From Verrucomicrobiales bacterium (GTDB lineage Bacteria; Verrucomicrobiota; Verrucomicrobiia; Verrucomicrobiales; DEV007): DNA of 64,000 nucleotides. The notes below the pieces were generated by a model. That model did not search any database, was not told the DNA's origin, and saw only the letters and a list, made by a program, of their open reading frames with translations. Below are positions 1 to 64,000 of this stretch, piece by piece. The stretch covers positions 1 to 64,000 of the forward strand of contig PAAG01000004.1 in assembly GCA_002698785.1 (NCBI GenBank), read 5' to 3'. The translations under genes were made by a program, and so were the position numbers. Within the stretch, counting starts at the first letter, position 1, and every line of letters starts with the position of its first letter.

Positions 1-1
1 A

Positions 2-3000
2 GCGCCTGATTATTCGAGTGCGGCGCGAGTATTGATTGAGGCAGCGTATGCGAAAGTCGGCGGCCGAGTCGATGTGAGTGGGGCTTCCGGTGGTGAGGTG
101 GCTTTTTCTGGAAGTGAAAATGTCGACGTCACAGGAAGCGTAGACGCGACCGCATCCAATGGAGTGGGAGGCAGCGTTACTATCGAGGCTCCAGAGATTT
201 CGCTCGCAAATGGATCCATCGTGGATGCTTCGGGAAGCGATGGAGGCGGATCCGTTCGCATTGGAGGTGGTTTCCAGGGGAAAGACGCCTCAATTTCCAA
301 TGCGGAGACTTTGACTGTTGCTGATGGCGCGGAAATTTACGCCAATTCCACGAATTCAGGGGATGCCGGGGAAGTGTTCCTTTGGGCCGACGACTCGACC
401 GTTTTCCAGGGACATGTTGGCGCCGAAGCCCAGGGAACTTCCGGTAACGGCGGTTTTGTTGAAGTTTCCGGAAAAGACGAACTCACTTTCGATGGAACTG
501 TTTCCACATTGGCTGCGAATGGTCAGACAGGAACTCTCCTTCTTGACCCAACCGATCTTACCATTAGCAACGGTGCGGCCTCTGCGAATAACGTAAATGT
601 CGGGGATCTAACGACAGCTCTCGGTTCGAACAACGTTGTCGTTTCCACAGATCCGATTGGCACTGATGATGGAGATATCTCGGTCAATGACAATGTGACC
701 TATACGAGTTCGAATGCTCTTACTCTGCTCGCTCATGGCGACATCAATTTCAACGCTTCTGTCCAGAACGGTGGAGCTGGCGATGTCAATGCTGTTGCCG
801 GTTGGGATGGCACGACGGGCTTCGTTGCGGCGAGCCCTGGTGGTTCAGAGACGGGCACTGTCGACATGATGGATTTCTTTTCCGACTCTGACAGCTACGG
901 AAATGCGAAAACGAACGGTGGTTTTGGATCGATCATTTTAGACAACTCTTCTCGTAGAATCGTAGTTGGTAGCCGTCACGGCGACACCCAGATGGTTGGT
1001 TATGGAATCGATTTTTTCATGGGCTCGAATTCTTCCAGTCGAGACCTACTCATCGGTTACCGAGACGTAAATAGCGATACTGGTGCAAATGCAGTGACGG
1101 GGAACATTCATTTAGAAGTTCACAATGAGATCAATCTCCTGAACTCCGATGTGGGACGTACTGAATATTCTAAAATCGGAATCGGTCACGGTGGAACCGG
1201 GAGCGATACCGGCCCTGGACCCGGAGATCTTTCAGGAAATATCACGGTGATCACCGGTGTCGACGGAAAAGGAACTGGAAACATCACTTTGGTCAACGAA
1301 GGGGTGAGCGCTGGAAACGGTGCTGAACGAGAGCGTGTTGGAATTCAAATCGGTCACGGGGGATACCGTATTCATGGGAATCACAGCGGTACGATTATCG
1401 TAGACACCACGCAGGGAACGGTAGGGGATATTACTTTTCAGGGCGGTGATGGAAAGCGTGACTATGCAATGATTGGCCACGGTGGCGTGGACATTGGTTC
1501 GAGCGCTACCGGCGTCAGCACTACTCCACTCAACATGTCGGGGAACATTGAGGTAAGGGCAGGTGGAAATGTTGATTTCACTGCCGGTGCAGCCCGGGGA
1601 GCAGCGCCTTCACAGAGTTGGCGGACAAGTGGAGACTCTTTCACTCAGATTGGCCACGGTGGGCGAAATTCAGATGGTACTCACACGGGATCGATCCTCG
1701 TCGAGGCAGATGGGGATATTCGTTTTCGTTCTGGAGATCAGGAGCGGAACTTTGCGATGCTTGGACATGGTGGCCAGGGAACGAATGGCGATCATTCCGG
1801 CCAGATCGACGTGACTTCAGGAGGTGCGATCATCTTTGATGCGCGCGGGCTCGGAGGAGAACCGGATACCAATGACAGAGATGAAGCTTTCGTGCAACTG
1901 GGGCACGGTGGATATGGGTCTCGTGGAGATACCTCGGGCACGATCAATGTGGATGCCGGAGGTAATATCGAATTCTACGGCGGAAATGTTTCTCCCGGAG
2001 GGATTTCTGCAAGCCGCTCCTACGCACAGTTGGGTCACGGTGGATATGAGACAGACAACCCGAACAACGATGTTTCCAGTCCCGGACCTAATGGAGAAAT
2101 CAATGTAACGGGTAACGGAGATTTGCTGTTCACTGCTGGCAACGGTGACAACTCCTATGTCCAACTCGGGCATGGTGGAAACTCAGCCAAGGGACTGCAA
2201 GACGGGGATATCAATGTTGAGGTAGACGGTGCTATCACATTTACGGCAGGGAGAAGGCTCGGCTATGCCCAACTGGGACATGGCGGATATGATGCGGATG
2301 GTGTTAAGACCGGCAATATTGACGTTTCTGCCGGAAGTGACATCACCTTCCTTGGCGGGGTCGGCACGACGGCTCGAGATTTCAGGGCGCACGCGCAGTT
2401 GGGGCACGGCGGTTATGGAACCGATGGTGCCCACTCCGGAGACATCTTTGTTGATTCGGGCGGGGCAATACTATTCAAAGGAGGTAACCTCGCAGACAAC
2501 TTCGTGATGCTCGGACATGGAGGGCGTTCACGTAGTGCCTCTAACGTGTCAGGATTCAGCGGAGATATTGATGTCTCCGCAGCAACAGGAATTACCTTTA
2601 CGGCTGGCACTATGTTAGAAAGAACTCTGGCGAATGGATTCCAGGATCTTTCTCCTTATTCAAATCTCCCTGATGACGCGAATATTACCAACGGAGACGA
2701 CGGCATTTATGCCGATGGCCGTATTTTTGCGATGTTGGGACATGGCGGCTACGATGGTGATGCTTCGGCTAATAACACCTACAATCCGGGAGTTGGGCAC
2801 ACCGGAGATATTCGTGTAGTCACGGCTGATGGCGATATCACTTTCAATGGGGGAGATGCCGCAAACCTCGGAAGTGAGGGAGCGAACGAGGGGCGTCTTC
2901 ATTTTGCTTTGTTAGGGCATGGCGGCGTAGCGAGTCTCGGTGATCACACCGGTGCGATCGAAGTGGAAGCAACTTTGGGGAATGTAGTATTCAATGGTGG

Positions 3001-6000
3001 AGCGCAAACCAAAGATGGAGAAGTCAATCGCGACACAGGTGTCGTGACTGCAGACAAGACTGACGTCTACAATTTCTCCAAACTCGGTCATGGAGGTGTT
3101 GCTGCCCATTGGGGGAATTCCACGAACGCCGGTGGCCGATTGTCTGCAGCCTCAGCCGGCGGAACTTTGGGGCTGACTGATGGTATAAGTGTAACGGCAG
3201 GAAACGGTATTGATTTCAATGCTGGCCTTGGACGTAGAAGTTATGTGCAACTCGGTCTGGGTGGCCACGAGGTGCGCGGTATTCAAGATGGAGCGATTGA
3301 CCACCAGGGTGACATCACTGTTGTCGCTGGAGCGGGAGGAGTGAATTTTACCGGAGGTGTTAACACTGTAGAAGGAACGGCCAATCCAGCGATTGATAAC
3401 AATGACAATCACGGAAAGGAGTCCTTTGCTCAGCTCGGTCACGGCGGATACGATTCTGATGGAACCTTCGCAGGGGACATTTCAGTTACCACGACGGATG
3501 GTGGTGTTGTAAGGTTTTCCGGCGGTACAAGAGCTGACAACTACGTGCAGATGGGGCATGGTGGACGAAGCTCTCGGTCAGGTACTCCTGGTACGGCAGC
3601 AGGAAACTCTGGCGATATCACAGTAAATGCCGATGGGAATGTCGAATTTGTAGCAGGAACAGTCTTCGAACCTGCTCCGACCAACGAGAATGGTCGCATC
3701 TACGCGATGATGGGCCACGGCGGTTATGATTCCGACGTTTTCGGAGATAATAATTACATCGCTGGTGTCGGGCACAATGGAGATATCATTGTGAATACCA
3801 CCGGAAGTGTGAACGTGATTGGTGGCAGCACGGCCAATGGAAGTCTCGGCGGCGGAAATGGACGTGAGCACTTCGCAATGATTGGTCATGGCGGAATCCT
3901 GACTGGCGGTGATCACGCAGGGGCAATCCAGATCGATGTGGATGGCGATATCAGTGTTCTTGCTGGAGATACAGAAGACAACGACAGCGGTCATCACAAC
4001 CATGCAATGATCGGTCACGGTGGTGGAGGTGGAGCAAACTGGGGGAACACACGAAGTGGAAATCTCTCATCGAACTCCGTTTCCGGAGGAACCGACGGTA
4101 TGCGATTGGATGCTGGCGGTAGCGTGACCGTGTCCGGTGGTGACCGTGAGAGTTTCTCGATGATCGGTCTCGGTGGGCGCACGTTTCGTGGTGATCACAC
4201 CGGAGACGTCACCATCGTAGCTGGTGCGGGAGGTGTGAGCCTTTCTGGCGGATCGGATAACCTCGCTTTTGCCCACATTGGAAATGGTGGATATGACAGC
4301 GATACTGACAACTTGATCGCCGATTCTCACAATGGTTCAGTTTCTGTGACCTCAGTGGGCGATGTTATCGGTATGGGCGGAACTGGTAGTAATGCCTATG
4401 TCCAAATCGGTTTAGGTGGATTGAATTCTAACGGGAATTTTGGTACGGATGGAGTAAGCAACGTCAACGTCACTTCCAGTGGTGGTAACGTGCAGTTTAT
4501 CGGCGGATCTGGCGGATCGGCATATGCTCACATTGGCCACGGAGGGAAGAGTTCGCATGGCTCCCGTGAGGGGAACGTTACGGTAGAGGCTGGTGGTGGA
4601 GTTACGCTCACCGGAGGAACGTCGAACGCAAACTACGCACAGATCGGTCACGGTGGAGAAGACGGCGACGGTTCTGGAACGGGCGATATCTCTGTAACAG
4701 CGAACGGCGGAAATATTGAGATCAGTGGTGGTACTGCAGATCGTGTTAGTGCACAGATTGGACACGGTGGCGTTTTTCGTGAGGATGCCGGTAGCGATCA
4801 GAGTGGAGACATTCATGTCAATGCATCGGGTGATCTCATGTTGGCTTCCGGCGGGGTGACCCAGAACTGGAACTATGCAAAGGTCGGTCACGGCGGGCTG
4901 CAAGTGACAGGAAATCAGATCGGTGATATTTGTATTGAAGTGGGTGGTGGAATTACGCTCGACTCAACAAGCGATACCGGGAACCGGGACTACACACAGA
5001 TCGGACACGGAGGCAGCGCTTCTGATGGAGATATGTCAGGAAGCATTGCTGTTGTTGCCGGCAGTGATATTGTTTTGACAGGAGGAAACACTGACGACAA
5101 CCAGTTTGCTCAGATAGGACACGGAGGCCACGCTAGTGACGGGGCTCTTTCTGGAGATATTGCTGTTGCTTCCACAGGTGGAGATATCAGCCTGAATGGC
5201 GGTGATCGGACATCGAACTATGCGATGATTGGTCATGGTACTGGAAATAATTCCTCCAGCGGCACGCGTCAGGGCGGGGTGGAAATCGCCGCAGATGGCA
5301 CTCTTACCGCGACAAACGGCGGTGGAGACAATGTCTACGTTTACCATAGGACGAGCTCTGGTCTGGCAGCCAACTACCTCGGCGGCACCGGATTCCAACT
5401 CATTGGCGGCGGCGGAGTGACTCTCCCTGATTCGGCTCTTGGTGATCTGTCGACCATGATCAACGGAAACATCGGCGACGGCCATGTTTTCGTAGCCCTT
5501 TCGAATGATATTGATATCACGCTGGATAGTGGTGATGTTAGCCTGAATGACTCCTCTAACCTCGTCCTCGCCACGGGCGGAGAGATCAATGTGCTTTCCA
5601 GCTACCAGAATGCTGGAGATGGCGATGTTACTTTGATTGCCGGATACAGCGGTAACGGCACCGTGGCTTCGAATGCTGTCTTCAACGCGATGGCATGCGA
5701 TGTGGAAATTGACGGCTCACTGCTGGTCGATTTCAATAACTGCGACGATTTCGGATTGAACGGTAATGGCGTGACAATTGGAAGTTCGACTCAGGTGGCT
5801 GCCGTTGCCGTGGGCAGCAGAGCAGGCACGACTACGGTTGCGGGAGATACAGTCACGATTCAGGCAAGCGATTCGACTGTGAGCGCCAGCACGCAACTTG
5901 GTTTCCTCGACGATGGATCGGGTGATATGACAGGCGACATCAATGTCGGAGCCCACACCGGAGTTGCTGTTAACGCGGGAACTGCTGACGATGCATTCGC

Positions 6001-9000
6001 GATGATCGGTCACGGTGGTGGTGCAACCGTCGGGACGAATATAATTGACGCTGCGATAAATATCACGTTCTGCGACCCGGGCGATCTTACGCTGACTTCA
6101 AGCGGAGTGGGAGCGTTCACTATGGTTGGCCACGGTGGCGCAGGTAGTGCGAATGATGCGAATGGGAATATTACCATTTCAAACGCAAACAATATCAGCG
6201 TCCTCGGTGGATCAAACTCGGGGGCTTACTCTCAAATTGGGCTTGGCGGAATGGCAGGTAGCGGTGAGTTGGATGGCAATTTTGATATCGACCTTTCTGG
6301 AGATTTGTTGATCCGCGGCGGTGCCGGTGATGATGCTTATGCACAGATTGGGCAGGGCGGAAGATCACACAAGAACGGGACGAATGACCTGGTAAAATCC
6401 GGGGATATCGACATTGATGGATTCACCAATTTCACCATTCAGGGTGGCGATGGCAATAGGGCAAACGCTCAACTCGGTCACGGTGGTAACGACGGTGATG
6501 ATGGGAAGATCGGTGATATCACACTCACCGGTGCAGGAACGGGAGATTTGACCCTTCTCGGTGGACAAGGTGGCGGAATTCAGAGCTATGCTCTGATTGG
6601 CATGGGTGGCTTCGTTTCAAACAACCAGAAGCGTGGTGCAATAACCATTGATAATGTCGACGATATCTTCCTCACAGGCGGTGAAGCCAACGACAACTAT
6701 GCGCAAATCGGAAATGGTGGGCGCAGTTCCAGCGGAGGTGGAGGAGGAGTTAATGATATTACCCTGACCACTGGAGGGAACCTCATACTTCAGGGGGGAA
6801 ATGCGAACAACACCTATGTGCAGGTAGGTTTGGGTGGTCTCCTCCATCAAAATGGTGCGACCATTAATCAGGACATCTCCGTGACGACAGGAGGTTACAT
6901 CAGCCTTTCCGGCTCCGCCTCCGCCGGAGGAAACAATGCGTATGCGCAAATTGGTCACGGCGGCCTTGATTCGGCGGGGTCGAATAACACGTTGGAGCGT
7001 TCAGGTGATATTACTATCAACGCGATGGGAACCGATGGTTCCGGTAATTCAATTCTCCTCTCTGGAGGTAGCGCTTCGAATTCATATGCACAGATTGGTC
7101 TGGGTGGGCAGGATGCGGACTCCTCCTATACCGGGGACATTGATGTCGATGCTGCAGGGCATATTGTCTTGAATGCGGGAGAAGGTGATGTCGCATACGC
7201 TCAAGTCGGTCACGGTGGCGACAATGCTTTCGACGGCACTCAGGTGCTGGATGATGGAGATGCGGAAAATTCAGGAAATATCACAATCGATACGACGAAT
7301 GGAGGTAACCTTGTTCTTCAGGGCGGCAACGTTCTTGGAGGAGGTGGAACTGATTCCTACGCGCAGGTCGGTCACGGTGGTCATGCCTCAGAGGGAGATA
7401 GTGAAGGGAACATCGATATCAACCTGGCGGGTGGACTCTCTGTTCTGGGAGGGGAAGACGCTACTAATAGCAACGTGGAAGACCGGACCTATGCCCAAGT
7501 TGGGCATGGCGGTGAAAGTGCCGATGGCGCTCATTCGGGGAATATCACGATCAATTCAGTCGACGATGTGGAGCTCGTCGGTGGGGTTGGTGAAGTTTCG
7601 TATGCTTCCATAGGGCATGGTGGACGGAATGAGAATGTCGGTGGAAACACCGGCGACATTTCTGTTACGACCACTTCAGGTGGTATTCGACTTTCAGCAG
7701 GAACCGGTGGAGCGGGGTGGAACGTTCGCTCCTACAGTCACATTGGTCATGGTGGTGCAAACTCTGCAGGAGATCACTCAGGGGATATCACACTGAGTTC
7801 TGCTGACTTCGTCGCTCTTGAAGACGGAAACCACGACTTGAACTACAAGCTTGTGGGACATGGTGGTGACGCTGCTTCCGGTAATTTCACAGGTGCGATC
7901 AATGTTACCGCTGTGAACGACATTGATCTGATCGGTGGAATCAATGATGTGGACTTTGCTCAGATCGGTCATGGTGGTTCAAATTCGAGCGGCTCCTTCA
8001 ATGCAGACATTGCGGGGAGTGGTGCTTTGGCAGGGGTGAATGTCACTTCAACTGCTGGTGCAATCACCGTGAATGGCGGCCGTATCAATCAGTCCAACAA
8101 CGATGGTCGCCGCGCCTACGCACAGATTGGTCTAGGCGGTTACAATTCCAACTCCACCTTGGATGCTGACATTTCTGTTAGTGCGGCTACTGGCCTTGAT
8201 CTTGAAGGCGGTGGTCGCGACCACAACTACGCGTTGATCGGAAACGGGGGCGACTTGGCCGACGGCGATAAGTCGGGAGATATTTATGTCACTACTGCGG
8301 CTGGGAACTTCGTTATTCAGGGTGGCCGAAGCCACGAATTGAATGCTGCCCAGATCGGTCACGGTGGTTTCCGTGCGACTGGAAACGCCGCTGGTTCTAT
8401 CGAGGTCGATGTGCAGGCGGGATCACTCACTCTCATGAACGGCGGTGGTGACGATGCGCTGAACAGCACAGCTACCCACCAGACCCCCGGATACGACAGC
8501 TTCAGCTATGCGCAGATCGGTCACGGTGGCGGTGAAACAGGCGTATTTCTTCGCGATGGCGAAATCTGTGTGCACGCTAGAGATGGCGTGACTCTCGATT
8601 CAAACGATACAGGTGATCGCGCATACACCCAGATCGGTCACGGAGGTTACGATACCGGCGGCGACACGACTGGCGATGTCACGGTAGTCGCTTCCAATGG
8701 TGCTGTTTCCCTCGAGGGGGGCAGCAATGGTATGGAGGGACAGTATGCGCAGATCGGTCACGGTGGCGTGAATGCTTCTGGTGCGCTCAGCGGAAACGTA
8801 AACGTGGTTGCCGGAGACGGAGACATGACTCTTAACGGAGGCGATGCGGATAACTCCTACGCCATGATTGGTCATGGCGACGGAGCTGGCACATCGACTG
8901 GCACTCGCCAGGGCGGAGTTCATCTTTTCTCCAGCGGCACACTTTCCGGATCAGTTGGTTCCGGTTCGGGAAGTGGAGTGAATGTGTTTCACCAGACAAA

Positions 9001-12000
9001 CGGGGGGCTTGCTGCAGCGGATTACCTTGGCGGCGATGGTTTCCAGATGGTCGCCAATGGTGGCGTATCTCTTCCAGATTCTGCCCTCAACGGAGTGGGA
9101 ACAATGATCGGGGGGAACCTCGGGAATGGTCCTGTCTCTGCTGTCTTCAGTAATGATGTCGACGTCGTGATAGACGGCCCTGACACATTTGTCAGCAATT
9201 CAGACAATCTGCAGATCGTCACGGGCGGAGATATCACATTCCTGAGCTCCTACCAGAATGCCGGAGACGGTAATATCACCTTGGTAGCAGGTTGGGACGG
9301 AGTCGGTGGTGCCTCAACTGGATCGGTGAGTTACACTGGAATGAGCTTCTGCGAACCTGTGATCGAAGAAGGGGCCGCCTCGGTGGACTTCAACAATTGC
9401 GATACATTTGGAAACGGCATGGGGTCGATCACAATCGGCAACAATACCCAGACCGCGGCGGTTGCCGTAGGGACTCGTCAGGGACTGACGACTTTGGCTG
9501 CCTACGGTCTTTCCATCAACGGCTCAAACACAACGGGCAGTGCGTATTCACAGCTCGGCTTTGCCGCGGATGGATCGGGTGACGCCACTGGGAACATCGC
9601 CATCAATCTTGAGCAAGGTGGTTTGAATGTTATTGCTGGTTCTCAGGCTAGCTCCTATGCGCAAATCGGTCATGGCGGTTCACTCGGGACTGAGTCGATT
9701 GTGAATGCCGATATCGACATTAGCTTCTGCGAACCGGGTGCAGTTTCGATCTTGGGCGGAGGAACCTCCTCCTATGCTATGGTCGGAAACGGCGGATACG
9801 ATTACGATACCAACGTATCCGGAAATGTGAGCCTTACTGGGTCTGGCGACGTTGCCATTACCGCAGGGTCTGGCACGAATTCTTTCGCAAAAGTCGGTAA
9901 CGGAGGAAATAACTCTACTGCAGATAAAACGGGCGACATCAATATTACGACTGGTGATGGGAGTGTTCTCGTAACCGGCGGAACTTCGGACAACGCCGTT
10001 GCTGTTGTCGGTCACGGTGGCAGGTCCGCAGGTGGCGCAGAACGAGGAAACATTACTGTAATAGCGAATGGAGCTGACTCTGACGTTTCCGTTCAGGGCG
10101 GTCCCGGATCACAGGCAATGGCACAGATAGGGTTTGGTGGAACCCAGTCCAACGGCACCAAGGGCAATGATGCTGAATCAATTACGGTCGAAGCGGGGCG
10201 CGACATCAATGTTATCGGTGGTGGAACGAACAATGCCTTGGCCCAGGTTGGACATGGCGGGCTCGTGACGTCTGGAACTTTCAGCGGAGACATTTCTCTC
10301 ACAGCGGGTGGTGATGTGAATGTGGTAGGCGGTCAGACAGGCGGTGATGATGTCTATGCGCAGGTCGGTCACGGCGGCGCGACAACTTCGGCAACTACGC
10401 GTGGTAACATCACTGTAAATGCTGGAGGTAACGTGCTTGTGAGAGCGGGTACGAATCCGACTCCTGGTAATTCAGGTGCAGACACACCGAACTACGCTCA
10501 AATCGGCCACGGTGGTCACGAAAATCGCGGCAACCATGGTGTTGCCACGGACAAGATTGAAATCTCAGCAGCCAACTTGGAACTCATTGGTGGTTCTGGT
10601 GACCAGTCCTATGCGCAGGTCGGTAACGGCGGATATGATGCCGGTGGTAATTTTGCCGGTGAGATTTGTGTCCACGTCGACACGGGTGTGATCTTGAATT
10701 CGAACGCAGTTACCGGTGCGCGCGGATATACCCAGATCGGTCACGGAGGATATATATCCGGAACTGCGGGATCGACATACGAAGGTGATATTGTTGTCAC
10801 CTCCGGCAGCGACGGAATTTCTTTGCGTGGTGGAGACTTGGCCGATGGTCAGTATGCTCAGATCGGTCACGGGGGAATTAGTACAGATGGGCCAATGTCT
10901 GGCGAGATTTTCGTAGGTGCTCAGGATGGTGGCGATCTCACGATTACGGGTGGTGCTGCTAACCAATCCTACGCAATGGTCGGTCATGGTGATGGAGCCG
11001 GAGTGGCTGGTGTCGAGGATAGCGGTACGTCCGGCGGAACTCGTGAGGGTGGCATCCAGTACTTCGTGGATGGTGATATGACCGTAACGAACGGCAGCGG
11101 CACGGACAGTAATGCCTATCTCCACCATCGAACCAATGAACCTGGCGGCTTGAGCGGAGCCGGCAACTATCTCGGTGGAGAAGGCTATCAGGTAGTCGTC
11201 AACGGAAACACCAGCGCCCCAGCCAATGCTTTTGAGGGATCTGGAGCGATGCTCGCCGGTAGTGCCGGGAATGGAAATATCGTCTTTGCGAACAATGCCA
11301 ACGTCGACCTCATCTTCGATGGGCCCGACTACATGTTCGACAATGATTTTGACTTTATCATCCTCACTGGTGGCAGCATCTTTATGAACCAGGGATACCA
11401 GAACGCCGGATCTGGCAACGTAGCTCTGGTTGCTGGGTGGGATGGAACATATGATTCTCCTGCCACTCTCGACGTGACAGATCCTTGTGATCCGAAGATT
11501 CTTTCGGCATCAATCGATTTCAACTCGTGCGAACGCTATGGGAACAACAACGGAACGGTGTATCTCGGTGATGCGACCCAGACGGAGTCTCTCCGTGTAG
11601 GCAGTCGTCAGGGTACTACAACCGTGGCTGGTTACGGCTTGGTAATGAATGCGAGTTCGGGCACTGCGAACGCATCGACACAACTTGGTTTCTACGGAGA
11701 TGGCAGCGGTGCTTTCAGTGGGGCTATTGAAGTGCGTGTAAAAGAAGGTGGCCTTACCATGAATTCGGGGACCACAGGGGCCTTTACTCAAATTGGTCAC
11801 GGCGGCCTTGATTCCGACAGCGATGCAAGCACAACCGATGCGACAATCTCCATCTCATTCTGCGAACCAGGAGACATCAATATTAATGGAGGAACCGGGA
11901 CGAATGCATACGCCTTAATCGGCCATGGCGGTGTCCAATTGGATGCAGACCAGCGACTTGGCGACATCAGCATCATGGGATTTGATAATCTCAATGTAAA

Positions 12001-15000
12001 CGGAGGTTCGGGAACTCACACCTATGCTCAGATTGGCCATGGAGGACTGAACAGCCGTGGCAATACCGGTGGTGATATCTGGGTTCAGGGGACGGGAGCG
12101 ATTTCGCTCACAGGAGGAACAGCTCAAGACGCCTACACACAGATTGGTCATGGTGGTCATGACAGTAATGCAAACCATGGTCAGGCCGGAGATCGTATCG
12201 TCGCGATTGCCGACCAGGGAATCAACTTGATTGGCGGAGACACTGCGGGTGCTTCCTACGGTGCCTATGCGATGATCGGTCAGGGTGGTTACGACGCAGA
12301 CGGGGCTCTGACAGGAGATATTTACGTAAACTACGATCCAGATGCCGACATGGCAGCGGGTGGTGGCGACATTGTTCTCTTTGGTAGTCCTAAACTGACA
12401 AATGAGCAGAACTATGGAACGAATGCCCAGATCGGTCATGGTGGCCGAAATCAGGAAGGGGCGAAGACCGGTGACATCGTGATCGGCGCGGCTGATAGTA
12501 TTTCGCTCACCGGTGGCCAGTATCGTAGTTACGCTCAGATCGGTCATGGCGGAAATGACTCCAATGGAAACAACAACAACGGTACTGTCACTGGATCCAT
12601 CGAAGTGAATACGACTGGCCTCTTGGATCTCCAGGGTGGTATCGGCCGGGAATCGTGGGTCATGATCGGCCATGGTGGATATAACATCGGTGGAGATCTC
12701 GGTGCAGATGGTGACATCATTGACATCACCGCAGACGGGGGTGTCTCCTTGACCGGAGGTGATGATATCCAGTCGTTTGCTCAGATCGGTAATGGTGGAT
12801 ACAACTCGGACGGGACGATGAACATGGATGTTTCTATTGCGACAGGCGGAGACATCACCATGTTGGGCGGCACTGCTACCGATACATACACACACATTGG
12901 CTCTGGTGGTACTGCTTCTGACGGTGCAATCGTCGATTCTGACATCATGATCGAAGCTGTCGGAGGCATTGATCTCAACACAGGCAGCGCAAGCGTTAGC
13001 AACGCATATGCCCAGATCGGTCATGGTGGTTACAACACCATGACGTTGAGCACTTCGAATTCAAACATTCTCATAAATCAGGGAATGGGAACTGGAACGG
13101 GTGCGATCACTCTGGATGCTGACGGAGTAAATGCCTATGCCCAGATCGGTCATGGTGGTTCCAGATCCGATGCGAATGTGGGAAGTGCTGATCGCGGCGG
13201 CAATATCGTAATTGGGAACGCGGCTTCAATCGCTCTTGGTTCTACCGACGGCGGAGGTACACAGACAGACGCCTACACGCAGATTGGACACGGCGGAGAG
13301 TTGGCTGTGGGAACATTCAGTGGAGACATCTCTTTGAACACTGCTGGCGCATTCACGATGTCTGGTAATACAGGAGGTGACACTTATTCTCAGGTGGGTC
13401 ACGGAGGTGACCAAAGTAATGGAGATACAAGTGGTTCCATCTCGCTTGTGGCGGGCGGCAAAGTAACTATGACTGGCGGATCTACCAATGGTGATAGCTT
13501 CGTACAGATTGGGCATGGGGGACGTTTGAATAACGGCAACCATGGTGTTGATGGTGACTCTATTTCCGTAACCGGAGACGGTGTGGAAATCAGCGCAGGA
13601 AGCGCGAACAACACCTATGCTTTGATCGGGAACGGTGGCACGGATGCCGATGGAACGATCTTTGGAGACGTCAATGTAACGAGTACCGGAGGGGATGTGA
13701 CGTTGAATGCGGGAACCGGTGGATACGTGTACGCCCAAATCGGTAGTGGAGGGGCGATTGCTGGTGGCGCTACAACTGGAGACGTCGTGGTCGATGCCGG
13801 TTCAGGCAATGTTAACGTGAACGCAAGCTCTTCGGCAAACGCATACGCCCAGATCGGAATTGGGGGTATTAATAACGATGGCACCAAGAACGGAACGACG
13901 ACCGTTTCTGGAAACGATATCTCTGTCGTGTCTGGCACTGGAACCCAGGCCTACGCCCAAATCGGTGCAGGTGGAGGATACGACGGTTCTCCATCTTCTG
14001 GTCAGATCACAACTGCCACACACGTAAATGCGACAGGAGACGTCTTGCTCGATGCCTCTTCAAATGCAGCTCAAACCTATGTCCAGATTGGTGGCGGCGG
14101 TCTTGTTGGCGGTGGCGGTGTTGTAGGAGTACCAGACTCGGGGACGAATATCTCCACGGTGGTTTCTGCTGATGGCTCGCTCACCATGCTGGGTGGAGGT
14201 GGAAGCAACACCTACGCAATGATTGGTAATGGCGGCACTGGCTTCGACGGAACAAAATCGAACGCCGGTGTTTCGGTAACTGCATCGGATATTACCATGA
14301 CGAGTGGCAACAGTGCGTCTGCTTATACTCAGATCGGTTCTGGTGGGGGAATCTCAGGTGGTGGTAACACCTCAACGGGAGCCATCGACGGCGACGTTGT
14401 GGTGACAACCACTACAGGAGGATTGACGATGACTTCTGCGTCGGCTGGGAATTCCAACACTTACTCACAGATTGGTCTCGGAGGCTATGGTAACGAGGGT
14501 GGGCAAAGTGGTGACATCACCGTTTCCATTGCGACTGGAATTACCCTCGATGCCACCGCAGGAGCAGGTGCAAACTCTTACGTCCTGATTGGTAACGGAG
14601 GTGAAGCTTCGACAGGAAACAAAACGGGGGATATTACGGTTAGTGCCTCCGATGGATCGATTCGCCTTCTGTCGGGAGATGGAACAAACAACTATGCCCA
14701 GATTGGCCATGGTAGCGTAAACACTTCATCAACTCAGACAGGTGCAATCAGCCTGATGATCGATGGTGGTGATTTGGAATTGAATGCGGGAGACGGGAAT
14801 TTTGCTCAAGTCGGCCATGGTGGTATGGGTGACATGGGCAATCTGGTCACAAGCACAGGAGATATCTCCGTTACCTTTGCAAATCCTGGAGATGTGCTCT
14901 TGAACGCAGGACCTTCCGCGAACTCTTATGCTCAGATCGGTCACGGTGGAATCAACGTAGTCGGTGATCGCGATGGCTCGATTTCGATTACAGATGCCAA

Positions 15001-17923
15001 CGACATCGTTCTCCAATCGGGAGGTTCTGACAGCGCCTACACCCTGATCGGTCACGGGGGTGTCGGAAACGACGGCTTCCTCGACGGAAACATCGATATT
15101 ACCGCGGCTGGCGGTATTCAGCTAAACGGCGGAGGGACCGCAGCAGACGGTATTGAAGGCGACATGAACTTTTCCATGATAGGCCATTCTCTGGCAGGTG
15201 CGCGTGGCGGTTATGGTGGCTTTACCGAGCAGAACGGTCGCGTTGTTGTTGAGGCGGAGTATTTCGATGATTCCGATTCGTGGGTCATCCTGGAAGAAGG
15301 AACCTCCGCAACGGGCACGCCGTTTATTGGCTCCCGGAATGGTTACTTCATTCAACTTCCAGACGGTAGTGGATCGACTGGGCCTCTGACCGGTTCTGCG
15401 GTTACCTACACATTTGAAGTCACAACAGGCGGAACCTATCGACTCTACCCACGCTGGAGCGGTTACGATGGTGCGAGTGACTCCATCTTCTTTGATGTTG
15501 TGGAGGCTAAAGATGGCACTGGTGGAACAATTGCGGACTGGTATGAATTTGGTGCTCAGGGGAGTGCTAATTTCAATACTGCTGGCTGGGATACTGGCGG
15601 CGGTCCCGAAGAGAATGCTGCGAACGACTCTAACGTTCCTGCCGTGTTCGATCTCGCTCCGGGAACCTACACTTTCCGTGTGACTCCCAGGGAAGATGGT
15701 GCCGCATTTGATGCTTTTGTTCTGCAATTGGATAATCTGGGCACTCCTACAGGAAATGGACCAAACGTCTCATTCAGCCAGTTGAGTGGAATCGGCGGTG
15801 GTGACATCAACGTCACTGCCGGAGGGGACATCAGCCTGACTAGTGGTGTAAATAGCGACTCCTACGCTGCAATCGGTCACGGTGGATCGAATCATGATGG
15901 ATTCGCCGATGCTCTCTCATATGGGAGTATGGCGGATGGAGCGAATGTCACCGTGACTTCACAGACTGGTTCGGTAAATCTCGATGGCGGGCAACTGGCC
16001 GGAGATTCCGTTGACGCGGCTCGTCGTTACGCCGTTATCGGACATCATGGAGTCGATGCCGAGTTCAATGCCTACGGCAATGTCGAGGTAAATGCCGGTG
16101 GGGGAGACATCAACCTGACTGCCGGCACTGTGGCAGATAGTTTTGCTCACATCGGACACTCGAGTGGTGGTGGAATTAGTCGCCCCGATGTTACTCTCAG
16201 CGGCAATGTTCTTGTCACTGCAGCAGGTGCTGTGAATCTAAATGCAAGTGATGCAGAGCAGGGCCACGCGCACATTGGACACGGTGGCACGGGCATCACT
16301 GGTGAGAAGGCAGGGAATGTCGAAGTCACCGGGACGGAGTTCTCTCTAATCAGTGGGGCTGGCTCTTCCAGTTACACGCAGATTGGTCACGGCGGTGACG
16401 ACGCCGCAGGTGCAGCAAGCGGAGACGTTTCAGTCGAATCTACTCTTCCCGGCGGAGATCTAGCAATGGAGGCGGGAACTGGTTTGAATACATATTCCCA
16501 GGTCGGTCACGGCGGAGCAGAAGATAGCGATGGAGACAAGACGGGTAACGTTTATGTAGAAGTCGGAGACCTGACAATGTCCTCGTCTACAGGTGCTCGC
16601 TCGTTTACACAGATCGGTCACGGCGGAGATGGTTCTGGCGGAGCGAAATCCGGAACGGTTGAAGTAATCACAGAAACTGCCTCGCTTCAGGGCGGGGATG
16701 GAGTTCGCGCCGCTTCTCGAATTGGTCACGGTGGAAGTGGCGGCAACGGAGCTGTCGACGGAAGTATTACTTTCAGCGCCTCTCTTGGTGATATTTCGAT
16801 GATTGCTGGAGGCGGTCTTCACAGCGAAGCACAAGTCGGACACGGTGGTGTAGGCTACTCAGGAGCAGTTCAAGACAGTCAGATCGATGTGACTGCTCAA
16901 GGAGATCTTCTCATGGGAGGGGGCACAGGAATTCACGCAGCTTCTCACATTGGCCATGGCGGTTCTCTTTCTTCCGGATCGGAATTCAGTGGAGATATTA
17001 CGACAGTGATTGGAGGAGATATCTCAATTCTCGGAGGTGCTGCGACAGGTGCTTCCGGGCAGATTGGTCACGGAGGAGTTTCTGCTGATGCGGACATGAG
17101 TGGGAACATTTCCGTCGAAAGCGGTGGCGACATCGCCCTTCTCGCCATCAACGGAGACAACGGAGCCTATTCGAAAATCGGTCATGGCGACGATCTCCCA
17201 TCGACTCTCGCAGTTCTTGCCGGGGGAGGTGACCGTTCCGGGGATATCGAAGTGGCTGCTGCATCTGATATCGGTCTTGTCGACGCGATGATCGGACACG
17301 TGAACATGGCAAACATGAATGCTACGCCAGTGAGCGGAATTACCCAGGTCGGTGTCAGCCGCGATGATCCAACAGATCAGTCTGGTGGAGATTTGATTGC
17401 AGACAGTCGAAGCGAATTCGTTGGTATTGATGAATTGCGATTCTATCTCCCGAGAAGAGAAAACAACCGGATCGCTGCAGGAGCGAAGCTGAATGGAGTG
17501 GCCTATGGGGGAGCTCCCAGCGACCCGACCGAGACGCAGGGAGTCGATGAGTTTACGATCAACATCATTGGAGATCAGATCCTGTTCCCGAACGAGCATG
17601 AGAATACGTTTGGAACAGGCCCATCTCCTGCAACATCGGCAGGATTCGCGTTCTATTACGACACGATCGAGATTGCGGAGATCGTGGACGATGGAACGGA
17701 TGATGGAGTTGGTAATGGAGGAGCCGGAGCTGGTTCCGGTGGATTATTCGATCTCCTCGGTTTCCTGTTTATCGACGATAAGGCGCTCAGCGACTGGTTG
17801 CGTGATCAGGAAGAGGAATACAGTAGATATCACCCATTCTCGATCTACTACGAAGGCTTCTCGCAGTATGGTGTGAACGGTGAGTCCATCTTCCAAGTGA
17901 ACGATCAAGATCTCACTGAGTAG
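2..17923 (+). CDS. Giant filamentous-haemagglutinin-like repeat protein (5' truncated by window), about 108 IGHGG units
   Basis: Frame 2 is open from the window edge (gcg cct gat tat tcg ... ttg att gag), so the TTG at 32 is not a credible start. The N-terminal visible part has FHA/TPS-adhesin style text (GGSVTIEAPEISL, GTLLLDPTDLTI), followed by an array of (A/V/T)(Q/M)(I/L/V)GHGG units. Stop at 17921-17923. Confidence 0.9.
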   Translation, partial: APDYSSAARVLIEAAYAKVGGRVDVSGASGGEVAFSGSENVDVTGSVDATASNGVGGSVTIEAPEISLANGSIVDASGSDGGGSVRIGGGFQGKDASISNAETLTVADGAEIYANSTNSGDAGEVFLWADDSTVFQGHVGAEAQGTSGNGGFVEVSGKDELTFDGTVSTLAANGQTGTLLLDPTDLTISNGAASANNVNVGDLTTALGSNNVVVSTDPIGTDDGDISVNDNVTYTSSNALTLLAHGDINFNASVQNGGAGDVNAVAGWDGTTGFVAASPGGSETGTVDMMDFFSDSDSYGNAKTNGGFGSIILDNSSRRIVVGSRHGDTQMVGYGIDFFMGSNSSSRDLLIGYRDVNSDTGANAVTGNIHLEVHNEINLLNSDVGRTEYSKIGIGHGGTGSDTGPGPGDLSGNITVITGVDGKGTGNITLVNEGVSAGNGAERERVGIQIGHGGYRIHGNHSGTIIVDTTQGTVGDITFQGGDGKRDYAMIGHGGVDIGSSATGVSTTPLNMSGNIEVRAGGNVDFTAGAARGAAPSQSWRTSGDSFTQIGHGGRNSDGTHTGSILVEADGDIRFRSGDQERNFAMLGHGGQGTNGDHSGQIDVTSGGAIIFDARGLGGEPDTNDRDEAFVQLGHGGYGSRGDTSGTINVDAGGNIEFYGGNVSPGGISASRSYAQLGHGGYETDNPNNDVSSPGPNGEINVTGNGDLLFTAGNGDNSYVQLGHGGNSAKGLQDGDINVEVDGAITFTAGRRLGYAQLGHGGYDADGVKTGNIDVSAGSDITFLGGVGTTARDFRAHAQLGHGGYGTDGAHSGDIFVDSGGAILFKGGNLADNFVMLGHGGRSRSASNVSGFSGDIDVSAATGITFTAGTMLERTLANGFQDLSPYSNLPDDANITNGDDGIYADGRIFAMLGHGGYDGDASANNTYNPGVGHTGDIRVVTADGDITFNGGDAANLGSEGANEGRLHFALLGHGGVASLGDHTGAIEVEATLGNVVFNGGAQTKDGEVNRDTGVVTADKTDVYNFSKLGHGGVAAHWGNSTNAGGRLSAASAGGTLGLTDGISVTAGNGIDFNAGLGRRSYVQLGLGGHEVRGIQDGAIDHQGDITVVAGAGGVNFTGGVNTVEGTANPAIDNNDNHGKESFAQLGHGGYDSDGTFAGDISVTTTDGGVVRFSGGTRADNYVQMGHGGRSSRSGTPGTAAGNSGDITVNADGNVEFVAGTVFEPAPTNENGRIYAMMGHGGYDSDVFGDNNYIAGVGHNGDIIVNTTGSVNVIGGSTANGSLGGGNGREHFAMIGHGGILTGGDHAGAIQIDVDGDISVLAGDTEDNDSGHHNHAMIGHGGGGGANWGNTRSGNLSSNSVSGGTDGMRLDAGGSVTVSGGDRESFSMIGLGGRTFRGDHTGDVTIVAGAGGVSLSGGSDNLAFAHIGNGGYDSDTDNLIADSHNGSVSVTSVGDVIGMGGTGSNAYVQIGLGGLNSNGNFGTDGVSNVNVTSSGGNVQFIGGSGGSAYAHIGHGGKSSHGSREGNVTVEAGGGVTLTGGTSNANYAQIGHGGEDGDGSGTGDISVTANGGNIEISGGTADRVSAQIGHGGVFREDAGSDQSGDIHVNASGDLMLASGGVTQNWNYAKVGHGGLQVTGNQIGDICIEVGGGITLDSTSDTGNRDYTQIGHGGSASDGDMSGSIAVVAGSDIVLTGGNTDDNQFAQIGHGGHASDGALSGDIAVASTGGDISLNGGDRTSNYAMIGHGTGNNSSSGTRQGGVEIAADGTLTATNGGGDNVYVYHRTSSGLAANYLGGTGFQLIGGGGVTLPDSALGDLSTMINGNIGDGHVFVALSNDIDITLDSGDVSLNDSSNLVLATGGEINVLSSYQNAGDGDVTLIAGYSGNGTVASNAVFNAMACDVEIDGSLLVDFNNCDDFGLNGNGVTIGSSTQVAAVAVGSRAGTTTVAGDTVTIQASDSTVSASTQLGFLDDGSGDMTGDINVGAHTGVAVNAGTADDAFAMIGHGGGATVGTNIIDAAINITFCDPGDLTLTSSGVGAFTMVGHGGAGSANDANGNITISNANNISVLGGSNSGAYSQIGLGGMAGSGELDGNFDIDLSGDLLIRGGAGDDAYAQIGQGGRSHKNGTNDLVKSGDIDIDGFTNFTIQGGDGNRANAQLGHGGNDGDDGKIGDITLTGAGTGDLTLLGGQGGGIQSYALIGMGGFVSNNQKRGAITIDNVDDIFLTGGEANDNYAQIGNGGRSSSGGGGGVNDITLTTGGNLILQGGNANNTYVQVGLGGLLHQNGATINQDISVTTGGYISLSGSASAGGNNAYAQIGHGGLDSAGSNNTLERSGDITINAMGTDGSGNSILLSGGSASNSYAQIGLGGQDADSSYTGDIDVDAAGHIVLNAGEGDVAYAQVGHGGDNAFDGTQVLDDGDAENSGNITIDTTNGGNLVLQGGNVLGGGGTDSYAQVGHGGHASEGDSEGNIDINLAGGLSVLGGEDATNSNVEDRTYAQVGHGGESADGAHSGNITINSVDDVELVGGVGEVSYASIGHGGRNENVGGNTGDISVTTTSGGIRLSAGTGGAGWNVRSYSHIGHGGANSAGDHSGDITLSSADFVALEDGNHDLNYKLVGHGGDAASGNFTGAINVTAVNDIDLIGGINDVDFAQIGHGGSNSSGSFNADIAGSGALAGVNVTSTAGAITVNGGRINQSNNDGRRAYAQIGLGGYNSNSTLDADISVSAATGLDLEGGGRDHNYALIGNGGDLADGDKSGDIYVTTAAGNFVIQGGRSHELNAAQIGHGGFRATGNAAGSIEVDVQAGSLTLMNGGGDDALNSTATHQTPGYDSFSYAQIGHGGGETGVFLRDGEICVHARDGVTLDSNDTGDRAYTQIGHGGYDTGGDTTGDVTVVASNGAVSLEGGSNGMEGQYAQIGHGGVNASGALSGNVNVVAGDGDMTLNGGDADNSYAMIGHGDGAGTSTGTRQGGVHLFSSGTLSGSVGSGSGSGVNVFHQTNGGLAAADYLGGDGFQMVANGGVSLPDSALNGVGTMIGGNLGNGPVSAVFSNDVDVVIDGPDTFVSNSDNLQIVTGGDITFLSSYQNAGDGNITLVAGWDGVGGASTGSVSYTGMSFCEPVIEEGAASVDFNNCDTFGNGMGSITIGNNTQTAAVAVGTRQGLTTLAAYGLSINGSNTTGSAYSQLGFAADGSGDATGNIAINLEQGGLNVIAGSQASSYAQIGHGGSLGTESIVNADIDISFCEPGAVSILGGGTSSYAMVGNGGYDYDTNVSGNVSLTGSGDVAITAGSGTNSFAKVGNGGNNSTADKTGDINITTGDGSVLVTGGTSDNAVAVVGHGGRSAGGAERGNITVIANGADSDVSVQGGPGSQAMAQIGFGGTQSNGTKGNDAESITVEAGRDINVIGGGTNNALAQVGHGGLVTSGTFSGDISLTAGGDVNVVGGQTGGDDVYAQVGHGGATTSATTRGNITVNAGGNVLVRAGTNPTPGNSGADTPNYAQIGHGGHENRGNHGVATDKIEISAANLELIGGSGDQSYAQVGNGGYDAGGNFAGEICVHVDTGVILNSNAVTGARGYTQIGHGGYISGTAGSTYEGDIVVTSGSDGISLRGGDLADGQYAQIGHGGISTDGPMSGEIFVGAQDGGDLTITGGAANQSYAMVGHGDGAGVAGVEDSGTSGGTREGGIQYFVDGDMTVTNGSGTDSNAYLHHRTNEPGGLSGAGNYLGGEGYQVVVNGNTSAPANAFEGSGAMLAGSAGNGNIVFANNANVDLIFDGPDYMFDNDFDFIILTGGSIFMNQGYQNAGSGNVALVAGWDGTYDSPATLDVTDPCDPKILSASIDFNSCERYGNNNGTVYLGDATQTESLRVGSRQGTTTVAGYGLVMNASSGTANASTQLGFYGDGSGAFSGAIEVRVKEGGLTMNSGTTGAFTQIGHGGLDSDSDASTTDATISISFCEPGDININGGTGTNAYALIGHGGVQLDADQRLGDISIMGFDNLNVNGGSGTHTYAQIGHGGLNSRGNTGGDIWVQGTGAISLTGGTAQDAYTQIGHGGHDSNANHGQAGDRIVAIADQGINLIGGDTAGASYGAYAMIGQGGYDADGALTGDIYVNYDPDADMAAGGGDIVLFGSPKLTNEQNYGTNAQIGHGGRNQEGAKTGDIVIGAADSISLTGGQYRSYAQIGHGGNDSNGNNNNGTVTGSIEVNTTGLLDLQGGIGRESWVMIGHGGYNIGGDLGADGDIIDITADGGVSLTGGDDIQSFAQIGNGGYNSDGTMNMDVSIATGGDITMLGGTATDTYTHIGSGGTASDGAIVDSDIMIEAVGGIDLNTGSASVSNAYAQIGHGGYNTMTLSTSNSNILINQGMGTGTGAITLDADGVNAYAQIGHGGSRSDANVGSADRGGNIVIGNAASIALGSTDGGGTQTDAYTQIGHGGELAVGTFSGDISLNTAGAFTMSGNTGGDTYSQVGHGGDQSNGDTSGSISLVAGGKVTMTGGSTNGDSFVQIGHGGRLNNGNHGVDGDSISVTGDGVEISAGSANNTYALIGNGGTDADGTIFGDVNVTSTGGDVTLNAGTGGYVYAQIGSGGAIAGGATTGDVVVDAGSGNVNVNASSSANAYAQIGIGGINNDGTKNGTTTVSGNDISVVSGTGTQAYAQIGAGGGYDGSPSSGQITTATHVNATGDVLLDASSNAAQTYVQIGGGGLVGGGGVVGVPDSGTNISTVVSADGSLTMLGGGGSNTYAMIGNGGTGFDGTKSNAGVSVTASDITMTSGNSASAYTQIGSGGGISGGGNTSTGAIDGDVVVTTTTGGLTMTSASAGNSNTYSQIGLGGYGNEGGQSGDITVSIATGITLDATAGAGANSYVLIGNGGEASTGNKTGDITVSASDGSIRLLSGDGTNNYAQIGHGSVNTSSTQTGAISLMIDGGDLELNAGDGNFAQVGHGGMGDMGNLVTSTGDISVTFANPGDVLLNAGPSANSYAQIGHGGINVVGDRDGSISITDANDIVLQSGGSDSAYTLIGHGGVGNDGFLDGNIDITAAGGIQLNGGGTAADGIEGDMNFSMIGHSLAGARGGYGGFTEQNGRVVVEAEYFDDSDSWVILEEGTSATGTPFIGSRNGYFIQLPDGSGSTGPLTGSAVTYTFEVTTGGTYRLYPRWSGYDGASDSIFFDVVEAKDGTGGTIADWYEFGAQGSANFNTAGWDTGGGPEENAANDSNVPAVFDLAPGTYTFRVTPREDGAAFDAFVLQLDNLGTPTGNGPNVSFSQLSGIGGGDINVTAGGDISLTSGVNSDSYAAIGHGGSNHDGFADALSYGSMADGANVTVTSQTGSVNLDGGQLAGDSVDAARRYAVIGHHGVDAEFNAYGNVEVNAGGGDINLTAGTVADSFAHIGHSSGGGISRPDVTLSGNVLVTAAGAVNLNASDAEQGHAHIGHGGTGITGEKAGNVEVTGTEFSLISGAGSSSYTQIGHGGDDAAGAASGDVSVESTLPGGDLAMEAGTGLNTYSQVGHGGAEDSDGDKTGNVYVEVGDLTMSSSTGARSFTQIGHGGDGSGGAKSGTVEVITETASLQGGDGVRAASRIGHGGSGGNGAVDGSITFSASLGDISMIAGGGLHSEAQVGHGGVGYSGAVQDSQIDVTAQGDLLMGGGTGIHAASHIGHGGSLSSGSEFSGDITTVIGGDISILGGAATGASGQIGHGGVSADADMSGNISVESGGDIALLAINGDNGAYSKIGHGDDLPSTLAVLAGGGDRSGDIEVAAASDIGLVDAMIGHVNMANMNATPVSGITQVGVSRDDPTDQSGGDLIADSRSEFVGIDELRFYLPRRENNRIAAGAKLNGVAYGGAPSDPTETQGVDEFTINIIGDQILFPNEHENTFGTGPSPATSAGFAFYYDTIEIAEIVDDGTDDGVGNGGAGAGSGGLFDLLGFLFIDDKALSDWLRDQEEEYSRYHPFSIYYEGFSQYGVNGESIFQVNDQDLTE
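1180..17320 (+). repeat. Protein-coding tandem array of IGHGG-type units (unit about 35-60 aa)
   Basis: Hand count of about 108 units from KIGIGHGG (about 1180) to AMIGHVNM (about 17310). At DNA level the core is often cagatcggtcacggtgg or a close variant. Confidence 0.88.
15236..15750 (+). other. CBM6/35-like carbohydrate-binding-type domain inserted in the repeat array
   Basis: VVVEAEYFDDSDSW...YTFEVTTGGTYRLYPRWSGYDGASDSIFFDV...APGTYTFRVTPREDGAAFDAFVLQLDN. Resembles the beta-sandwich of CBM6/CBM35/GH115-C families and contains no IGHGG unit. Confidence 0.6.
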
Positions 17924-17941
17924 TGATTCGTATTCCGTGAG

Positions 17942-17978
17942 CGGGCTTTTTTCCTCAAATCGAAGGAAAATCGCCCGT
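17942..17978 (+). terminator. Hairpin downstream of the giant gene, putative terminator
   Basis: cgggcttttttcct / aggaaaatcgcccg stem with an internal 2-nt mismatch, about 20 nt after the stop codon. Confidence 0.5.
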
Positions 17979-18083
17979 TTCGACCACTTCGATTCGTCGA
18001 AACACTTCTTGATTCCGATGCTCTCGTGCTGCTAATGTCCTGAGTTTCTTACGGAAACCTAAGAGTTCTCCCGATTTACTGAA

Positions 18084-20600
18084 GTGAGCACAGTGCGGAC
18101 AAAAGAAGTGGCAAAAGCAGTTTTCCCAGCCACCTGGGGATTGCTCGTGGCTTTCTTATGCCAAATGCCTGACATCGCTTCTGCAGATGGAAATGAGATT
18201 CCTGGCGGGGTAGCCGGGATGGCTGCCTCAGAAGTCCAGGCCCGCCAGAAGAGAGTCGAGGCAGCTCAAACTCTTTTTGCAGCTGGAACAAGAGCGAGTG
18301 CTGATAAGTCCTACGGAGAGGCGATGGACAACTTCAAAGCAGCGTTCGAAACCGTTCCTGACGTCCCCCTTCTGGAGTCCCAGCGGTTGGCATTTTTTAA
18401 GCGATACCAGTCCTCAGCTTACCGGTTCGCGAACCAACTGATGGAAGAGGCTCGCTGGGCGGAAGCAGAGCAAACCCTCAGTGACGTGCTTATGCTGGCG
18501 CAACAGGGGGGGATTCCCGTAGCCGTAATTGATGCCGACATTCGCAAGACTCTTGGGGAGTTGAAAAGCCACGACGATCGCTTCAACCAGGCGCTTACTC
18601 CACGACATCTTCGTGATGTGGAAACAGTTCAGAGCAAACTGATCATCGCGAAGGGATATTTGGAATTGGGGGACTACGACCGTGCTGAGCGGGCCTATAG
18701 CCAAGCACTGAACGTCGACCCTTACAACGAGGCTGCGAGACGTGGTCTGGAAGAAGTTGAGCGGTATAGGATGGATTATTTCGACGTCGCCTACGATCAT
18801 AACCGCGCGAAGCGATTGGCAGAAGTCAGGGCGGCCTGGGAGTCTCCTGTGCCTCCGGTATATGTTGATGACACGGAGATTGGAGAGGTAGGCGAAGTCG
18901 CCGGCGGATCCAAAGTGGTGCTGGAGCGAAAGCTGAAAGATATCATTATTCCGAGCTTGGAGTTCAGCAACGCACGCCTCGTGGACGTAGTAGAGTTTCT
19001 GGTTCAGAAGTCCCAGGAACTGGATGCGCTGGAGCCGAATCCGACGAAGAAAGGGGTTAATATCGTCATCGATTCTTCTGGTTCTTCTACTGGAGAGGAT
19101 CTCTCTCAGAAGACGCTGACCGTTCGGCTGACCGGTGTGCCATTGGAGGTAGCTTTGAAATACGTCGCTCAACAGGTGGGAATGAAATACCGCGTAGATC
19201 AGTTTGCGGTTATGGTCGTTCCGGCGTCGGTAGCGGACGATGTGGGATTGGTGACAGAGACTTTCGAAGTGCCTCCAGGCTTTCTGAATCCCGAAGGTGC
19301 GAGTTCTGGCGGAGGCGGAGCCGTTGCTGATCCTTTTGCTACGACCACTGAGCCGACAGTGCAGTTGGTGAAGCGTATCGATGCCCAGACATTCCTCACG
19401 AACAACGGCGTAGCGTTTCCCGATGACGGTTACGCAAAATTTGTTTCTTCCACCAGTCGCCTTGTCGTCCGGACGACTCCGCAGCAGATGGAGACGGTAA
19501 GGAATCTCGTCCAGTCAGCAAAGGAGAGCGGAGACAAGATGGCGAAGATCTCCGTTCGGATGATTTCGGTGAAGGATATTCTCCTTCATCAACTGGGAAT
19601 GGATTTCCTGTTGGGACCTTCCAATCTGGGATCGACGCCGCGTGTCTTTGCATCTGGTGGAACCGATGGGAATGCCGCTATCGGAGTAAATCCCAACGAC
19701 TTTCCGTTCACACTTCCTTCAGGGGTTGCAGCTGGTATGAGTCCCGTCACAAGTGGATTGCGAATGGGAGATCTTTCGACAAGCCAGACTATCGCAGATG
19801 TGATCAATCGTGATAATCCGACCGCAGGTGGAACCTCCAGGGCACCCGGAACGTTTGCTGTCTCCGGGGTATTCACAGACCCACAGTTCCAAATGGTTTT
19901 GCGCACGCTCAGCCAGCAGAAGGGCGTCGACAATATGTGCAATATTCACGTCACGGTGAAACCGGGACAAAGAGCCCGCATCGAACAGATTCGTGAATTC
20001 ATTTATCCGACAGAATACGATCCCCCGGAGATCCCGAACGACGTAGGGCGAATTCCACTGGGAAATAACGTGAACCTCATCGGTGAGTCGACGGGGCTTT
20101 TCCCGGCTACTCCAGCTACTCCGACTGCTTTCGAGACGCGGAACCTTGGTAAAGTAATTGAGGTAGAGCCGACCGTTTCGGAAGACAACAAGACGGTGAA
20201 CATGAATATCACCGCGGACTTCAGTGAGTTCGTCGGCTTCATCAATTACGGGACGCCGATTCGGAATATCACTTTCAGGCTTGCTGACGGTTCTCCTTCC
20301 ATTGTGACACAGAACAGAATCTTAATGCCTGTTTTCGATGCAACCAAAGAGACGACAAACGTTTCTGTCTGGGATGGGCAGACTGTCGCGATTGGCGGAT
20401 TGCATGAAGAAACGATCACCGATGGAGAAGACAAAGTTCCTTATCTTGGTGATCTTCCTGTGCTCGGAAGAGCATTTCGCTCTTCTGTTGAGAACAGGAC
20501 GAAGAGAGCAATGATCATTTTCGTATCGGTCCGCTTAATCGATCCAGGCGGAAATCCAATTAATCCCACACTTCAGGACGTGGAGATAGCGAGCCAGTGA
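18084..20600 (+). CDS. TPR-containing secretin-type outer membrane protein (type II/IV pilus secretin family, Amuc_1098-like)
   Basis: GTG start; signal-like N-terminus, TPR (KGYLELGDYDRAERAYSQALNVDPYNEAAR), secretin C-terminal motif VWDGQTVAIGGLHEE...VPYLGDLPVLGRAFRS...RAMIIFVSVRLIDP. Confidence 0.82.
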   Translation: MSTVRTKEVAKAVFPATWGLLVAFLCQMPDIASADGNEIPGGVAGMAASEVQARQKRVEAAQTLFAAGTRASADKSYGEAMDNFKAAFETVPDVPLLESQRLAFFKRYQSSAYRFANQLMEEARWAEAEQTLSDVLMLAQQGGIPVAVIDADIRKTLGELKSHDDRFNQALTPRHLRDVETVQSKLIIAKGYLELGDYDRAERAYSQALNVDPYNEAARRGLEEVERYRMDYFDVAYDHNRAKRLAEVRAAWESPVPPVYVDDTEIGEVGEVAGGSKVVLERKLKDIIIPSLEFSNARLVDVVEFLVQKSQELDALEPNPTKKGVNIVIDSSGSSTGEDLSQKTLTVRLTGVPLEVALKYVAQQVGMKYRVDQFAVMVVPASVADDVGLVTETFEVPPGFLNPEGASSGGGGAVADPFATTTEPTVQLVKRIDAQTFLTNNGVAFPDDGYAKFVSSTSRLVVRTTPQQMETVRNLVQSAKESGDKMAKISVRMISVKDILLHQLGMDFLLGPSNLGSTPRVFASGGTDGNAAIGVNPNDFPFTLPSGVAAGMSPVTSGLRMGDLSTSQTIADVINRDNPTAGGTSRAPGTFAVSGVFTDPQFQMVLRTLSQQKGVDNMCNIHVTVKPGQRARIEQIREFIYPTEYDPPEIPNDVGRIPLGNNVNLIGESTGLFPATPATPTAFETRNLGKVIEVEPTVSEDNKTVNMNITADFSEFVGFINYGTPIRNITFRLADGSPSIVTQNRILMPVFDATKETTNVSVWDGQTVAIGGLHEETITDGEDKVPYLGDLPVLGRAFRSSVENRTKRAMIIFVSVRLIDPGGNPINPTLQDVEIASQ

Positions 20601-20633
20601 AGCGATAAATCCAGCTTTCACACAGGAAAGTGC

Positions 20634-20714
20634 ATGAAAAGCACGCCAATTCGTGAGACATTTTCTTTGCAATCCAGTTTGCCACTGATTTACTCCCCAA
20701 AACCCCCAGTCTAG
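20634..20714 (+). CDS. Possible 26-aa small ORF / leader peptide upstream of korA
   Basis: ATG AAA AGC ACG ... GTC TAG (MKSTPIRETFSLQSSLPLIYSPKPPV), preceded by AGGAAAG. Ends 10 nt before the korA ATG. Confidence 0.35.
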   Translation: MKSTPIRETFSLQSSLPLIYSPKPPV

Positions 20715-20724
20715 CCATAATTAA

Positions 20725-22548
20725 ATGAGCGTCTCCGCTACTTCGGAATCTGCCGAAACCGGCGCAAGCCCTTCTCTCGAATCAGAAGGGATCACAGAAT
20801 TGCAAAATGCTGTCATCCGTTTTGCAGGAAATTCACAAGATGGTATTCAAACAATCGGCGGATTTCTCGCACGATTGGCGGGCCGTAGTGCTCGCGAGGT
20901 CATGACTTACATGACCATTCCATCAACGATTTCGGGAGGGCCTTCGATCTTCCAGGTTCACCTTGGATCGGGCGAAGTCCTCTCTGCTGGTGATGAAGCC
21001 GACTTCCTCGTCGCTTTTTACCAGCACAGTTACGACAACCACATCGATTCCCTGAAAAAAGGCGGTATCTGCATTTACGATTCCGACCACGTTGAAGAGG
21101 TTCAGGAAATTGAAGGAGCGATCCAAGTGGGCGTTCCTATCACCAGCACCACCGTCGAGGCAATTGGCGGTAGCGCCCGTGACCGTGGTAAGAACCTTTT
21201 TGTCCTTGGCCTTGTGACTCAGCTTTTCAAGCTCAAGAAAGAAAAGCTCGTCACCATCATTGAGAAGCAGTTCGGACGGAAGGGTGAAGACGTCCTCCGA
21301 AATGCCATGCTCGCATTCGACGCTGGGTTTGCCTACCCGATCGGTGACCTCCTTGGTGGAGAGTTTGAATTGAAAGAGGGTGTCCACAGTGGTGAGGACA
21401 AAGTCACGACTGATGGTAACACGGCGATCACACTGGGGCTTCTGGCTGGCGGTGTGCGTTTCGGTGCCGGATATCCCATCACACCTTGGTCGACCATCAT
21501 GGAGCAACTGCGGATGGAGTTGCCAAAGTATGGTGGACTTTTCGTGCAAGCTGAGGACGAACTCGGTGCTGTCGCCATGGCACTCGGATTTGCGTATTCT
21601 GGCCATACAGCCGTTACCGGTAGCTCCGGTCCTGGACTGTCGCTCAAGATGGAGGCACTCAGCTACGCGACCATGGCAGAGCTTCCTATCGTTGTGATTA
21701 ACGTGCAGCGCGGTGGGCCGAGCACAGGTCTTCCTACCAGCGTAGAGCAGAGTGACTTGATGCAGGCCATCTACGGTAGCCATGGTGATTCCCCACGAAT
21801 CGTTATTGCTCCAAAGAACGTCGAAGATTGTTTCTACACAGCCCAGGAAGCCTGCAAGCTCGCGAGAGAATACAGCTGCCCGGTAATTGTTCTGACTGAC
21901 CAAGCCCTCGCGACACGGATCGAGGCCTTCTCTCAGCCAGACCTGGACGAGGTCGTGATCGAAGCTCAACTGGACCAGGCTCCTCGTGCGGAAGACTTCA
22001 AGCCATACCCGCTTGATGGGCTCACGAAACACGCTCCTCCTGGAACTCCGATGGAAGGTGGAAAATATCCTGTCGTGACAGGCCTTGAGCATGACGAATG
22101 GGGACACCCCAGTGGTAACCCGAAAATGCACAGCGACATGAACAAACGTCGCCGCGAGAAGCTGAAGACTCTTGGAGAGAAGCTTCCTCTTCCAGAGATG
22201 TTTGGAGATGACTCTGGTGACGTTCTTATCGTTGGATGGGGCTCCACTTGGGGACCGATTCGTGAAACAGTGATTCGATTGAGAGAGCAGGGGCGGAAGT
22301 TGGGATTGATGCACATTCGCCACATGAACCCGCTTCCTAACGGTCTCGAAGAGGTCTTTGCCAAGTTCAACCACGTTGTTGTTGTAGAAATGAATGACGA
22401 AGGACTCTACGGAAATGGTCAGTTAGCCACGCTCCTGAGAGCGAGATATTGTGATCCGAAGATCACGTCCGTTTGTAAGACCGATGGTCTCACCTTTAAG
22501 ATTCGCGAAATCATCGAGGGAGTCGATGCACGAGTGAACGAAGCCTGA
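20725..22548 (+). CDS. korA: 2-oxoacid:acceptor oxidoreductase, fused gamma-alpha subunit
   Basis: Gamma domain (FAGNSQDGIQTIGGFLARLAG), then alpha domain (GNTAITLGLLAGGVRFGAGYPITPWSTIMEQL, SGPGLSLKMEALSYA). Confidence 0.9.
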   Translation: MSVSATSESAETGASPSLESEGITELQNAVIRFAGNSQDGIQTIGGFLARLAGRSAREVMTYMTIPSTISGGPSIFQVHLGSGEVLSAGDEADFLVAFYQHSYDNHIDSLKKGGICIYDSDHVEEVQEIEGAIQVGVPITSTTVEAIGGSARDRGKNLFVLGLVTQLFKLKKEKLVTIIEKQFGRKGEDVLRNAMLAFDAGFAYPIGDLLGGEFELKEGVHSGEDKVTTDGNTAITLGLLAGGVRFGAGYPITPWSTIMEQLRMELPKYGGLFVQAEDELGAVAMALGFAYSGHTAVTGSSGPGLSLKMEALSYATMAELPIVVINVQRGGPSTGLPTSVEQSDLMQAIYGSHGDSPRIVIAPKNVEDCFYTAQEACKLAREYSCPVIVLTDQALATRIEAFSQPDLDEVVIEAQLDQAPRAEDFKPYPLDGLTKHAPPGTPMEGGKYPVVTGLEHDEWGHPSGNPKMHSDMNKRRREKLKTLGEKLPLPEMFGDDSGDVLIVGWGSTWGPIRETVIRLREQGRKLGLMHIRHMNPLPNGLEEVFAKFNHVVVVEMNDEGLYGNGQLATLLRARYCDPKITSVCKTDGLTFKIREIIEGVDARVNEA

Positions 22549-22579
22549 TTGATAACCCCCTAAAACCCCTTTTCATAAA

Positions 22580-23500
22580 ATGTCTGCTACAGCTGAGCCC
22601 AAAAAGCTGACCAAAAAAGATCTTACCGCTGACCACCCAACTTGGTGTCCGGGATGCGGAGACTTCGCCGTTCTGGCTGCATTCTTCAAAGTATTGGAGA
22701 AGCTCCAGATCCCTCACGAGAAAATCTGCACCATTGCTGGTATTGGTTGTTCTTCCCGCTTTCCTTACTTCGTGAATGGCCACGGAGTTCACTTTATTCA
22801 CGGTCGAGCATTGCCGTTCGCATCCGGAGTGAGCCTTTCTCGTCCAGATCTTCATGTTTTTGCCTTCGGCGGAGACGGTGATGGATATTCAATCGGTGGT
22901 AACCATCTGGATCATGCCGCTAGAAAGAATGTGAATCTGACCTACGTCGTCATGGACAACTTCGTGTATGGCCTGACGAAAAAGCAAACATCACCCACCA
23001 GCCCGAAGGGATTCAAGTCCAAGACAGACCCGACCGGTGCTATCGATCAGCCGATCAACCCAATGAAGAAGCTCGTCTACGGGGGTGCCTCATTCGTTGC
23101 GAGAACACATGCCGCACAGGTGAAGCACATGATGTCTGTCTTCGAGCGTGCTATTCTCCACCCTGGCTTCAGCGTCGTGGAAGTGCTCTCGGAGTGCGTT
23201 GTTTTCTATCCCGGTATTTTCGACGATGGAAATCCCCGGAAAGGTGGAGAGTTCGAGATCATCGAAGAGAAGAAGTGGGACGGTTCACCGGAAGATGCTG
23301 ATCGCCACGATGTTACTGATGACAATGCCGCATACCAGTTGGCGACGCTTCAGTATCCAGGAAAGTTCGGTGTATTCTACGAAACCGACCGGCCTACAAA
23401 GAACCAGCTTGAGCAGCAATGGGTCGATTCGACTCAGGAAAAGTTGAAGAGTTCCGATCCAAAGGACCTTCTGGCTGCCCGATTTGGGTCGATGAAGTAA
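22580..23500 (+). CDS. korB: 2-oxoacid:acceptor oxidoreductase, beta (TPP) subunit
   Basis: WCPGCGDFAVLAAFF, GIGCSSRFPYF, GGDGDGYSIGGNH TPP-binding motif, VMDNFVYGLTKKQTSPTS. Confidence 0.93.
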   Translation: MSATAEPKKLTKKDLTADHPTWCPGCGDFAVLAAFFKVLEKLQIPHEKICTIAGIGCSSRFPYFVNGHGVHFIHGRALPFASGVSLSRPDLHVFAFGGDGDGYSIGGNHLDHAARKNVNLTYVVMDNFVYGLTKKQTSPTSPKGFKSKTDPTGAIDQPINPMKKLVYGGASFVARTHAAQVKHMMSVFERAILHPGFSVVEVLSECVVFYPGIFDDGNPRKGGEFEIIEEKKWDGSPEDADRHDVTDDNAAYQLATLQYPGKFGVFYETDRPTKNQLEQQWVDSTQEKLKSSDPKDLLAARFGSMK

Positions 23501-23544
23501 ATCCTTCTCTCACAGCCGGATATAAGGCTCGCTTGAGGGTTGCC

Positions 23545-23578
23545 ATCACGCCCCGGATTCTGTATTCCGGGCGTGATA
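23545..23578 (+). terminator. Strong hairpin after korB, immediately before the GntP start
   Basis: atcacgccccgga-ttctgtat-tccgggcgtgat: 12 bp with one bulged C, followed by attttATG. Confidence 0.7.
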
Positions 23579-23582
23579 TTTT

Positions 23583-25028
23583 ATGGGGCCCGTATCGATT
23601 CTTTCCATTGGCGTACTCATTGTAGTGCTTGGGATCATTGCACTGCGATGGCACCCGTTTATTGCATTAGTCATCGCAGCGCTGGTAGTCGCCGCACTGA
23701 CTCCTTCCGAGCTGATCTTCCGAGCGCAATTATCGCCTGAGGCAGAAGTCGCCTTGGAGAGCAGCGATACGAGTGCATCTCCCGAGATACATAGGGAAAT
23801 TGCCTCTGCGAGAGAGAAGGCAGACACGTGGTTTGTCTCCCGGGTTACCAGTGCACTGGGGGAGGGGTGTGGAAAACTCGCACTCATTATCGCAATGGCT
23901 TCAGTCATTGGAAAATGCCTTCTCGATTCCGGTGCCGCTCGACGAATTGTCGATTCTCTGATGAGAAGGCTTGGCCTGTCAGGAACACCTATCGCTTTCT
24001 CTCTTAGTGCTTTCACCTTGGGGATTCCCGTGTTTTTCGACACGGTATTCTACCTTTTGATGCCTCTCGGAAAAGCCCTTCGGCGGCAGACAGGGAAAGA
24101 CTATCTGCTCTACATTCTGACGATCGTGGCGGGTGCGACCATGGCGCATTCTCTGGTTCCACCCACTCCCGGGCCTCTCACAGTGGCAGGCTTCTTTGGA
24201 GACAACGTATCCGTCGGCTCCATGATGCTGGGCGGACTGGTCGTCGGCCTCTTTACCGTATCGGCTGGAATCGGCTACGCCTACTGGGCGAACAGAAAAT
24301 GGGAGATTCCTCTCCGCAAAACGGATCTGGAAGAGCTTGAGGAACTTCCAAGCGAATTGCCCTCTCTTTGGCTGTCATTGTTGCCCATTGTTCTGCCTGT
24401 ACTATTGATCGGCGGTCAAACCATCCTGAAAATGAATGGGCAAGATATCGCTGCGATGAAGTTCCTGGGCGACAAGAACATCGCTCTGATTCTTTCTGCA
24501 GCTGCGGCAATTGGTCTCCTGGTATATTCGAAGAGAAAAGAAGGCAAGGCCAACGTTCGAGCTGCAATGCAGGACGCCCTGTCGAGTGCCGGGGTGATCA
24601 TACTGATTACTTCGGCGGGTAGCGCCTTCGGCTCTGTCTTGAAAGATACCGGAATCGCAATGACGATCGGATCTGCAATCGAAGGGAGCCCCTCACTACT
24701 TCTGATTCCGGTGGCATATGCGATAACTGCCCTGGTTCGGACTGCACAAGGTTCTGCCACAGTGGCGATGATCACTGCAGGCGGATTGATTGCGCCCATC
24801 GCTTCCGAATTCGATTTGTCCTATTCGCCACTCTACCTCGCCCTTGCAATAGGCTGTGGCTCCAAGCCCATCTCATGGGCAAATGACAGTGGCTTCTGGA
24901 TCATCGGTCGAATCTCCGGAATGACACCTCTAGAGACATTCAAGACAGTGAGTGTCATGATGATCATCATGTCCCTCGTAGGTCTCATCGTGACCTTACT
25001 TGGGGCGATTTTGCTCCCGCTGGTGTGA
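23583..25028 (+). CDS. GntP-family permease (gluconate:H+ symporter type)
   Basis: About 12 hydrophobic segments; HSLVPPTPGPLTVAGFFG, AQGSATVAMITAGGLIAPI, GCGSKPISWANDSGFWII motifs. Confidence 0.88.
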   Translation: MGPVSILSIGVLIVVLGIIALRWHPFIALVIAALVVAALTPSELIFRAQLSPEAEVALESSDTSASPEIHREIASAREKADTWFVSRVTSALGEGCGKLALIIAMASVIGKCLLDSGAARRIVDSLMRRLGLSGTPIAFSLSAFTLGIPVFFDTVFYLLMPLGKALRRQTGKDYLLYILTIVAGATMAHSLVPPTPGPLTVAGFFGDNVSVGSMMLGGLVVGLFTVSAGIGYAYWANRKWEIPLRKTDLEELEELPSELPSLWLSLLPIVLPVLLIGGQTILKMNGQDIAAMKFLGDKNIALILSAAAAIGLLVYSKRKEGKANVRAAMQDALSSAGVIILITSAGSAFGSVLKDTGIAMTIGSAIEGSPSLLLIPVAYAITALVRTAQGSATVAMITAGGLIAPIASEFDLSYSPLYLALAIGCGSKPISWANDSGFWIIGRISGMTPLETFKTVSVMMIIMSLVGLIVTLLGAILLPLV

Positions 25029-25390
25029 CGATTTTGCCATTTCCAGAGGAGTGGAATAGAAGAAGCAAATCTTTTGCAGTTTTGATAGGGAGCAGGGGTA
25101 AGAAGGCTTCAGAATATCAAAAATTTTGGAATTAATAGGGCGGAAACATCCAAAATTGATAAAATTTTAAAATTTGAGTTGTATAATCTAAAATATTTGG
25201 TAAGCTAAACCATCAGCAGCTGAGAGTTGCTAAGAATTAATGACTTCTGCTCCAAAACTTTCCCAATATTCCGCTTCTTCTCCGAATTGGAGATATTTGT
25301 CAGGGAAGGCGACAGAATTCGTGAAAGCTTTTAACACACAAACAGACGAAGCATTTACACAGAGCTTCGAACACATAATTGTAAGAACTT

Positions 25391-25695
25391 CAACGCATTG
25401 CGTTGGTTGAATTTGGGAAAAGACTGAAATTGCCGTCCCTTGTTTATACCGCAATTTCAGTCGATCCCGAGTTGAGGGGAAGCCGCAGTCCGGGTTATTG
25501 GCAGGTGCCTGGGCTGCGGCTCGTTTCTTTAGCGCTTCTGAACGGTTCGCAAATGTGAAATTCGAAAGTGACGAAGCTGTTGCTTTATCGATAATCGGTT
25601 AGGGCGATACTCGCTCGATGTTTTTTGAGAGAGAACATCCAGGCGTCTTCTGGACTTGGTTGGGTTGTATTACACCTGTTTGGGAATGTTCTCTC
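25391..25695 (+). ncRNA. Candidate structured RNA region / 5' leader with four successive inverted repeats
   Basis: caacgcattgcgttg (25391-25405); gactgaaattgc...gcaatttcagtc (25422-25462); agccgcag...ctgcggct (25481-25521, then cgtttcttt); gagagaacatcc...ggaatgttctctc (25629-25695). No convincing ORF. Confidence 0.4.
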
Positions 25696-25717
25696 GCTGA
25701 TAATCGGAGCGACCTCG

Positions 25718-26887
25718 ATGAAAGTAACATTCGTTACGGATACCTATTCGCCACAAGCGAATGGGGTAGCCACGACTCTTGAGAGACTGGTGAATGGACT
25801 TCGTGAACTCGGTCACGAAGTCGATGTCATTCGCCCTGCAATTCTTGCCTGCGAAGAGGAGGGAATGAAAGTTCCTTCCTTCGGATTGCCGGGGTACAAG
25901 GAAGTCCGGTTTGGATTTCCTATTCGCCTCGTCCTACAGGCACGATGGTACAAGAACCGTCCAGATGTAATCTACGTAGCGACCGAAACCCCTCTTGGTG
26001 CCTCTGCGATTACAGCAGCGAGAGCTCTGCGAATTCCCTGCGCATCGGGATTCCATACGAATTTTCAGCAGTACATGGCGCACTATCAGATGCCCCTGCT
26101 GGAGAAGGCGACGATGAAATACCTCCGTCATCTTCATAACCGCTCATCTTGCACCTTTGTTCCATCGCGTGATGTGATTGATCAGCTCGATGAGAGCGGT
26201 TTTGAAAATCTTGAACTCCTTCCCAAAGGTGTGGATACCAAACTCTTCTCACCGAAGAAACGCTCCATTCTCTTGAGACAGTCTTGGGGTGTCCGAGAAG
26301 GCGGTGTGGTTGGTTTGTATGTCGGCCGGATCGCTGCCGAGAAAAACATCCCGCTTGTCGTAAAGAGCTTCCTGGAGATTCAGAAGAGAATTCCTGACTT
26401 CAAGGGTGTCTTCGTTGGGAGTGGGCCCAAGCTCGAAGAATTCAAGAAGGAGTATCCCGACTTCATCTATGCCGGAGTTAAACGTGGTGAGGAGCTCGCA
26501 GAGTACTATGCCTCGGCAGACATGTTCGTATTTCCGAGCCTAACAGAGACATTCGGAAACGTAACTCTTGAGGCCATGGCTAGTGGACTTGCTGTCGTTG
26601 CTTTTGACTATGCCGCGGCAAGGCAGCACATACGTTTGGATGAGAATGGCTTTACTGCTCCCTTCGGCGATGAGGAGGCTTTCCTTCAAATGTGCTTGAG
26701 GGCTGCCAAAATGAATCTCGAAGATATTCGCGTCATGGCCCGAAAGTCGGCACGCAAAGTCAGATGGAAGAAAGTCGTAAAACGCTTCGACAAACAACTG
26801 AAACGTCTGGCGAATCATGAATCTCCGTCTCTGGAAGACGGTCCCATTTTTCCCGAAACACGAGAGACTGAACCGCTCCATTCATGA
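25718..26887 (+). CDS. GT4-family glycosyltransferase
   Basis: MKVTFVTDTYSPQANGVATTLERLVNGL; GLYVGRIAAEKNIPLVVKSF; FPSLTETFGNVTLEAMASGLAVVAFD. The ATG at 25718 with upstream ggag is preferred over the TTG at 25625. Confidence 0.9.
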   Translation: MKVTFVTDTYSPQANGVATTLERLVNGLRELGHEVDVIRPAILACEEEGMKVPSFGLPGYKEVRFGFPIRLVLQARWYKNRPDVIYVATETPLGASAITAARALRIPCASGFHTNFQQYMAHYQMPLLEKATMKYLRHLHNRSSCTFVPSRDVIDQLDESGFENLELLPKGVDTKLFSPKKRSILLRQSWGVREGGVVGLYVGRIAAEKNIPLVVKSFLEIQKRIPDFKGVFVGSGPKLEEFKKEYPDFIYAGVKRGEELAEYYASADMFVFPSLTETFGNVTLEAMASGLAVVAFDYAAARQHIRLDENGFTAPFGDEEAFLQMCLRAAKMNLEDIRVMARKSARKVRWKKVVKRFDKQLKRLANHESPSLEDGPIFPETRETEPLHS

Positions 26888-27723
26888 AAAACTACGACTA
26901 TCACAGCGTCATTATTTCCGATGTCCATCTCGGAACCCGCGATTGCAAAGCGGAAGAGGTCATCGAGTTTCTCAAAGCAACTCGGTGCAAAAAACTGATA
27001 CTAAACGGCGATATCGTCGACGGCTGGGCCCTTCGTGGCGGGGGGAAATGGCTGCCTCTCCACACCAAGTTCGTGCGAACCGTGCTTAAGAAAATGGAGA
27101 AGCAGGGTACCGAGGTGATCTACCTTCGAGGAAACCACGACGACATCCTCGAGCGTTTTCTACCTATCTGTTTTGGAGGCCTTCAGATTGTAGATGAATA
27201 TGTCCACGAGACTCCAAATGGAGATTATCTGGTCGTTCACGGAGATGGATTCGACTCCGTAACAACGAACAGCAAGTGGGTCGCAGTCGCTGGCGCAAAG
27301 GGCTACGAACTCCTCTTGGGGGTTAACCGTCTCTACAACCGGTGGCGTGCCATTCGGGGGAAAGAGTATTATTCGCTCAGTAAGCGAGTAAAAGAGAAGG
27401 TGAAGTCGGCAGTGAGTTTTGTTGATCGCTACGAAGACCAATTGAAAGAACTGGCAGTAGTACGTGGGTGTAAGGGGATTATTTGTGGGCACATTCACAC
27501 TCCTGCTGACAAAAGTTTGGACAACGGGGTGCATTATCTGAATTCTGGCGACTGGGTGGAGTCACTTACCGCAATCGTCGAGAAAGTTCCAGGTGAGTTC
27601 GAGTTGGTCGAGCATCGCGACTTTATGTCCCGAGGGGAGACAGGTGAATCCCTGAAAGAGCTGGAGGGGGACTTCGTCGAGGCGGAGCCACTCGAAAGAA
27701 AGGTCTCGACTGTTGCTGCGTAA
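26884..27723 (+). CDS. Metallophosphoesterase, UDP-2,3-diacylglucosamine diphosphatase-like
   Basis: ISDVHLGTRDC, LNGDIVDGW, LRGNHDD, CGHIHTPA; ATGA overlap with the upstream GT gene. Confidence 0.87.
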   Translation: MKNYDYHSVIISDVHLGTRDCKAEEVIEFLKATRCKKLILNGDIVDGWALRGGGKWLPLHTKFVRTVLKKMEKQGTEVIYLRGNHDDILERFLPICFGGLQIVDEYVHETPNGDYLVVHGDGFDSVTTNSKWVAVAGAKGYELLLGVNRLYNRWRAIRGKEYYSLSKRVKEKVKSAVSFVDRYEDQLKELAVVRGCKGIICGHIHTPADKSLDNGVHYLNSGDWVESLTAIVEKVPGEFELVEHRDFMSRGETGESLKELEGDFVEAEPLERKVSTVAA

Positions 27724-27797
27724 CTGCATGGTTTCGCAAAACTGATTGTGAAAGTTTTTGAGATCGCGTATTTCTTACCTGTCGTAACTACTTTGTA

Positions 27798-28505
27798 ATG
27801 CCCAACACTGGCCATACTCTCGCAAACTTCGAAAACGCCCTCAGGGAGGCTCGAAATAATGTTCTCCGAATGGCGAGCATTTCAGGCCAAAACCTGGAGA
27901 ATGCCGTAAGAGGGCTGCTGACGAGAAATTCCGAACTGTGTAACGAAGCAATTGCGGAAGATGACGAGGTGAATAACCTCGAACGCCGTATCGATGCAGA
28001 CTCCTTCGAAATCTTGATGCGTTACAATCCAGTCGCGGGAGACTTGCGTGAAGTAATTGCCGGTATGCGGGTGGCGAATAATCTGGAGAGAATCTCTGAT
28101 GAAGCCCAGAACATCGCTCGTCGCGCACGTAAGATACTCAAGCACCCGGAATTGAAGGAAGTCTTCCTCGTTGAGCCACTCTATGAGAAGGCTCTCAGCC
28201 TGTTGCAGGATGCCATGCGGTCCTATGCAGAGGGAGACAACGAGCTAGCACTTTCTCTGTATGAGAAGGATCGCGAGCTGGACTCTGCTGAGAGCGGTGT
28301 GCTGAAAGAGCTGACTAAGCGCTTGGATAGCAATTCCACTGAGGCGAAGCCGTTCCTCCATCTCGTGTTTATCGTGAGAAGCATCGAGCGAATCGGTGAT
28401 CATGCCGTCAATATTGCAGAGGACGGCATCTTTATGGAAAGTGCTGCTGATGTGCGCCACCTCGGTCCCAGTCTGGCAGCCAAGGAAATTGAGGCGACAA
28501 GCTAG
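27798..28505 (+). CDS. phoU: Phosphate signalling complex protein PhoU
   Basis: Two PhoU helical repeats: VNNLERRIDADSFEILMRYNPVAGDLREVIAGMRVANNLERISDEAQNIARR and ERIGDHAVNIAED. Confidence 0.9.
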   Translation: MPNTGHTLANFENALREARNNVLRMASISGQNLENAVRGLLTRNSELCNEAIAEDDEVNNLERRIDADSFEILMRYNPVAGDLREVIAGMRVANNLERISDEAQNIARRARKILKHPELKEVFLVEPLYEKALSLLQDAMRSYAEGDNELALSLYEKDRELDSAESGVLKELTKRLDSNSTEAKPFLHLVFIVRSIERIGDHAVNIAEDGIFMESAADVRHLGPSLAAKEIEATS

Positions 28506-28577
28506 TTTCCAAAGATCTCCCTGAGCTGACTGGATAAACTCTCCGCAATCGGGTCGCCGCGAAGCGCTGGCAGAAAA

Positions 28578-28601
28578 AAAGGCCGGAAACTTCCGGCCTT
28601 T
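28578..28601 (-). terminator. Intrinsic terminator for the rplM-rpsI operon, possibly bidirectional
   Basis: Perfect stem aaaggccggaa-ac-ttccggccttt. On the minus strand it runs into TTTTTTT. Confidence 0.9.
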
Positions 28602-28658
28602 CGTGGGTGTTCAGTTCCTGAAAAACGAACACCTTTGTTGTGATTCCAGTGCGGTATA

Positions 28659-29048
28659 TTAACGCTTGGAGAACTGGAAACGCTTACGAGCTTTTGGCTG
28701 ACCTGCTTTCTTGCGCTCCTTTTTGCGAGGGTCACGAGTAAGAAGATCGGACTCACGAAGCGTGTCGCGAAGTTCGTCGTTCGACTTGAGAAGAGCACGG
28801 GCGATTCCAAGCTGGATTGCTCCAATTTGGCCTGTAACTCCTCCACCGATAGCATTCACGGTGACGTCAAACTGGTTGATCGCATTAGCGACCTGAAACG
28901 GATGAAGCACCTGGTTCTGAAGAGAAAGGGTGCCGAAGTATTCTTCGAAAGGACGCTTGTTGATCGTAATTGATCCAGAACCTGGCACCAAGGTGACTCG
29001 GGCAGTGGATGTTTTGCGTCGTCCGGTTGCGGAAAAAGATTCGCTCAT
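28659..29048 (-). CDS. rpsI: 30S ribosomal protein S9
   Basis: GRRKTSTARVTLVPGSGSITINKRP ... LTRDPRKKERKKAGQPKARKRFQFSKR. Confidence 0.98.
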   Translation of the reverse strand: MSESFSATGRRKTSTARVTLVPGSGSITINKRPFEEYFGTLSLQNQVLHPFQVANAINQFDVTVNAIGGGVTGQIGAIQLGIARALLKSNDELRDTLRESDLLTRDPRKKERKKAGQPKARKRFQFSKR

Positions 29049-29077
29049 GCCTTAGGTGGGAATACTCGATTCAAAAA

Positions 29078-29506
29078 TTAGATTTCGAAAGCTTCTGCTT
29101 TCTGAGCTTCGTGTGGGTGCTCTGGTCCCGCGTATACTTTGAGTTTCTTGAGGATCTGGCGTCCAAGACGGTTGTGAGGAATCATTCCTGCAACAGCGCG
29201 CTCGACGATCAAAGAAGGGCGACGTTCGCGAAGTTTTTCAACGCTTTCGCGCTTCTGACCTCCAACATATCCAGAGTAAGAAGTGTAAATCTTCTGTTCC
29301 TCTTTGTTTCCTGTCAGCTTCACCTTGTCAGCATTCACAACCACGACGAAATCGCCACAATCTACGTGTGGGGTAAATAGTGGTTTGTCTTTGCCACGAA
29401 GAAGCCTCGCAGCAGCTACGGCAACCTCGCCGAGCACTTTGCCCTCGGCGTCGATTACGTGCCATTTGCGGTCAATTTCTTCAGCTTTTGCAGAAAAAGT
29501 CTTCAT
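29078..29506 (-). CDS. rplM: 50S ribosomal protein L13
   Basis: [42 protein letters not shown]...[19 protein letters not shown]. The ATG at 29506 is preferred over the longer ORF start. Confidence 0.97.
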
Positions 29507-29740
29507 TGTCTCACAGGTAAAATTCCCCGTTAGTTTCCGGAGCACTCAACTCGTACCTCAGTCTCCAGTAGACCCGTACTGGCGGGGGAGCGGGAATCTA
29601 GATGGTTTAAAAGCGTTGTCAAGGCCTTGAGGCCCGGAAAAAGGAGCTTTTCAAAGAATCTGTGCCTTGTGACCGCTGTGGTGCAAAAGATCCCCGGCAT
29701 TTTTGCCTAATACATACCACTGGGAGGACGTCGTGAGAGT

Positions 29741-30085
29741 ATGACCTCCTCGACTCCTTCTGCTCGAAACGTAGCGCAAAAGGCCTTCTCCTTCGTGCTT
29801 GGGCTCGCTCTTCTAGTGGGCGGCTCGGCATTTGCCTCGCCATCAAGTGACACCGACATGGAGGAGAAACCCCAGGTGGCTGGAGATATCGCTCTTCCAG
29901 CATGGGAGAAGGGAGCCTGTCGCGAGCAGTTCGATATTCGCATTTGGCCAAAATCGACCGTTCTTTGGTTGGAGCGCGAAAACCTGAAGGCAATGATCGC
30001 CGACCCTGAATTGAGTGAAAAAGAGCGGGACGAACTCAAGTGGATTCTCGTGATGCAGCAGGCATGGAGGAAGACTGGTTCTTGA
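29741..30085 (+). CDS. Hypothetical secreted protein (114 aa)
   Basis: ORF with an N-terminal hydrophobic signal-like segment; no recognised family. Confidence 0.5.
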   Translation: MTSSTPSARNVAQKAFSFVLGLALLVGGSAFASPSSDTDMEEKPQVAGDIALPAWEKGACREQFDIRIWPKSTVLWLERENLKAMIADPELSEKERDELKWILVMQQAWRKTGS

Positions 30086-30126
30086 CCTTTTTCTGTGATC
30101 CTGACAGAGAGTCTTGGTAAAAACCG

Positions 30127-30972
30127 ATGAAAACTCTCAAATTCGCCCTCGGGGTCTCGCTGTCTCTATTCTGTGCACTGGCCCACGCTGAGGATTACAA
30201 TGCGCTGATTCTCGAGCGACTCGGCGCGATGCCTCAAGGAGGGACCTACGCGAAATATCAGAAGAGCCGACCCGAGAACAAACGATTCGACGATCTCTTC
30301 ACAACTGTCGATGATTTAGACCGCGCTTTGAATCTCAGTCCGAAAGGATCACTGAAAGTAAAACCCTCCTCCGCCGGGCGCTACAGCTTCTGTTCCAGTG
30401 CCACCTATCTGCTGTTCGTAGATGTGATTTCAGAGCTGCAGAAAAAAGGGAAGATAGAGGTTAGCCCGCAATTGAATCAGGAAATGGTTTCAGTGGGAGA
30501 CAGCTACGAGGTGATCATGGGAAAACTTGATGGTGTCGGAATCTTCGGTCACTGGAACGCTGATGGTCCAGGTACTGCCGTTCTCTTCGAGCGACTGGGA
30601 CTGGGACGAAATTTCCTTGGATATGAGCAGGCCCGCCCCGGAGATTTTTTAAAGATTTTCTGGAACGACTCGATAGGAAAGGGGGAAAGAGGGCACCTCG
30701 TGCTTTTTCTCGGAGAGAATCAATCTGGAGACGCAATCCAGGTTTGGTCTAGTAATACCCAGAATTCAGATGGTTCTAGCGGCTATGGGACCATGTGGGT
30801 AGAAAAGAGCAGAATCAAGCGAGCCCTCTTTTCTCGTTTGGAACACCCCGAGAATCTAAAAAAATGGCTCTCGTTTAGTCAGTCGGAGAAATCGAGCGAT
30901 TATTTGATCCGGATTCGATCGACAGGTTCCACACTGGAGGAGATGACCGCGGTGACTGGTGCAGCCAACTAG
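30127..30972 (+). CDS. Secreted papain-fold (NlpC/P60-like) hydrolase candidate
   Basis: Signal peptide; Cys block SFCSSATYLLFV, GDFLKIFW, His block GHLVLFLGE in NlpC/P60-like order. Confidence 0.5.
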   Translation: MKTLKFALGVSLSLFCALAHAEDYNALILERLGAMPQGGTYAKYQKSRPENKRFDDLFTTVDDLDRALNLSPKGSLKVKPSSAGRYSFCSSATYLLFVDVISELQKKGKIEVSPQLNQEMVSVGDSYEVIMGKLDGVGIFGHWNADGPGTAVLFERLGLGRNFLGYEQARPGDFLKIFWNDSIGKGERGHLVLFLGENQSGDAIQVWSSNTQNSDGSSGYGTMWVEKSRIKRALFSRLEHPENLKKWLSFSQSEKSSDYLIRIRSTGSTLEEMTAVTGAAN

Positions 30973-31108
30973 TGCTGCGGTTTTGCGTCCACATTTCGGT
31001 GCCCTTTCGCCTACCGGAATTGCGGAGTCACAATCTCAATAGACACTAAAATTTTACGATTTTTTCTTAAACTATTGTAAATATTTAATTTTTACGTAAT
31101 ATTTGGGC

Positions 31109-32632
31109 ATGTCTTCTCCGCACAATGTCCTTCGCTTCTCGAAACGCAGTTGGTCTTCGAGCGATTCAGCACCGGAAGGTACTGCACACCATCACCCTGG
31201 ATTGGATTGGGTAATGCGTGTGACGGAAGTAAATCGTATTTCAGCAAGAGCAGGGGAGGCACTTCTCGTAGGCGCTGCCGATCAGGAGAGTTTGGGAAAC
31301 CTGCTGATTCCCCAGGTTCTCACGCGCCTGTTGAATTTTTCCCGATTCCGTTGCTCTGGACTTGTTTCGGCAGATTACTCAGAGCGTGCAGGATATAACA
31401 CCAGAAATTTTGGCGAGAGTATTCTCGAAATGGCCGAAACCCGGAACCTGCATCTGCTGCATTGTTCGGGAGACACCCTTTCTACTGATCTGATCGAAGG
31501 ATATCTCTCATCTGCGAGGAATGAAGAGCTGGAGCGCTTTGAAAGTCTCGCTGATATCAGCGAAACCGAAGAATTATTGAAATACGTCCGCCGCAGGACA
31601 GGACAGTTCGACAATTTTGCCCACCTTGTTGCCCCGGAAGGCGAGTTTTTCGGATCTCGCCTGAGTTTTCATTCCGTGGCTATCCCTGATCCGGATAGTT
31701 TCTCGGCGGGAAGGAAAAAGCGAATGATCGAGATCATGAAGAGCGCCAATTGTGTCGGCGTCAGGGATCGAGTGGGGGCTGAATTTCTCGAAGCTGAGGG
31801 AATCGAGGTTTCTAGAATGCCCTGTTGTCTCAGTGTATTGCCTCAGGTGGGTGCGAGGCAGTTGGGCGAATCGCGAGATTCTGAGGCCTTGAATCGCATT
31901 CGCCACCGCTTCCCGAACGGATGGATCGCAGTCGATATTTCAGGAATTCGAAATGAGCATTTCTCTCCATTGGTTTCCGCACTCCGTGAAGTGACGGAAA
32001 GCAAGGATCTGGGATTGGTATTTTTCGAATCTTCTCCGCAGCGGAGTGATACTCGCCGCAGCAAACTCCGCAGATGGGTTGAGTCGTTTGAAGAATGGAG
32101 AGCAACTGGCTTCGACTCGAATCACATTTGGGAGGTTGCCTCATTTCTTCTCCATTCACGTGCCTATTGCGGAGGTTCGCTGGCCGCGCGGATCATCTGC
32201 ATGTCGGGAGGCATTGCAAGGATCAACACTCCATCGGGCGAAGGTGGTGTGCAGAGCTACTGCGATTTGTGGGAAGGGGACAGCCTGCGTGCTGAGTTGA
32301 GCGAAAACACCAAGAGCTGGGAAAAGGAGATCACCGAAGCCATGGATGTCGATTTGTCCGATTTGCAGGAGCACGCGAATTGGCTGCACAATGTCTACTT
32401 CGAAAAGCTTGAGGAATTCTGCCAGAAGACCGGCCTGACTCCCAGTTTGAAGCCGGGACGTTCAGAGACGGATCATGCTCGCAGCGCCGGAACCTTTCAC
32501 CACCTCCAGGATGAGTGGTTGGCTGACAAGACCAGCACTCGCCTTTTCCGCAAGATCAATCGGCGGATCAAAACCCGGGGTGCTCACCCTGCCGTGAAAG
32601 AGGCAGGACGCGATGTCCGTTCCGTGCAGTAG
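31109..32632 (+). CDS. Polysaccharide pyruvyl transferase-like protein
   Basis: SANCVGVRDRVGAEFLEAEGIEVSRMPCCLSVLP, SRAYCGGSLAARIICMSGGIARI, as in the PS_pyruv_trans family. Confidence 0.6.
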   Translation: MSSPHNVLRFSKRSWSSSDSAPEGTAHHHPGLDWVMRVTEVNRISARAGEALLVGAADQESLGNLLIPQVLTRLLNFSRFRCSGLVSADYSERAGYNTRNFGESILEMAETRNLHLLHCSGDTLSTDLIEGYLSSARNEELERFESLADISETEELLKYVRRRTGQFDNFAHLVAPEGEFFGSRLSFHSVAIPDPDSFSAGRKKRMIEIMKSANCVGVRDRVGAEFLEAEGIEVSRMPCCLSVLPQVGARQLGESRDSEALNRIRHRFPNGWIAVDISGIRNEHFSPLVSALREVTESKDLGLVFFESSPQRSDTRRSKLRRWVESFEEWRATGFDSNHIWEVASFLLHSRAYCGGSLAARIICMSGGIARINTPSGEGGVQSYCDLWEGDSLRAELSENTKSWEKEITEAMDVDLSDLQEHANWLHNVYFEKLEEFCQKTGLTPSLKPGRSETDHARSAGTFHHLQDEWLADKTSTRLFRKINRRIKTRGAHPAVKEAGRDVRSVQ

Positions 32633-32644
32633 TTAGGAATTGGC

Positions 32645-33922
32645 TTACCGCCAGTTGATAGAGCCATCGATTCCGAAGTTACCTCCGCCGACGTTTCCGG
32701 GAAAGTTGGTTCCTCCCTGGCCGGGGAACCGGATCTTCCGAGACTTGGATAGTCGAATGTTGCGCTTCGATTTCGCTTGAATAACAAAAGAGAAAACCGG
32801 CTTCACAGGATCGTTTGTACGGACCGTGATTCTGGATTTTATCTTCCGATTTTTCTGAGGTGCACGAAATTTCACGGTAATTGCGGCTCGATCGCCACCG
32901 AACACATAGGAGGGAGCTCTCTTGACGGTGAAGTGCTTGTTGCTCGAACTCACACTTTCAATGGAGAGGGGAATGGAAGTGTCGGAGTTTCTGATCGCAA
33001 AAGTTGTCGCCTTGGATTTCCCGCCTCTGATCCTTCCGGGGAGGAACGTTCCATTGCTACGCTTTGCTCGATTAGATCCGTTAGCGATCGGCTGACCCTT
33101 ACCTCTGATGGAGGCATCTGGGTCGTCGATTGCGCTCGAGGTAACGAATGAGTCGATCAGCGATTTGTAGTTTCCAACGTTCGCGTAGATTCCAGGCTCT
33201 GTTTCTGCACAGCCAGCGCCGAAGCTCGTGATGCCTATGACAAGGGGCTTTCCTTCGTCTCCGTCTGCATCAAAAAGCGGTCCACCGCTATCACCTTGGC
33301 AAGAGTCCTTTCCGGAGGCATTGGCCGCTATGTGGCGCGAATCTAAGCTGTCGAAGCCGTAGAGGGAATTCGCTTCGGCGATGGATCTGATATTCACATC
33401 CACCTGCTGAAGGATCGTTGGAAACTGAGGATTGCTTTTCGTATCACCCCAGCCAATAGCACGCACCAGGTCTCCCGCGTTAACATCGGCCGGGGTTTTT
33501 GCGTAAGCTACCGGTGTAATCGTGTCTACTGGGCTCTCCAGCAGTAGAAAGGCGACATCATTGTAAAGAACTCCGGAGAAATCGGAAAAATAGTTCTCGT
33601 GGATGTAGATGGCTCTGATGTCCCTGCGCTCTGCTCCAGTTGTGTTACTCAAGTCATGGGCGCCAACCCACACTTCGATATCCTCAGCCTTCATCGAGTC
33701 CACACAGTGGGCTGCGGTAAGAACCCAATTCTCGTGAATCAGGGAACCTCCACAAAACTGTCCTTGAAAGGGATCGGGGGCGGCCTTTTTTACTAAGGCT
33801 ACCATCCAGGGATACGCACCATTGGCAGCGTCTTCGCCACCAACGATCTTGGACTGTCCTGACACCTGGCTCGAAAGACACAGGAAAACCACGGCAGACA
33901 GCAAACCGATAACTATTTTCAT
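32645..33922 (-). CDS. Trypsin-like (S1A) serine protease with C-terminal Ig-like domain (paralog B)
   Basis: Signal peptide; IVGG, TAAHC, YNDVAFLLL, DSCQGDSGGP, GCAETEPGIYANV; C-terminal ITVKFRAPQ..RITVRTNDP. Confidence 0.93.
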   Translation of the reverse strand: MKIVIGLLSAVVFLCLSSQVSGQSKIVGGEDAANGAYPWMVALVKKAAPDPFQGQFCGGSLIHENWVLTAAHCVDSMKAEDIEVWVGAHDLSNTTGAERRDIRAIYIHENYFSDFSGVLYNDVAFLLLESPVDTITPVAYAKTPADVNAGDLVRAIGWGDTKSNPQFPTILQQVDVNIRSIAEANSLYGFDSLDSRHIAANASGKDSCQGDSGGPLFDADGDEGKPLVIGITSFGAGCAETEPGIYANVGNYKSLIDSFVTSSAIDDPDASIRGKGQPIANGSNRAKRSNGTFLPGRIRGGKSKATTFAIRNSDTSIPLSIESVSSSNKHFTVKRAPSYVFGGDRAAITVKFRAPQKNRKIKSRITVRTNDPVKPVFSFVIQAKSKRNIRLSKSRKIRFPGQGGTNFPGNVGGGNFGIDGSINWR

Positions 33923-34056
33923 AATTATAAAATTTATGAAAATAATAAACCCGAAAAATCGGATAGCAACCGTGAAAACGATCGAGAACCGCTCGACAGG
34001 GATTCAACTTTCAGCTGATCCACTCAGAAATGGCCTCAGCTAAAGAAGCAAAGTCT

Positions 34057-35268
34057 CTAGAGCCCGAAGAATGAAGGGACTCTGCGGCGCTTCTGCTTTG
34101 ATTTGGCCTGTACTCGAAACGTGTGAAGCGGAGAACTCGGATCGTTTGTCCAAACAAGAACCCTCCCTCTGTTTCGCTTCGTACGTCGAGGAGCACGAAA
34201 TTCTAGCCGGAAATAACCCGTTCCGCCGCCAAACACAAAGGAGGGAGATCTTTTGATGGAAAACCCTCTGCCTTTCGCACGCACCGAAACCGTCATTGGA
34301 ATACTTGAAGCCACATTCGATACCGCAAAAGTTTTTCCCTTTCGTTTTCCACCTCTTACCTTGCCTCGAAACTTCGTGCCATTGGCCCTGGCAACACCTC
34401 TCGCTCCGTTGACTATCGGTATCCCCGAACCGGAAACCGCTACATCGGGATCTCCAGTCGTTGGTTGGCTCAGAAACGCATTAATCAATGATCCATAGTT
34501 TCCTACATTTGCATAGATACCCGGGAACCCGTCTGCGCATCCAATGCCGTAGCTGGTAATCCCAACTAGAAGAGGACTACCTAGTGGCCCAGCACCCATC
34601 TCTACGAGTGGTCCACCGCTGTCTCCCTGACAAGTATCTCTTCCGCTTGCAGAAGCCGCTAAGTGCCGTGAATCAAGAATCCTCGTACCCAGGGAGTTTC
34701 TTGCAGAGGATATCGACCGAATGATGAGGTCTACTTCCTGCAGAATCGACGGATAGCGAGGGTTCCCTTCCGTATCACCCCAACCGATCGCGCGAACCAC
34801 GTCATTCGTCGAGACTGCGTTGGGTGAAGTGGCATAAGCCACGGGTGTGATCGTGGTGACAGGGGAAGCCAGAAGGAGAAAGGCGATGTCGTTTACGAGG
34901 TCGCCTCGAACCCGATCGTAGTTGGGATGAACGTAGATGGCCTTCACGTCTCGCTGAACGGCGGAACCTGGATTATCCAGATCATGAATTCCCACCCAGA
35001 CATCTAATCCAGAGGGGCTCAAGTTATCTACACAATGAGCTGCTGTCACAACCCAGCTTTGGTGAATCAAAGAACCTGCACAGAATTGCCCTTGGTATAA
35101 ATCGGTAGAACCTCCCCGAACTAAAGCGCACATCCAGGGATACGCCCCAGGGACAGCATCGTCTCCTCCTACAATGCGTTCTTGCGATTGGACGACCGGA
35201 ACGAGTAGGCATATCGCAACAACGATAGGAATGATTCGTTGTAGAGGAGAAGATATTGAATATTTCAT
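34057..35268 (-). CDS. Trypsin-like (S1A) serine protease with C-terminal Ig-like domain (paralog A)
   Basis: Same architecture as the neighbour: IVGGDDAVPGAYPWM, TAAHC, VNDIAFLLL, DTCQGDSGGP. Confidence 0.93.
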   Translation of the reverse strand: MKYSISSPLQRIIPIVVAICLLVPVVQSQERIVGGDDAVPGAYPWMCALVRGGSTDLYQGQFCAGSLIHQSWVVTAAHCVDNLSPSGLDVWVGIHDLDNPGSAVQRDVKAIYVHPNYDRVRGDLVNDIAFLLLASPVTTITPVAYATSPNAVSTNDVVRAIGWGDTEGNPRYPSILQEVDLIIRSISSARNSLGTRILDSRHLAASASGRDTCQGDSGGPLVEMGAGPLGSPLLVGITSYGIGCADGFPGIYANVGNYGSLINAFLSQPTTGDPDVAVSGSGIPIVNGARGVARANGTKFRGKVRGGKRKGKTFAVSNVASSIPMTVSVRAKGRGFSIKRSPSFVFGGGTGYFRLEFRAPRRTKRNRGRVLVWTNDPSSPLHTFRVQAKSKQKRRRVPSFFGL

Positions 35269-35466
35269 GGCAGGGAGAAATTCAACTATCTAGAGGCTAA
35301 CCGAAGGCACCTGAGCTCACAAGTGTTTTACCGCATTTTGAGCCTTTGTCGAATTTTTGGGAGGTCAAAGTTCTACAAACCTTAGTCTTGGAGAATCGCC
35401 AAATCGAAGGCACAATAAGGGAAGGTCCGATCTGCGAATTCGGTTTCGCGGTGAGGAAGAATAAGA

Positions 35467-36771
35467 ATGAAGCGATATCTCATTACATCCTTGATCATCG
35501 GAGGTGGCGTCGTAGCGCTGGTTGCAGCGTTGTATTTCCTCGGCGCATTCCGCCCGGCATTCGAATGGCTCTCCGAAGTCTATTCAAGCAGGGGAGTCGT
35601 TTCGGGATCAACCATTCGTCTGAGAGGACTGGAGATTGTCGTCTACACGGCAGCCGCATTTGGCATGGCGTGGGCCATTATCGATATCGCCCAGGTCGGG
35701 CACAAAGTGATCGTCTTTCTTCTGGTTTTCGTTCTCGCCGCAGGGCTGTCTCCCACCTTGGCAATGTATGGGGTGCTGTTCGAGCCATTCTCACTCCTCT
35801 CTGCGATCTTCCTGGCTTCGGCGGCCGCTCTGGTATATTCAGGCACCGAACACGGAATGAGAAAGAGAGTGCTGGAGGGCCTGCTTGGTTCGAGAGTCTC
35901 CCACCGCAAATTCCTGGAACTGCTGGAAGCAAAAGACCCTCCCGAATTCGCTGGGGTAGTGCGCGAGGTTACCGTGGTGAGTTGTCGTCTATTCAACCAT
36001 GAGGAGATGAGGGGAAAGGTCGAGCCAGGGGAGTTGACGAAAATGAACAACTTGTTCCTCCGGAGCGTTTCGACGTTTCTGCTTTCTCGCGGTGCCTATC
36101 TTGACGAAAGCAGCCCTGATCTTGTGCGTGTGTTCTTCGGTATTCTCGAAGATGGTACAGAGCACCAGAAAGAAGGGTGTTCCGCTGCCCTGGAATTAAA
36201 AAGCAGGCTGCGAAATTTGAGCCGGGAATGCGAATCGCGTTGGTTCCAGAAATTGCACTACGGAATCGGTGTCAGCACGGGGCCTGCAGCAGTCGGAGTC
36301 TACGGCACCAGGAAACAATACTTTTTCGGCGGAACTGGAGAAGTGGCAGATTTCTCTCAGCGACTCGCCCAGGCAAATCGGCGTTACGGTTCTGAAATTC
36401 TCTTGAGCCCAAAAACCTACGAGACCGTTCAGGCGCACTTCGAATTTCGTCCGATGGACATGATTTACGACCCCGAAAGCGATCTGATGACAGAGGTCTG
36501 CGAGCTGTTGGCGCTGGAAGGGAGTTTCTCGAAAGAAGAAGCAGAAAGACGGGATTTATTCTGGAAGGGGCTCATTTACTTGAGAGAGAAAAAATACGAC
36601 GAAGCTCTGGACCACCTCAGCCGTTCTCGGAACCCGGGTGTCGATGATAGCCCTACCGCCTACTTTCTGGCGCTTGCCCAGGAAGGCATTTCTTCGCCTG
36701 AAGATTCCGAGTCGGCAAAAGTCGAAGATTTGACCGGTAAAGGTCATGCGAGGTTGATCAGTTCGATGTGA
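35467..36771 (+). CDS. Membrane protein with class III adenylate/guanylate cyclase homology domain, probably degenerate
   Basis: N-terminal TM segments; LHYGIGVSTGPAAVGVYGTRKQYFFGGTGEVADFSQRLAQANRRYGSEILLS matches the cyclase C-terminal half; SD gagga. Confidence 0.72.
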   Translation: MKRYLITSLIIGGGVVALVAALYFLGAFRPAFEWLSEVYSSRGVVSGSTIRLRGLEIVVYTAAAFGMAWAIIDIAQVGHKVIVFLLVFVLAAGLSPTLAMYGVLFEPFSLLSAIFLASAAALVYSGTEHGMRKRVLEGLLGSRVSHRKFLELLEAKDPPEFAGVVREVTVVSCRLFNHEEMRGKVEPGELTKMNNLFLRSVSTFLLSRGAYLDESSPDLVRVFFGILEDGTEHQKEGCSAALELKSRLRNLSRECESRWFQKLHYGIGVSTGPAAVGVYGTRKQYFFGGTGEVADFSQRLAQANRRYGSEILLSPKTYETVQAHFEFRPMDMIYDPESDLMTEVCELLALEGSFSKEEAERRDLFWKGLIYLREKKYDEALDHLSRSRNPGVDDSPTAYFLALAQEGISSPEDSESAKVEDLTGKGHARLISSM

Positions 36772-36789
36772 GGAGGCAGAATTCTGAAT

Positions 36790-37401
36790 ATGACTCGAGT
36801 CGACTATCCCGAGCCTCTCAAGGTATTAATCTCACATCTCAAGCAGCTTCCGGGAATCGGCCCGAAGAGTGCCGAGCGCATTGCTATCTGGCTGATGCAG
36901 CGAGGCGCAGATACCAGCCAATCGTTTTCAGAAGCATTTCAAACTGCTGGCGATTTGGTCGTCGAATGCGACGTCTGCGGATTCTTCTCCACCGAAGAAC
37001 ACGGTTGTGCGATCTGCGGCGATTCCGATCGCGATTGCGCCTTCCTTTGCGTTGTCGAACAGCCCACCGATATCCTCCCGTTAGAACGCTCAGGAGCCTA
37101 CCGAGGGCATTACCACGCACTTCGCGGGCGAATTTCTCCGCTCGACAACATAGGTCCGGACGATCTGCGGATTGGGGAACTGAGCGAGCGCCTGCGAAAT
37201 GGTTCGTTTACGGAAGTCATTCTTGCTCTCGGTTCAGACGTAGAAGGCGAGGCCACAGCGAATTACCTCGTTGAGGTGATCTCCGGATTTCCCAATCTCA
37301 GCGTGTCCAGGCTGGCGCAAGGCCTGCCTGCCGGTGGTGGGCTCGATTCCGCTGACGAGCTGACTCTGATGCGGGCGCTGCAGGGAAGAGTGGGGATCTG
37401 A
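36790..37401 (+). CDS. recR: Recombination mediator protein RecR
   Basis: HhH (LKQLPGIGPKSAERIAIWL), Cys4 finger (CDVCGFFSTEEHGCAIC), Toprim (CVVEQPTDI, GSDVEGEATANYL). Confidence 0.97.
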   Translation: MTRVDYPEPLKVLISHLKQLPGIGPKSAERIAIWLMQRGADTSQSFSEAFQTAGDLVVECDVCGFFSTEEHGCAICGDSDRDCAFLCVVEQPTDILPLERSGAYRGHYHALRGRISPLDNIGPDDLRIGELSERLRNGSFTEVILALGSDVEGEATANYLVEVISGFPNLSVSRLAQGLPAGGGLDSADELTLMRALQGRVGI

Positions 37402-38319
37402 TCAGTTCGCAGCAGCGCTGACTTTGGCAAACTGCGGAACCAGAGTGACTTCTTTGTTCTTCAAGCCGCGAAGAATTTCCACGGTAGCCTTCTCACCTGC
37501 GGGCAAACTGAGAACGATCTCGGAAAGTTCATTCAGGTCCTGAACGGGTTCATCGTTAACCGAAAGGATAACATCGCCCTCTTCGATACCTGCTTCTGAG
37601 GCTGGCGAATCTGGCTTCACTTCGATCACTTCGGGAGATGATGAGTGATTGTGGAAAACCAAACCGATCCATACCGGACCGGAGCGGTCGTATTTTTTCA
37701 CATCTCGCACCAGCTTTCGTACCCGAGAGGCCGGGATTGCCAGTGCTTCTCCTTTGGTATCAAGTGTGTGCTCGGTGATAAGGCCTTCTACCTCTCCGTC
37801 TTTGTTGAAAAGTGGCGTCCCGGGTTTGCATCCTTTTCCTTCCGGATCGGCCAGACGAACGCGCATCAGGGGCAGTTGGAAAGTTTTCCCACGATACGAC
37901 CACTCTTTTCCCGCCACGGTGGTCTGGCACTTCGATTTCGAAAAGCAGCACGTCAGCGTATCTCCTGGACGAGGTCCCGGCGAGCTCGCTACGGCCATAG
38001 GAGTGGCCCCTTCGATCACGCTTTCGGTCTGCAAAAGGCAGAGCCTCTGGATCGGATCGAAATAGAGAATCTCTGTGGACAGACTGCTCTTGCCAGCCTC
38101 AAGGGTAGGACCAGTCGTCGACTGCGACTCGATCTCCTTTGGAATTACGGCGAGAATCCAATCTCCTCGTTCGATGCACAAGCCAAGACTGGAAAGGCCT
38201 GACTTCCATTCCAGTTGGAATACACGGGCTTCACCTTCCTTTGCCGGTGCCGATGCAAGAAACCCAAGGGCAAAAAGCACCGAAATCCCAAAAATTGGGC
38301 GAGATTGTTTCTCCATCAT
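37402..38319 (-). CDS. Trypsin-like/PDZ (DegP-like) protein with degenerate serine site
   Basis: PDZ segment EVIEVKPDSPASEAGIEEGDVILSVNDEPVQDLNEL; the GNSGGPL position reads KPGTPLFN. Confidence 0.7.
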   Translation of the reverse strand: MMEKQSRPIFGISVLFALGFLASAPAKEGEARVFQLEWKSGLSSLGLCIERGDWILAVIPKEIESQSTTGPTLEAGKSSLSTEILYFDPIQRLCLLQTESVIEGATPMAVASSPGPRPGDTLTCCFSKSKCQTTVAGKEWSYRGKTFQLPLMRVRLADPEGKGCKPGTPLFNKDGEVEGLITEHTLDTKGEALAIPASRVRKLVRDVKKYDRSGPVWIGLVFHNHSSSPEVIEVKPDSPASEAGIEEGDVILSVNDEPVQDLNELSEIVLSLPAGEKATVEILRGLKNKEVTLVPQFAKVSAAAN

Positions 38320-38328
38320 CCGGAAAAT

Positions 38329-38796
38329 TTAAAGTTCGCGATATTTCGCGCTGACCGGGAAGAGACCACTTGCTCCGGAACCGGAACTCAACTCTGGAAC
38401 CCTTCCGCTTTGATCCGGTTTCGGTAATGTGATCTCGAAAGACTCCTCATACTGCGTGGGAACAATCCCATGCCTCGGAGCTTCGGGCGAGACACCAGGC
38501 TGTTGGGCGTAGCTTGCCGGAGCATTTTCACTCTCTTTAGGCACCACTACAAACAGGCCTGCTGCTACAGCTGCCGCCGCTGCTGTTGCACCAGCCGGCA
38601 GTACCCAGCGTGGCTCGTTTACTTCTTTCAGCCAGAGACCAATGCGTTCCACCACGAGACTACGTGATGAGCTTTTGAGCATCTCGGCTCTCTGGTGATC
38701 TTTCAACTCTTCCCTGAACCGGGCAAAATACTCTTCGCCTGGCGTTTCATACCGCTTCAGTCGAATCAACCGTTGTACGTCTTCAGAGTCGTTCAT
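38329..38796 (-). CDS. Small single-TM protein, anti-sigma-like candidate
   Basis: 155 aa with one central hydrophobic helix (AGATAAAAAVAAGLFVVV); lies between an ECF sigma gene and a PDZ protein gene. Confidence 0.5.
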   Translation of the reverse strand: MNDSEDVQRLIRLKRYETPGEEYFARFREELKDHQRAEMLKSSSRSLVVERIGLWLKEVNEPRWVLPAGATAAAAAVAAGLFVVVPKESENAPASYAQQPGVSPEAPRHGIVPTQYEESFEITLPKPDQSGRVPELSSGSGASGLFPVSAKYREL

Positions 38797-38879
38797 TTAG
38801 ATGAGGTAGGACAGGATAATACTTTCAGTTATCGTCGCTGATTTTCAATCAGAGATCGTATCACCCGGAATCACACACC

Positions 38880-39476
38880 TTATTTCCGGAATTCTTCCAG
38901 ATAGGTCTGCAATTGCCGATGCGCGTAGAAGAGCCGCGATCGTACCGTTCCCTCGGAAACTCCGAGAATTTTGGCAATTTCAGCATGAGGCATCCCTTGG
39001 ATGTCAAACATGGTGACCACAGCTCTGTGATCATCTGACAGCTCCTGCATAGCCATGTTCAATCTTTCCTGAAGTTCAGAAATATTTGCCTCCTTTACCG
39101 GGTCACTCTTCGAAGTGGCCTCGATAAAATCCTTGTCCCTCTCAATAGCCAGGTCCACGTCATCCAGGCTCATTCCTCGACGGCGGTTCCTCTTTTTGAG
39201 GAAGTTCAGCGTCATATTCGTCGCGATCGAATAGATCCACGTGTAAAACGCCGATTTTCCCTGGAATCGCTTCAGCGCACGATATGCCTTGGCGAAAACG
39301 TCCTGAAGAATGTCGTTCGTATCCTCATGATTGGAGGTCATGTGGTACACGAGGCCGTAGAGCTTGGGCGTGTATTTTTCGACCAGCTCGTCGAAAGCCT
39401 TGGTGTCGCCTTCCCGGGCACGACGAACCAGATCCACATCGGGATCAGGCTTTCGCATCTTTTGCTTGTCGCTCAT
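38880..39476 (-). CDS. RNA polymerase sigma factor, RpoE/ECF-type
   Basis: DELVEKYTPKLYGLVYHMTSNHEDTNDILQDVFAKAYRAL...FYTWIYSIATNMTLNFLKKR; HAEIAKILGVSEGTVRSRLFYAHRQL. Confidence 0.94.
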   Translation of the reverse strand: MSDKQKMRKPDPDVDLVRRAREGDTKAFDELVEKYTPKLYGLVYHMTSNHEDTNDILQDVFAKAYRALKRFQGKSAFYTWIYSIATNMTLNFLKKRNRRRGMSLDDVDLAIERDKDFIEATSKSDPVKEANISELQERLNMAMQELSDDHRAVVTMFDIQGMPHAEIAKILGVSEGTVRSRLFYAHRQLQTYLEEFRK

Positions 39477-39570
39477 TGGGAAATAGCTCGGGAAAAAATA
39501 GGGAAATTGAAATGATAAAATTGGTTCACTTTTCTAATCGTGCCGCCTTGGGGTAAAAGGGGACGAAAAA

Positions 39571-40086
39571 TCACGATGGGTCTGTTTCTAGCCATCGTTC
39601 TAAAGCGGTTTCGCTCGATGTGATTACGTCCGCGCGACCGTTGGGGGTGATGAGTTTTCCAGAGTCATCTAGAATTAGTAGAGTGGGAAATCCCTGTACC
39701 TGAAATTCCTCCGCCAACTGCTTCGCCTTTCGGTTTCCTGCACCCTTCATCGTCAGCCACTTCATGCCAGCTTCCCGCATGTAGTTCTGTTTTTCGGTAT
39801 TCGATTTGTCAAAGCTGATGAAAATGATCTCGAAATCCTGCTCCTTGTGAGTCTCGTAAAACTCAGCCAGCACAGGGGTAAACAAACGACATGGTCCACA
39901 CCAGTGAGCAGAGAAATAGAGCCCCACAATCTTTCCTTCCAATTCCTCGATCTCAACCTTCTTCCCTTCCACGGTTTGCACAGAGTCCGACAAGATTTCT
40001 GAAAGAGACGACGAGTCTTGCCCCCACAAAGGGGAAGCGATAACGCCGAGTAACGGCGCAATAACTGCGGTCACAAAAAGTTTCAT
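39571..40086 (-). CDS. Secreted thioredoxin-like / nucleoredoxin-like protein
   Basis: Signal peptide; YFSAHWCGPCRLFTPVLAEFYE; VQGFPTLLILDDSGKLI. ATG at 40086. Confidence 0.88.
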   Translation of the reverse strand: MKLFVTAVIAPLLGVIASPLWGQDSSSLSEILSDSVQTVEGKKVEIEELEGKIVGLYFSAHWCGPCRLFTPVLAEFYETHKEQDFEIIFISFDKSNTEKQNYMREAGMKWLTMKGAGNRKAKQLAEEFQVQGFPTLLILDDSGKLITPNGRADVITSSETALERWLETDPS

Positions 40087-40175
40087 TGCCAGAGGAGTTA
40101 CGTTCGTTAGACGTATGGCGCTTGTGGTTCTTGCAATTGATACGCACTTTGTCAGGCGAATCTTAGCGACTATTT

Positions 40176-40874
40176 TCAAATTCCATGCTTCAAGGCGAGG
40201 AATTGAAGATTACTCCGGTGATCTTCTGGCGTGCCCGAATGGCAGTGGCTCAGCAAAACGCCTCCTCCAAGAGAGAGGCACGAAGCACTCCGAATACTCT
40301 CAATCACAGCTCTTTGATCAGAATTCAGCCACCTCGGTGGGAGTTTTTGATGACCGAAGTAATTCGAGAATAGATCCGCGGCGAAAAGCAACTCTCGCGA
40401 AGGGGAGTAGTATCCAGTATGGCCTTGGGTGTGACCGGGGAGGGGAACACATTCCAGGTCTCCCCATAGTTCTGTTTTTTCTTCGGGCTCCAGCCATCTA
40501 TCGACAATAGGCGGTTCGAATCCAAGCAGTCGCCGTCCAATCCACTCCACTGCTCCGCAGGCTCTCGCAGAGCCGACATACTTGAATTCTCCCGCGATCA
40601 GATCTTCATCCAGCTTTGGTGCCCACACCGCTGCTCCCGTCCGCTTTCGCAACTCTGCAATATTCCGGGTGTGATCAAAATGGCCGTGTGTAAGAAGAAT
40701 ATGACTCACTTCCTCAATGGATCTTCCGGCGTGCGAAAGCTGCTCTTCCACACGGCTCGGAGTATTCGACAGAAACCCTCCGTCGATCAGAATGATCCGA
40801 TCCCTATCGAGCAGCGCGTAGTGGTGTACGAGTCTACCCCGAAATTGAAGGCAGTCTGGAAACACCTGAATCAT
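40176..40874 (-). CDS. MBL-fold metallo-hydrolase
   Basis: ILLTHGHFDHTRN, LPGHTQGHTGYY, AADLFS. ATG at 40874. Confidence 0.9.
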   Translation of the reverse strand: MIQVFPDCLQFRGRLVHHYALLDRDRIILIDGGFLSNTPSRVEEQLSHAGRSIEEVSHILLTHGHFDHTRNIAELRKRTGAAVWAPKLDEDLIAGEFKYVGSARACGAVEWIGRRLLGFEPPIVDRWLEPEEKTELWGDLECVPLPGHTQGHTGYYSPSRELLFAADLFSNYFGHQKLPPRWLNSDQRAVIESIRSASCLSLGGGVLLSHCHSGTPEDHRSNLQFLALKHGI

Positions 40875-40951
40875 GCGATACAAACAAAGTTGATTCGGTT
40901 TCCTGAAAATGGCAAGAATCCAGAATGAATCGCATCGACTCCGACTCGGAA

Positions 40952-41878
40952 ATGAAACGCCGCACTTTCCTGACTGGTTCGGGGCTGGCTCTGGGCACAC
41001 TGGCGGCATCGGGAGCGGTCAACAGTCTCAAAGCAGAAGAAAAACCTATGAGTTTCAAATATTGCCTGAACATGTCCACCATTCGCGGCCAGGAACTCGA
41101 CGCTGCTGAAGAAATCGAAGTCGCCGGAAAAGCAGGATACGACTCCATCGAACCCTGGTTCCGGAAGATCAACGAATACGTCGAAAAGGGCGGAAAACTC
41201 TCGGATCTCAAAAAGCGGATCGACGACTACGGACTGACAGTCGAAAGCGCCATCGGTTTTGCCAAATGGGTCGTAAATGATCCTGAAGAACGTGCCGCCG
41301 GCCTCGAAGAAGCAAAGCGCGACATGGATACCATTGCTCAACTGGGTGGGAAGAGAATCGCCGCCCCTCCAGCAGGCGGAAATGCAGAAGACCCCATCAG
41401 CCTCGATGATGCCGCAGATAGATACCGGATTCTTCTCGAACTCGGCGACGAAATGGGAGTCGTCCCCCAGGTCGAAATGTGGGGCGGTCACCCCACCATC
41501 GGAACAGTGGAAAAAGCGCTCTACGTGGCCATCCGCTCCGGTCACCCCAAAGCCTGTTTCTTGGGCGACGTTTACCACACCTACAAAGGCGGCTGTTCTT
41601 TCGAGTCCATCCTTCTCCTCGGCCCTCAGGCTCTCCAGAGCTATCATATGAACGATTATCCGTCTGACCCACCGAGGGAAACCATCAAGGACAAAGACCG
41701 TGTATTTCCCGGAGACGGCGTTGCCCCAATCCACCAGATCATTCGAAATTTCAAGGCAGTCGGCGCTTACCCGGCGCTCTCATTGGAGTTGTTCAACTCC
41801 TCCTATTGGGAGATGCCCGCTCTCGAATGTGCCAAAGTCGGTCTCGAAAAAATGAAGAGCGTGGTAGAGAGTGCCTGA
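40952..41878 (+). CDS. Sugar phosphate isomerase/epimerase (xylose isomerase-like TIM barrel) with Tat signal
   Basis: MKRRTFLTGSGLALGTLAASGA Tat leader; AGKAGYDSIEPW..., LGGKRIAAPPAGG, VPQVEMWGGHPTIG. Confidence 0.83.
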   Translation: MKRRTFLTGSGLALGTLAASGAVNSLKAEEKPMSFKYCLNMSTIRGQELDAAEEIEVAGKAGYDSIEPWFRKINEYVEKGGKLSDLKKRIDDYGLTVESAIGFAKWVVNDPEERAAGLEEAKRDMDTIAQLGGKRIAAPPAGGNAEDPISLDDAADRYRILLELGDEMGVVPQVEMWGGHPTIGTVEKALYVAIRSGHPKACFLGDVYHTYKGGCSFESILLLGPQALQSYHMNDYPSDPPRETIKDKDRVFPGDGVAPIHQIIRNFKAVGAYPALSLELFNSSYWEMPALECAKVGLEKMKSVVESA

Positions 41879-41903
41879 GAGGATTCTGGCACGGGATCTA
41901 CAA

Positions 41904-42482
41904 TTACCTCACACAGCGATATACGAAAGCCGGCGGGAGATTCTTCCAAGCTGTTGGGCTGATCTCTACAGACGAAAAATGCTCATCCAGCAGCTTACGA
42001 AAACGCTTTCCTGCAGGTAGCATCAGCCCCTGAAGATAAGCAAAGGTGGCGAACCTTCCCCCCGGAGGCAAAACGCTGAACATCGCCTCCAGGCAGCGAT
42101 CTTGGAGTTCCTTCGGGAACGAAGCCCAAGGGAGGCCACTCAAGATAACCTCGACGGAAGAGACACCCTCTTTCTCACAAAGCTCCGCGACCTTGGTTAC
42201 GCAATCTTGGGTGATGTTTACTCCGGGGCACCGCTGTCTTGAGATAGCAGCCAGTTCTGGATCCCGTTCGATCGCCATAAAAAACGTATCGTCCTTTTTC
42301 CGTGACTGAATCACTTCCGTAACCACCCCTGTTCCCGGACCAAACTCCAGGACGTTGTCGACTTCATTCCAGTCGAACCAGTCAGTCATCAGGCAGGCAA
42401 GGCGATTCGAACTCGGTGCAATCGCCCCCACATTGGAGGCGGAACGAAAAAAGGCCTTCAGGAAATCAGAGTGCTCGGACAT
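41904..42482 (-). CDS. SAM-dependent methyltransferase, phospholipid N-methyltransferase / rRNA dimethylase-like
   Basis: FFRSASNVGAIAPSSNRLACLM, VLEFGPGTGVVTEVI, ILSGLPWASFP. Confidence 0.82.
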   Translation of the reverse strand: MSEHSDFLKAFFRSASNVGAIAPSSNRLACLMTDWFDWNEVDNVLEFGPGTGVVTEVIQSRKKDDTFFMAIERDPELAAISRQRCPGVNITQDCVTKVAELCEKEGVSSVEVILSGLPWASFPKELQDRCLEAMFSVLPPGGRFATFAYLQGLMLPAGKRFRKLLDEHFSSVEISPTAWKNLPPAFVYRCVR

Positions 42483-42499
42483 GCGAGAGGTTCTTACCC

Positions 42500-43552
42500 T
42501 CAGGAGTTTGTTTTGGCTAGCGAAACCTCAAGGTTCTTCTTCACCAACTGGCCCATTGTCTCGCACGAACTGAATGCATCCACCTCGTGATACTCATTCA
42601 GTCCCTCACGCAAATAAATAACGTTTTCTTCTGGAGCGATCTCATCTTCCAGCATCGCTTCCCAGAGCGCCGCGAGACGTACCTTTGCGATCTGAACCCG
42701 ACGCTGGATCAGCGTTCTTTCCTCATCCTGATACTGGCGCATCGTTTGGTAGTTCAAGCGGGTGGTGCAGAGCTGAACAACCATTTCGTTCTCGAGGAAT
42801 GTCTGGGGCAGATACATTTCCTTTTTCCCCTCGTAACTCTGCTGGTCGAAATCGATCGCACGAACGCGATACTGCGCATCCTCGAAATCCGGCGTGATGT
42901 CTACCACGTAATTGTAACTGCGCATATCACCTAACAGACGTACAAAGCAACGTTCGTTAAACTTTACGAACTCCTTCGCGACCCGAACGCGGTTGGTTTC
43001 CTCGCGTTCGAAATATTCTGCAATAAACACATCCCCGGGAACTCCGGCGATATGATCTTCGATCAGCGTATCTCCGTTTACCAGATAGTTGATTCGGTTG
43101 GGTGACAGAATGTGTTCCAACTCCAGGCCGTAGATTCGCGAAGAATCCGCGATCTTCACGTAAAAGTGGTCGTAGTTGTCATTGAACTGATTCACAATCC
43201 GCACCCGAAACGGGCGAGAATTTCCGAAGTCGCAGAAATCCACCCGCTCCATATACAGGTGATCTCCCACTCGCAGGGCATCAGTCCGGAGCAGAGAATA
43301 GATTTTCACCAGTTTCTTGCTCAGCTCTTCCCTGATCTCCGGCTCATAAAAAACCGTCTTCCAGAGGGTATCGTTCCCATCACGATCGAAAAGAGGGAAG
43401 AGTTGCGAGAACCGGTGCAGGTCTTCATAAACGACCGGAATGTCGTAAGACCGTTGATACGTAGTGAGATACTTCGCCAGTCGCGAACTGACGGGATAGT
43501 ACTTTTTGCGTTTCAGGACAAAACTCACGGCGACTCCTTGAACTCCCAACAC
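42500..43552 (-). CDS. Conserved-looking hypothetical protein (350 aa)
   Basis: Long ORF with ordinary composition; no family recognised. Confidence 0.65.
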   Translation of the reverse strand: MLGVQGVAVSFVLKRKKYYPVSSRLAKYLTTYQRSYDIPVVYEDLHRFSQLFPLFDRDGNDTLWKTVFYEPEIREELSKKLVKIYSLLRTDALRVGDHLYMERVDFCDFGNSRPFRVRIVNQFNDNYDHFYVKIADSSRIYGLELEHILSPNRINYLVNGDTLIEDHIAGVPGDVFIAEYFEREETNRVRVAKEFVKFNERCFVRLLGDMRSYNYVVDITPDFEDAQYRVRAIDFDQQSYEGKKEMYLPQTFLENEMVVQLCTTRLNYQTMRQYQDEERTLIQRRVQIAKVRLAALWEAMLEDEIAPEENVIYLREGLNEYHEVDAFSSCETMGQLVKKNLEVSLAKTNS

Positions 43553-43661
43553 TATGAACCGGATTCGCCGGGAGAAAACAGGAATTCACGAAACGACACA
43601 GAACGTGCTGCCTACGTCAAATGCCTCTTGCCCAACCCGACGATAAGGGAAATTTATTCCA

Positions 43662-44042
43662 ATGGAGGAAATCATCATCCAAATCACCCTGCGAGACGCC
43701 TTGATCACCTCATTCGGAAGTCGGATGCCTTCTCCCTACACCTGCAAGATCTTCCTCAAGGCTCCCGAGAACTGGGTTGAAAACGGCAATCTCATTGAAG
43801 AAGGAAAAGAAAAATTCTTTCAATCATTCTACGGACCCGATTGGAAAAACGGCAACAGCGACGGATCGAGATACAGCGTTTACGAATACGAAGAAACCGT
43901 CCTCAAATCACCCGAAGCCATACAATCAGCCCGGGAAGAAGCCGAAACTCAATCCGATCCGAAGGTAAAATGGTGGTTCAACCGAGTCGACGAAGAAGGG
44001 AATGTAGTCACCTGCGAGAAGACCGAAATCTTCTCTGAGTAG
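43662..44042 (+). CDS. Hypothetical protein (126 aa)
   Basis: ORF of plausible composition starting MEEIIIQITLRDALITSF. Confidence 0.5.
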   Translation: MEEIIIQITLRDALITSFGSRMPSPYTCKIFLKAPENWVENGNLIEEGKEKFFQSFYGPDWKNGNSDGSRYSVYEYEETVLKSPEAIQSAREEAETQSDPKVKWWFNRVDEEGNVVTCEKTEIFSE

Positions 44043-44438
44043 TCTCTCCTGAAAAGTCTGATTCCATCTGACTCAAGACAACCAAAATTGAGCTTCATTA
44101 CCGCCGTTTATTATGGTATTGTTAGTAATGGGCCAAGGCGAGCCGACCATTCTGCGAAAGAGGTCAAGAAGTCCAAAAATTGACGTGAAAACCCAGGAAA
44201 TGACGGGGGATGATGGAAAATGCATGAGTAAGAAATTTTGGCAAAATGCTAATAAACAAAGAGTTAGATGGATGTTTTGGGTGAAAATGATGAAAAACGC
44301 GATTCCCCATCAAATCCCATCATTTTCGCAAAAGTCTTCCGTCTTTATCCTTATCTTACTCTTTATCTTTTTCTCATCCCCTAACGCCCCGTTCGCACAA
44401 TTCTTGACCAATTCCTCGTGACCCGTAACCCTTGGCCC

Positions 44439-45911
44439 ATGAACCGATTTATCCTATTCACTCTCGTCCTGACCTTCTTCTGCGTTTCGGTCAGCTTTTC
44501 CCAAACTCGGCCCAATTTCATCATCGTCCTGGCCGACGATCTCGGTTACGGCGATTTGGCCTGCTTCGGAAACGACATCGTAAAAACTCCCCATCTCGAC
44601 CGCTTCGCTTCAGAAGGAGTAAAACTCACCGACTACTACGCACCTGCCGCGAATTGCTCCCCCTCACGTGCCGGACTCATGACAGGCCGCACCCCATGGC
44701 GTATCGGCATCCACAACTGGATTCCGATGATGTCGCCAATGCACGTAAAAGAGTCCGAAATCACGATCGCCACACTCTTGAAAAATGCCGGTTACGACAC
44801 CTGCCACACCGGCAAGTGGCACCTCAACGGCATGTTCAATCTCCCCGGACAACCCCAACCCGACGATCACGGATTCAGCCATTGGTTTTCCGTCCAGAAC
44901 AACGCACTTCCCAATCACCACGATCCCTACAACTTTGTCAGAAACGGTATCCCGGTTGGAGAAATCGAAGGCTATTCATCTCACATTGTCACGGACGAGG
45001 CTGTTCATTGGCTAAAAGAAAACAGGGACCCTGACAAACCTTTCTTTCTCTTCGTCTGCTACCACGAACCACACGAACCCATCGCCACCGCGCCCGAGTA
45101 TGCCGCTCTGTATGACAACCTGGAAGATCCCGCCGAGCGAGCCTTATGGGGAAACATCACCCAGATGGACGCCGCCTTCGGAAAGCTCATGGCCGAGGTC
45201 GACAGTCTCGGATTGCGAGACGATACACTCGTGTTTTTCACCAGTGACAACGGCCCCGCCCTGACAGGGAAACATCCTTACGGTTCCGCCGGACCGCTCC
45301 GCACCAAAAAAGGATACATGTGGGAAGGAGGGATTCGAGTTCCAGCCTTAATCCGCTGGCCCGGAAATACGGAACCCGGCACCGAATGTGTCGACCCTGT
45401 CTGTGGAGTAGACGTCCTACCGACCTTCTGCGACATCGCAGGCGTCCAGGCTCCGACTGATCGAGCCATCGACGGAACTAGCCTGATTCCACTTTTCAAC
45501 GGCGACGAACTCGTCCGCGAAACACCTCTCTACTGGCATTTCAATCGAGCACGAAGCTCCGTAAAAGTCGCCATCCGAGAAGGGGACTGGAAACTCGTAG
45601 CCCGAATCGACCGCCCCGATTTGAAACCCAGCGGAGGCATCACCGCTGAAGACATCGAGACAAACGCCAACGCCGAACTGACCGGATTCGAACTTTTCAA
45701 CGTTCGCGAAGACGTCGCCGAAGAGAACGACCTCAGCAAAGAAGAGACCGCTCGCTTCGAAGGAATGAAAGAAGCAATGGTCGAGATGTATCACGAAGTC
45801 CGGGACGAAAGCCCCGTCTGGCCCGAATGGGAATTCCCCAAATACGAAGGCCAACGCATCGAATGGCCCGAATACAAAGCCCTCCGAAAACCACCTGTTT
45901 ACGAACCGTAA
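44439..45911 (+). CDS. Secreted sulfatase (formylglycine type)
   Basis: Signal peptide; RPNFIIVLADDLGYGDLACFGN; sulfatase signature NCSPSRAGLMTGR; TGKWHL. Confidence 0.95.
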   Translation: MNRFILFTLVLTFFCVSVSFSQTRPNFIIVLADDLGYGDLACFGNDIVKTPHLDRFASEGVKLTDYYAPAANCSPSRAGLMTGRTPWRIGIHNWIPMMSPMHVKESEITIATLLKNAGYDTCHTGKWHLNGMFNLPGQPQPDDHGFSHWFSVQNNALPNHHDPYNFVRNGIPVGEIEGYSSHIVTDEAVHWLKENRDPDKPFFLFVCYHEPHEPIATAPEYAALYDNLEDPAERALWGNITQMDAAFGKLMAEVDSLGLRDDTLVFFTSDNGPALTGKHPYGSAGPLRTKKGYMWEGGIRVPALIRWPGNTEPGTECVDPVCGVDVLPTFCDIAGVQAPTDRAIDGTSLIPLFNGDELVRETPLYWHFNRARSSVKVAIREGDWKLVARIDRPDLKPSGGITAEDIETNANAELTGFELFNVREDVAEENDLSKEETARFEGMKEAMVEMYHEVRDESPVWPEWEFPKYEGQRIEWPEYKALRKPPVYEP

Positions 45912-45916
45912 CGTAA

Positions 45917-45934
45917 CTTCGACTTCAGTCGAAG
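45917..45934. repeat. REP-like palindrome, left copy
   Basis: cttcgact-tc-agtcgaag, 6 nt after the sulfatase stop; reverse complement of the copy at 46720-46737. Confidence 0.85.
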
Positions 45935-46021
45935 CGAAACGCCCAACCACCTGACCATGTCTATTTGCTGACCAATCCCCATACAACCTACATTCCACAA
46001 GCCCTGCGAAATCCTCCCTGC

Positions 46022-46687
46022 ATGTTCCCCAACACGCCCATTCCATTCAAACCCTTCCTGCCATCGCAGACAGTCGGCACCTACAGGACTGACCTCCCTC
46101 ACTGGCGCCAACCCGGCGTCACCTACTTTGTGACCTTCCGGCTTGCCGACTCGATCCCCGCCGAAGTGCTTGAATCGTGGGGAAAGGAGAAAATTGAGTG
46201 GCTCACTGAGAAAGGTGTAAAAGCAAAATCGCCAATCTCCCCGGAGAACGTCCCAACTGAACTACGCTATCTTTTCGACAGAACGTTCAATCGTAAACTC
46301 AACGCCTACCTCGACGGATTTCACGGCAGTTGCATTCTTCGGAAGCCAGTAGCGAGACCCCCGCTGCTTAAAGCGTTAGAATCAGTAGACAGCTTAATTG
46401 GCGATTTGGTCATCATGCCGAACCACGTTCACATCCTGATAACCCCGGCAGAGAACGAAACGCTACAAAAAGCGCTGAAGCGAATCAAAGGGGCCTCCGC
46501 AAGAGGAATCAATTTGGCACTCGGTCAGAATGGCAAAGTGTGGAAGAAGCATTCCTACGATCACATCGTGCGCGATCTCAAGCAATTGAACCACTACAAG
46601 GATTACATTGCTTCCAATCCAGTGAGGGCTCGGATTCGGGATGAGGCATATACATGGAAGGAGGCGAATTATACAATCGCAGCGTGA
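46022..46687 (+). mobile_element. REP-associated tyrosine transposase (RAYT, Y1_Tnp / HUH family)
   Basis: VIMPNHVHILI (HUH motif) and HYKDYIASNPVRARI (candidate catalytic Tyr region); flanked by inverted REP palindromes. Confidence 0.93.
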
Positions 46688-46719
46688 GGGCTAGCATCGT
46701 CGGGGCCTCCCTCATCTCG

Positions 46720-46737
46720 CTTCGACTGAAGTCGAAG
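46720..46737. repeat. REP-like palindrome, right copy (inverted relative to left)
   Basis: cttcgact-ga-agtcgaag; directly abuts the stop codon (46738-46740) of the minus-strand hydrolase. Confidence 0.85.
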
Positions 46738-49161
46738 CTACGGCCCAGGCCAGTCCAAGTGCTTATGCAGAAAGTCGTAGGTTCCCACCTCGTTAATCGC
46801 ATGCGGACCCACGAACCACTCAATTTCACATCGGTCTTCTAACCGCAATTTTGCCTCGTATAAATTTCGCACTTTAGCAAACTCATAAGCCACTCGCTCA
46901 TCTGGCGCCACTCCATCGAAATGACCTCGCTCCACCATAAACGGACGCGGACAGATCAGGGCAGCCATCTCCGAGTAATTAAACGTCCCGCCCAGATTCC
47001 ATTCAAAGATCTCATACTCACCCTTATTCGCATAACTGTAGCGAAGCGACGCAGGATCTGTCGCAGCGTTCTTCCAGACCCAGTCATTGAAGTCCGCCGA
47101 ACAGATCGAAAGACAGTAATTATCCACCAACGGAGGGATTCGCATCGCAGATTTCCCTCCATAACTCAATCCATAAAACGCTATCTTGTCAGGATCGGTG
47201 AAGGGCTGATCAGCAAGCCAGTCAGTTAACTGCTGGTGTTGCGGAACGATAATAGAAAACAGCGTCTTCCCAATCGACTGAGCCTTGAACTGCTGCAGCC
47301 GGAATAGATCGAAATATTTATACGCATTCTGCGGAGCAAAAGTAATGAAGCCCCGTTCCGCAAGCCGGGTCGCAAACGCCTTGTAGGCCTTGTATTTCTC
47401 CTCACTGACAACCTGTTGAGGTGTTCCCTCCAATCCGTGCTGGCAGACGACAACTGGCCGCTTTTCCCCTGAGGAGATATCGAGGTCTTTAGGCAATGTC
47501 AGGATTCCATACGCAAATACACGATCCTCACCATCACTCTCATCAAACACATCCATCACCACTTCATAGCTGACCGTCTTCGGCCCTTCTTGGTAGGGGC
47601 GGGTGCGAACGTTTGGTTCAGCTAGGGGGAGTTCAAAATCACCTACCACCTTCGTGCGAAAATACTCACGATATGGTTCGATCGTTTCTTCAAATGCCTC
47701 GAGCGAGTCCGTTTTTAGATCTTTGAAAAAATCACGCCGATCCGATTCGGACTGAATCAGAGCCCACTGATTGTGCGCTTCAATTTCGGCTATTTGTTTC
47801 TGTCGAACTCGGTTGCTGATCGAGTCGTCAACGAGTTGTCTGTGAAACGGGTTGTCACTGACCCATGGCTTGGTTGGACTCTCACCGATAACTTTTTGAT
47901 TTGGCCGGTACAGGCTTGAGGGGGCGGAAACGGCCACGCCAAGCGGTTTTCCAAAAGTCTCGATAGCGTTTCTCTCTCCGCTGCAAACCGTGGGCTGCGG
48001 ATGAATCGGTAGGCGTTCTGCGATGCTTCGTGCCCTTTCGAACTCGGTTTGTATGTCCTTCCCTATTGCAGGAGCTGTTTGATAGGATTTACCGCGTTTT
48101 TCCGGTCGTTCGGTAAGCACCTCCATTGAGCCGTCTTTTTCATTTCTGAATTCTGCCAGGGCTTTTTCTGCTATCTCAACTGTCACGTAGCGGGGTAAGA
48201 TGAGACTGGCGATCTCGGCAGTCCCGAACTCCGAGATAAAACCGAAAAGGTTGTGTTCGGCTGGCTCCTTCCAGAGTTGATCCCTTGATGAAAAGCCACC
48301 GCTGACAAGCGTCGAAGCGACGCGATCATCAAGAGCGGAAGCCAGCAGCGCAAGGAATCCACCTTCCCCGGATCCGGCGACTCCAATCGGCCGCGCTTCG
48401 TTTTGGGAATGGGAAAAACAATCGATCGCGGCAAGAACTTTATGGACCTCATATCCAAGAAGAGACCGCCCGAGTTCATACGATGGCCGGTGTACCCATT
48501 CCCGGTTGGTCATTTTGAAGGCGTTTTCTTCACGGTCGATCAGAAAGGGAACGAGCACTCGACAGCCATTTCTTGCGAGATGTACCCCCCAGCCGGAAAA
48601 CCTATCTGCATTTCGGTAAGCGCTCTGCATCACACCCGCAGCAATACCCGGCTCTTCATCGACATCAGGAAGTAGAATAACGTCTGCTTTCGGAACCCCC
48701 TGCGGCTCGATGAGAAATCCCACTCCATGTATATTTCGAATGGCATTCCATTGGACGATGTGAACGGTAAGCTCTTCCGCCGAAGCCATTGGCCTCCCAT
48801 CTTGGGAGATGTACAAAAAACCATTCTCCTCCGGCCTCTCATCGCGATCCAGCCCCAGCATCTCAGCCAGGTGCTTCCTGTTCGGTTCGACCGATTTTAC
48901 ATAGGCCTCAGGAGAAGAGAAATCACGATTCCAGACCTGCACCCGCTTTTCGGTGGCTCGTTCGATCATCCGGTCCAGGAATCGATCGTTCGCCTCAACC
49001 AACTTGAGGCTAAGGTCGCCTTCCCAATCCAGCAGATCCGTTCCCGGCAGCGGCTCGGTCGCAGTTGAAGGCCCGAGGATCGGCCATGGGGGAGCCTCTT
49101 CGGAAAAGACGTTCGTCGGAGAGAATACGAGGCACAACAGCGGAAGAAACAGGCGTCTCAT
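46738..49161 (-). CDS. Secreted double alpha/beta-hydrolase (acetyl xylan esterase / dienelactone hydrolase-like)
   Basis: Signal peptide; VVVCQHGLEGTPQQ, YGLSYGGKSAMRIPPL nucleophile elbow; upstream second hydrolase-like segment GVAGSGEGGFLALLASALDDRV. Confidence 0.78.
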   Translation of the reverse strand: MRRLFLPLLCLVFSPTNVFSEEAPPWPILGPSTATEPLPGTDLLDWEGDLSLKLVEANDRFLDRMIERATEKRVQVWNRDFSSPEAYVKSVEPNRKHLAEMLGLDRDERPEENGFLYISQDGRPMASAEELTVHIVQWNAIRNIHGVGFLIEPQGVPKADVILLPDVDEEPGIAAGVMQSAYRNADRFSGWGVHLARNGCRVLVPFLIDREENAFKMTNREWVHRPSYELGRSLLGYEVHKVLAAIDCFSHSQNEARPIGVAGSGEGGFLALLASALDDRVASTLVSGGFSSRDQLWKEPAEHNLFGFISEFGTAEIASLILPRYVTVEIAEKALAEFRNEKDGSMEVLTERPEKRGKSYQTAPAIGKDIQTEFERARSIAERLPIHPQPTVCSGERNAIETFGKPLGVAVSAPSSLYRPNQKVIGESPTKPWVSDNPFHRQLVDDSISNRVRQKQIAEIEAHNQWALIQSESDRRDFFKDLKTDSLEAFEETIEPYREYFRTKVVGDFELPLAEPNVRTRPYQEGPKTVSYEVVMDVFDESDGEDRVFAYGILTLPKDLDISSGEKRPVVVCQHGLEGTPQQVVSEEKYKAYKAFATRLAERGFITFAPQNAYKYFDLFRLQQFKAQSIGKTLFSIIVPQHQQLTDWLADQPFTDPDKIAFYGLSYGGKSAMRIPPLVDNYCLSICSADFNDWVWKNAATDPASLRYSYANKGEYEIFEWNLGGTFNYSEMAALICPRPFMVERGHFDGVAPDERVAYEFAKVRNLYEAKLRLEDRCEIEWFVGPHAINEVGTYDFLHKHLDWPGP

Positions 49162-49279
49162 CTCATCAGGGGACCAAATTCGGATTGAAAAGGCAAAGCG
49201 CATTCAGGCGGAAACGCGGCTTTTCAAAAATATTTCGGTTTCTCGGTAAGGTTTTTCCACCAGCGGGAAAACCCGTAGC

Positions 49280-50863
49280 ATGAAACGATCAATCTTCCTT
49301 CTTGCCGTTATCGCCATGACAGCCATTTCTGCCGCACGAGCGGGAGAGCGGTGGACCGACGGGCCCGATGCCATTCTCGTTCTCGGCCAGCCAGATTTCG
49401 ACACCAATGATCCAGTGGCTTCACAGTCTGGGCTGAACGATCCCCACGAGGCTGTCGTAGATCCGAACACTGGAAAGGTATTCGTTGTGGACTCCAATCA
49501 TAACCGAATCCTGAGGTTTGCTTCGTTTTCAGCTCTCAGCGACGGCGCTTTGGCAGAAGCTGTATTTGGACAAACAAACTTCACGAATACTTCGAGGTCA
49601 GATGCACAGGATAAGATTTACAATTCCCGAGGCCTTGCCATGGAGGACGACGGCACGCTCTGGGTCGCTGACTATCGCAACCATAGGATACTACGCTTCG
49701 ACGATGCTTCGGAGAAAACGGACGGAGAGAATGCAGATGGCGTTTTGGGCCAGACTGACTTTGGCGAAGACACTGCCGGACTCTCCCAATCTGCGACCGG
49801 ATTTGTCATCGATGTGGCAGTCGATGCAGATGGTAATCTATTTTCCGCTTCGACTGCGAACAGCCGGGTCTTGATGTGGGAAAATGCGAAGTCACTCGCG
49901 GCGGGCTCGAACGCCACAAAGGTGTTTGGACAGGAAGATTTTACTTCAAATGAAGATATGACCGATCAGGACGGAATGTGGGCTCCGGTCGGTGTTGCGG
50001 TTGATGGAGAGGGGAACCTCTACGTTACAGATCAGGGGAATCAGCGAGTGCTTCGCTTCGATAATCCGAGCGCCAAGATGAACGGGGACGATGCCGACGC
50101 GGTGTTCGGGCAAGCAGACTTCACGAGTGGTAGCCCTGGCTCTGCTCCAAATCGGTTCAATTATCCTGAGAGAGGGGCGGTGGATAGCGAGGGAACATTC
50201 TGGCTCGCTGATTCTGCAAATAACCGAATCCTCGGATTCAAGAATGCGGCTAGCTTGAGTAACGACCCCGATCCTGACTACGTGATCGGGCAGCCAGATT
50301 TTGAATCTTACGACCGGGGACTCAATGCTTCCGAAATGGACGCACCCTTTGGGCTAGGCTTCGACTCGGCCGGACGAATGTTTGTGGCGGATGCGGGGAA
50401 CAATCGAGTTACCGTATTTGAAAAGAGTCGTTTTCAGCCTGACTTCACGATTGGAGAGAAACCCGGAAAGCAGAAGGGGAAGAACAAATACAATCGCTCT
50501 GGAGCCGGGCAAAAAGATTCCATTGTGACAGATGGCAAAGAGGTGAAATTCATCACGAAGATTCAGAACGATGGAAACGTTATTGATTCTTTTTTCCTCA
50601 AGAGCGCAAAGACCAGTTCAAAAATTCGTGTCAAAGTATTCCGTGTAACAGGTGGTCGAGCGAATGTAACCGGTGCCGCAAAGCGGGGAAATCATCTTAC
50701 TGCGCCAATCGGTGTTGGAGGAACTCTGAAGTATGAATTGAAAGGTAAGCCAAAAGGAAAATTCAAAGAGAAGCGAAAGACGCACAAACTTTGGATTCAG
50801 GCTACTTCCATTGTCGACGGCGAAATTGATAAGGTTCAAGGACTCGTCAAAAACAGGCCGTAG
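49280..50863 (+). CDS. NHL-repeat beta-propeller protein, paralog 1
   Basis: Signal peptide; repeated (F/L)GQxDF...G(V/L)A(V/M)D..G(T/N)L(W/Y)V(A/T)D..N.R(I/V)LRFDN; conserved C-terminal domain shared with 57878-59485. Confidence 0.9.
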   Translation: MKRSIFLLAVIAMTAISAARAGERWTDGPDAILVLGQPDFDTNDPVASQSGLNDPHEAVVDPNTGKVFVVDSNHNRILRFASFSALSDGALAEAVFGQTNFTNTSRSDAQDKIYNSRGLAMEDDGTLWVADYRNHRILRFDDASEKTDGENADGVLGQTDFGEDTAGLSQSATGFVIDVAVDADGNLFSASTANSRVLMWENAKSLAAGSNATKVFGQEDFTSNEDMTDQDGMWAPVGVAVDGEGNLYVTDQGNQRVLRFDNPSAKMNGDDADAVFGQADFTSGSPGSAPNRFNYPERGAVDSEGTFWLADSANNRILGFKNAASLSNDPDPDYVIGQPDFESYDRGLNASEMDAPFGLGFDSAGRMFVADAGNNRVTVFEKSRFQPDFTIGEKPGKQKGKNKYNRSGAGQKDSIVTDGKEVKFITKIQNDGNVIDSFFLKSAKTSSKIRVKVFRVTGGRANVTGAAKRGNHLTAPIGVGGTLKYELKGKPKGKFKEKRKTHKLWIQATSIVDGEIDKVQGLVKNRP

Positions 50864-50912
50864 TCTCCATATCTTTTAGTGACGGATTTTTGACATCAGC
50901 GAGATTTTCAAT

Positions 50913-50939
50913 CGGCAGTGGATAGCGTATCCGCTGTCG
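50913..50939 (+). promoter_or_regulatory. Hairpin directly abutting the start codon of the choice-of-anchor I gene
   Basis: cggcagtggata-gcg-tatccgctgtcg: 12-bp stem including two G.U pairs; ATG at 50940. Confidence 0.55.
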
Positions 50940-52451
50940 ATGAAAACTTTCTCTCTCGTTTTGCTGTCCTGCTTTGCAGTTCAAATCGGTTCCACTCTCG
51001 AACTTTCCAAACTTTCTACTTTGAAATTGGGAGCGTTTGACGAAGGGGCCGCCGAGATGATCGATTACGATCCGGTGACGAAGAATGTCTTTTCCATCAA
51101 CGGTGAAAACAAGACTGTTGCAGTGATCGACATCTCCGATCCGACAGACATCAAGCTGCAAAACGAACTGAATATCGCCGACTACGGCAAGTCTCCCACG
51201 TGTGTTGCTGTGAAAAATGGATTGGTTGCCGTCACGATACGAGCCGAAGACAAGCAGGCTCCCGGACAGGTCGTGTTCTTCAAGACAGACGGAGAGATCG
51301 TCAGCGCCATGACCACCGGTGCTCTTCCGGATAACGTCATTTTCTCGCCGGATGGGAAATACTGCATCATCGCAAACGAGGGCGAGCCCTCCGACGACTA
51401 CACAAACGACCCCGAAGGCTCGGTAACCATTGTCGAGATCGGAAACGGAATGCCAAAAGAAGCTGTGGTAGCTGGCTTTTCAAATATTGAAGGCGGTGAA
51501 GGTGTCCGAGTCTTCGGCCCGAACGCAAGTCTTGCTCAGGACCTCGAGCCTGAATTTGCCGCCGTCTCCGGCGATTCAAAAACCGCCTTTGTGATCTGCC
51601 AGGAAAACAACGCTCTTGCAATCGTTGACCTGCCGACTTGCACTGTGAAAGCAGTGAAGAGTCTCGGCACCAAAGATCACAGCAAAGAGGGAAATGGATT
51701 CGACGCCAGCAACAAGACGGATGCCGCGGACATCAGGACATGGCCGGTAAAAGGTCTCTACCTTCCTGATGCGATCCTGAGCTATGATGTTGGCGGAAAA
51801 GGCTATCTCATCACAGCCAACGAAGGCGATGCTCGTGATTACGAATCATACAGCGAGGAGACCCGCGTCGAAGATCTCAAACTCGATCCTGACAAGTTCC
51901 CGAACGCTGCCGAACTGCAGGACGAGAAAATGCTCGGGCGTCTGAAAACAACAACCACTCTCGGCGATACGGATGGTGACGGCGATGTCGACGAAATTTA
52001 CAGCTTCGGTGCCCGCTCTTTCTCGATCTGGGACGAAGAAGGTAATCTCGTCTATGACAGTGGCGACGAGTTCGAGCAGATACTTTCCAAGGAACTCGGA
52101 GAAGGTTTCAACTCCACGAATGACGAGCAGCCTTCTTTCAAAGACCGCAGCGATGACAAAGGTCCCGAACCGGAAGCGCTTGCTCTCGGAGTGGTCGACG
52201 GGAAAACGTATGCCTTCATCGGATTAGAGCGCTGCGGAGGAATATTGGTTTACGACGTGACTGATCCAGCCGCACCAACATACCAGACTTTCTATGCTGG
52301 TCGCGATTTTACCAAGCCGATTGAAGAAGCTGGAGATCTCGGTCCTGAAGACTTGGAATTTATCCCTGCCTCAGATTCTCCAAACGGAATGAATCTCTTA
52401 ATTTCGGGCAACGAAGTCAGCGGAACGGTAACCGTTCTCGAAGTGAAATAA
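50940..52451 (+). CDS. Choice-of-anchor I / alkaline phosphatase-like beta-propeller protein
   Basis: DGKYCIIANEGEPSDDYTNDPEGSVTIVEI; YLITANEGDARDYESYSEETRV; LGDTDGDGDVDEIYSFGARSFSIWDEEGNLVYDSGDEFE; GPEPEALALGVVDGKTYAFIGLERCGGILVYD. Confidence 0.88.
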   Translation: MKTFSLVLLSCFAVQIGSTLELSKLSTLKLGAFDEGAAEMIDYDPVTKNVFSINGENKTVAVIDISDPTDIKLQNELNIADYGKSPTCVAVKNGLVAVTIRAEDKQAPGQVVFFKTDGEIVSAMTTGALPDNVIFSPDGKYCIIANEGEPSDDYTNDPEGSVTIVEIGNGMPKEAVVAGFSNIEGGEGVRVFGPNASLAQDLEPEFAAVSGDSKTAFVICQENNALAIVDLPTCTVKAVKSLGTKDHSKEGNGFDASNKTDAADIRTWPVKGLYLPDAILSYDVGGKGYLITANEGDARDYESYSEETRVEDLKLDPDKFPNAAELQDEKMLGRLKTTTTLGDTDGDGDVDEIYSFGARSFSIWDEEGNLVYDSGDEFEQILSKELGEGFNSTNDEQPSFKDRSDDKGPEPEALALGVVDGKTYAFIGLERCGGILVYDVTDPAAPTYQTFYAGRDFTKPIEEAGDLGPEDLEFIPASDSPNGMNLLISGNEVSGTVTVLEVK

Positions 52452-52453
52452 GT

Positions 52454-53638
52454 CTACCGAAACACCTCGGTTGAAAGACGGTCACGAGAGTCGCCGATTG
52501 TGACCGGGCGGCCGTTCGGTGAGTAGGCATTCTTGTGAATATCAATTCTCAAGGCTCTACCAATGATTCCATTGAATTGCTTTACGGAGATTAAGGGGCG
52601 GACGGGATTTTGGCCCAGCTTTCCTGTCTCTCCGATTATTTTTCCAGGAATGATACCGCCTCCTGCAACCACCGCTGGAGAGAAGTAAGTAGTCAGACGC
52701 CTTTTCCCGTTGTGAAAATAAGCATGGCGCCCGAGATCCGTTCGTATGACGACGAGCGTTTCATCGAGCAGATCTCGCGTATCCAGATCTGTAATCAAAG
52801 CGGAGAAGCCATCGTCGAGTTGTCCGAACAAATTCTTCACGGCAGGAAGATAGTTTTCTCCATCCTCGTCCCAGCCATCCAGAGCAACCTCCACGAATGA
52901 CGCCTTGTCATTTTCGACGAGCCGACGAGCAAGAAGACAAGCCTTTCCGAAATCGTGATCTCCGTAGAGTGACCTGGATTCGTCGGGCTCCTCTGCCAAA
53001 TTGAGGCATTCAAGAGCCTCCGGATCGGAAAAAAGCCTCGTCATCACGCTTGGTTGTCCGTTGAGTATTCCTAACAAGTGACTATTTCTGTTCCAGGTTT
53101 TGGCTCGACTCATCGTATCAATGGCTTCGTTCGGATTACTGATCACGATGGGCTTGGCGAGGTGTTCCGGGAAAAATGCCGAGCCTTTTTCGCACCCTCC
53201 ATTCAAACGGTAATACGGTAACTGCCCTTCCGATTGCAGGGCACACCACGAACCGATGTAGGGGTGTCGGAAAGTAAGCCTCGGCGTGTAGCCTGTATGA
53301 AGGGAATATTGTTCAACGTTGTCACCGTGTGAGGGCGGGCCTGCCACTGTGCGGAAGAGCATGCATTTGTCCATTAGGGCAGCTGTCTTTGGCAGCCACT
53401 CGCAGATCGACAGTCCTTCTATCGATGTGGGGATACTCTTCGGCGGATCGGAAATTCCTTTGTAGGCGTCTTCGTGAAAGTTGAATGTCTCATACTGACT
53501 CATGCCACCTTTCATATTGAGGAAAATGACATGATTAGCCGTGCCGAAAGCCTTGGGGGGCTCTTTCGATTGACTGCACTGACAAAACAATATCAGGAGT
53601 AGTGTGATTGTTTTGCTATGGGATTCGACAGAATTCAT
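52454..53638 (-). CDS. DUF1501 family protein
   Basis: VIFLNMKGGMSQYETFNF; CMLFRTVAGPPSHGDNVEQYSLHTGY; VEVALDGWDEDGENYLPAVKNLFGQLDDGFSALI. Confidence 0.85.
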   Translation of the reverse strand: MNSVESHSKTITLLLILFCQCSQSKEPPKAFGTANHVIFLNMKGGMSQYETFNFHEDAYKGISDPPKSIPTSIEGLSICEWLPKTAALMDKCMLFRTVAGPPSHGDNVEQYSLHTGYTPRLTFRHPYIGSWCALQSEGQLPYYRLNGGCEKGSAFFPEHLAKPIVISNPNEAIDTMSRAKTWNRNSHLLGILNGQPSVMTRLFSDPEALECLNLAEEPDESRSLYGDHDFGKACLLARRLVENDKASFVEVALDGWDEDGENYLPAVKNLFGQLDDGFSALITDLDTRDLLDETLVVIRTDLGRHAYFHNGKRRLTTYFSPAVVAGGGIIPGKIIGETGKLGQNPVRPLISVKQFNGIIGRALRIDIHKNAYSPNGRPVTIGDSRDRLSTEVFR

Positions 53639-54854
53639 TGGAGAGAAATAGGGCGTGGCAAAGTTCGCGCGTATCTGCCTCGACTATGAGAGAAAACTCT
53701 TCGCTAGTTGGTTTGCGAGACAGCGCACTGAGGAAGAGGAGTTCCGGGGGCATTACAGAAACCTCTTTCTCATTGTCAAAAATCTGGTCGATAACGAGAT
53801 GCCGCTGGATCGCCGTTGTCGCCTTCATTTCGGAATACCGAGAAACGTCTGCGATTTGTAAAGCCTGGGATACTGCATCTTTCCATTCAGTAGCATTTCG
53901 CTTTGAAGGTATCGCGAACTCAGAGTCGTTTGAGAAATCCACGAACTGCGGATCGATCAGGACTGCACGGATCAGTCCCTTTTCATCATATCTCTGATTT
54001 CGAAATCGCTGCACCCAGGGGCCAAGGCGACTTCTTGTCGCATCGACTTCGTAGTCTCTCTCGGCCAAGTACCTCCAATTTTCGTTGCCTGTGAGGTGGG
54101 CGAGGTAACGTCCAACGATCGAGAATTCCGTAAACTTGTTGTATCGGAAGTCTGTCAGCCATTCTGCAAATTCGTGCAGTGCTCGCTGGTTTCCGATGTC
54201 GCGATCTTTCTCCACGACTCTCTCCAGCCGTCGCTCAGAGTGAATCTCAATGTAAGGCTCAACCCAGCCTAATGTCGCTGCGGAGCGGGGGAGCCCTCTG
54301 TCCGGCCCGAAAACCGTATCCGGTCGAATGACAAATCCTTCGCGTTTGAAGAATCCGGCAAACCCATAAAAATCCCTAGTCCTTGAACGACGATAGGCGT
54401 GATCATGGCAGTGAATGCAATTCATACTCTCACCAAACAGGGAAGGGCCGAGGGTCTTGGCGCGGGCAAAAGCCTCTTCGTCAGAATTCACAGACCCTTC
54501 CCTGGTTTCGAACCATCCCTGCAATCTTTGGTCCACCGGGGTGTTCAGGGCGACCTGTTGTCGCACCCACTCAATGTCGTCTCCTTTCGTGATCCCCAGC
54601 AACTCGGTCCAGTATCTGGTCAACGCATCGTTGTATGCGGGGCTTGCGATAAGCTGATCGACAAAATCGTTGTAGACCGTGTCTTGATTGATCTCCTGAA
54701 CGACTTCGGGAGAGGGGAGCGTTCCGAGTAGCCTGATGTGCAGCCGCCGCAATACATCTGAGGAAAAACCCGTATCGGTAAACCGAAGGTCCACTGCAGC
54801 CGCATTTTTCCAGAGCGCGAGAGAAAGAATACCGAAAACCAGCCACCGCATCAT
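53616..54854 (-). CDS. DUF1549-like protein with CxxCH motif
   Basis: RRLHIRLLGTLPSPEVVQEI; GESMNCIHCHDHAYRRSRTRDFYGFAGFFKRE. Confidence 0.78.
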   Translation of the reverse strand: MMRWLVFGILSLALWKNAAAVDLRFTDTGFSSDVLRRLHIRLLGTLPSPEVVQEINQDTVYNDFVDQLIASPAYNDALTRYWTELLGITKGDDIEWVRQQVALNTPVDQRLQGWFETREGSVNSDEEAFARAKTLGPSLFGESMNCIHCHDHAYRRSRTRDFYGFAGFFKREGFVIRPDTVFGPDRGLPRSAATLGWVEPYIEIHSERRLERVVEKDRDIGNQRALHEFAEWLTDFRYNKFTEFSIVGRYLAHLTGNENWRYLAERDYEVDATRSRLGPWVQRFRNQRYDEKGLIRAVLIDPQFVDFSNDSEFAIPSKRNATEWKDAVSQALQIADVSRYSEMKATTAIQRHLVIDQIFDNEKEVSVMPPELLFLSALSRKPTSEEFSLIVEADTRELCHALFLSNEFCRIP

Positions 54855-54976
54855 TGAATAGCGTTAGCGAATCAGCAATCAATGGGTCAAGAGGTGGATT
54901 GTAAAAGTTAACGTAGACGTGATCACTTGATCGCTGGGATTCCTCTGAGTAGATTGTCAGGTTCGTATCCTATCCT

Positions 54977-55600
54977 GTGGCGGTTCCAGATACCAGTGTT
55001 TCACTCCTTCTGCAGCTCAAAGACCCCGGCAATCAATTCGCCTGGGAAGAGTTTGTGAGGCTCTATGGCCCGTTAATCTACGGTTTTGGCCTTCGCCGTG
55101 GTGTCGCTGTCGATGATGCGGACGACTATGCGCAGGACGTTCTCACCCAGGTTTCGCGTTCTCTGGAGAGTTTCAGCTACGATCCAGAGATTGGGAAATT
55201 TCGTTCCTGGTTGTTTCAGATCGCTCGCAACATCTGGTTGAAACGTGGACGGACGATGGGCCGTCGACCGGGGCTTGTTGGTGGCTCGACGATTATGCGA
55301 GTCGCAGAGTCGGACCATGCTGTAGATGGTGCCGCAGAATTGGAAAAAGAATGGGAGGCCGAGTATCGGCGACAGATCTTCGCCCGCGCCTGCGAAAAGG
55401 TGAGTGAATCGGCAGATGCAGAAAGTTGGAATACATTCTGGAGGACCGCTGTTCTTGGAGAAAACTGCGAAGAGGTGGCAGCAGAACTTGGTATCGCTAT
55501 CGGGACGCTCTACGTCAGGCGCTCTCGAATGCTCGCGCGAGTAAAGGATGCCGTTCAAGAGGTGGAACGTGAATGGGAGCACTTTGAAATCGCTGCCTGA
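54977..55600 (+). CDS. ECF-type RNA polymerase sigma factor
   Basis: FVRLYGPLIYGFGLRRGVAVDDADDYAQDVLTQVSRSL...KFRSWLFQIARNIWLKRGR; VAAELGIAIGTLYVRRSRMLARVK. GTG start. Confidence 0.88.
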   Translation: MAVPDTSVSLLLQLKDPGNQFAWEEFVRLYGPLIYGFGLRRGVAVDDADDYAQDVLTQVSRSLESFSYDPEIGKFRSWLFQIARNIWLKRGRTMGRRPGLVGGSTIMRVAESDHAVDGAAELEKEWEAEYRRQIFARACEKVSESADAESWNTFWRTAVLGENCEEVAAELGIAIGTLYVRRSRMLARVKDAVQEVEREWEHFEIAA

Positions 55601-55603
55601 TCC

Positions 55604-57847
55604 ATGAGCGATTCCAATACGTGCCCGCAAAAAGAAGACCTGTTGGCTCTGGCCGAGGGAAGGTTGGGCGAGGCACATTCTTTACAAGACCTCGAAGCTC
55701 ACCTTTCGCGCTGTCCTGAATGCAGAAGTACGTTGGAGAATATGCTGTCCTCTTCTGCTGACTCCGGTTTGCTTCTTCAAGTCGCGGACTGGAGGCCTGA
55801 GCAGGAAAAATTCAAACCCGTTTTTCAGACGGTTATCGATTCATCGTTTCGATTGGCAAAGAGAATCGATCTGTCGAAATTCGCTTTCGTTGACTCCGTT
55901 GATGGAAACCTTGTTTCGGGGAAAATCGGTCTCATGGAACTCAAGGAACTCATCGGTTCCGGGGGAATGGGAGCGGTGTTTCGGGCCTATGATCCTGAGT
56001 TGGATCGAGACGTTGCTGTGAAGGCACTGCGTCCTGAATTGGCCGGAAGAGAAGATGTGGCCCATTTGTTCTTAGACGAAGCCCGGGCAGCTGCCGCTCT
56101 CCATCACGAGAATGTTTTGCCGATCTATCACGTCGCTCGTGAAGACGGGGAGATTTGCTCTTTCGTAATGCCTGTCATCGAAGGCGGATCCCTGGCTGAT
56201 CTCCTTGCTGAAAGCGAAGGGGCATTACCTTTTGATCGCGTCCTCGACATCGCTACGAAGGCGACAAAAGCTCTCGCTGCAGCCCATGCTGAGGGAATTG
56301 TCCATCGTGATGTAAAGCCAGCCAATATCCTGGTAGAAGCGAATGGACCGGGAGTATGGTTGGCTGATTTCGGTCTTGCCCGAGCTGCGCAGCATGGTTT
56401 CGGAGAAGGCATGATCGTCGGGACTCCCGATTATGCAGCACCAGAGGTCATGCAAGGAAAGGAAGGGACGATTCAGTCTGACCTGTATAGCCTCGGCAAG
56501 GTATTTCGTGAGATGATTCGTGGAAAGGGGGCGACAGAAAAGGAAGTGCCCCATTGGTTTGAGAAATTGGCGGATAACCTGCAGGACGAGAATCCTTCTG
56601 CCAGACCTACCAGTGCCGAAGAGGTATTGGAAAACATAGAGAGCAACCTCGCCGACGAATGGGAATCTAAGTCTCGCCAGCACGCCCAGCGGCATGTCCG
56701 ACGTTCAGTGGGTTGGATAGTGGGTGCCTTGGTAGGAGTCGTTGTCCTTGCATGGCTCATCGATGCCTTTGCTGGTTTAGTCGTGACAAATACCGTGATT
56801 CGTCAATTCACGGGAAATCCAATCTCAGTGGATGGAAAATGGGGAAGTTTCTCTTCCATTGAAGAAGCGCTTCAAGACGTTGATGGTGATGCCACGATCC
56901 GCATTGCCAAGGATGCCCAGATTGGAGTGTCTGAGCGCCTCGACTTTTCCGGTCGCGCTCTCAGGTTGCTTTCCCGACCAGGAGGGGAAACGGAGGTCAT
57001 TTTTCAAAAGGGCCTCGACTATGGGATGTTCGAAATCAAGAACGGCTCGCTAGAAATCAAAAACGTCACGCTTCGCTATCGGGGCACGGGAGTTGAAGAA
57101 CCGGAGGCGCTGATTTCGTTATACGATTCTTCCGCATTTCTTGAGAATTTGAATACGCGGAGACATTCATCCGGGAATGTCTCTAAGACAGGGCGAACAA
57201 TTTTCGTGTTGCGAGGCAACAGTGAGGCGACCGTCCGCAATTGTTCCTTGATGACAGAGCGAACAGGGAAAGCAGCGATTGCTGTGTCCACGGAGTCGAC
57301 CAAAAAAAAGATCGCTATCATCGATTGCAAGTTCGTGGGTGAGAACCTTGTTCACGTAGTTTGTCCCGAATCGACTGAAGAATCCGGAACAGTCGACATA
57401 ATCGTAGAGAATTCCACTATTCTCACGACCTGCCATTTTCGGATGGGTCGTGGCGCTGGTGGGGTACGGACCGAGATTCAATCGAGCGAGAGCCTCTGGC
57501 AATCCAGCGGACCAGTATTGAACTTCAGGAATAACGAATCCGACGGAGTAAGAAGAAATTTTCATTTCCATGACAAAGGATCTTTCATTGCCGTGGGACG
57601 TACAGAAGCGATCTATTCGGCGGGCCTCATTTCATCGCCCCGCTTAAGGGCTACGCGAGGCAATCCGGAATTGGCCGAGGCTGACTGGGAAGATTTCTGG
57701 CAGGACAGCCCCAATATTTCTTTGGAGAAAACCCAATGGGTTTCCTGGATTGTAGATTTCACAAAGGGCCGAAACCCAGAGTGGAATCCCGAGCTCGATC
57801 TGACCAAATGGGTCGACGAAATCGAGTATTCCGAATTTTTTCAGTAA
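55604..57847 (+). CDS. Ser/Thr protein kinase with N-terminal ZAS-type zinc finger, one TM helix and C-terminal beta-helix-like domain
   Basis: HLSRCPEC (Hx3Cx2C); IGSGGMGAVFRAYDPELDRDVAVKALR; HRDVKPANILVE; DFGLARA; WIVGALVGVVVLAWLIDAF; repeated EIKNGSLEIKNVTLRY-type strands. Confidence 0.92.
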   Translation: MSDSNTCPQKEDLLALAEGRLGEAHSLQDLEAHLSRCPECRSTLENMLSSSADSGLLLQVADWRPEQEKFKPVFQTVIDSSFRLAKRIDLSKFAFVDSVDGNLVSGKIGLMELKELIGSGGMGAVFRAYDPELDRDVAVKALRPELAGREDVAHLFLDEARAAAALHHENVLPIYHVAREDGEICSFVMPVIEGGSLADLLAESEGALPFDRVLDIATKATKALAAAHAEGIVHRDVKPANILVEANGPGVWLADFGLARAAQHGFGEGMIVGTPDYAAPEVMQGKEGTIQSDLYSLGKVFREMIRGKGATEKEVPHWFEKLADNLQDENPSARPTSAEEVLENIESNLADEWESKSRQHAQRHVRRSVGWIVGALVGVVVLAWLIDAFAGLVVTNTVIRQFTGNPISVDGKWGSFSSIEEALQDVDGDATIRIAKDAQIGVSERLDFSGRALRLLSRPGGETEVIFQKGLDYGMFEIKNGSLEIKNVTLRYRGTGVEEPEALISLYDSSAFLENLNTRRHSSGNVSKTGRTIFVLRGNSEATVRNCSLMTERTGKAAIAVSTESTKKKIAIIDCKFVGENLVHVVCPESTEESGTVDIIVENSTILTTCHFRMGRGAGGVRTEIQSSESLWQSSGPVLNFRNNESDGVRRNFHFHDKGSFIAVGRTEAIYSAGLISSPRLRATRGNPELAEADWEDFWQDSPNISLEKTQWVSWIVDFTKGRNPEWNPELDLTKWVDEIEYSEFFQ

Positions 57848-57877
57848 GGTTTTGCGTGAAGCGGGAAATCCCGTTTC

Positions 57878-59485
57878 ATGACAACACCACTTCCTTCTAA
57901 ATTCTTCCTGAGAACAGTCACGGTTCTGTCGATTGCTGCCGTTCTTGCTAAGTTTTCGTTTGCTGGGGAGGAATGGACCAGTGGCCCTGAGGCTCAACTC
58001 GTCCTTGGGCAAATGGAATTCACCGACAACAATATCGGATCTGACGAATTCGGTTTCGATGGTCCGTGGGATGTGGCAGTAGACCCCAACACCGGAAAAA
58101 TATTCGTCGCAGATACGAATAATCATCGAGTGCTGCGATTCGCTGCTTTTTCTAGTCTCTCCAACGGCGATGCGGCAGAGGCCGTGTTCGGCCAGCCGGA
58201 CTTCGATACGAATGATCCAGGTGTTGACCAGTCGACGTTCGATACTCCGACGGGCGTTCTCGTGGATTCTGACGGGAGACTGTGGGTCAGCGATGCGGGG
58301 AACAACCGGGTGCTTCGATTCGAAAGTGCGAGTGATCTCGATTCCGGAGCCCTCGCAGATGGAGTGCTGGGGCAGGCGAATTATGTGGATGATGGCAACG
58401 CTGTCACCGATTCCAATTTCAGTTCTCCGAGAAATCTGGCAATTGACAGCAGCGGCAATCTATTCGTGGCCGATCCAGGTAACAGTCGAGTTTTGATGTT
58501 TCCCGATGCTGCCAACCTCCCCGATGGAGGTGCCGCGACCATCGTGTTTGGTCAGGAAAATTTCACTGACCCTGGTGTAGGGTTTGATCGCGATGGCTTG
58601 TATATCCCGGGAGGCGTGGCCGTAGATGAAAACGGAACACTTTGGATCGCCGATGGAAGTAACAACAGGGTGCTCCGCTTTGATAATGCTGCTACCCGCA
58701 GCAACGGAGATGATGCCGATTTTGTTCTCGGTCAGAATGATTTTACGACTGGCGATTCCGGTGCAACGCAGGGAGAATTTAATGGCCCACAGGATCTTGT
58801 CGTTGATGCAGAGGGCACTCTTTGGGTCTCTGAATTCTCAAACCAGCGGGTGCAGGGGTTTAAAAATGCATCGAGCTTGTCGAATGGCGAGCTTTCAGAC
58901 TTCGTGCTTGGTCAGGAAGACTTCGATACCTTTGACGGCACGGCCACTGCCTCCACGACCTCTGTGCTGCGAGGGATTGCTCTCGATTCCAGCGGGCGAA
59001 TCTACGTGACTGGGTTTGGTAATCGTCGGATCCTCGTTTTTGAAAAAGATCGATACCTTCCCGATTTCACTGTCGGCGAAAACGCAGCCAAGCAGAGGGG
59101 GGGCAGAATTTACAATTCGAATGGAGCAGGGCAGAAGAAGTCTGTCCGCACTGATAACAAAAAGGTGAAATTTATCACCTATCTGGAAAACGATGGGAAC
59201 ATTCCTGACAGTTACAGAATACAGAGCAGGAAAACGAACTCGAAATTCCAGATTAAGGTCTTTCAGATCAGTGGTGGCAAAATCAATGTGACTGCCGGAG
59301 CTAAGACAGGTACGCATATTTCTCCGGAAACTGCCGGAGGCGGAAGGCTTCAATACAATCTCGAAGTAAAGCCGAAGAAGAAGATCAAAGAGAAGCGGGC
59401 GAACATCAACGCTTGGCTTCAGGGCAGCTCTGTTTACGATGGGGAATTGGACAGAGTCATTGGGCGTGTGAAAAACCGTCCGTAG
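57878..59485 (+). CDS. NHL-repeat beta-propeller protein, paralog 2
   Basis: Same architecture and C-terminal domain (GAGQKKSVRTDNKKVKFITYLENDGNI) as 49280-50863. Confidence 0.9.
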   Translation: MTTPLPSKFFLRTVTVLSIAAVLAKFSFAGEEWTSGPEAQLVLGQMEFTDNNIGSDEFGFDGPWDVAVDPNTGKIFVADTNNHRVLRFAAFSSLSNGDAAEAVFGQPDFDTNDPGVDQSTFDTPTGVLVDSDGRLWVSDAGNNRVLRFESASDLDSGALADGVLGQANYVDDGNAVTDSNFSSPRNLAIDSSGNLFVADPGNSRVLMFPDAANLPDGGAATIVFGQENFTDPGVGFDRDGLYIPGGVAVDENGTLWIADGSNNRVLRFDNAATRSNGDDADFVLGQNDFTTGDSGATQGEFNGPQDLVVDAEGTLWVSEFSNQRVQGFKNASSLSNGELSDFVLGQEDFDTFDGTATASTTSVLRGIALDSSGRIYVTGFGNRRILVFEKDRYLPDFTVGENAAKQRGGRIYNSNGAGQKKSVRTDNKKVKFITYLENDGNIPDSYRIQSRKTNSKFQIKVFQISGGKINVTAGAKTGTHISPETAGGGRLQYNLEVKPKKKIKEKRANINAWLQGSSVYDGELDRVIGRVKNRP

Positions 59486-59517
59486 ACCAGTCCCTCCACT
59501 GAAAAGAAGGAGCCAAA

Positions 59518-60237
59518 TCAGCCCGAGTTCTTCCGGTATTTTGCCGGTGTTATACCGATGACTTTCTGAAAACGCTTAGTGAAAGCGCTTTGATCGCAGA
59601 ATCCGAATTTCTCGGAAACTGATGCAATCGATTCATCCGAACTTCGAAGAGTAGCAGCAGCTGCGTGAATTCGTGAGCGAAGAACAAACTCCTGCGGAGT
59701 GATCCCTAACAATTCCTTAAACTGGCGATGCAGTTGCCGGGAAGAAATTGAGAACTTCCTGGCAAGATCTTCGATGGTGAGAAGGCAATCGGGATTCCTA
59801 CTGATGAAGTCGATTACTTTCGAAGCTGCAGAATGCTGGAGATACAAGTTTCGTTGCTTTGAGACATTTCGAGTGAAACCGACTACGCCGACTGCCTTGC
59901 CGGAATCAGTCAGCACGGGATACTTCGTCGTTGAAAACCACTCGAGAATTCCAACTTGGTTGTAGAGAACCTCAAGCCGATCGACGACAGGGGATTTTGT
60001 TTCCAGGGCTTCCTGATCACTCGACAGGAGCACCGTTGCAATTTCCCTTGGATAACGATCAAAATCTGTTGTTCCGACGATCGCCTCCCGGTTCGGTAGT
60101 CCCAATCTCTCGATCAGTGCCACATTGGCGTAATGAAACCGCCCCTCTTCGTCTTTTACGAAAAAGTAGAGTTCTGGCATGTGTTCGAACAAGCCGAACA
60201 GGGATTTCACCAGCGGGTGTTGGAGAAGAGGAGACAT
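59518..60237 (-). CDS. PAS-AraC transcriptional regulator
   Basis: PAS ELYFFVKDEEGRFHYANVALIERLG; AraC HTH LARKFSISSRQLHRQFKELLGITPQEFVL...GFCDQSAFTKRFQKVIGITPAKYR. Confidence 0.92.
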   Translation of the reverse strand: MSPLLQHPLVKSLFGLFEHMPELYFFVKDEEGRFHYANVALIERLGLPNREAIVGTTDFDRYPREIATVLLSSDQEALETKSPVVDRLEVLYNQVGILEWFSTTKYPVLTDSGKAVGVVGFTRNVSKQRNLYLQHSAASKVIDFISRNPDCLLTIEDLARKFSISSRQLHRQFKELLGITPQEFVLRSRIHAAAATLRSSDESIASVSEKFGFCDQSAFTKRFQKVIGITPAKYRKNSG

Positions 60238-60264
60238 TGACCGGGCTTTGAAGCCGGAACCGCC

Positions 60265-61281
60265 TTACATCTTCAATCCGTATTTCAGGAGAGCCTCCGA
60301 TTCTTCCCAGACCGTCGGCGATGTGCTGCCGAGGATGACGGCGATAACGCTACGCCCGTTTGCTGTTGCTGAAGAAACCAGGCAGCGTCCTGCGGCATTC
60401 GTGTAGCCTGTCTTCAGACCGGTGCAGTAGGGGAAGTGGCGAAGCACCTGATTCGTGTTGTTGCAGGTCTTGGTCGTTCCGTCGGAAAATCGAAAGATGG
60501 TGCTCTTTGTTCCCACTGATCGGCGAACTGTCGGATTGCGAAGTGCCGCAGCTCCCAGCTTCGCAAGGTCCCTGGCAGTGGAATACTGTCCGGGAGGGCT
60601 TGGAAGACCGTGGGCATTTGTAAAGTGCGAATCATACATGCCGAGAGATCGGGCCTTCTGGTTCATATTAGCGACAAATGCTGGAATGCTTCCAGAATGG
60701 TCTCGTCCCAGGGCATTGGCAATGTCGTTGCTACTGCGTACCAGAACAGCGTGCAGCAGCTCTGCTCTGGTGTAAACCTGGCCTGCCTTGATACCCATCT
60801 TCGTCGGCTCTGCCCAAGTGTCCTCATCCGTGATTGTGACGGGAGCACTCAGGTTGCCTCGCTCGGCCACGAGAATTCCGAGGAGGAGTTTCTGCGTGCT
60901 GGCGCAGGGGAGGCGGGTATCTGCATTTTTCTCGAAAAGAACACGACCTCTGGCGTCCACGAGAATAGCGGCCTTTGCTGTAATATTGGGTTTATTCGCC
61001 TCATCCAGCTCATCTACGCCAAAACCATTGAAAAGAATGGGGGTGGGCCCGGGCACTTGTGCGGTCTGACCGTTTGTGTCGACTGGCTGGTATGCGGCAG
61101 GGGTGCCGCCTGAGTCCGATGGATTCGTGTAACCGTGTGCAGGCACAGGAGCCTGAGTGGCCATCGAAGCTGTCTCGTTCGTCTCACACGAGACGAGTGA
61201 GGCGACAACCAATGCGACGGCGGGAAATACCGTGGCAAAGGATCGGAGGAACGGGAATGCTGCGAAGATGGATTGTCTCAT
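60265..61281 (-). CDS. D-alanyl-D-alanine carboxypeptidase (S11 family), probable lipoprotein
   Basis: PCASTQKLLLG (SxxK), VRSSNDIANAL (SxN), GLKTGYTNAAGRC (KTG); lipobox-like VVASLVSC. Confidence 0.93.
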   Translation of the reverse strand: MRQSIFAAFPFLRSFATVFPAVALVVASLVSCETNETASMATQAPVPAHGYTNPSDSGGTPAAYQPVDTNGQTAQVPGPTPILFNGFGVDELDEANKPNITAKAAILVDARGRVLFEKNADTRLPCASTQKLLLGILVAERGNLSAPVTITDEDTWAEPTKMGIKAGQVYTRAELLHAVLVRSSNDIANALGRDHSGSIPAFVANMNQKARSLGMYDSHFTNAHGLPSPPGQYSTARDLAKLGAAALRNPTVRRSVGTKSTIFRFSDGTTKTCNNTNQVLRHFPYCTGLKTGYTNAAGRCLVSSATANGRSVIAVILGSTSPTVWEESEALLKYGLKM

Positions 61282-61326
61282 GAGCCGCGTGAAAGTAATC
61301 GATATTTTTCTGATTTCACCAAATCC

Positions 61327-62157
61327 TTACTGATTCTCCGCAAACACGGCCTCTATTTCCGGAGAAGGCTCCGCTCCCAAGTCGATGGCGGAATAGTAGT
61401 GCCGGCGAGCCAGCTCAATTCGGGGAGGATTCATATCCAGATAGGAGACGGCGAGATTGTAGTGAGCATCTTCGAGACCAGGATCTAGCTCGATGGCCTG
61501 CTGCAGCTCGGATAACGCGGCATCTTCCCAGCCATAATCGCGAACAACTGCCGCGAGATAAACATGAGCCCGTGCATTCTTGGGAGATTCATGAATCGCC
61601 CGTGTCAGGCTCGAAATGGCAAGGTCCAGGTCGCCTCTCTCATATTGAATCAATCCGAGGGTTTGCCAGTTTTGCGAGATCGTAGGGTTGATTTCCAACG
61701 ATTTACTGAGATTCCCAGCTGCCGCCAGTAGATTTCCCAACTGGTGCTCGGCAACTCCCAGATTGGCGTAGGCTAAAGCATTGTCTGGAGCTTTCTCTAT
61801 CATTTGGAGATAAAGCCTTCGTGCCTCTTCCCACCGTTGGTCGGCAACGGCTAGAGCTCCTTCCTGCGCGATCTCGGCGACCTCTGGGGGTAGCTTCGAC
61901 TGTCCTTGGACCAGGCCGACCTTCAAGGGACCCTCTTTTTCCTGGGTTTCCTCGTCGTTCTCATTCGACTCTTTTGGAACGGCAATCATCTCCTTTGGCT
62001 TCTCTTCCTCATCTGTCTTGGTAGAGAGGCGAAAGCCGCGCATCACTGGGGCGTCACCGGCATTTTCCTCTTCACTTTGCCCCCGAAACGGGGTGAAAAC
62101 TACAGCGGCGAAGGCCCAGAGTGATATTCCGGAACGGAGGAGATGGCTGAATTTCAT
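61327..62157 (-). CDS. TPR-repeat protein
   Basis: NALAYANLGVAEHQLGNLLAAAGNLSKSLEINPTISQNWQTLGLIQYERGDLDLAISSLTRAI. Confidence 0.85.
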   Translation of the reverse strand: MKFSHLLRSGISLWAFAAVVFTPFRGQSEEENAGDAPVMRGFRLSTKTDEEEKPKEMIAVPKESNENDEETQEKEGPLKVGLVQGQSKLPPEVAEIAQEGALAVADQRWEEARRLYLQMIEKAPDNALAYANLGVAEHQLGNLLAAAGNLSKSLEINPTISQNWQTLGLIQYERGDLDLAISSLTRAIHESPKNARAHVYLAAVVRDYGWEDAALSELQQAIELDPGLEDAHYNLAVSYLDMNPPRIELARRHYYSAIDLGAEPSPEIEAVFAENQ

Positions 62158-62224
62158 GAGGGGTGATTAGGAAAACTGAAATAAAATTCGGATTTTGCCT
62201 TGCGCGACAAATTAATTTAACCCA

Positions 62225-62238
62225 TGTTCTAGAGAACA
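62225..62238 (+). promoter_or_regulatory. Putative LexA operator (TGTTC-N4-GAACA)
   Basis: tgttc-taga-gaaca, 9 nt upstream of the lexA start codon. Confidence 0.8.
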
Positions 62239-62247
62239 CTGTTCAAA

Positions 62248-62865
62248 ATGAAATTAACTCAAAGGCAGCAGGAAATTCTCGATTATCTTCAATCCGAACA
62301 TCGCAGGACGGGAATTATGCCCTCCACGAGGGAGATACAGAGCCATTTTGGATTCGCAAGCCAAACGGCGGCAGTGAGCCACCTGCGTGCATTAGAGAAA
62401 AAAGGTGCCATTACCCGTCGGGAACACAAGGCTCGATCCGTAATGTTTGCCGATGCTGCTGACCGCGAGCCGATAGTAGATGTTCCCATTTACGGGGCGA
62501 TTCCTGCTGGATACGGTGATGATTCGACACCTGTAGCGGACGGTACCTTGTCTGTGGACGTTCGTTCCATGGGGATTGACGAGAAGTCGAAGGCCTACGC
62601 CTTGAAGGTACGGGGTGACTCCATGATTGAAGCCCACATTCTTGATGGCGACCATGTCGTGCTCGAATACCGCGAACCGAGAGATCAGGACATTGTCGCA
62701 GCTTTGATTGATGGGGAGACTACCCTCAAGCGATTTATCCAAAACAATCGCAAACCTTTCCTCAAAGCCGAGAATCCCGAATACCCGGATCTCATCCCGG
62801 CTCAGGAGCTCCTGATCCAAGGAGTTATGGTGGGATTGGTTCGAGGTGCGGCTCGTCGCTGGTAA
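62248..62865 (+). CDS. lexA: LexA repressor
   Basis: MKLTQRQQEILDYLQSEHRRTGIMPSTREIQSHFGFAS; cleavage site IPAG; GDSMIEAHILDGD; ALIDGETTLKRF. Confidence 0.96.
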   Translation: MKLTQRQQEILDYLQSEHRRTGIMPSTREIQSHFGFASQTAAVSHLRALEKKGAITRREHKARSVMFADAADREPIVDVPIYGAIPAGYGDDSTPVADGTLSVDVRSMGIDEKSKAYALKVRGDSMIEAHILDGDHVVLEYREPRDQDIVAALIDGETTLKRFIQNNRKPFLKAENPEYPDLIPAQELLIQGVMVGLVRGAARRW

Positions 62866-62953
62866 TTGGACAGGAAAATAGGGACTCATTTGTAGCGCTT
62901 TCCTGCTGTATTTTTGGTCGACGAAACGCGGGGTTTTGACCATCGTGGCGAAC

Positions 62954-64000
62954 ATGAATCGGTTTGCCCCCATTTTCGTCTTTTGTCTTGCTGCGGCATC
63001 GCTGTCGTACGCCGCTCCCAAAATCGAAACAATCGCCGGAACCGGCGAACAGGGATATTCTGGTGACGGAGGGAAGGGGACCGAAGCTAAACTGGATAAC
63101 CCCTTCGGTGTGATCGTCGCACCAGACGGAGACATCATCTTCTGCGACACCATCAACCACGTAATCCGTCGTATTTCCCGGAAAAACGGAAACATCGATA
63201 CCATCGTCGGCACCGGCGAGAAGGGATACGAAGGCAACGGCACGCCACCTCTGGAAACAAAGCTCTTCGAACCCTATGAAGTGCGTTACCATCCTTCGGG
63301 AGATCTCTATTGGGTGGAGATGCGCAACAACATCGTCCGGAAGCTGGATGCCAAGACCAATCGTGTCGAGTTGGTAGCTGGAAACGGCAAAGCGGGATTC
63401 TCAGGTGACGATGGTCCTGCTACCGAAGCAGCGATGAACAATCCGCACTCGATTCAGTTCGACGCAGCGGGCGAAAACCTTTTTATCTGCGATATCAAGA
63501 ATCACCGCATCCGCAAAGTGGAGCTGAAAACCGGAGTCATCACGACATGGTGCGGAACAGGGAAAGCCGAGCCAACCGAGAACGGTGCACCAGTCAGTCC
63601 TGACACACCTCTTAAAGGGCCTCGAGCATTCGACATCGCACCGAATGGGGATCTCTGGCTAGCCCTTCGTGAAGGCAACCAGGTCTACCGCATCGACATG
63701 AAAGAACTTAAGCTCTATCACGTTGCCGGAACGGGAAAGAAAGGCTTCCACGCAGAAGAAAAGCCCGCTCTCGAATCCGAGCTTTCAGGTCCAAAGGGAG
63801 TCGCCATTTCTCCTGACGGAAAACTGATCTACCTCGCCGATACCGAGTCCCACACCGCTCGCGCGATAGACCTCTCTCAAAATCCTCCAACGCTAAAATT
63901 GATCGCCGGAACTGGAAAGCGCGGAGACGGACCTGATTCACCAGATCCACTCGCTTGTGGCATGGCACGCCTCCACGGAGTGGGAACTGACCCCATTACT
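62954..64000 (+). CDS. NHL-repeat protein (3' truncated by window), absent from the supplied ORF track
   Basis: Translated by eye: MNRFAPIFVFCLAAASLSYAAPKIETIAGTGEQGYSGDGGKGTEAKLDNPFGVIVAPDGDIIFCDTINHVIRRIS...; frame open to the last base. Confidence 0.9.
   Translation, partial: MNRFAPIFVFCLAAASLSYAAPKIETIAGTGEQGYSGDGGKGTEAKLDNPFGVIVAPDGDIIFCDTINHVIRRISRKNGNIDTIVGTGEKGYEGNGTPPLETKLFEPYEVRYHPSGDLYWVEMRNNIVRKLDAKTNRVELVAGNGKAGFSGDDGPATEAAMNNPHSIQFDAAGENLFICDIKNHRIRKVELKTGVITTWCGTGKAEPTENGAPVSPDTPLKGPRAFDIAPNGDLWLALREGNQVYRIDMKELKLYHVAGTGKKGFHAEEKPALESELSGPKGVAISPDGKLIYLADTESHTARAIDLSQNPPTLKLIAGTGKRGDGPDSPDPLACGMARLHGVGTDPIT

Follow-up and report, generated by a model that had tools for sequence, protein, structure and literature searches.

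The window, a 64,000-nucleotide stretch of the genome of a Verrucomicrobiales bacterium (contig PAAG01000004.1), opens inside a giant reading frame composed largely of a repeated unit that carries the motif IGHGG. What kind of protein does this frame encode, how would such a protein leave the cell, and what does the recurring histidine do? The single frame of more than 5,970 residues that the original prediction had described holds, at 5,973 codons on the plus strand (Table 1), and its hand count of about 108 units is borne out by a regular expression that finds 105 matches to [ILVM]GxGG in the frame, against a mean of 10.9 and a maximum of 20 in residue-shuffled versions of the giant. The narrower GHGG occurs 71 times (mean 1.4 and maximum 6 after shuffling) and IGHGG 44 times. 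The units, which fall into five blocks with recurring interludes between them (motifs AGWDG, VGSRxG and NNC or NSC), are mostly spaced 36-46 aa apart; over the repeat family as a whole, the commonest spacing is 37.

Table 1. Features of the window in order along the plus strand (positions are those of the window).
Feature	Position	Strand	Detail
Giant TpsA-type exoprotein gene, 5'-truncated by the contig edge	2..17923	+	One continuous frame (2-17920) of 5,973 codons, open at its 5' end, plus a stop ending at 17923
Segment with LLLDPT, related to the interludes	536-982	+	Motif positions
Repeat block 1	1181..5128	+	30 [ILVMF]GxGG motifs; regex blocks
Interlude LGGxGF ... AGYSG ... NNC ... VGSRxG, between blocks	5378..5827	+	Motif positions
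Repeat block 2	6005..8767	+	24 motifs; regex blocks
Similar interlude	9026-9484	+	Motif positions
Repeat block 3	9665..10876	+	11 motifs; regex blocks
Similar interlude	11171-11614	+	Motif positions
Repeat block 4	11792..15061	+	29 motifs; regex blocks
Inserted domain of ~190 aa	15224..15793	+	44-55% identity to inserts in other species' giants
Repeat block 5	16274..17077	+	8 motifs; regex blocks; 16220-16768 modelled
Conserved C-terminal domain, final motif YYEGFxQYGxxGES	17141..17920	+	47-57% identity, nine homologues
Amuc_1098-family type IV pilus secretin	18084..20600	+	NF042912, 831 bits vs cut-off 750

The histidine itself turns out to be less constant than the original prediction supposed when it called this residue near-invariant. 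Within the window it occupies the x of [ILVM]GxGG in 71 of the 105 motifs, the remainder carrying N, L, S, Q, M, A, G, I or F, and the fixed part of the unit is the frame G-x-G-G. When 2,265 units are pooled from 52 ORFs of this genome and its relatives, the column is 79% His and 12% Asn, the former figure being perhaps somewhat too high because the outside loci were retrieved with IGHGG-containing patterns. Both histidine codons are in use within the GHGG motifs of the window (CAC 44 times, CAT 27 times), which argues that its units are not very recent tandem copies. The window's part of the giant has 12 cysteines, all between positions 4931 and 11863; they recur at matching places, most of them within an interlude or next to one (e.g., MAC...NNC), and could possibly form disulphides.

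The unit matched no entry in Pfam, NCBIfam, PHROG or PDB, in agreement with the expectation that no named family covers it. The two halves of the giant hit no Pfam family at E 0.01, 20 repeat segments gave no Pfam family, haemagglutinin repeats included, beyond chance level, and a viral structure library returned nothing significant. Literature on the motif and on giant hemagglutinins in Verrucomicrobia likewise yielded no description of the unit. The C-terminal domain has no match in Pfam or PDB. The inserted domain, whose homologues sit elsewhere in other species' giants, could be assigned neither to a family with confidence nor to a solved relative; it shows weak hints of carbohydrate-enzyme accessory domains, and it may bind glycans. 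Nowhere in the giant was a binding domain recognised with confidence.

How the giant begins can be read from a second contig. The window starts at base 1 of its contig (C7), and its first 99 bases are the exact end, in frame, of contig C1 (17,633 bp). The last ORF of C1 (L025:16651-17631) adds the N-terminal ~295 residues and, with them, a signal peptide and a two-partner secretion (TPS) domain, so that the window's giant would possess both of the features that had been expected upstream. Frame, exact 99-bp overlap and synteny agree on this probable join, which would give a protein of about 6,268 aa from the C1 methionine (6,301 codons from stop to stop). The recovered N-terminus, MFAKSPG...VPVQA|NPRGG, has a basic start followed by a hydrophobic stretch and is, judged by eye, a cleavable Sec signal peptide. 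The adjoining domain scores 108 bits against PF05860 (cut-off 33.5), and its nearest solved relatives are HMW1 (2odl, E 4e-30), EtpA and HxuA. It ends just outside the window and was thus invisible to the original prediction.

Nine ORFs of this genome, from 1,461 to 8,899 codons in length, carry a PF05860 domain above the cut-off; two of them, short ORFs on contig C19, have essentially no IGHGG units. Each of these short tpsA genes has ahead of it a small ORF (L032:5327-5911 and L032:10315-10866) that, judged by eye, resembles FecR. Three ShlB/tpsB genes were located in the genome, two beside tpsA pairs (C19 and C50) and one an orphan on C23, and none of the three is linked to the window's giant. 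In other species, tpsB adjoins IGHGG giants at four loci (L067, L069, L087 and L093), as it does on this genome's own C50, and this adjacency identifies the window's giant as a TpsA protein. Within the genus, 28 of 34 genomes have the repeat, as do 41 of 75 in its family within the Verrucomicrobiales, whereas none of 288 genomes from elsewhere in the phylum does. Beyond the phylum, the repeat occurs in two MAGs, one assigned to Gammaproteobacteria (L067) and one to Candidatus Auribacterota (L082); these related loci were retrieved with a hand-written unit consensus, and the resulting list favours canonical relatives. The gammaproteobacterial locus (L067:7556-15584) comprises a 2,064-codon tpsA with 29 units and a tpsB directly after it, and reflects either a possible transfer between phyla or a possibly misplaced contig.

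Our preferred reading, to which we assign a probability of about 0.72, is that the frame in the window encodes the body of a giant TpsA exoprotein that is exported by a TpsB protein, forms a stiff beta-solenoid with residue ladders, and likely serves attachment or aggregation. In such a scheme, Sec would export the giant, and a TpsB pore, perhaps the product of the unlinked tpsB on C23, would pass it through the outer membrane. The chain would then fold outside into a stiff solenoid in which each unit makes one coil and ladders of Ile, Tyr and His (or Asn) run the length of the solenoid, and the resulting filament would most likely act as a surface fibre in attachment or aggregation. By general geometry, about 100 coils at 4.8 A give repeat blocks of roughly 50 nm.

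Predicted structures are consistent with such a solenoid. From window sequences only (20 rows), AlphaFold2 modelled four units with a pLDDT of 95.4 and a pTM of 0.92; a second stretch of five units reached 87.5 and 0.87. Both models are solenoids with one coil of ~37 residues per unit. Each coil runs through strand IxV, a turn of two to three residues, strand IxL, a loop, strand YAQI, the turn G-H, a bridge residue and a further loop, and the four-unit model has five strand or bridge segments per unit. FHA-type helices have coils of ~19-25 residues. The original prediction of an FHA-like, two-partner-secretion beta-helix adhesin has accordingly fared unevenly: the secretion type stands, through the signal peptide, the PF05860 domain and the HMW1 and EtpA relatives, whereas the ~37-residue coil is much longer than those of FHA-type helices. 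AlphaFold2 is prone to confident but false beta-solenoids when given perfect repeats (PMC11795689). The present units are highly imperfect as repeats, and among the 259 of them that have 37 residues the IxV and IxL strands are amphipathic (charge 0-3% on the inward side and 15-39% on the outward side), so the sequences themselves support the strands.

Could the coil instead be an amyloid-like layer? In this alternative, the ~37 residues of each unit would adopt a Greek-key arrangement, not a three-sided beta-helix, with YAQI buried on both sides, and the giant would amount to a covalently linked functional-amyloid biofilm fibre. FapC was the first Foldseek match for both models, and for one of them CsgA came next. 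Each layer of FapC consists of five short strands with Asn/Gln networks (PMC12392863), which recalls the five segments per modelled unit, and YAQI is uncharged on both faces. However, Foldseek returned no significant solved match for either model; the FapC hits (E 0.012 and 0.006, probability below 0.1, TM-score 0.15 or less) are a lead only, and two ordinary solenoids packed laterally would also leave an uncharged face. We consider the amyloid-like layer unlikely. The further idea that the giant represents a new class of beta-solenoid, with amyloid-like Greek-key coils of ~37 residues and a packed ladder of His extending over tens of coils, all in a single giant chain delivered by two-partner secretion, seems to us similarly doubtful.

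For the ladders of the preferred solenoid reading, the repeats offer evidence of their own. When units are shuffled within runs of consecutive units, the stricter form of the neighbour test because it removes regional composition, adjacent units still share residues above chance at the Ile that precedes the motif (z 9.7), at the His (z 6.5) and at the Tyr (z 4.4); one second-strand position reaches z 3.4, and the loops lie near zero. A looser shuffle gives z 13 for the His. Recent duplication should have lifted the loops as well, and a ladder is thus supported. The proposal that the histidines stack coil on coil therefore gains ground.

The same proposal had gone on to suggest an exposed histidine face that binds metal or responds to pH, and here the column is less accommodating. 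A free surface ladder of this kind, on which metal ions are bound or adhesion is switched by pH, could draw on the enrichment and stacking of His and on a second, less conserved His found nine residues later in 22% of units. That second His, however, lacks neighbour coherence. Moreover, a charged residue (K, R, D or E) fills the main column in no more than 15 of 2,265 units, the chief substitute there is Asn, and every position of Y-A-Q-I-G-H-G-G shows just 0-6% charge on both faces (259 units of 37 residues), all of which makes an exposed functional ladder improbable. We take the His instead to form a packed polar ladder where the chain turns after strand YAQI, of the Asn-ladder type and mainly structural, with the direction of the side chain inferred; the Y/Q face may lie hidden inside the coil or against a second chain.

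The genomic setting bears on both the history of the giant and its route of export. Contig C1 also carries the tail of another giant and, directly upstream of the window's, a complete second giant (5,153-codon ORF). On contig C47, the N-terminal part of a giant directly follows a gene that by eye seemingly encodes a peptidase. The simplest reading is of one locus broken by repeats into three contigs and comprising this flanking gene, three tandem giants, the secretin and the 2-oxoacid oxidoreductase genes, in which the window's giant is probably the last of the three. A direct sequence overlap between C47 and C1 was sought and not found, and synteny alone links them. C47 also contains two ORFs that are RHS-like by eye (L065:5916-7841 and L065:8900-12001). 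The TPS domains of the tandem giants on C1 (L025:1261-2010 and L025:16780-17529) share ~99% identity for about 270 aa, after which the two proteins abruptly part. Near-identical domains on diverged bodies suggest that recombination or gene conversion moves the secretion module onto different bodies and, together with the tandem copies, that the repertoire of giants is reshuffled by recombination.

The Amuc_1098-type secretin downstream might be taken for the giant's dedicated exporter, given that it lies on the same strand 160 bp away and that giant and secretin are adjacent in the same order in four other genomes of the genus. Synteny within the genus refutes this partnership, which we regard as very improbable: in 14 genomes the orthologue of the C47 flanking gene directly precedes the secretin with no giant between them, the secretin also occurs in genomes lacking any IGHGG match (G013, G031 and G032), and most giants do not adjoin a secretin. 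Its retention without a giant in many genomes marks it as an old neighbour, not a partner. After the secretin, positions 20725-25028 encode the alpha and beta subunits of a 2-oxoacid:acceptor oxidoreductase and a permease of the GntP family; the order of secretin and oxidoreductase is kept within the genus. A CdiA-like protein for contact-dependent or polymorphic toxin delivery, in which a TPS domain and great length are likewise common, can be rejected as scarcely credible, as the C-terminal ~260 aa are conserved among homologues (47-57% identity) where they should be variable and match no toxin or other family, and the next gene encodes a secretin, not a small immunity protein.

Set beside known systems, the giant resembles the TpsA adhesins (HMW1, EtpA, FHA and HxuA) in its signal peptide, its TPS domain of the same family, its repeat body rich in Gly, Ala, Ser, Thr and Asp, and the presence of tpsB in the genome. 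It departs from them in its uncatalogued ~37-residue GHGG unit with no Pfam repeat match, in the size of the giants here (up to 8,899 codons), in the lack of linkage between tpsB and the window's gene, and in a conserved C-terminal domain of its own. In the Asn ladders of pectate-lyase-type beta-helices, the same polar residue is stacked at a short two-residue turn, with about 22 residues per coil. The polar stack at a turn between strands is shared with the present giant, in which Asn is the commonest replacement for His, whereas the ~37 residues per coil, the predominance of His and the lack of a significant fold match are not. As for functional amyloids, FapC and curli gave neither a significant Foldseek match nor a Pfam repeat match; like the giant, FapC has one imperfect repeat per layer, several short strands and stacked polar residues, but it is assembled from monomers with three repeats each (PMC12392863), unlike a single chain of about a hundred units with a TPS domain. 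Finally, Apilactobacillus kunkeei is reported to have consecutive genes for giant extracellular proteins (Giant1-5, 3,000-8,000 aa) that take up a notable share of the genome (PMC12863079). The likeness, one of description only, lies in that consecutive arrangement; the host is Gram-positive and hence has no TPS route.

As judged from its sequence, the giant is a repeat variant of the TpsA exoprotein, and what is new in it is the uncatalogued unit of ~37 residues. This repeat forms some of the largest proteins of the bacterial family, in several copies per genome, and with a profile of the unit one could annotate dozens of giants whose repeats match none of the libraries searched. If the His, Ile and Tyr ladders hold, the repeat would show that nature builds solenoids around a histidine ladder, which is useful for understanding and designing fibres, and it would point to the likely surface fibres of these environmental bacteria.
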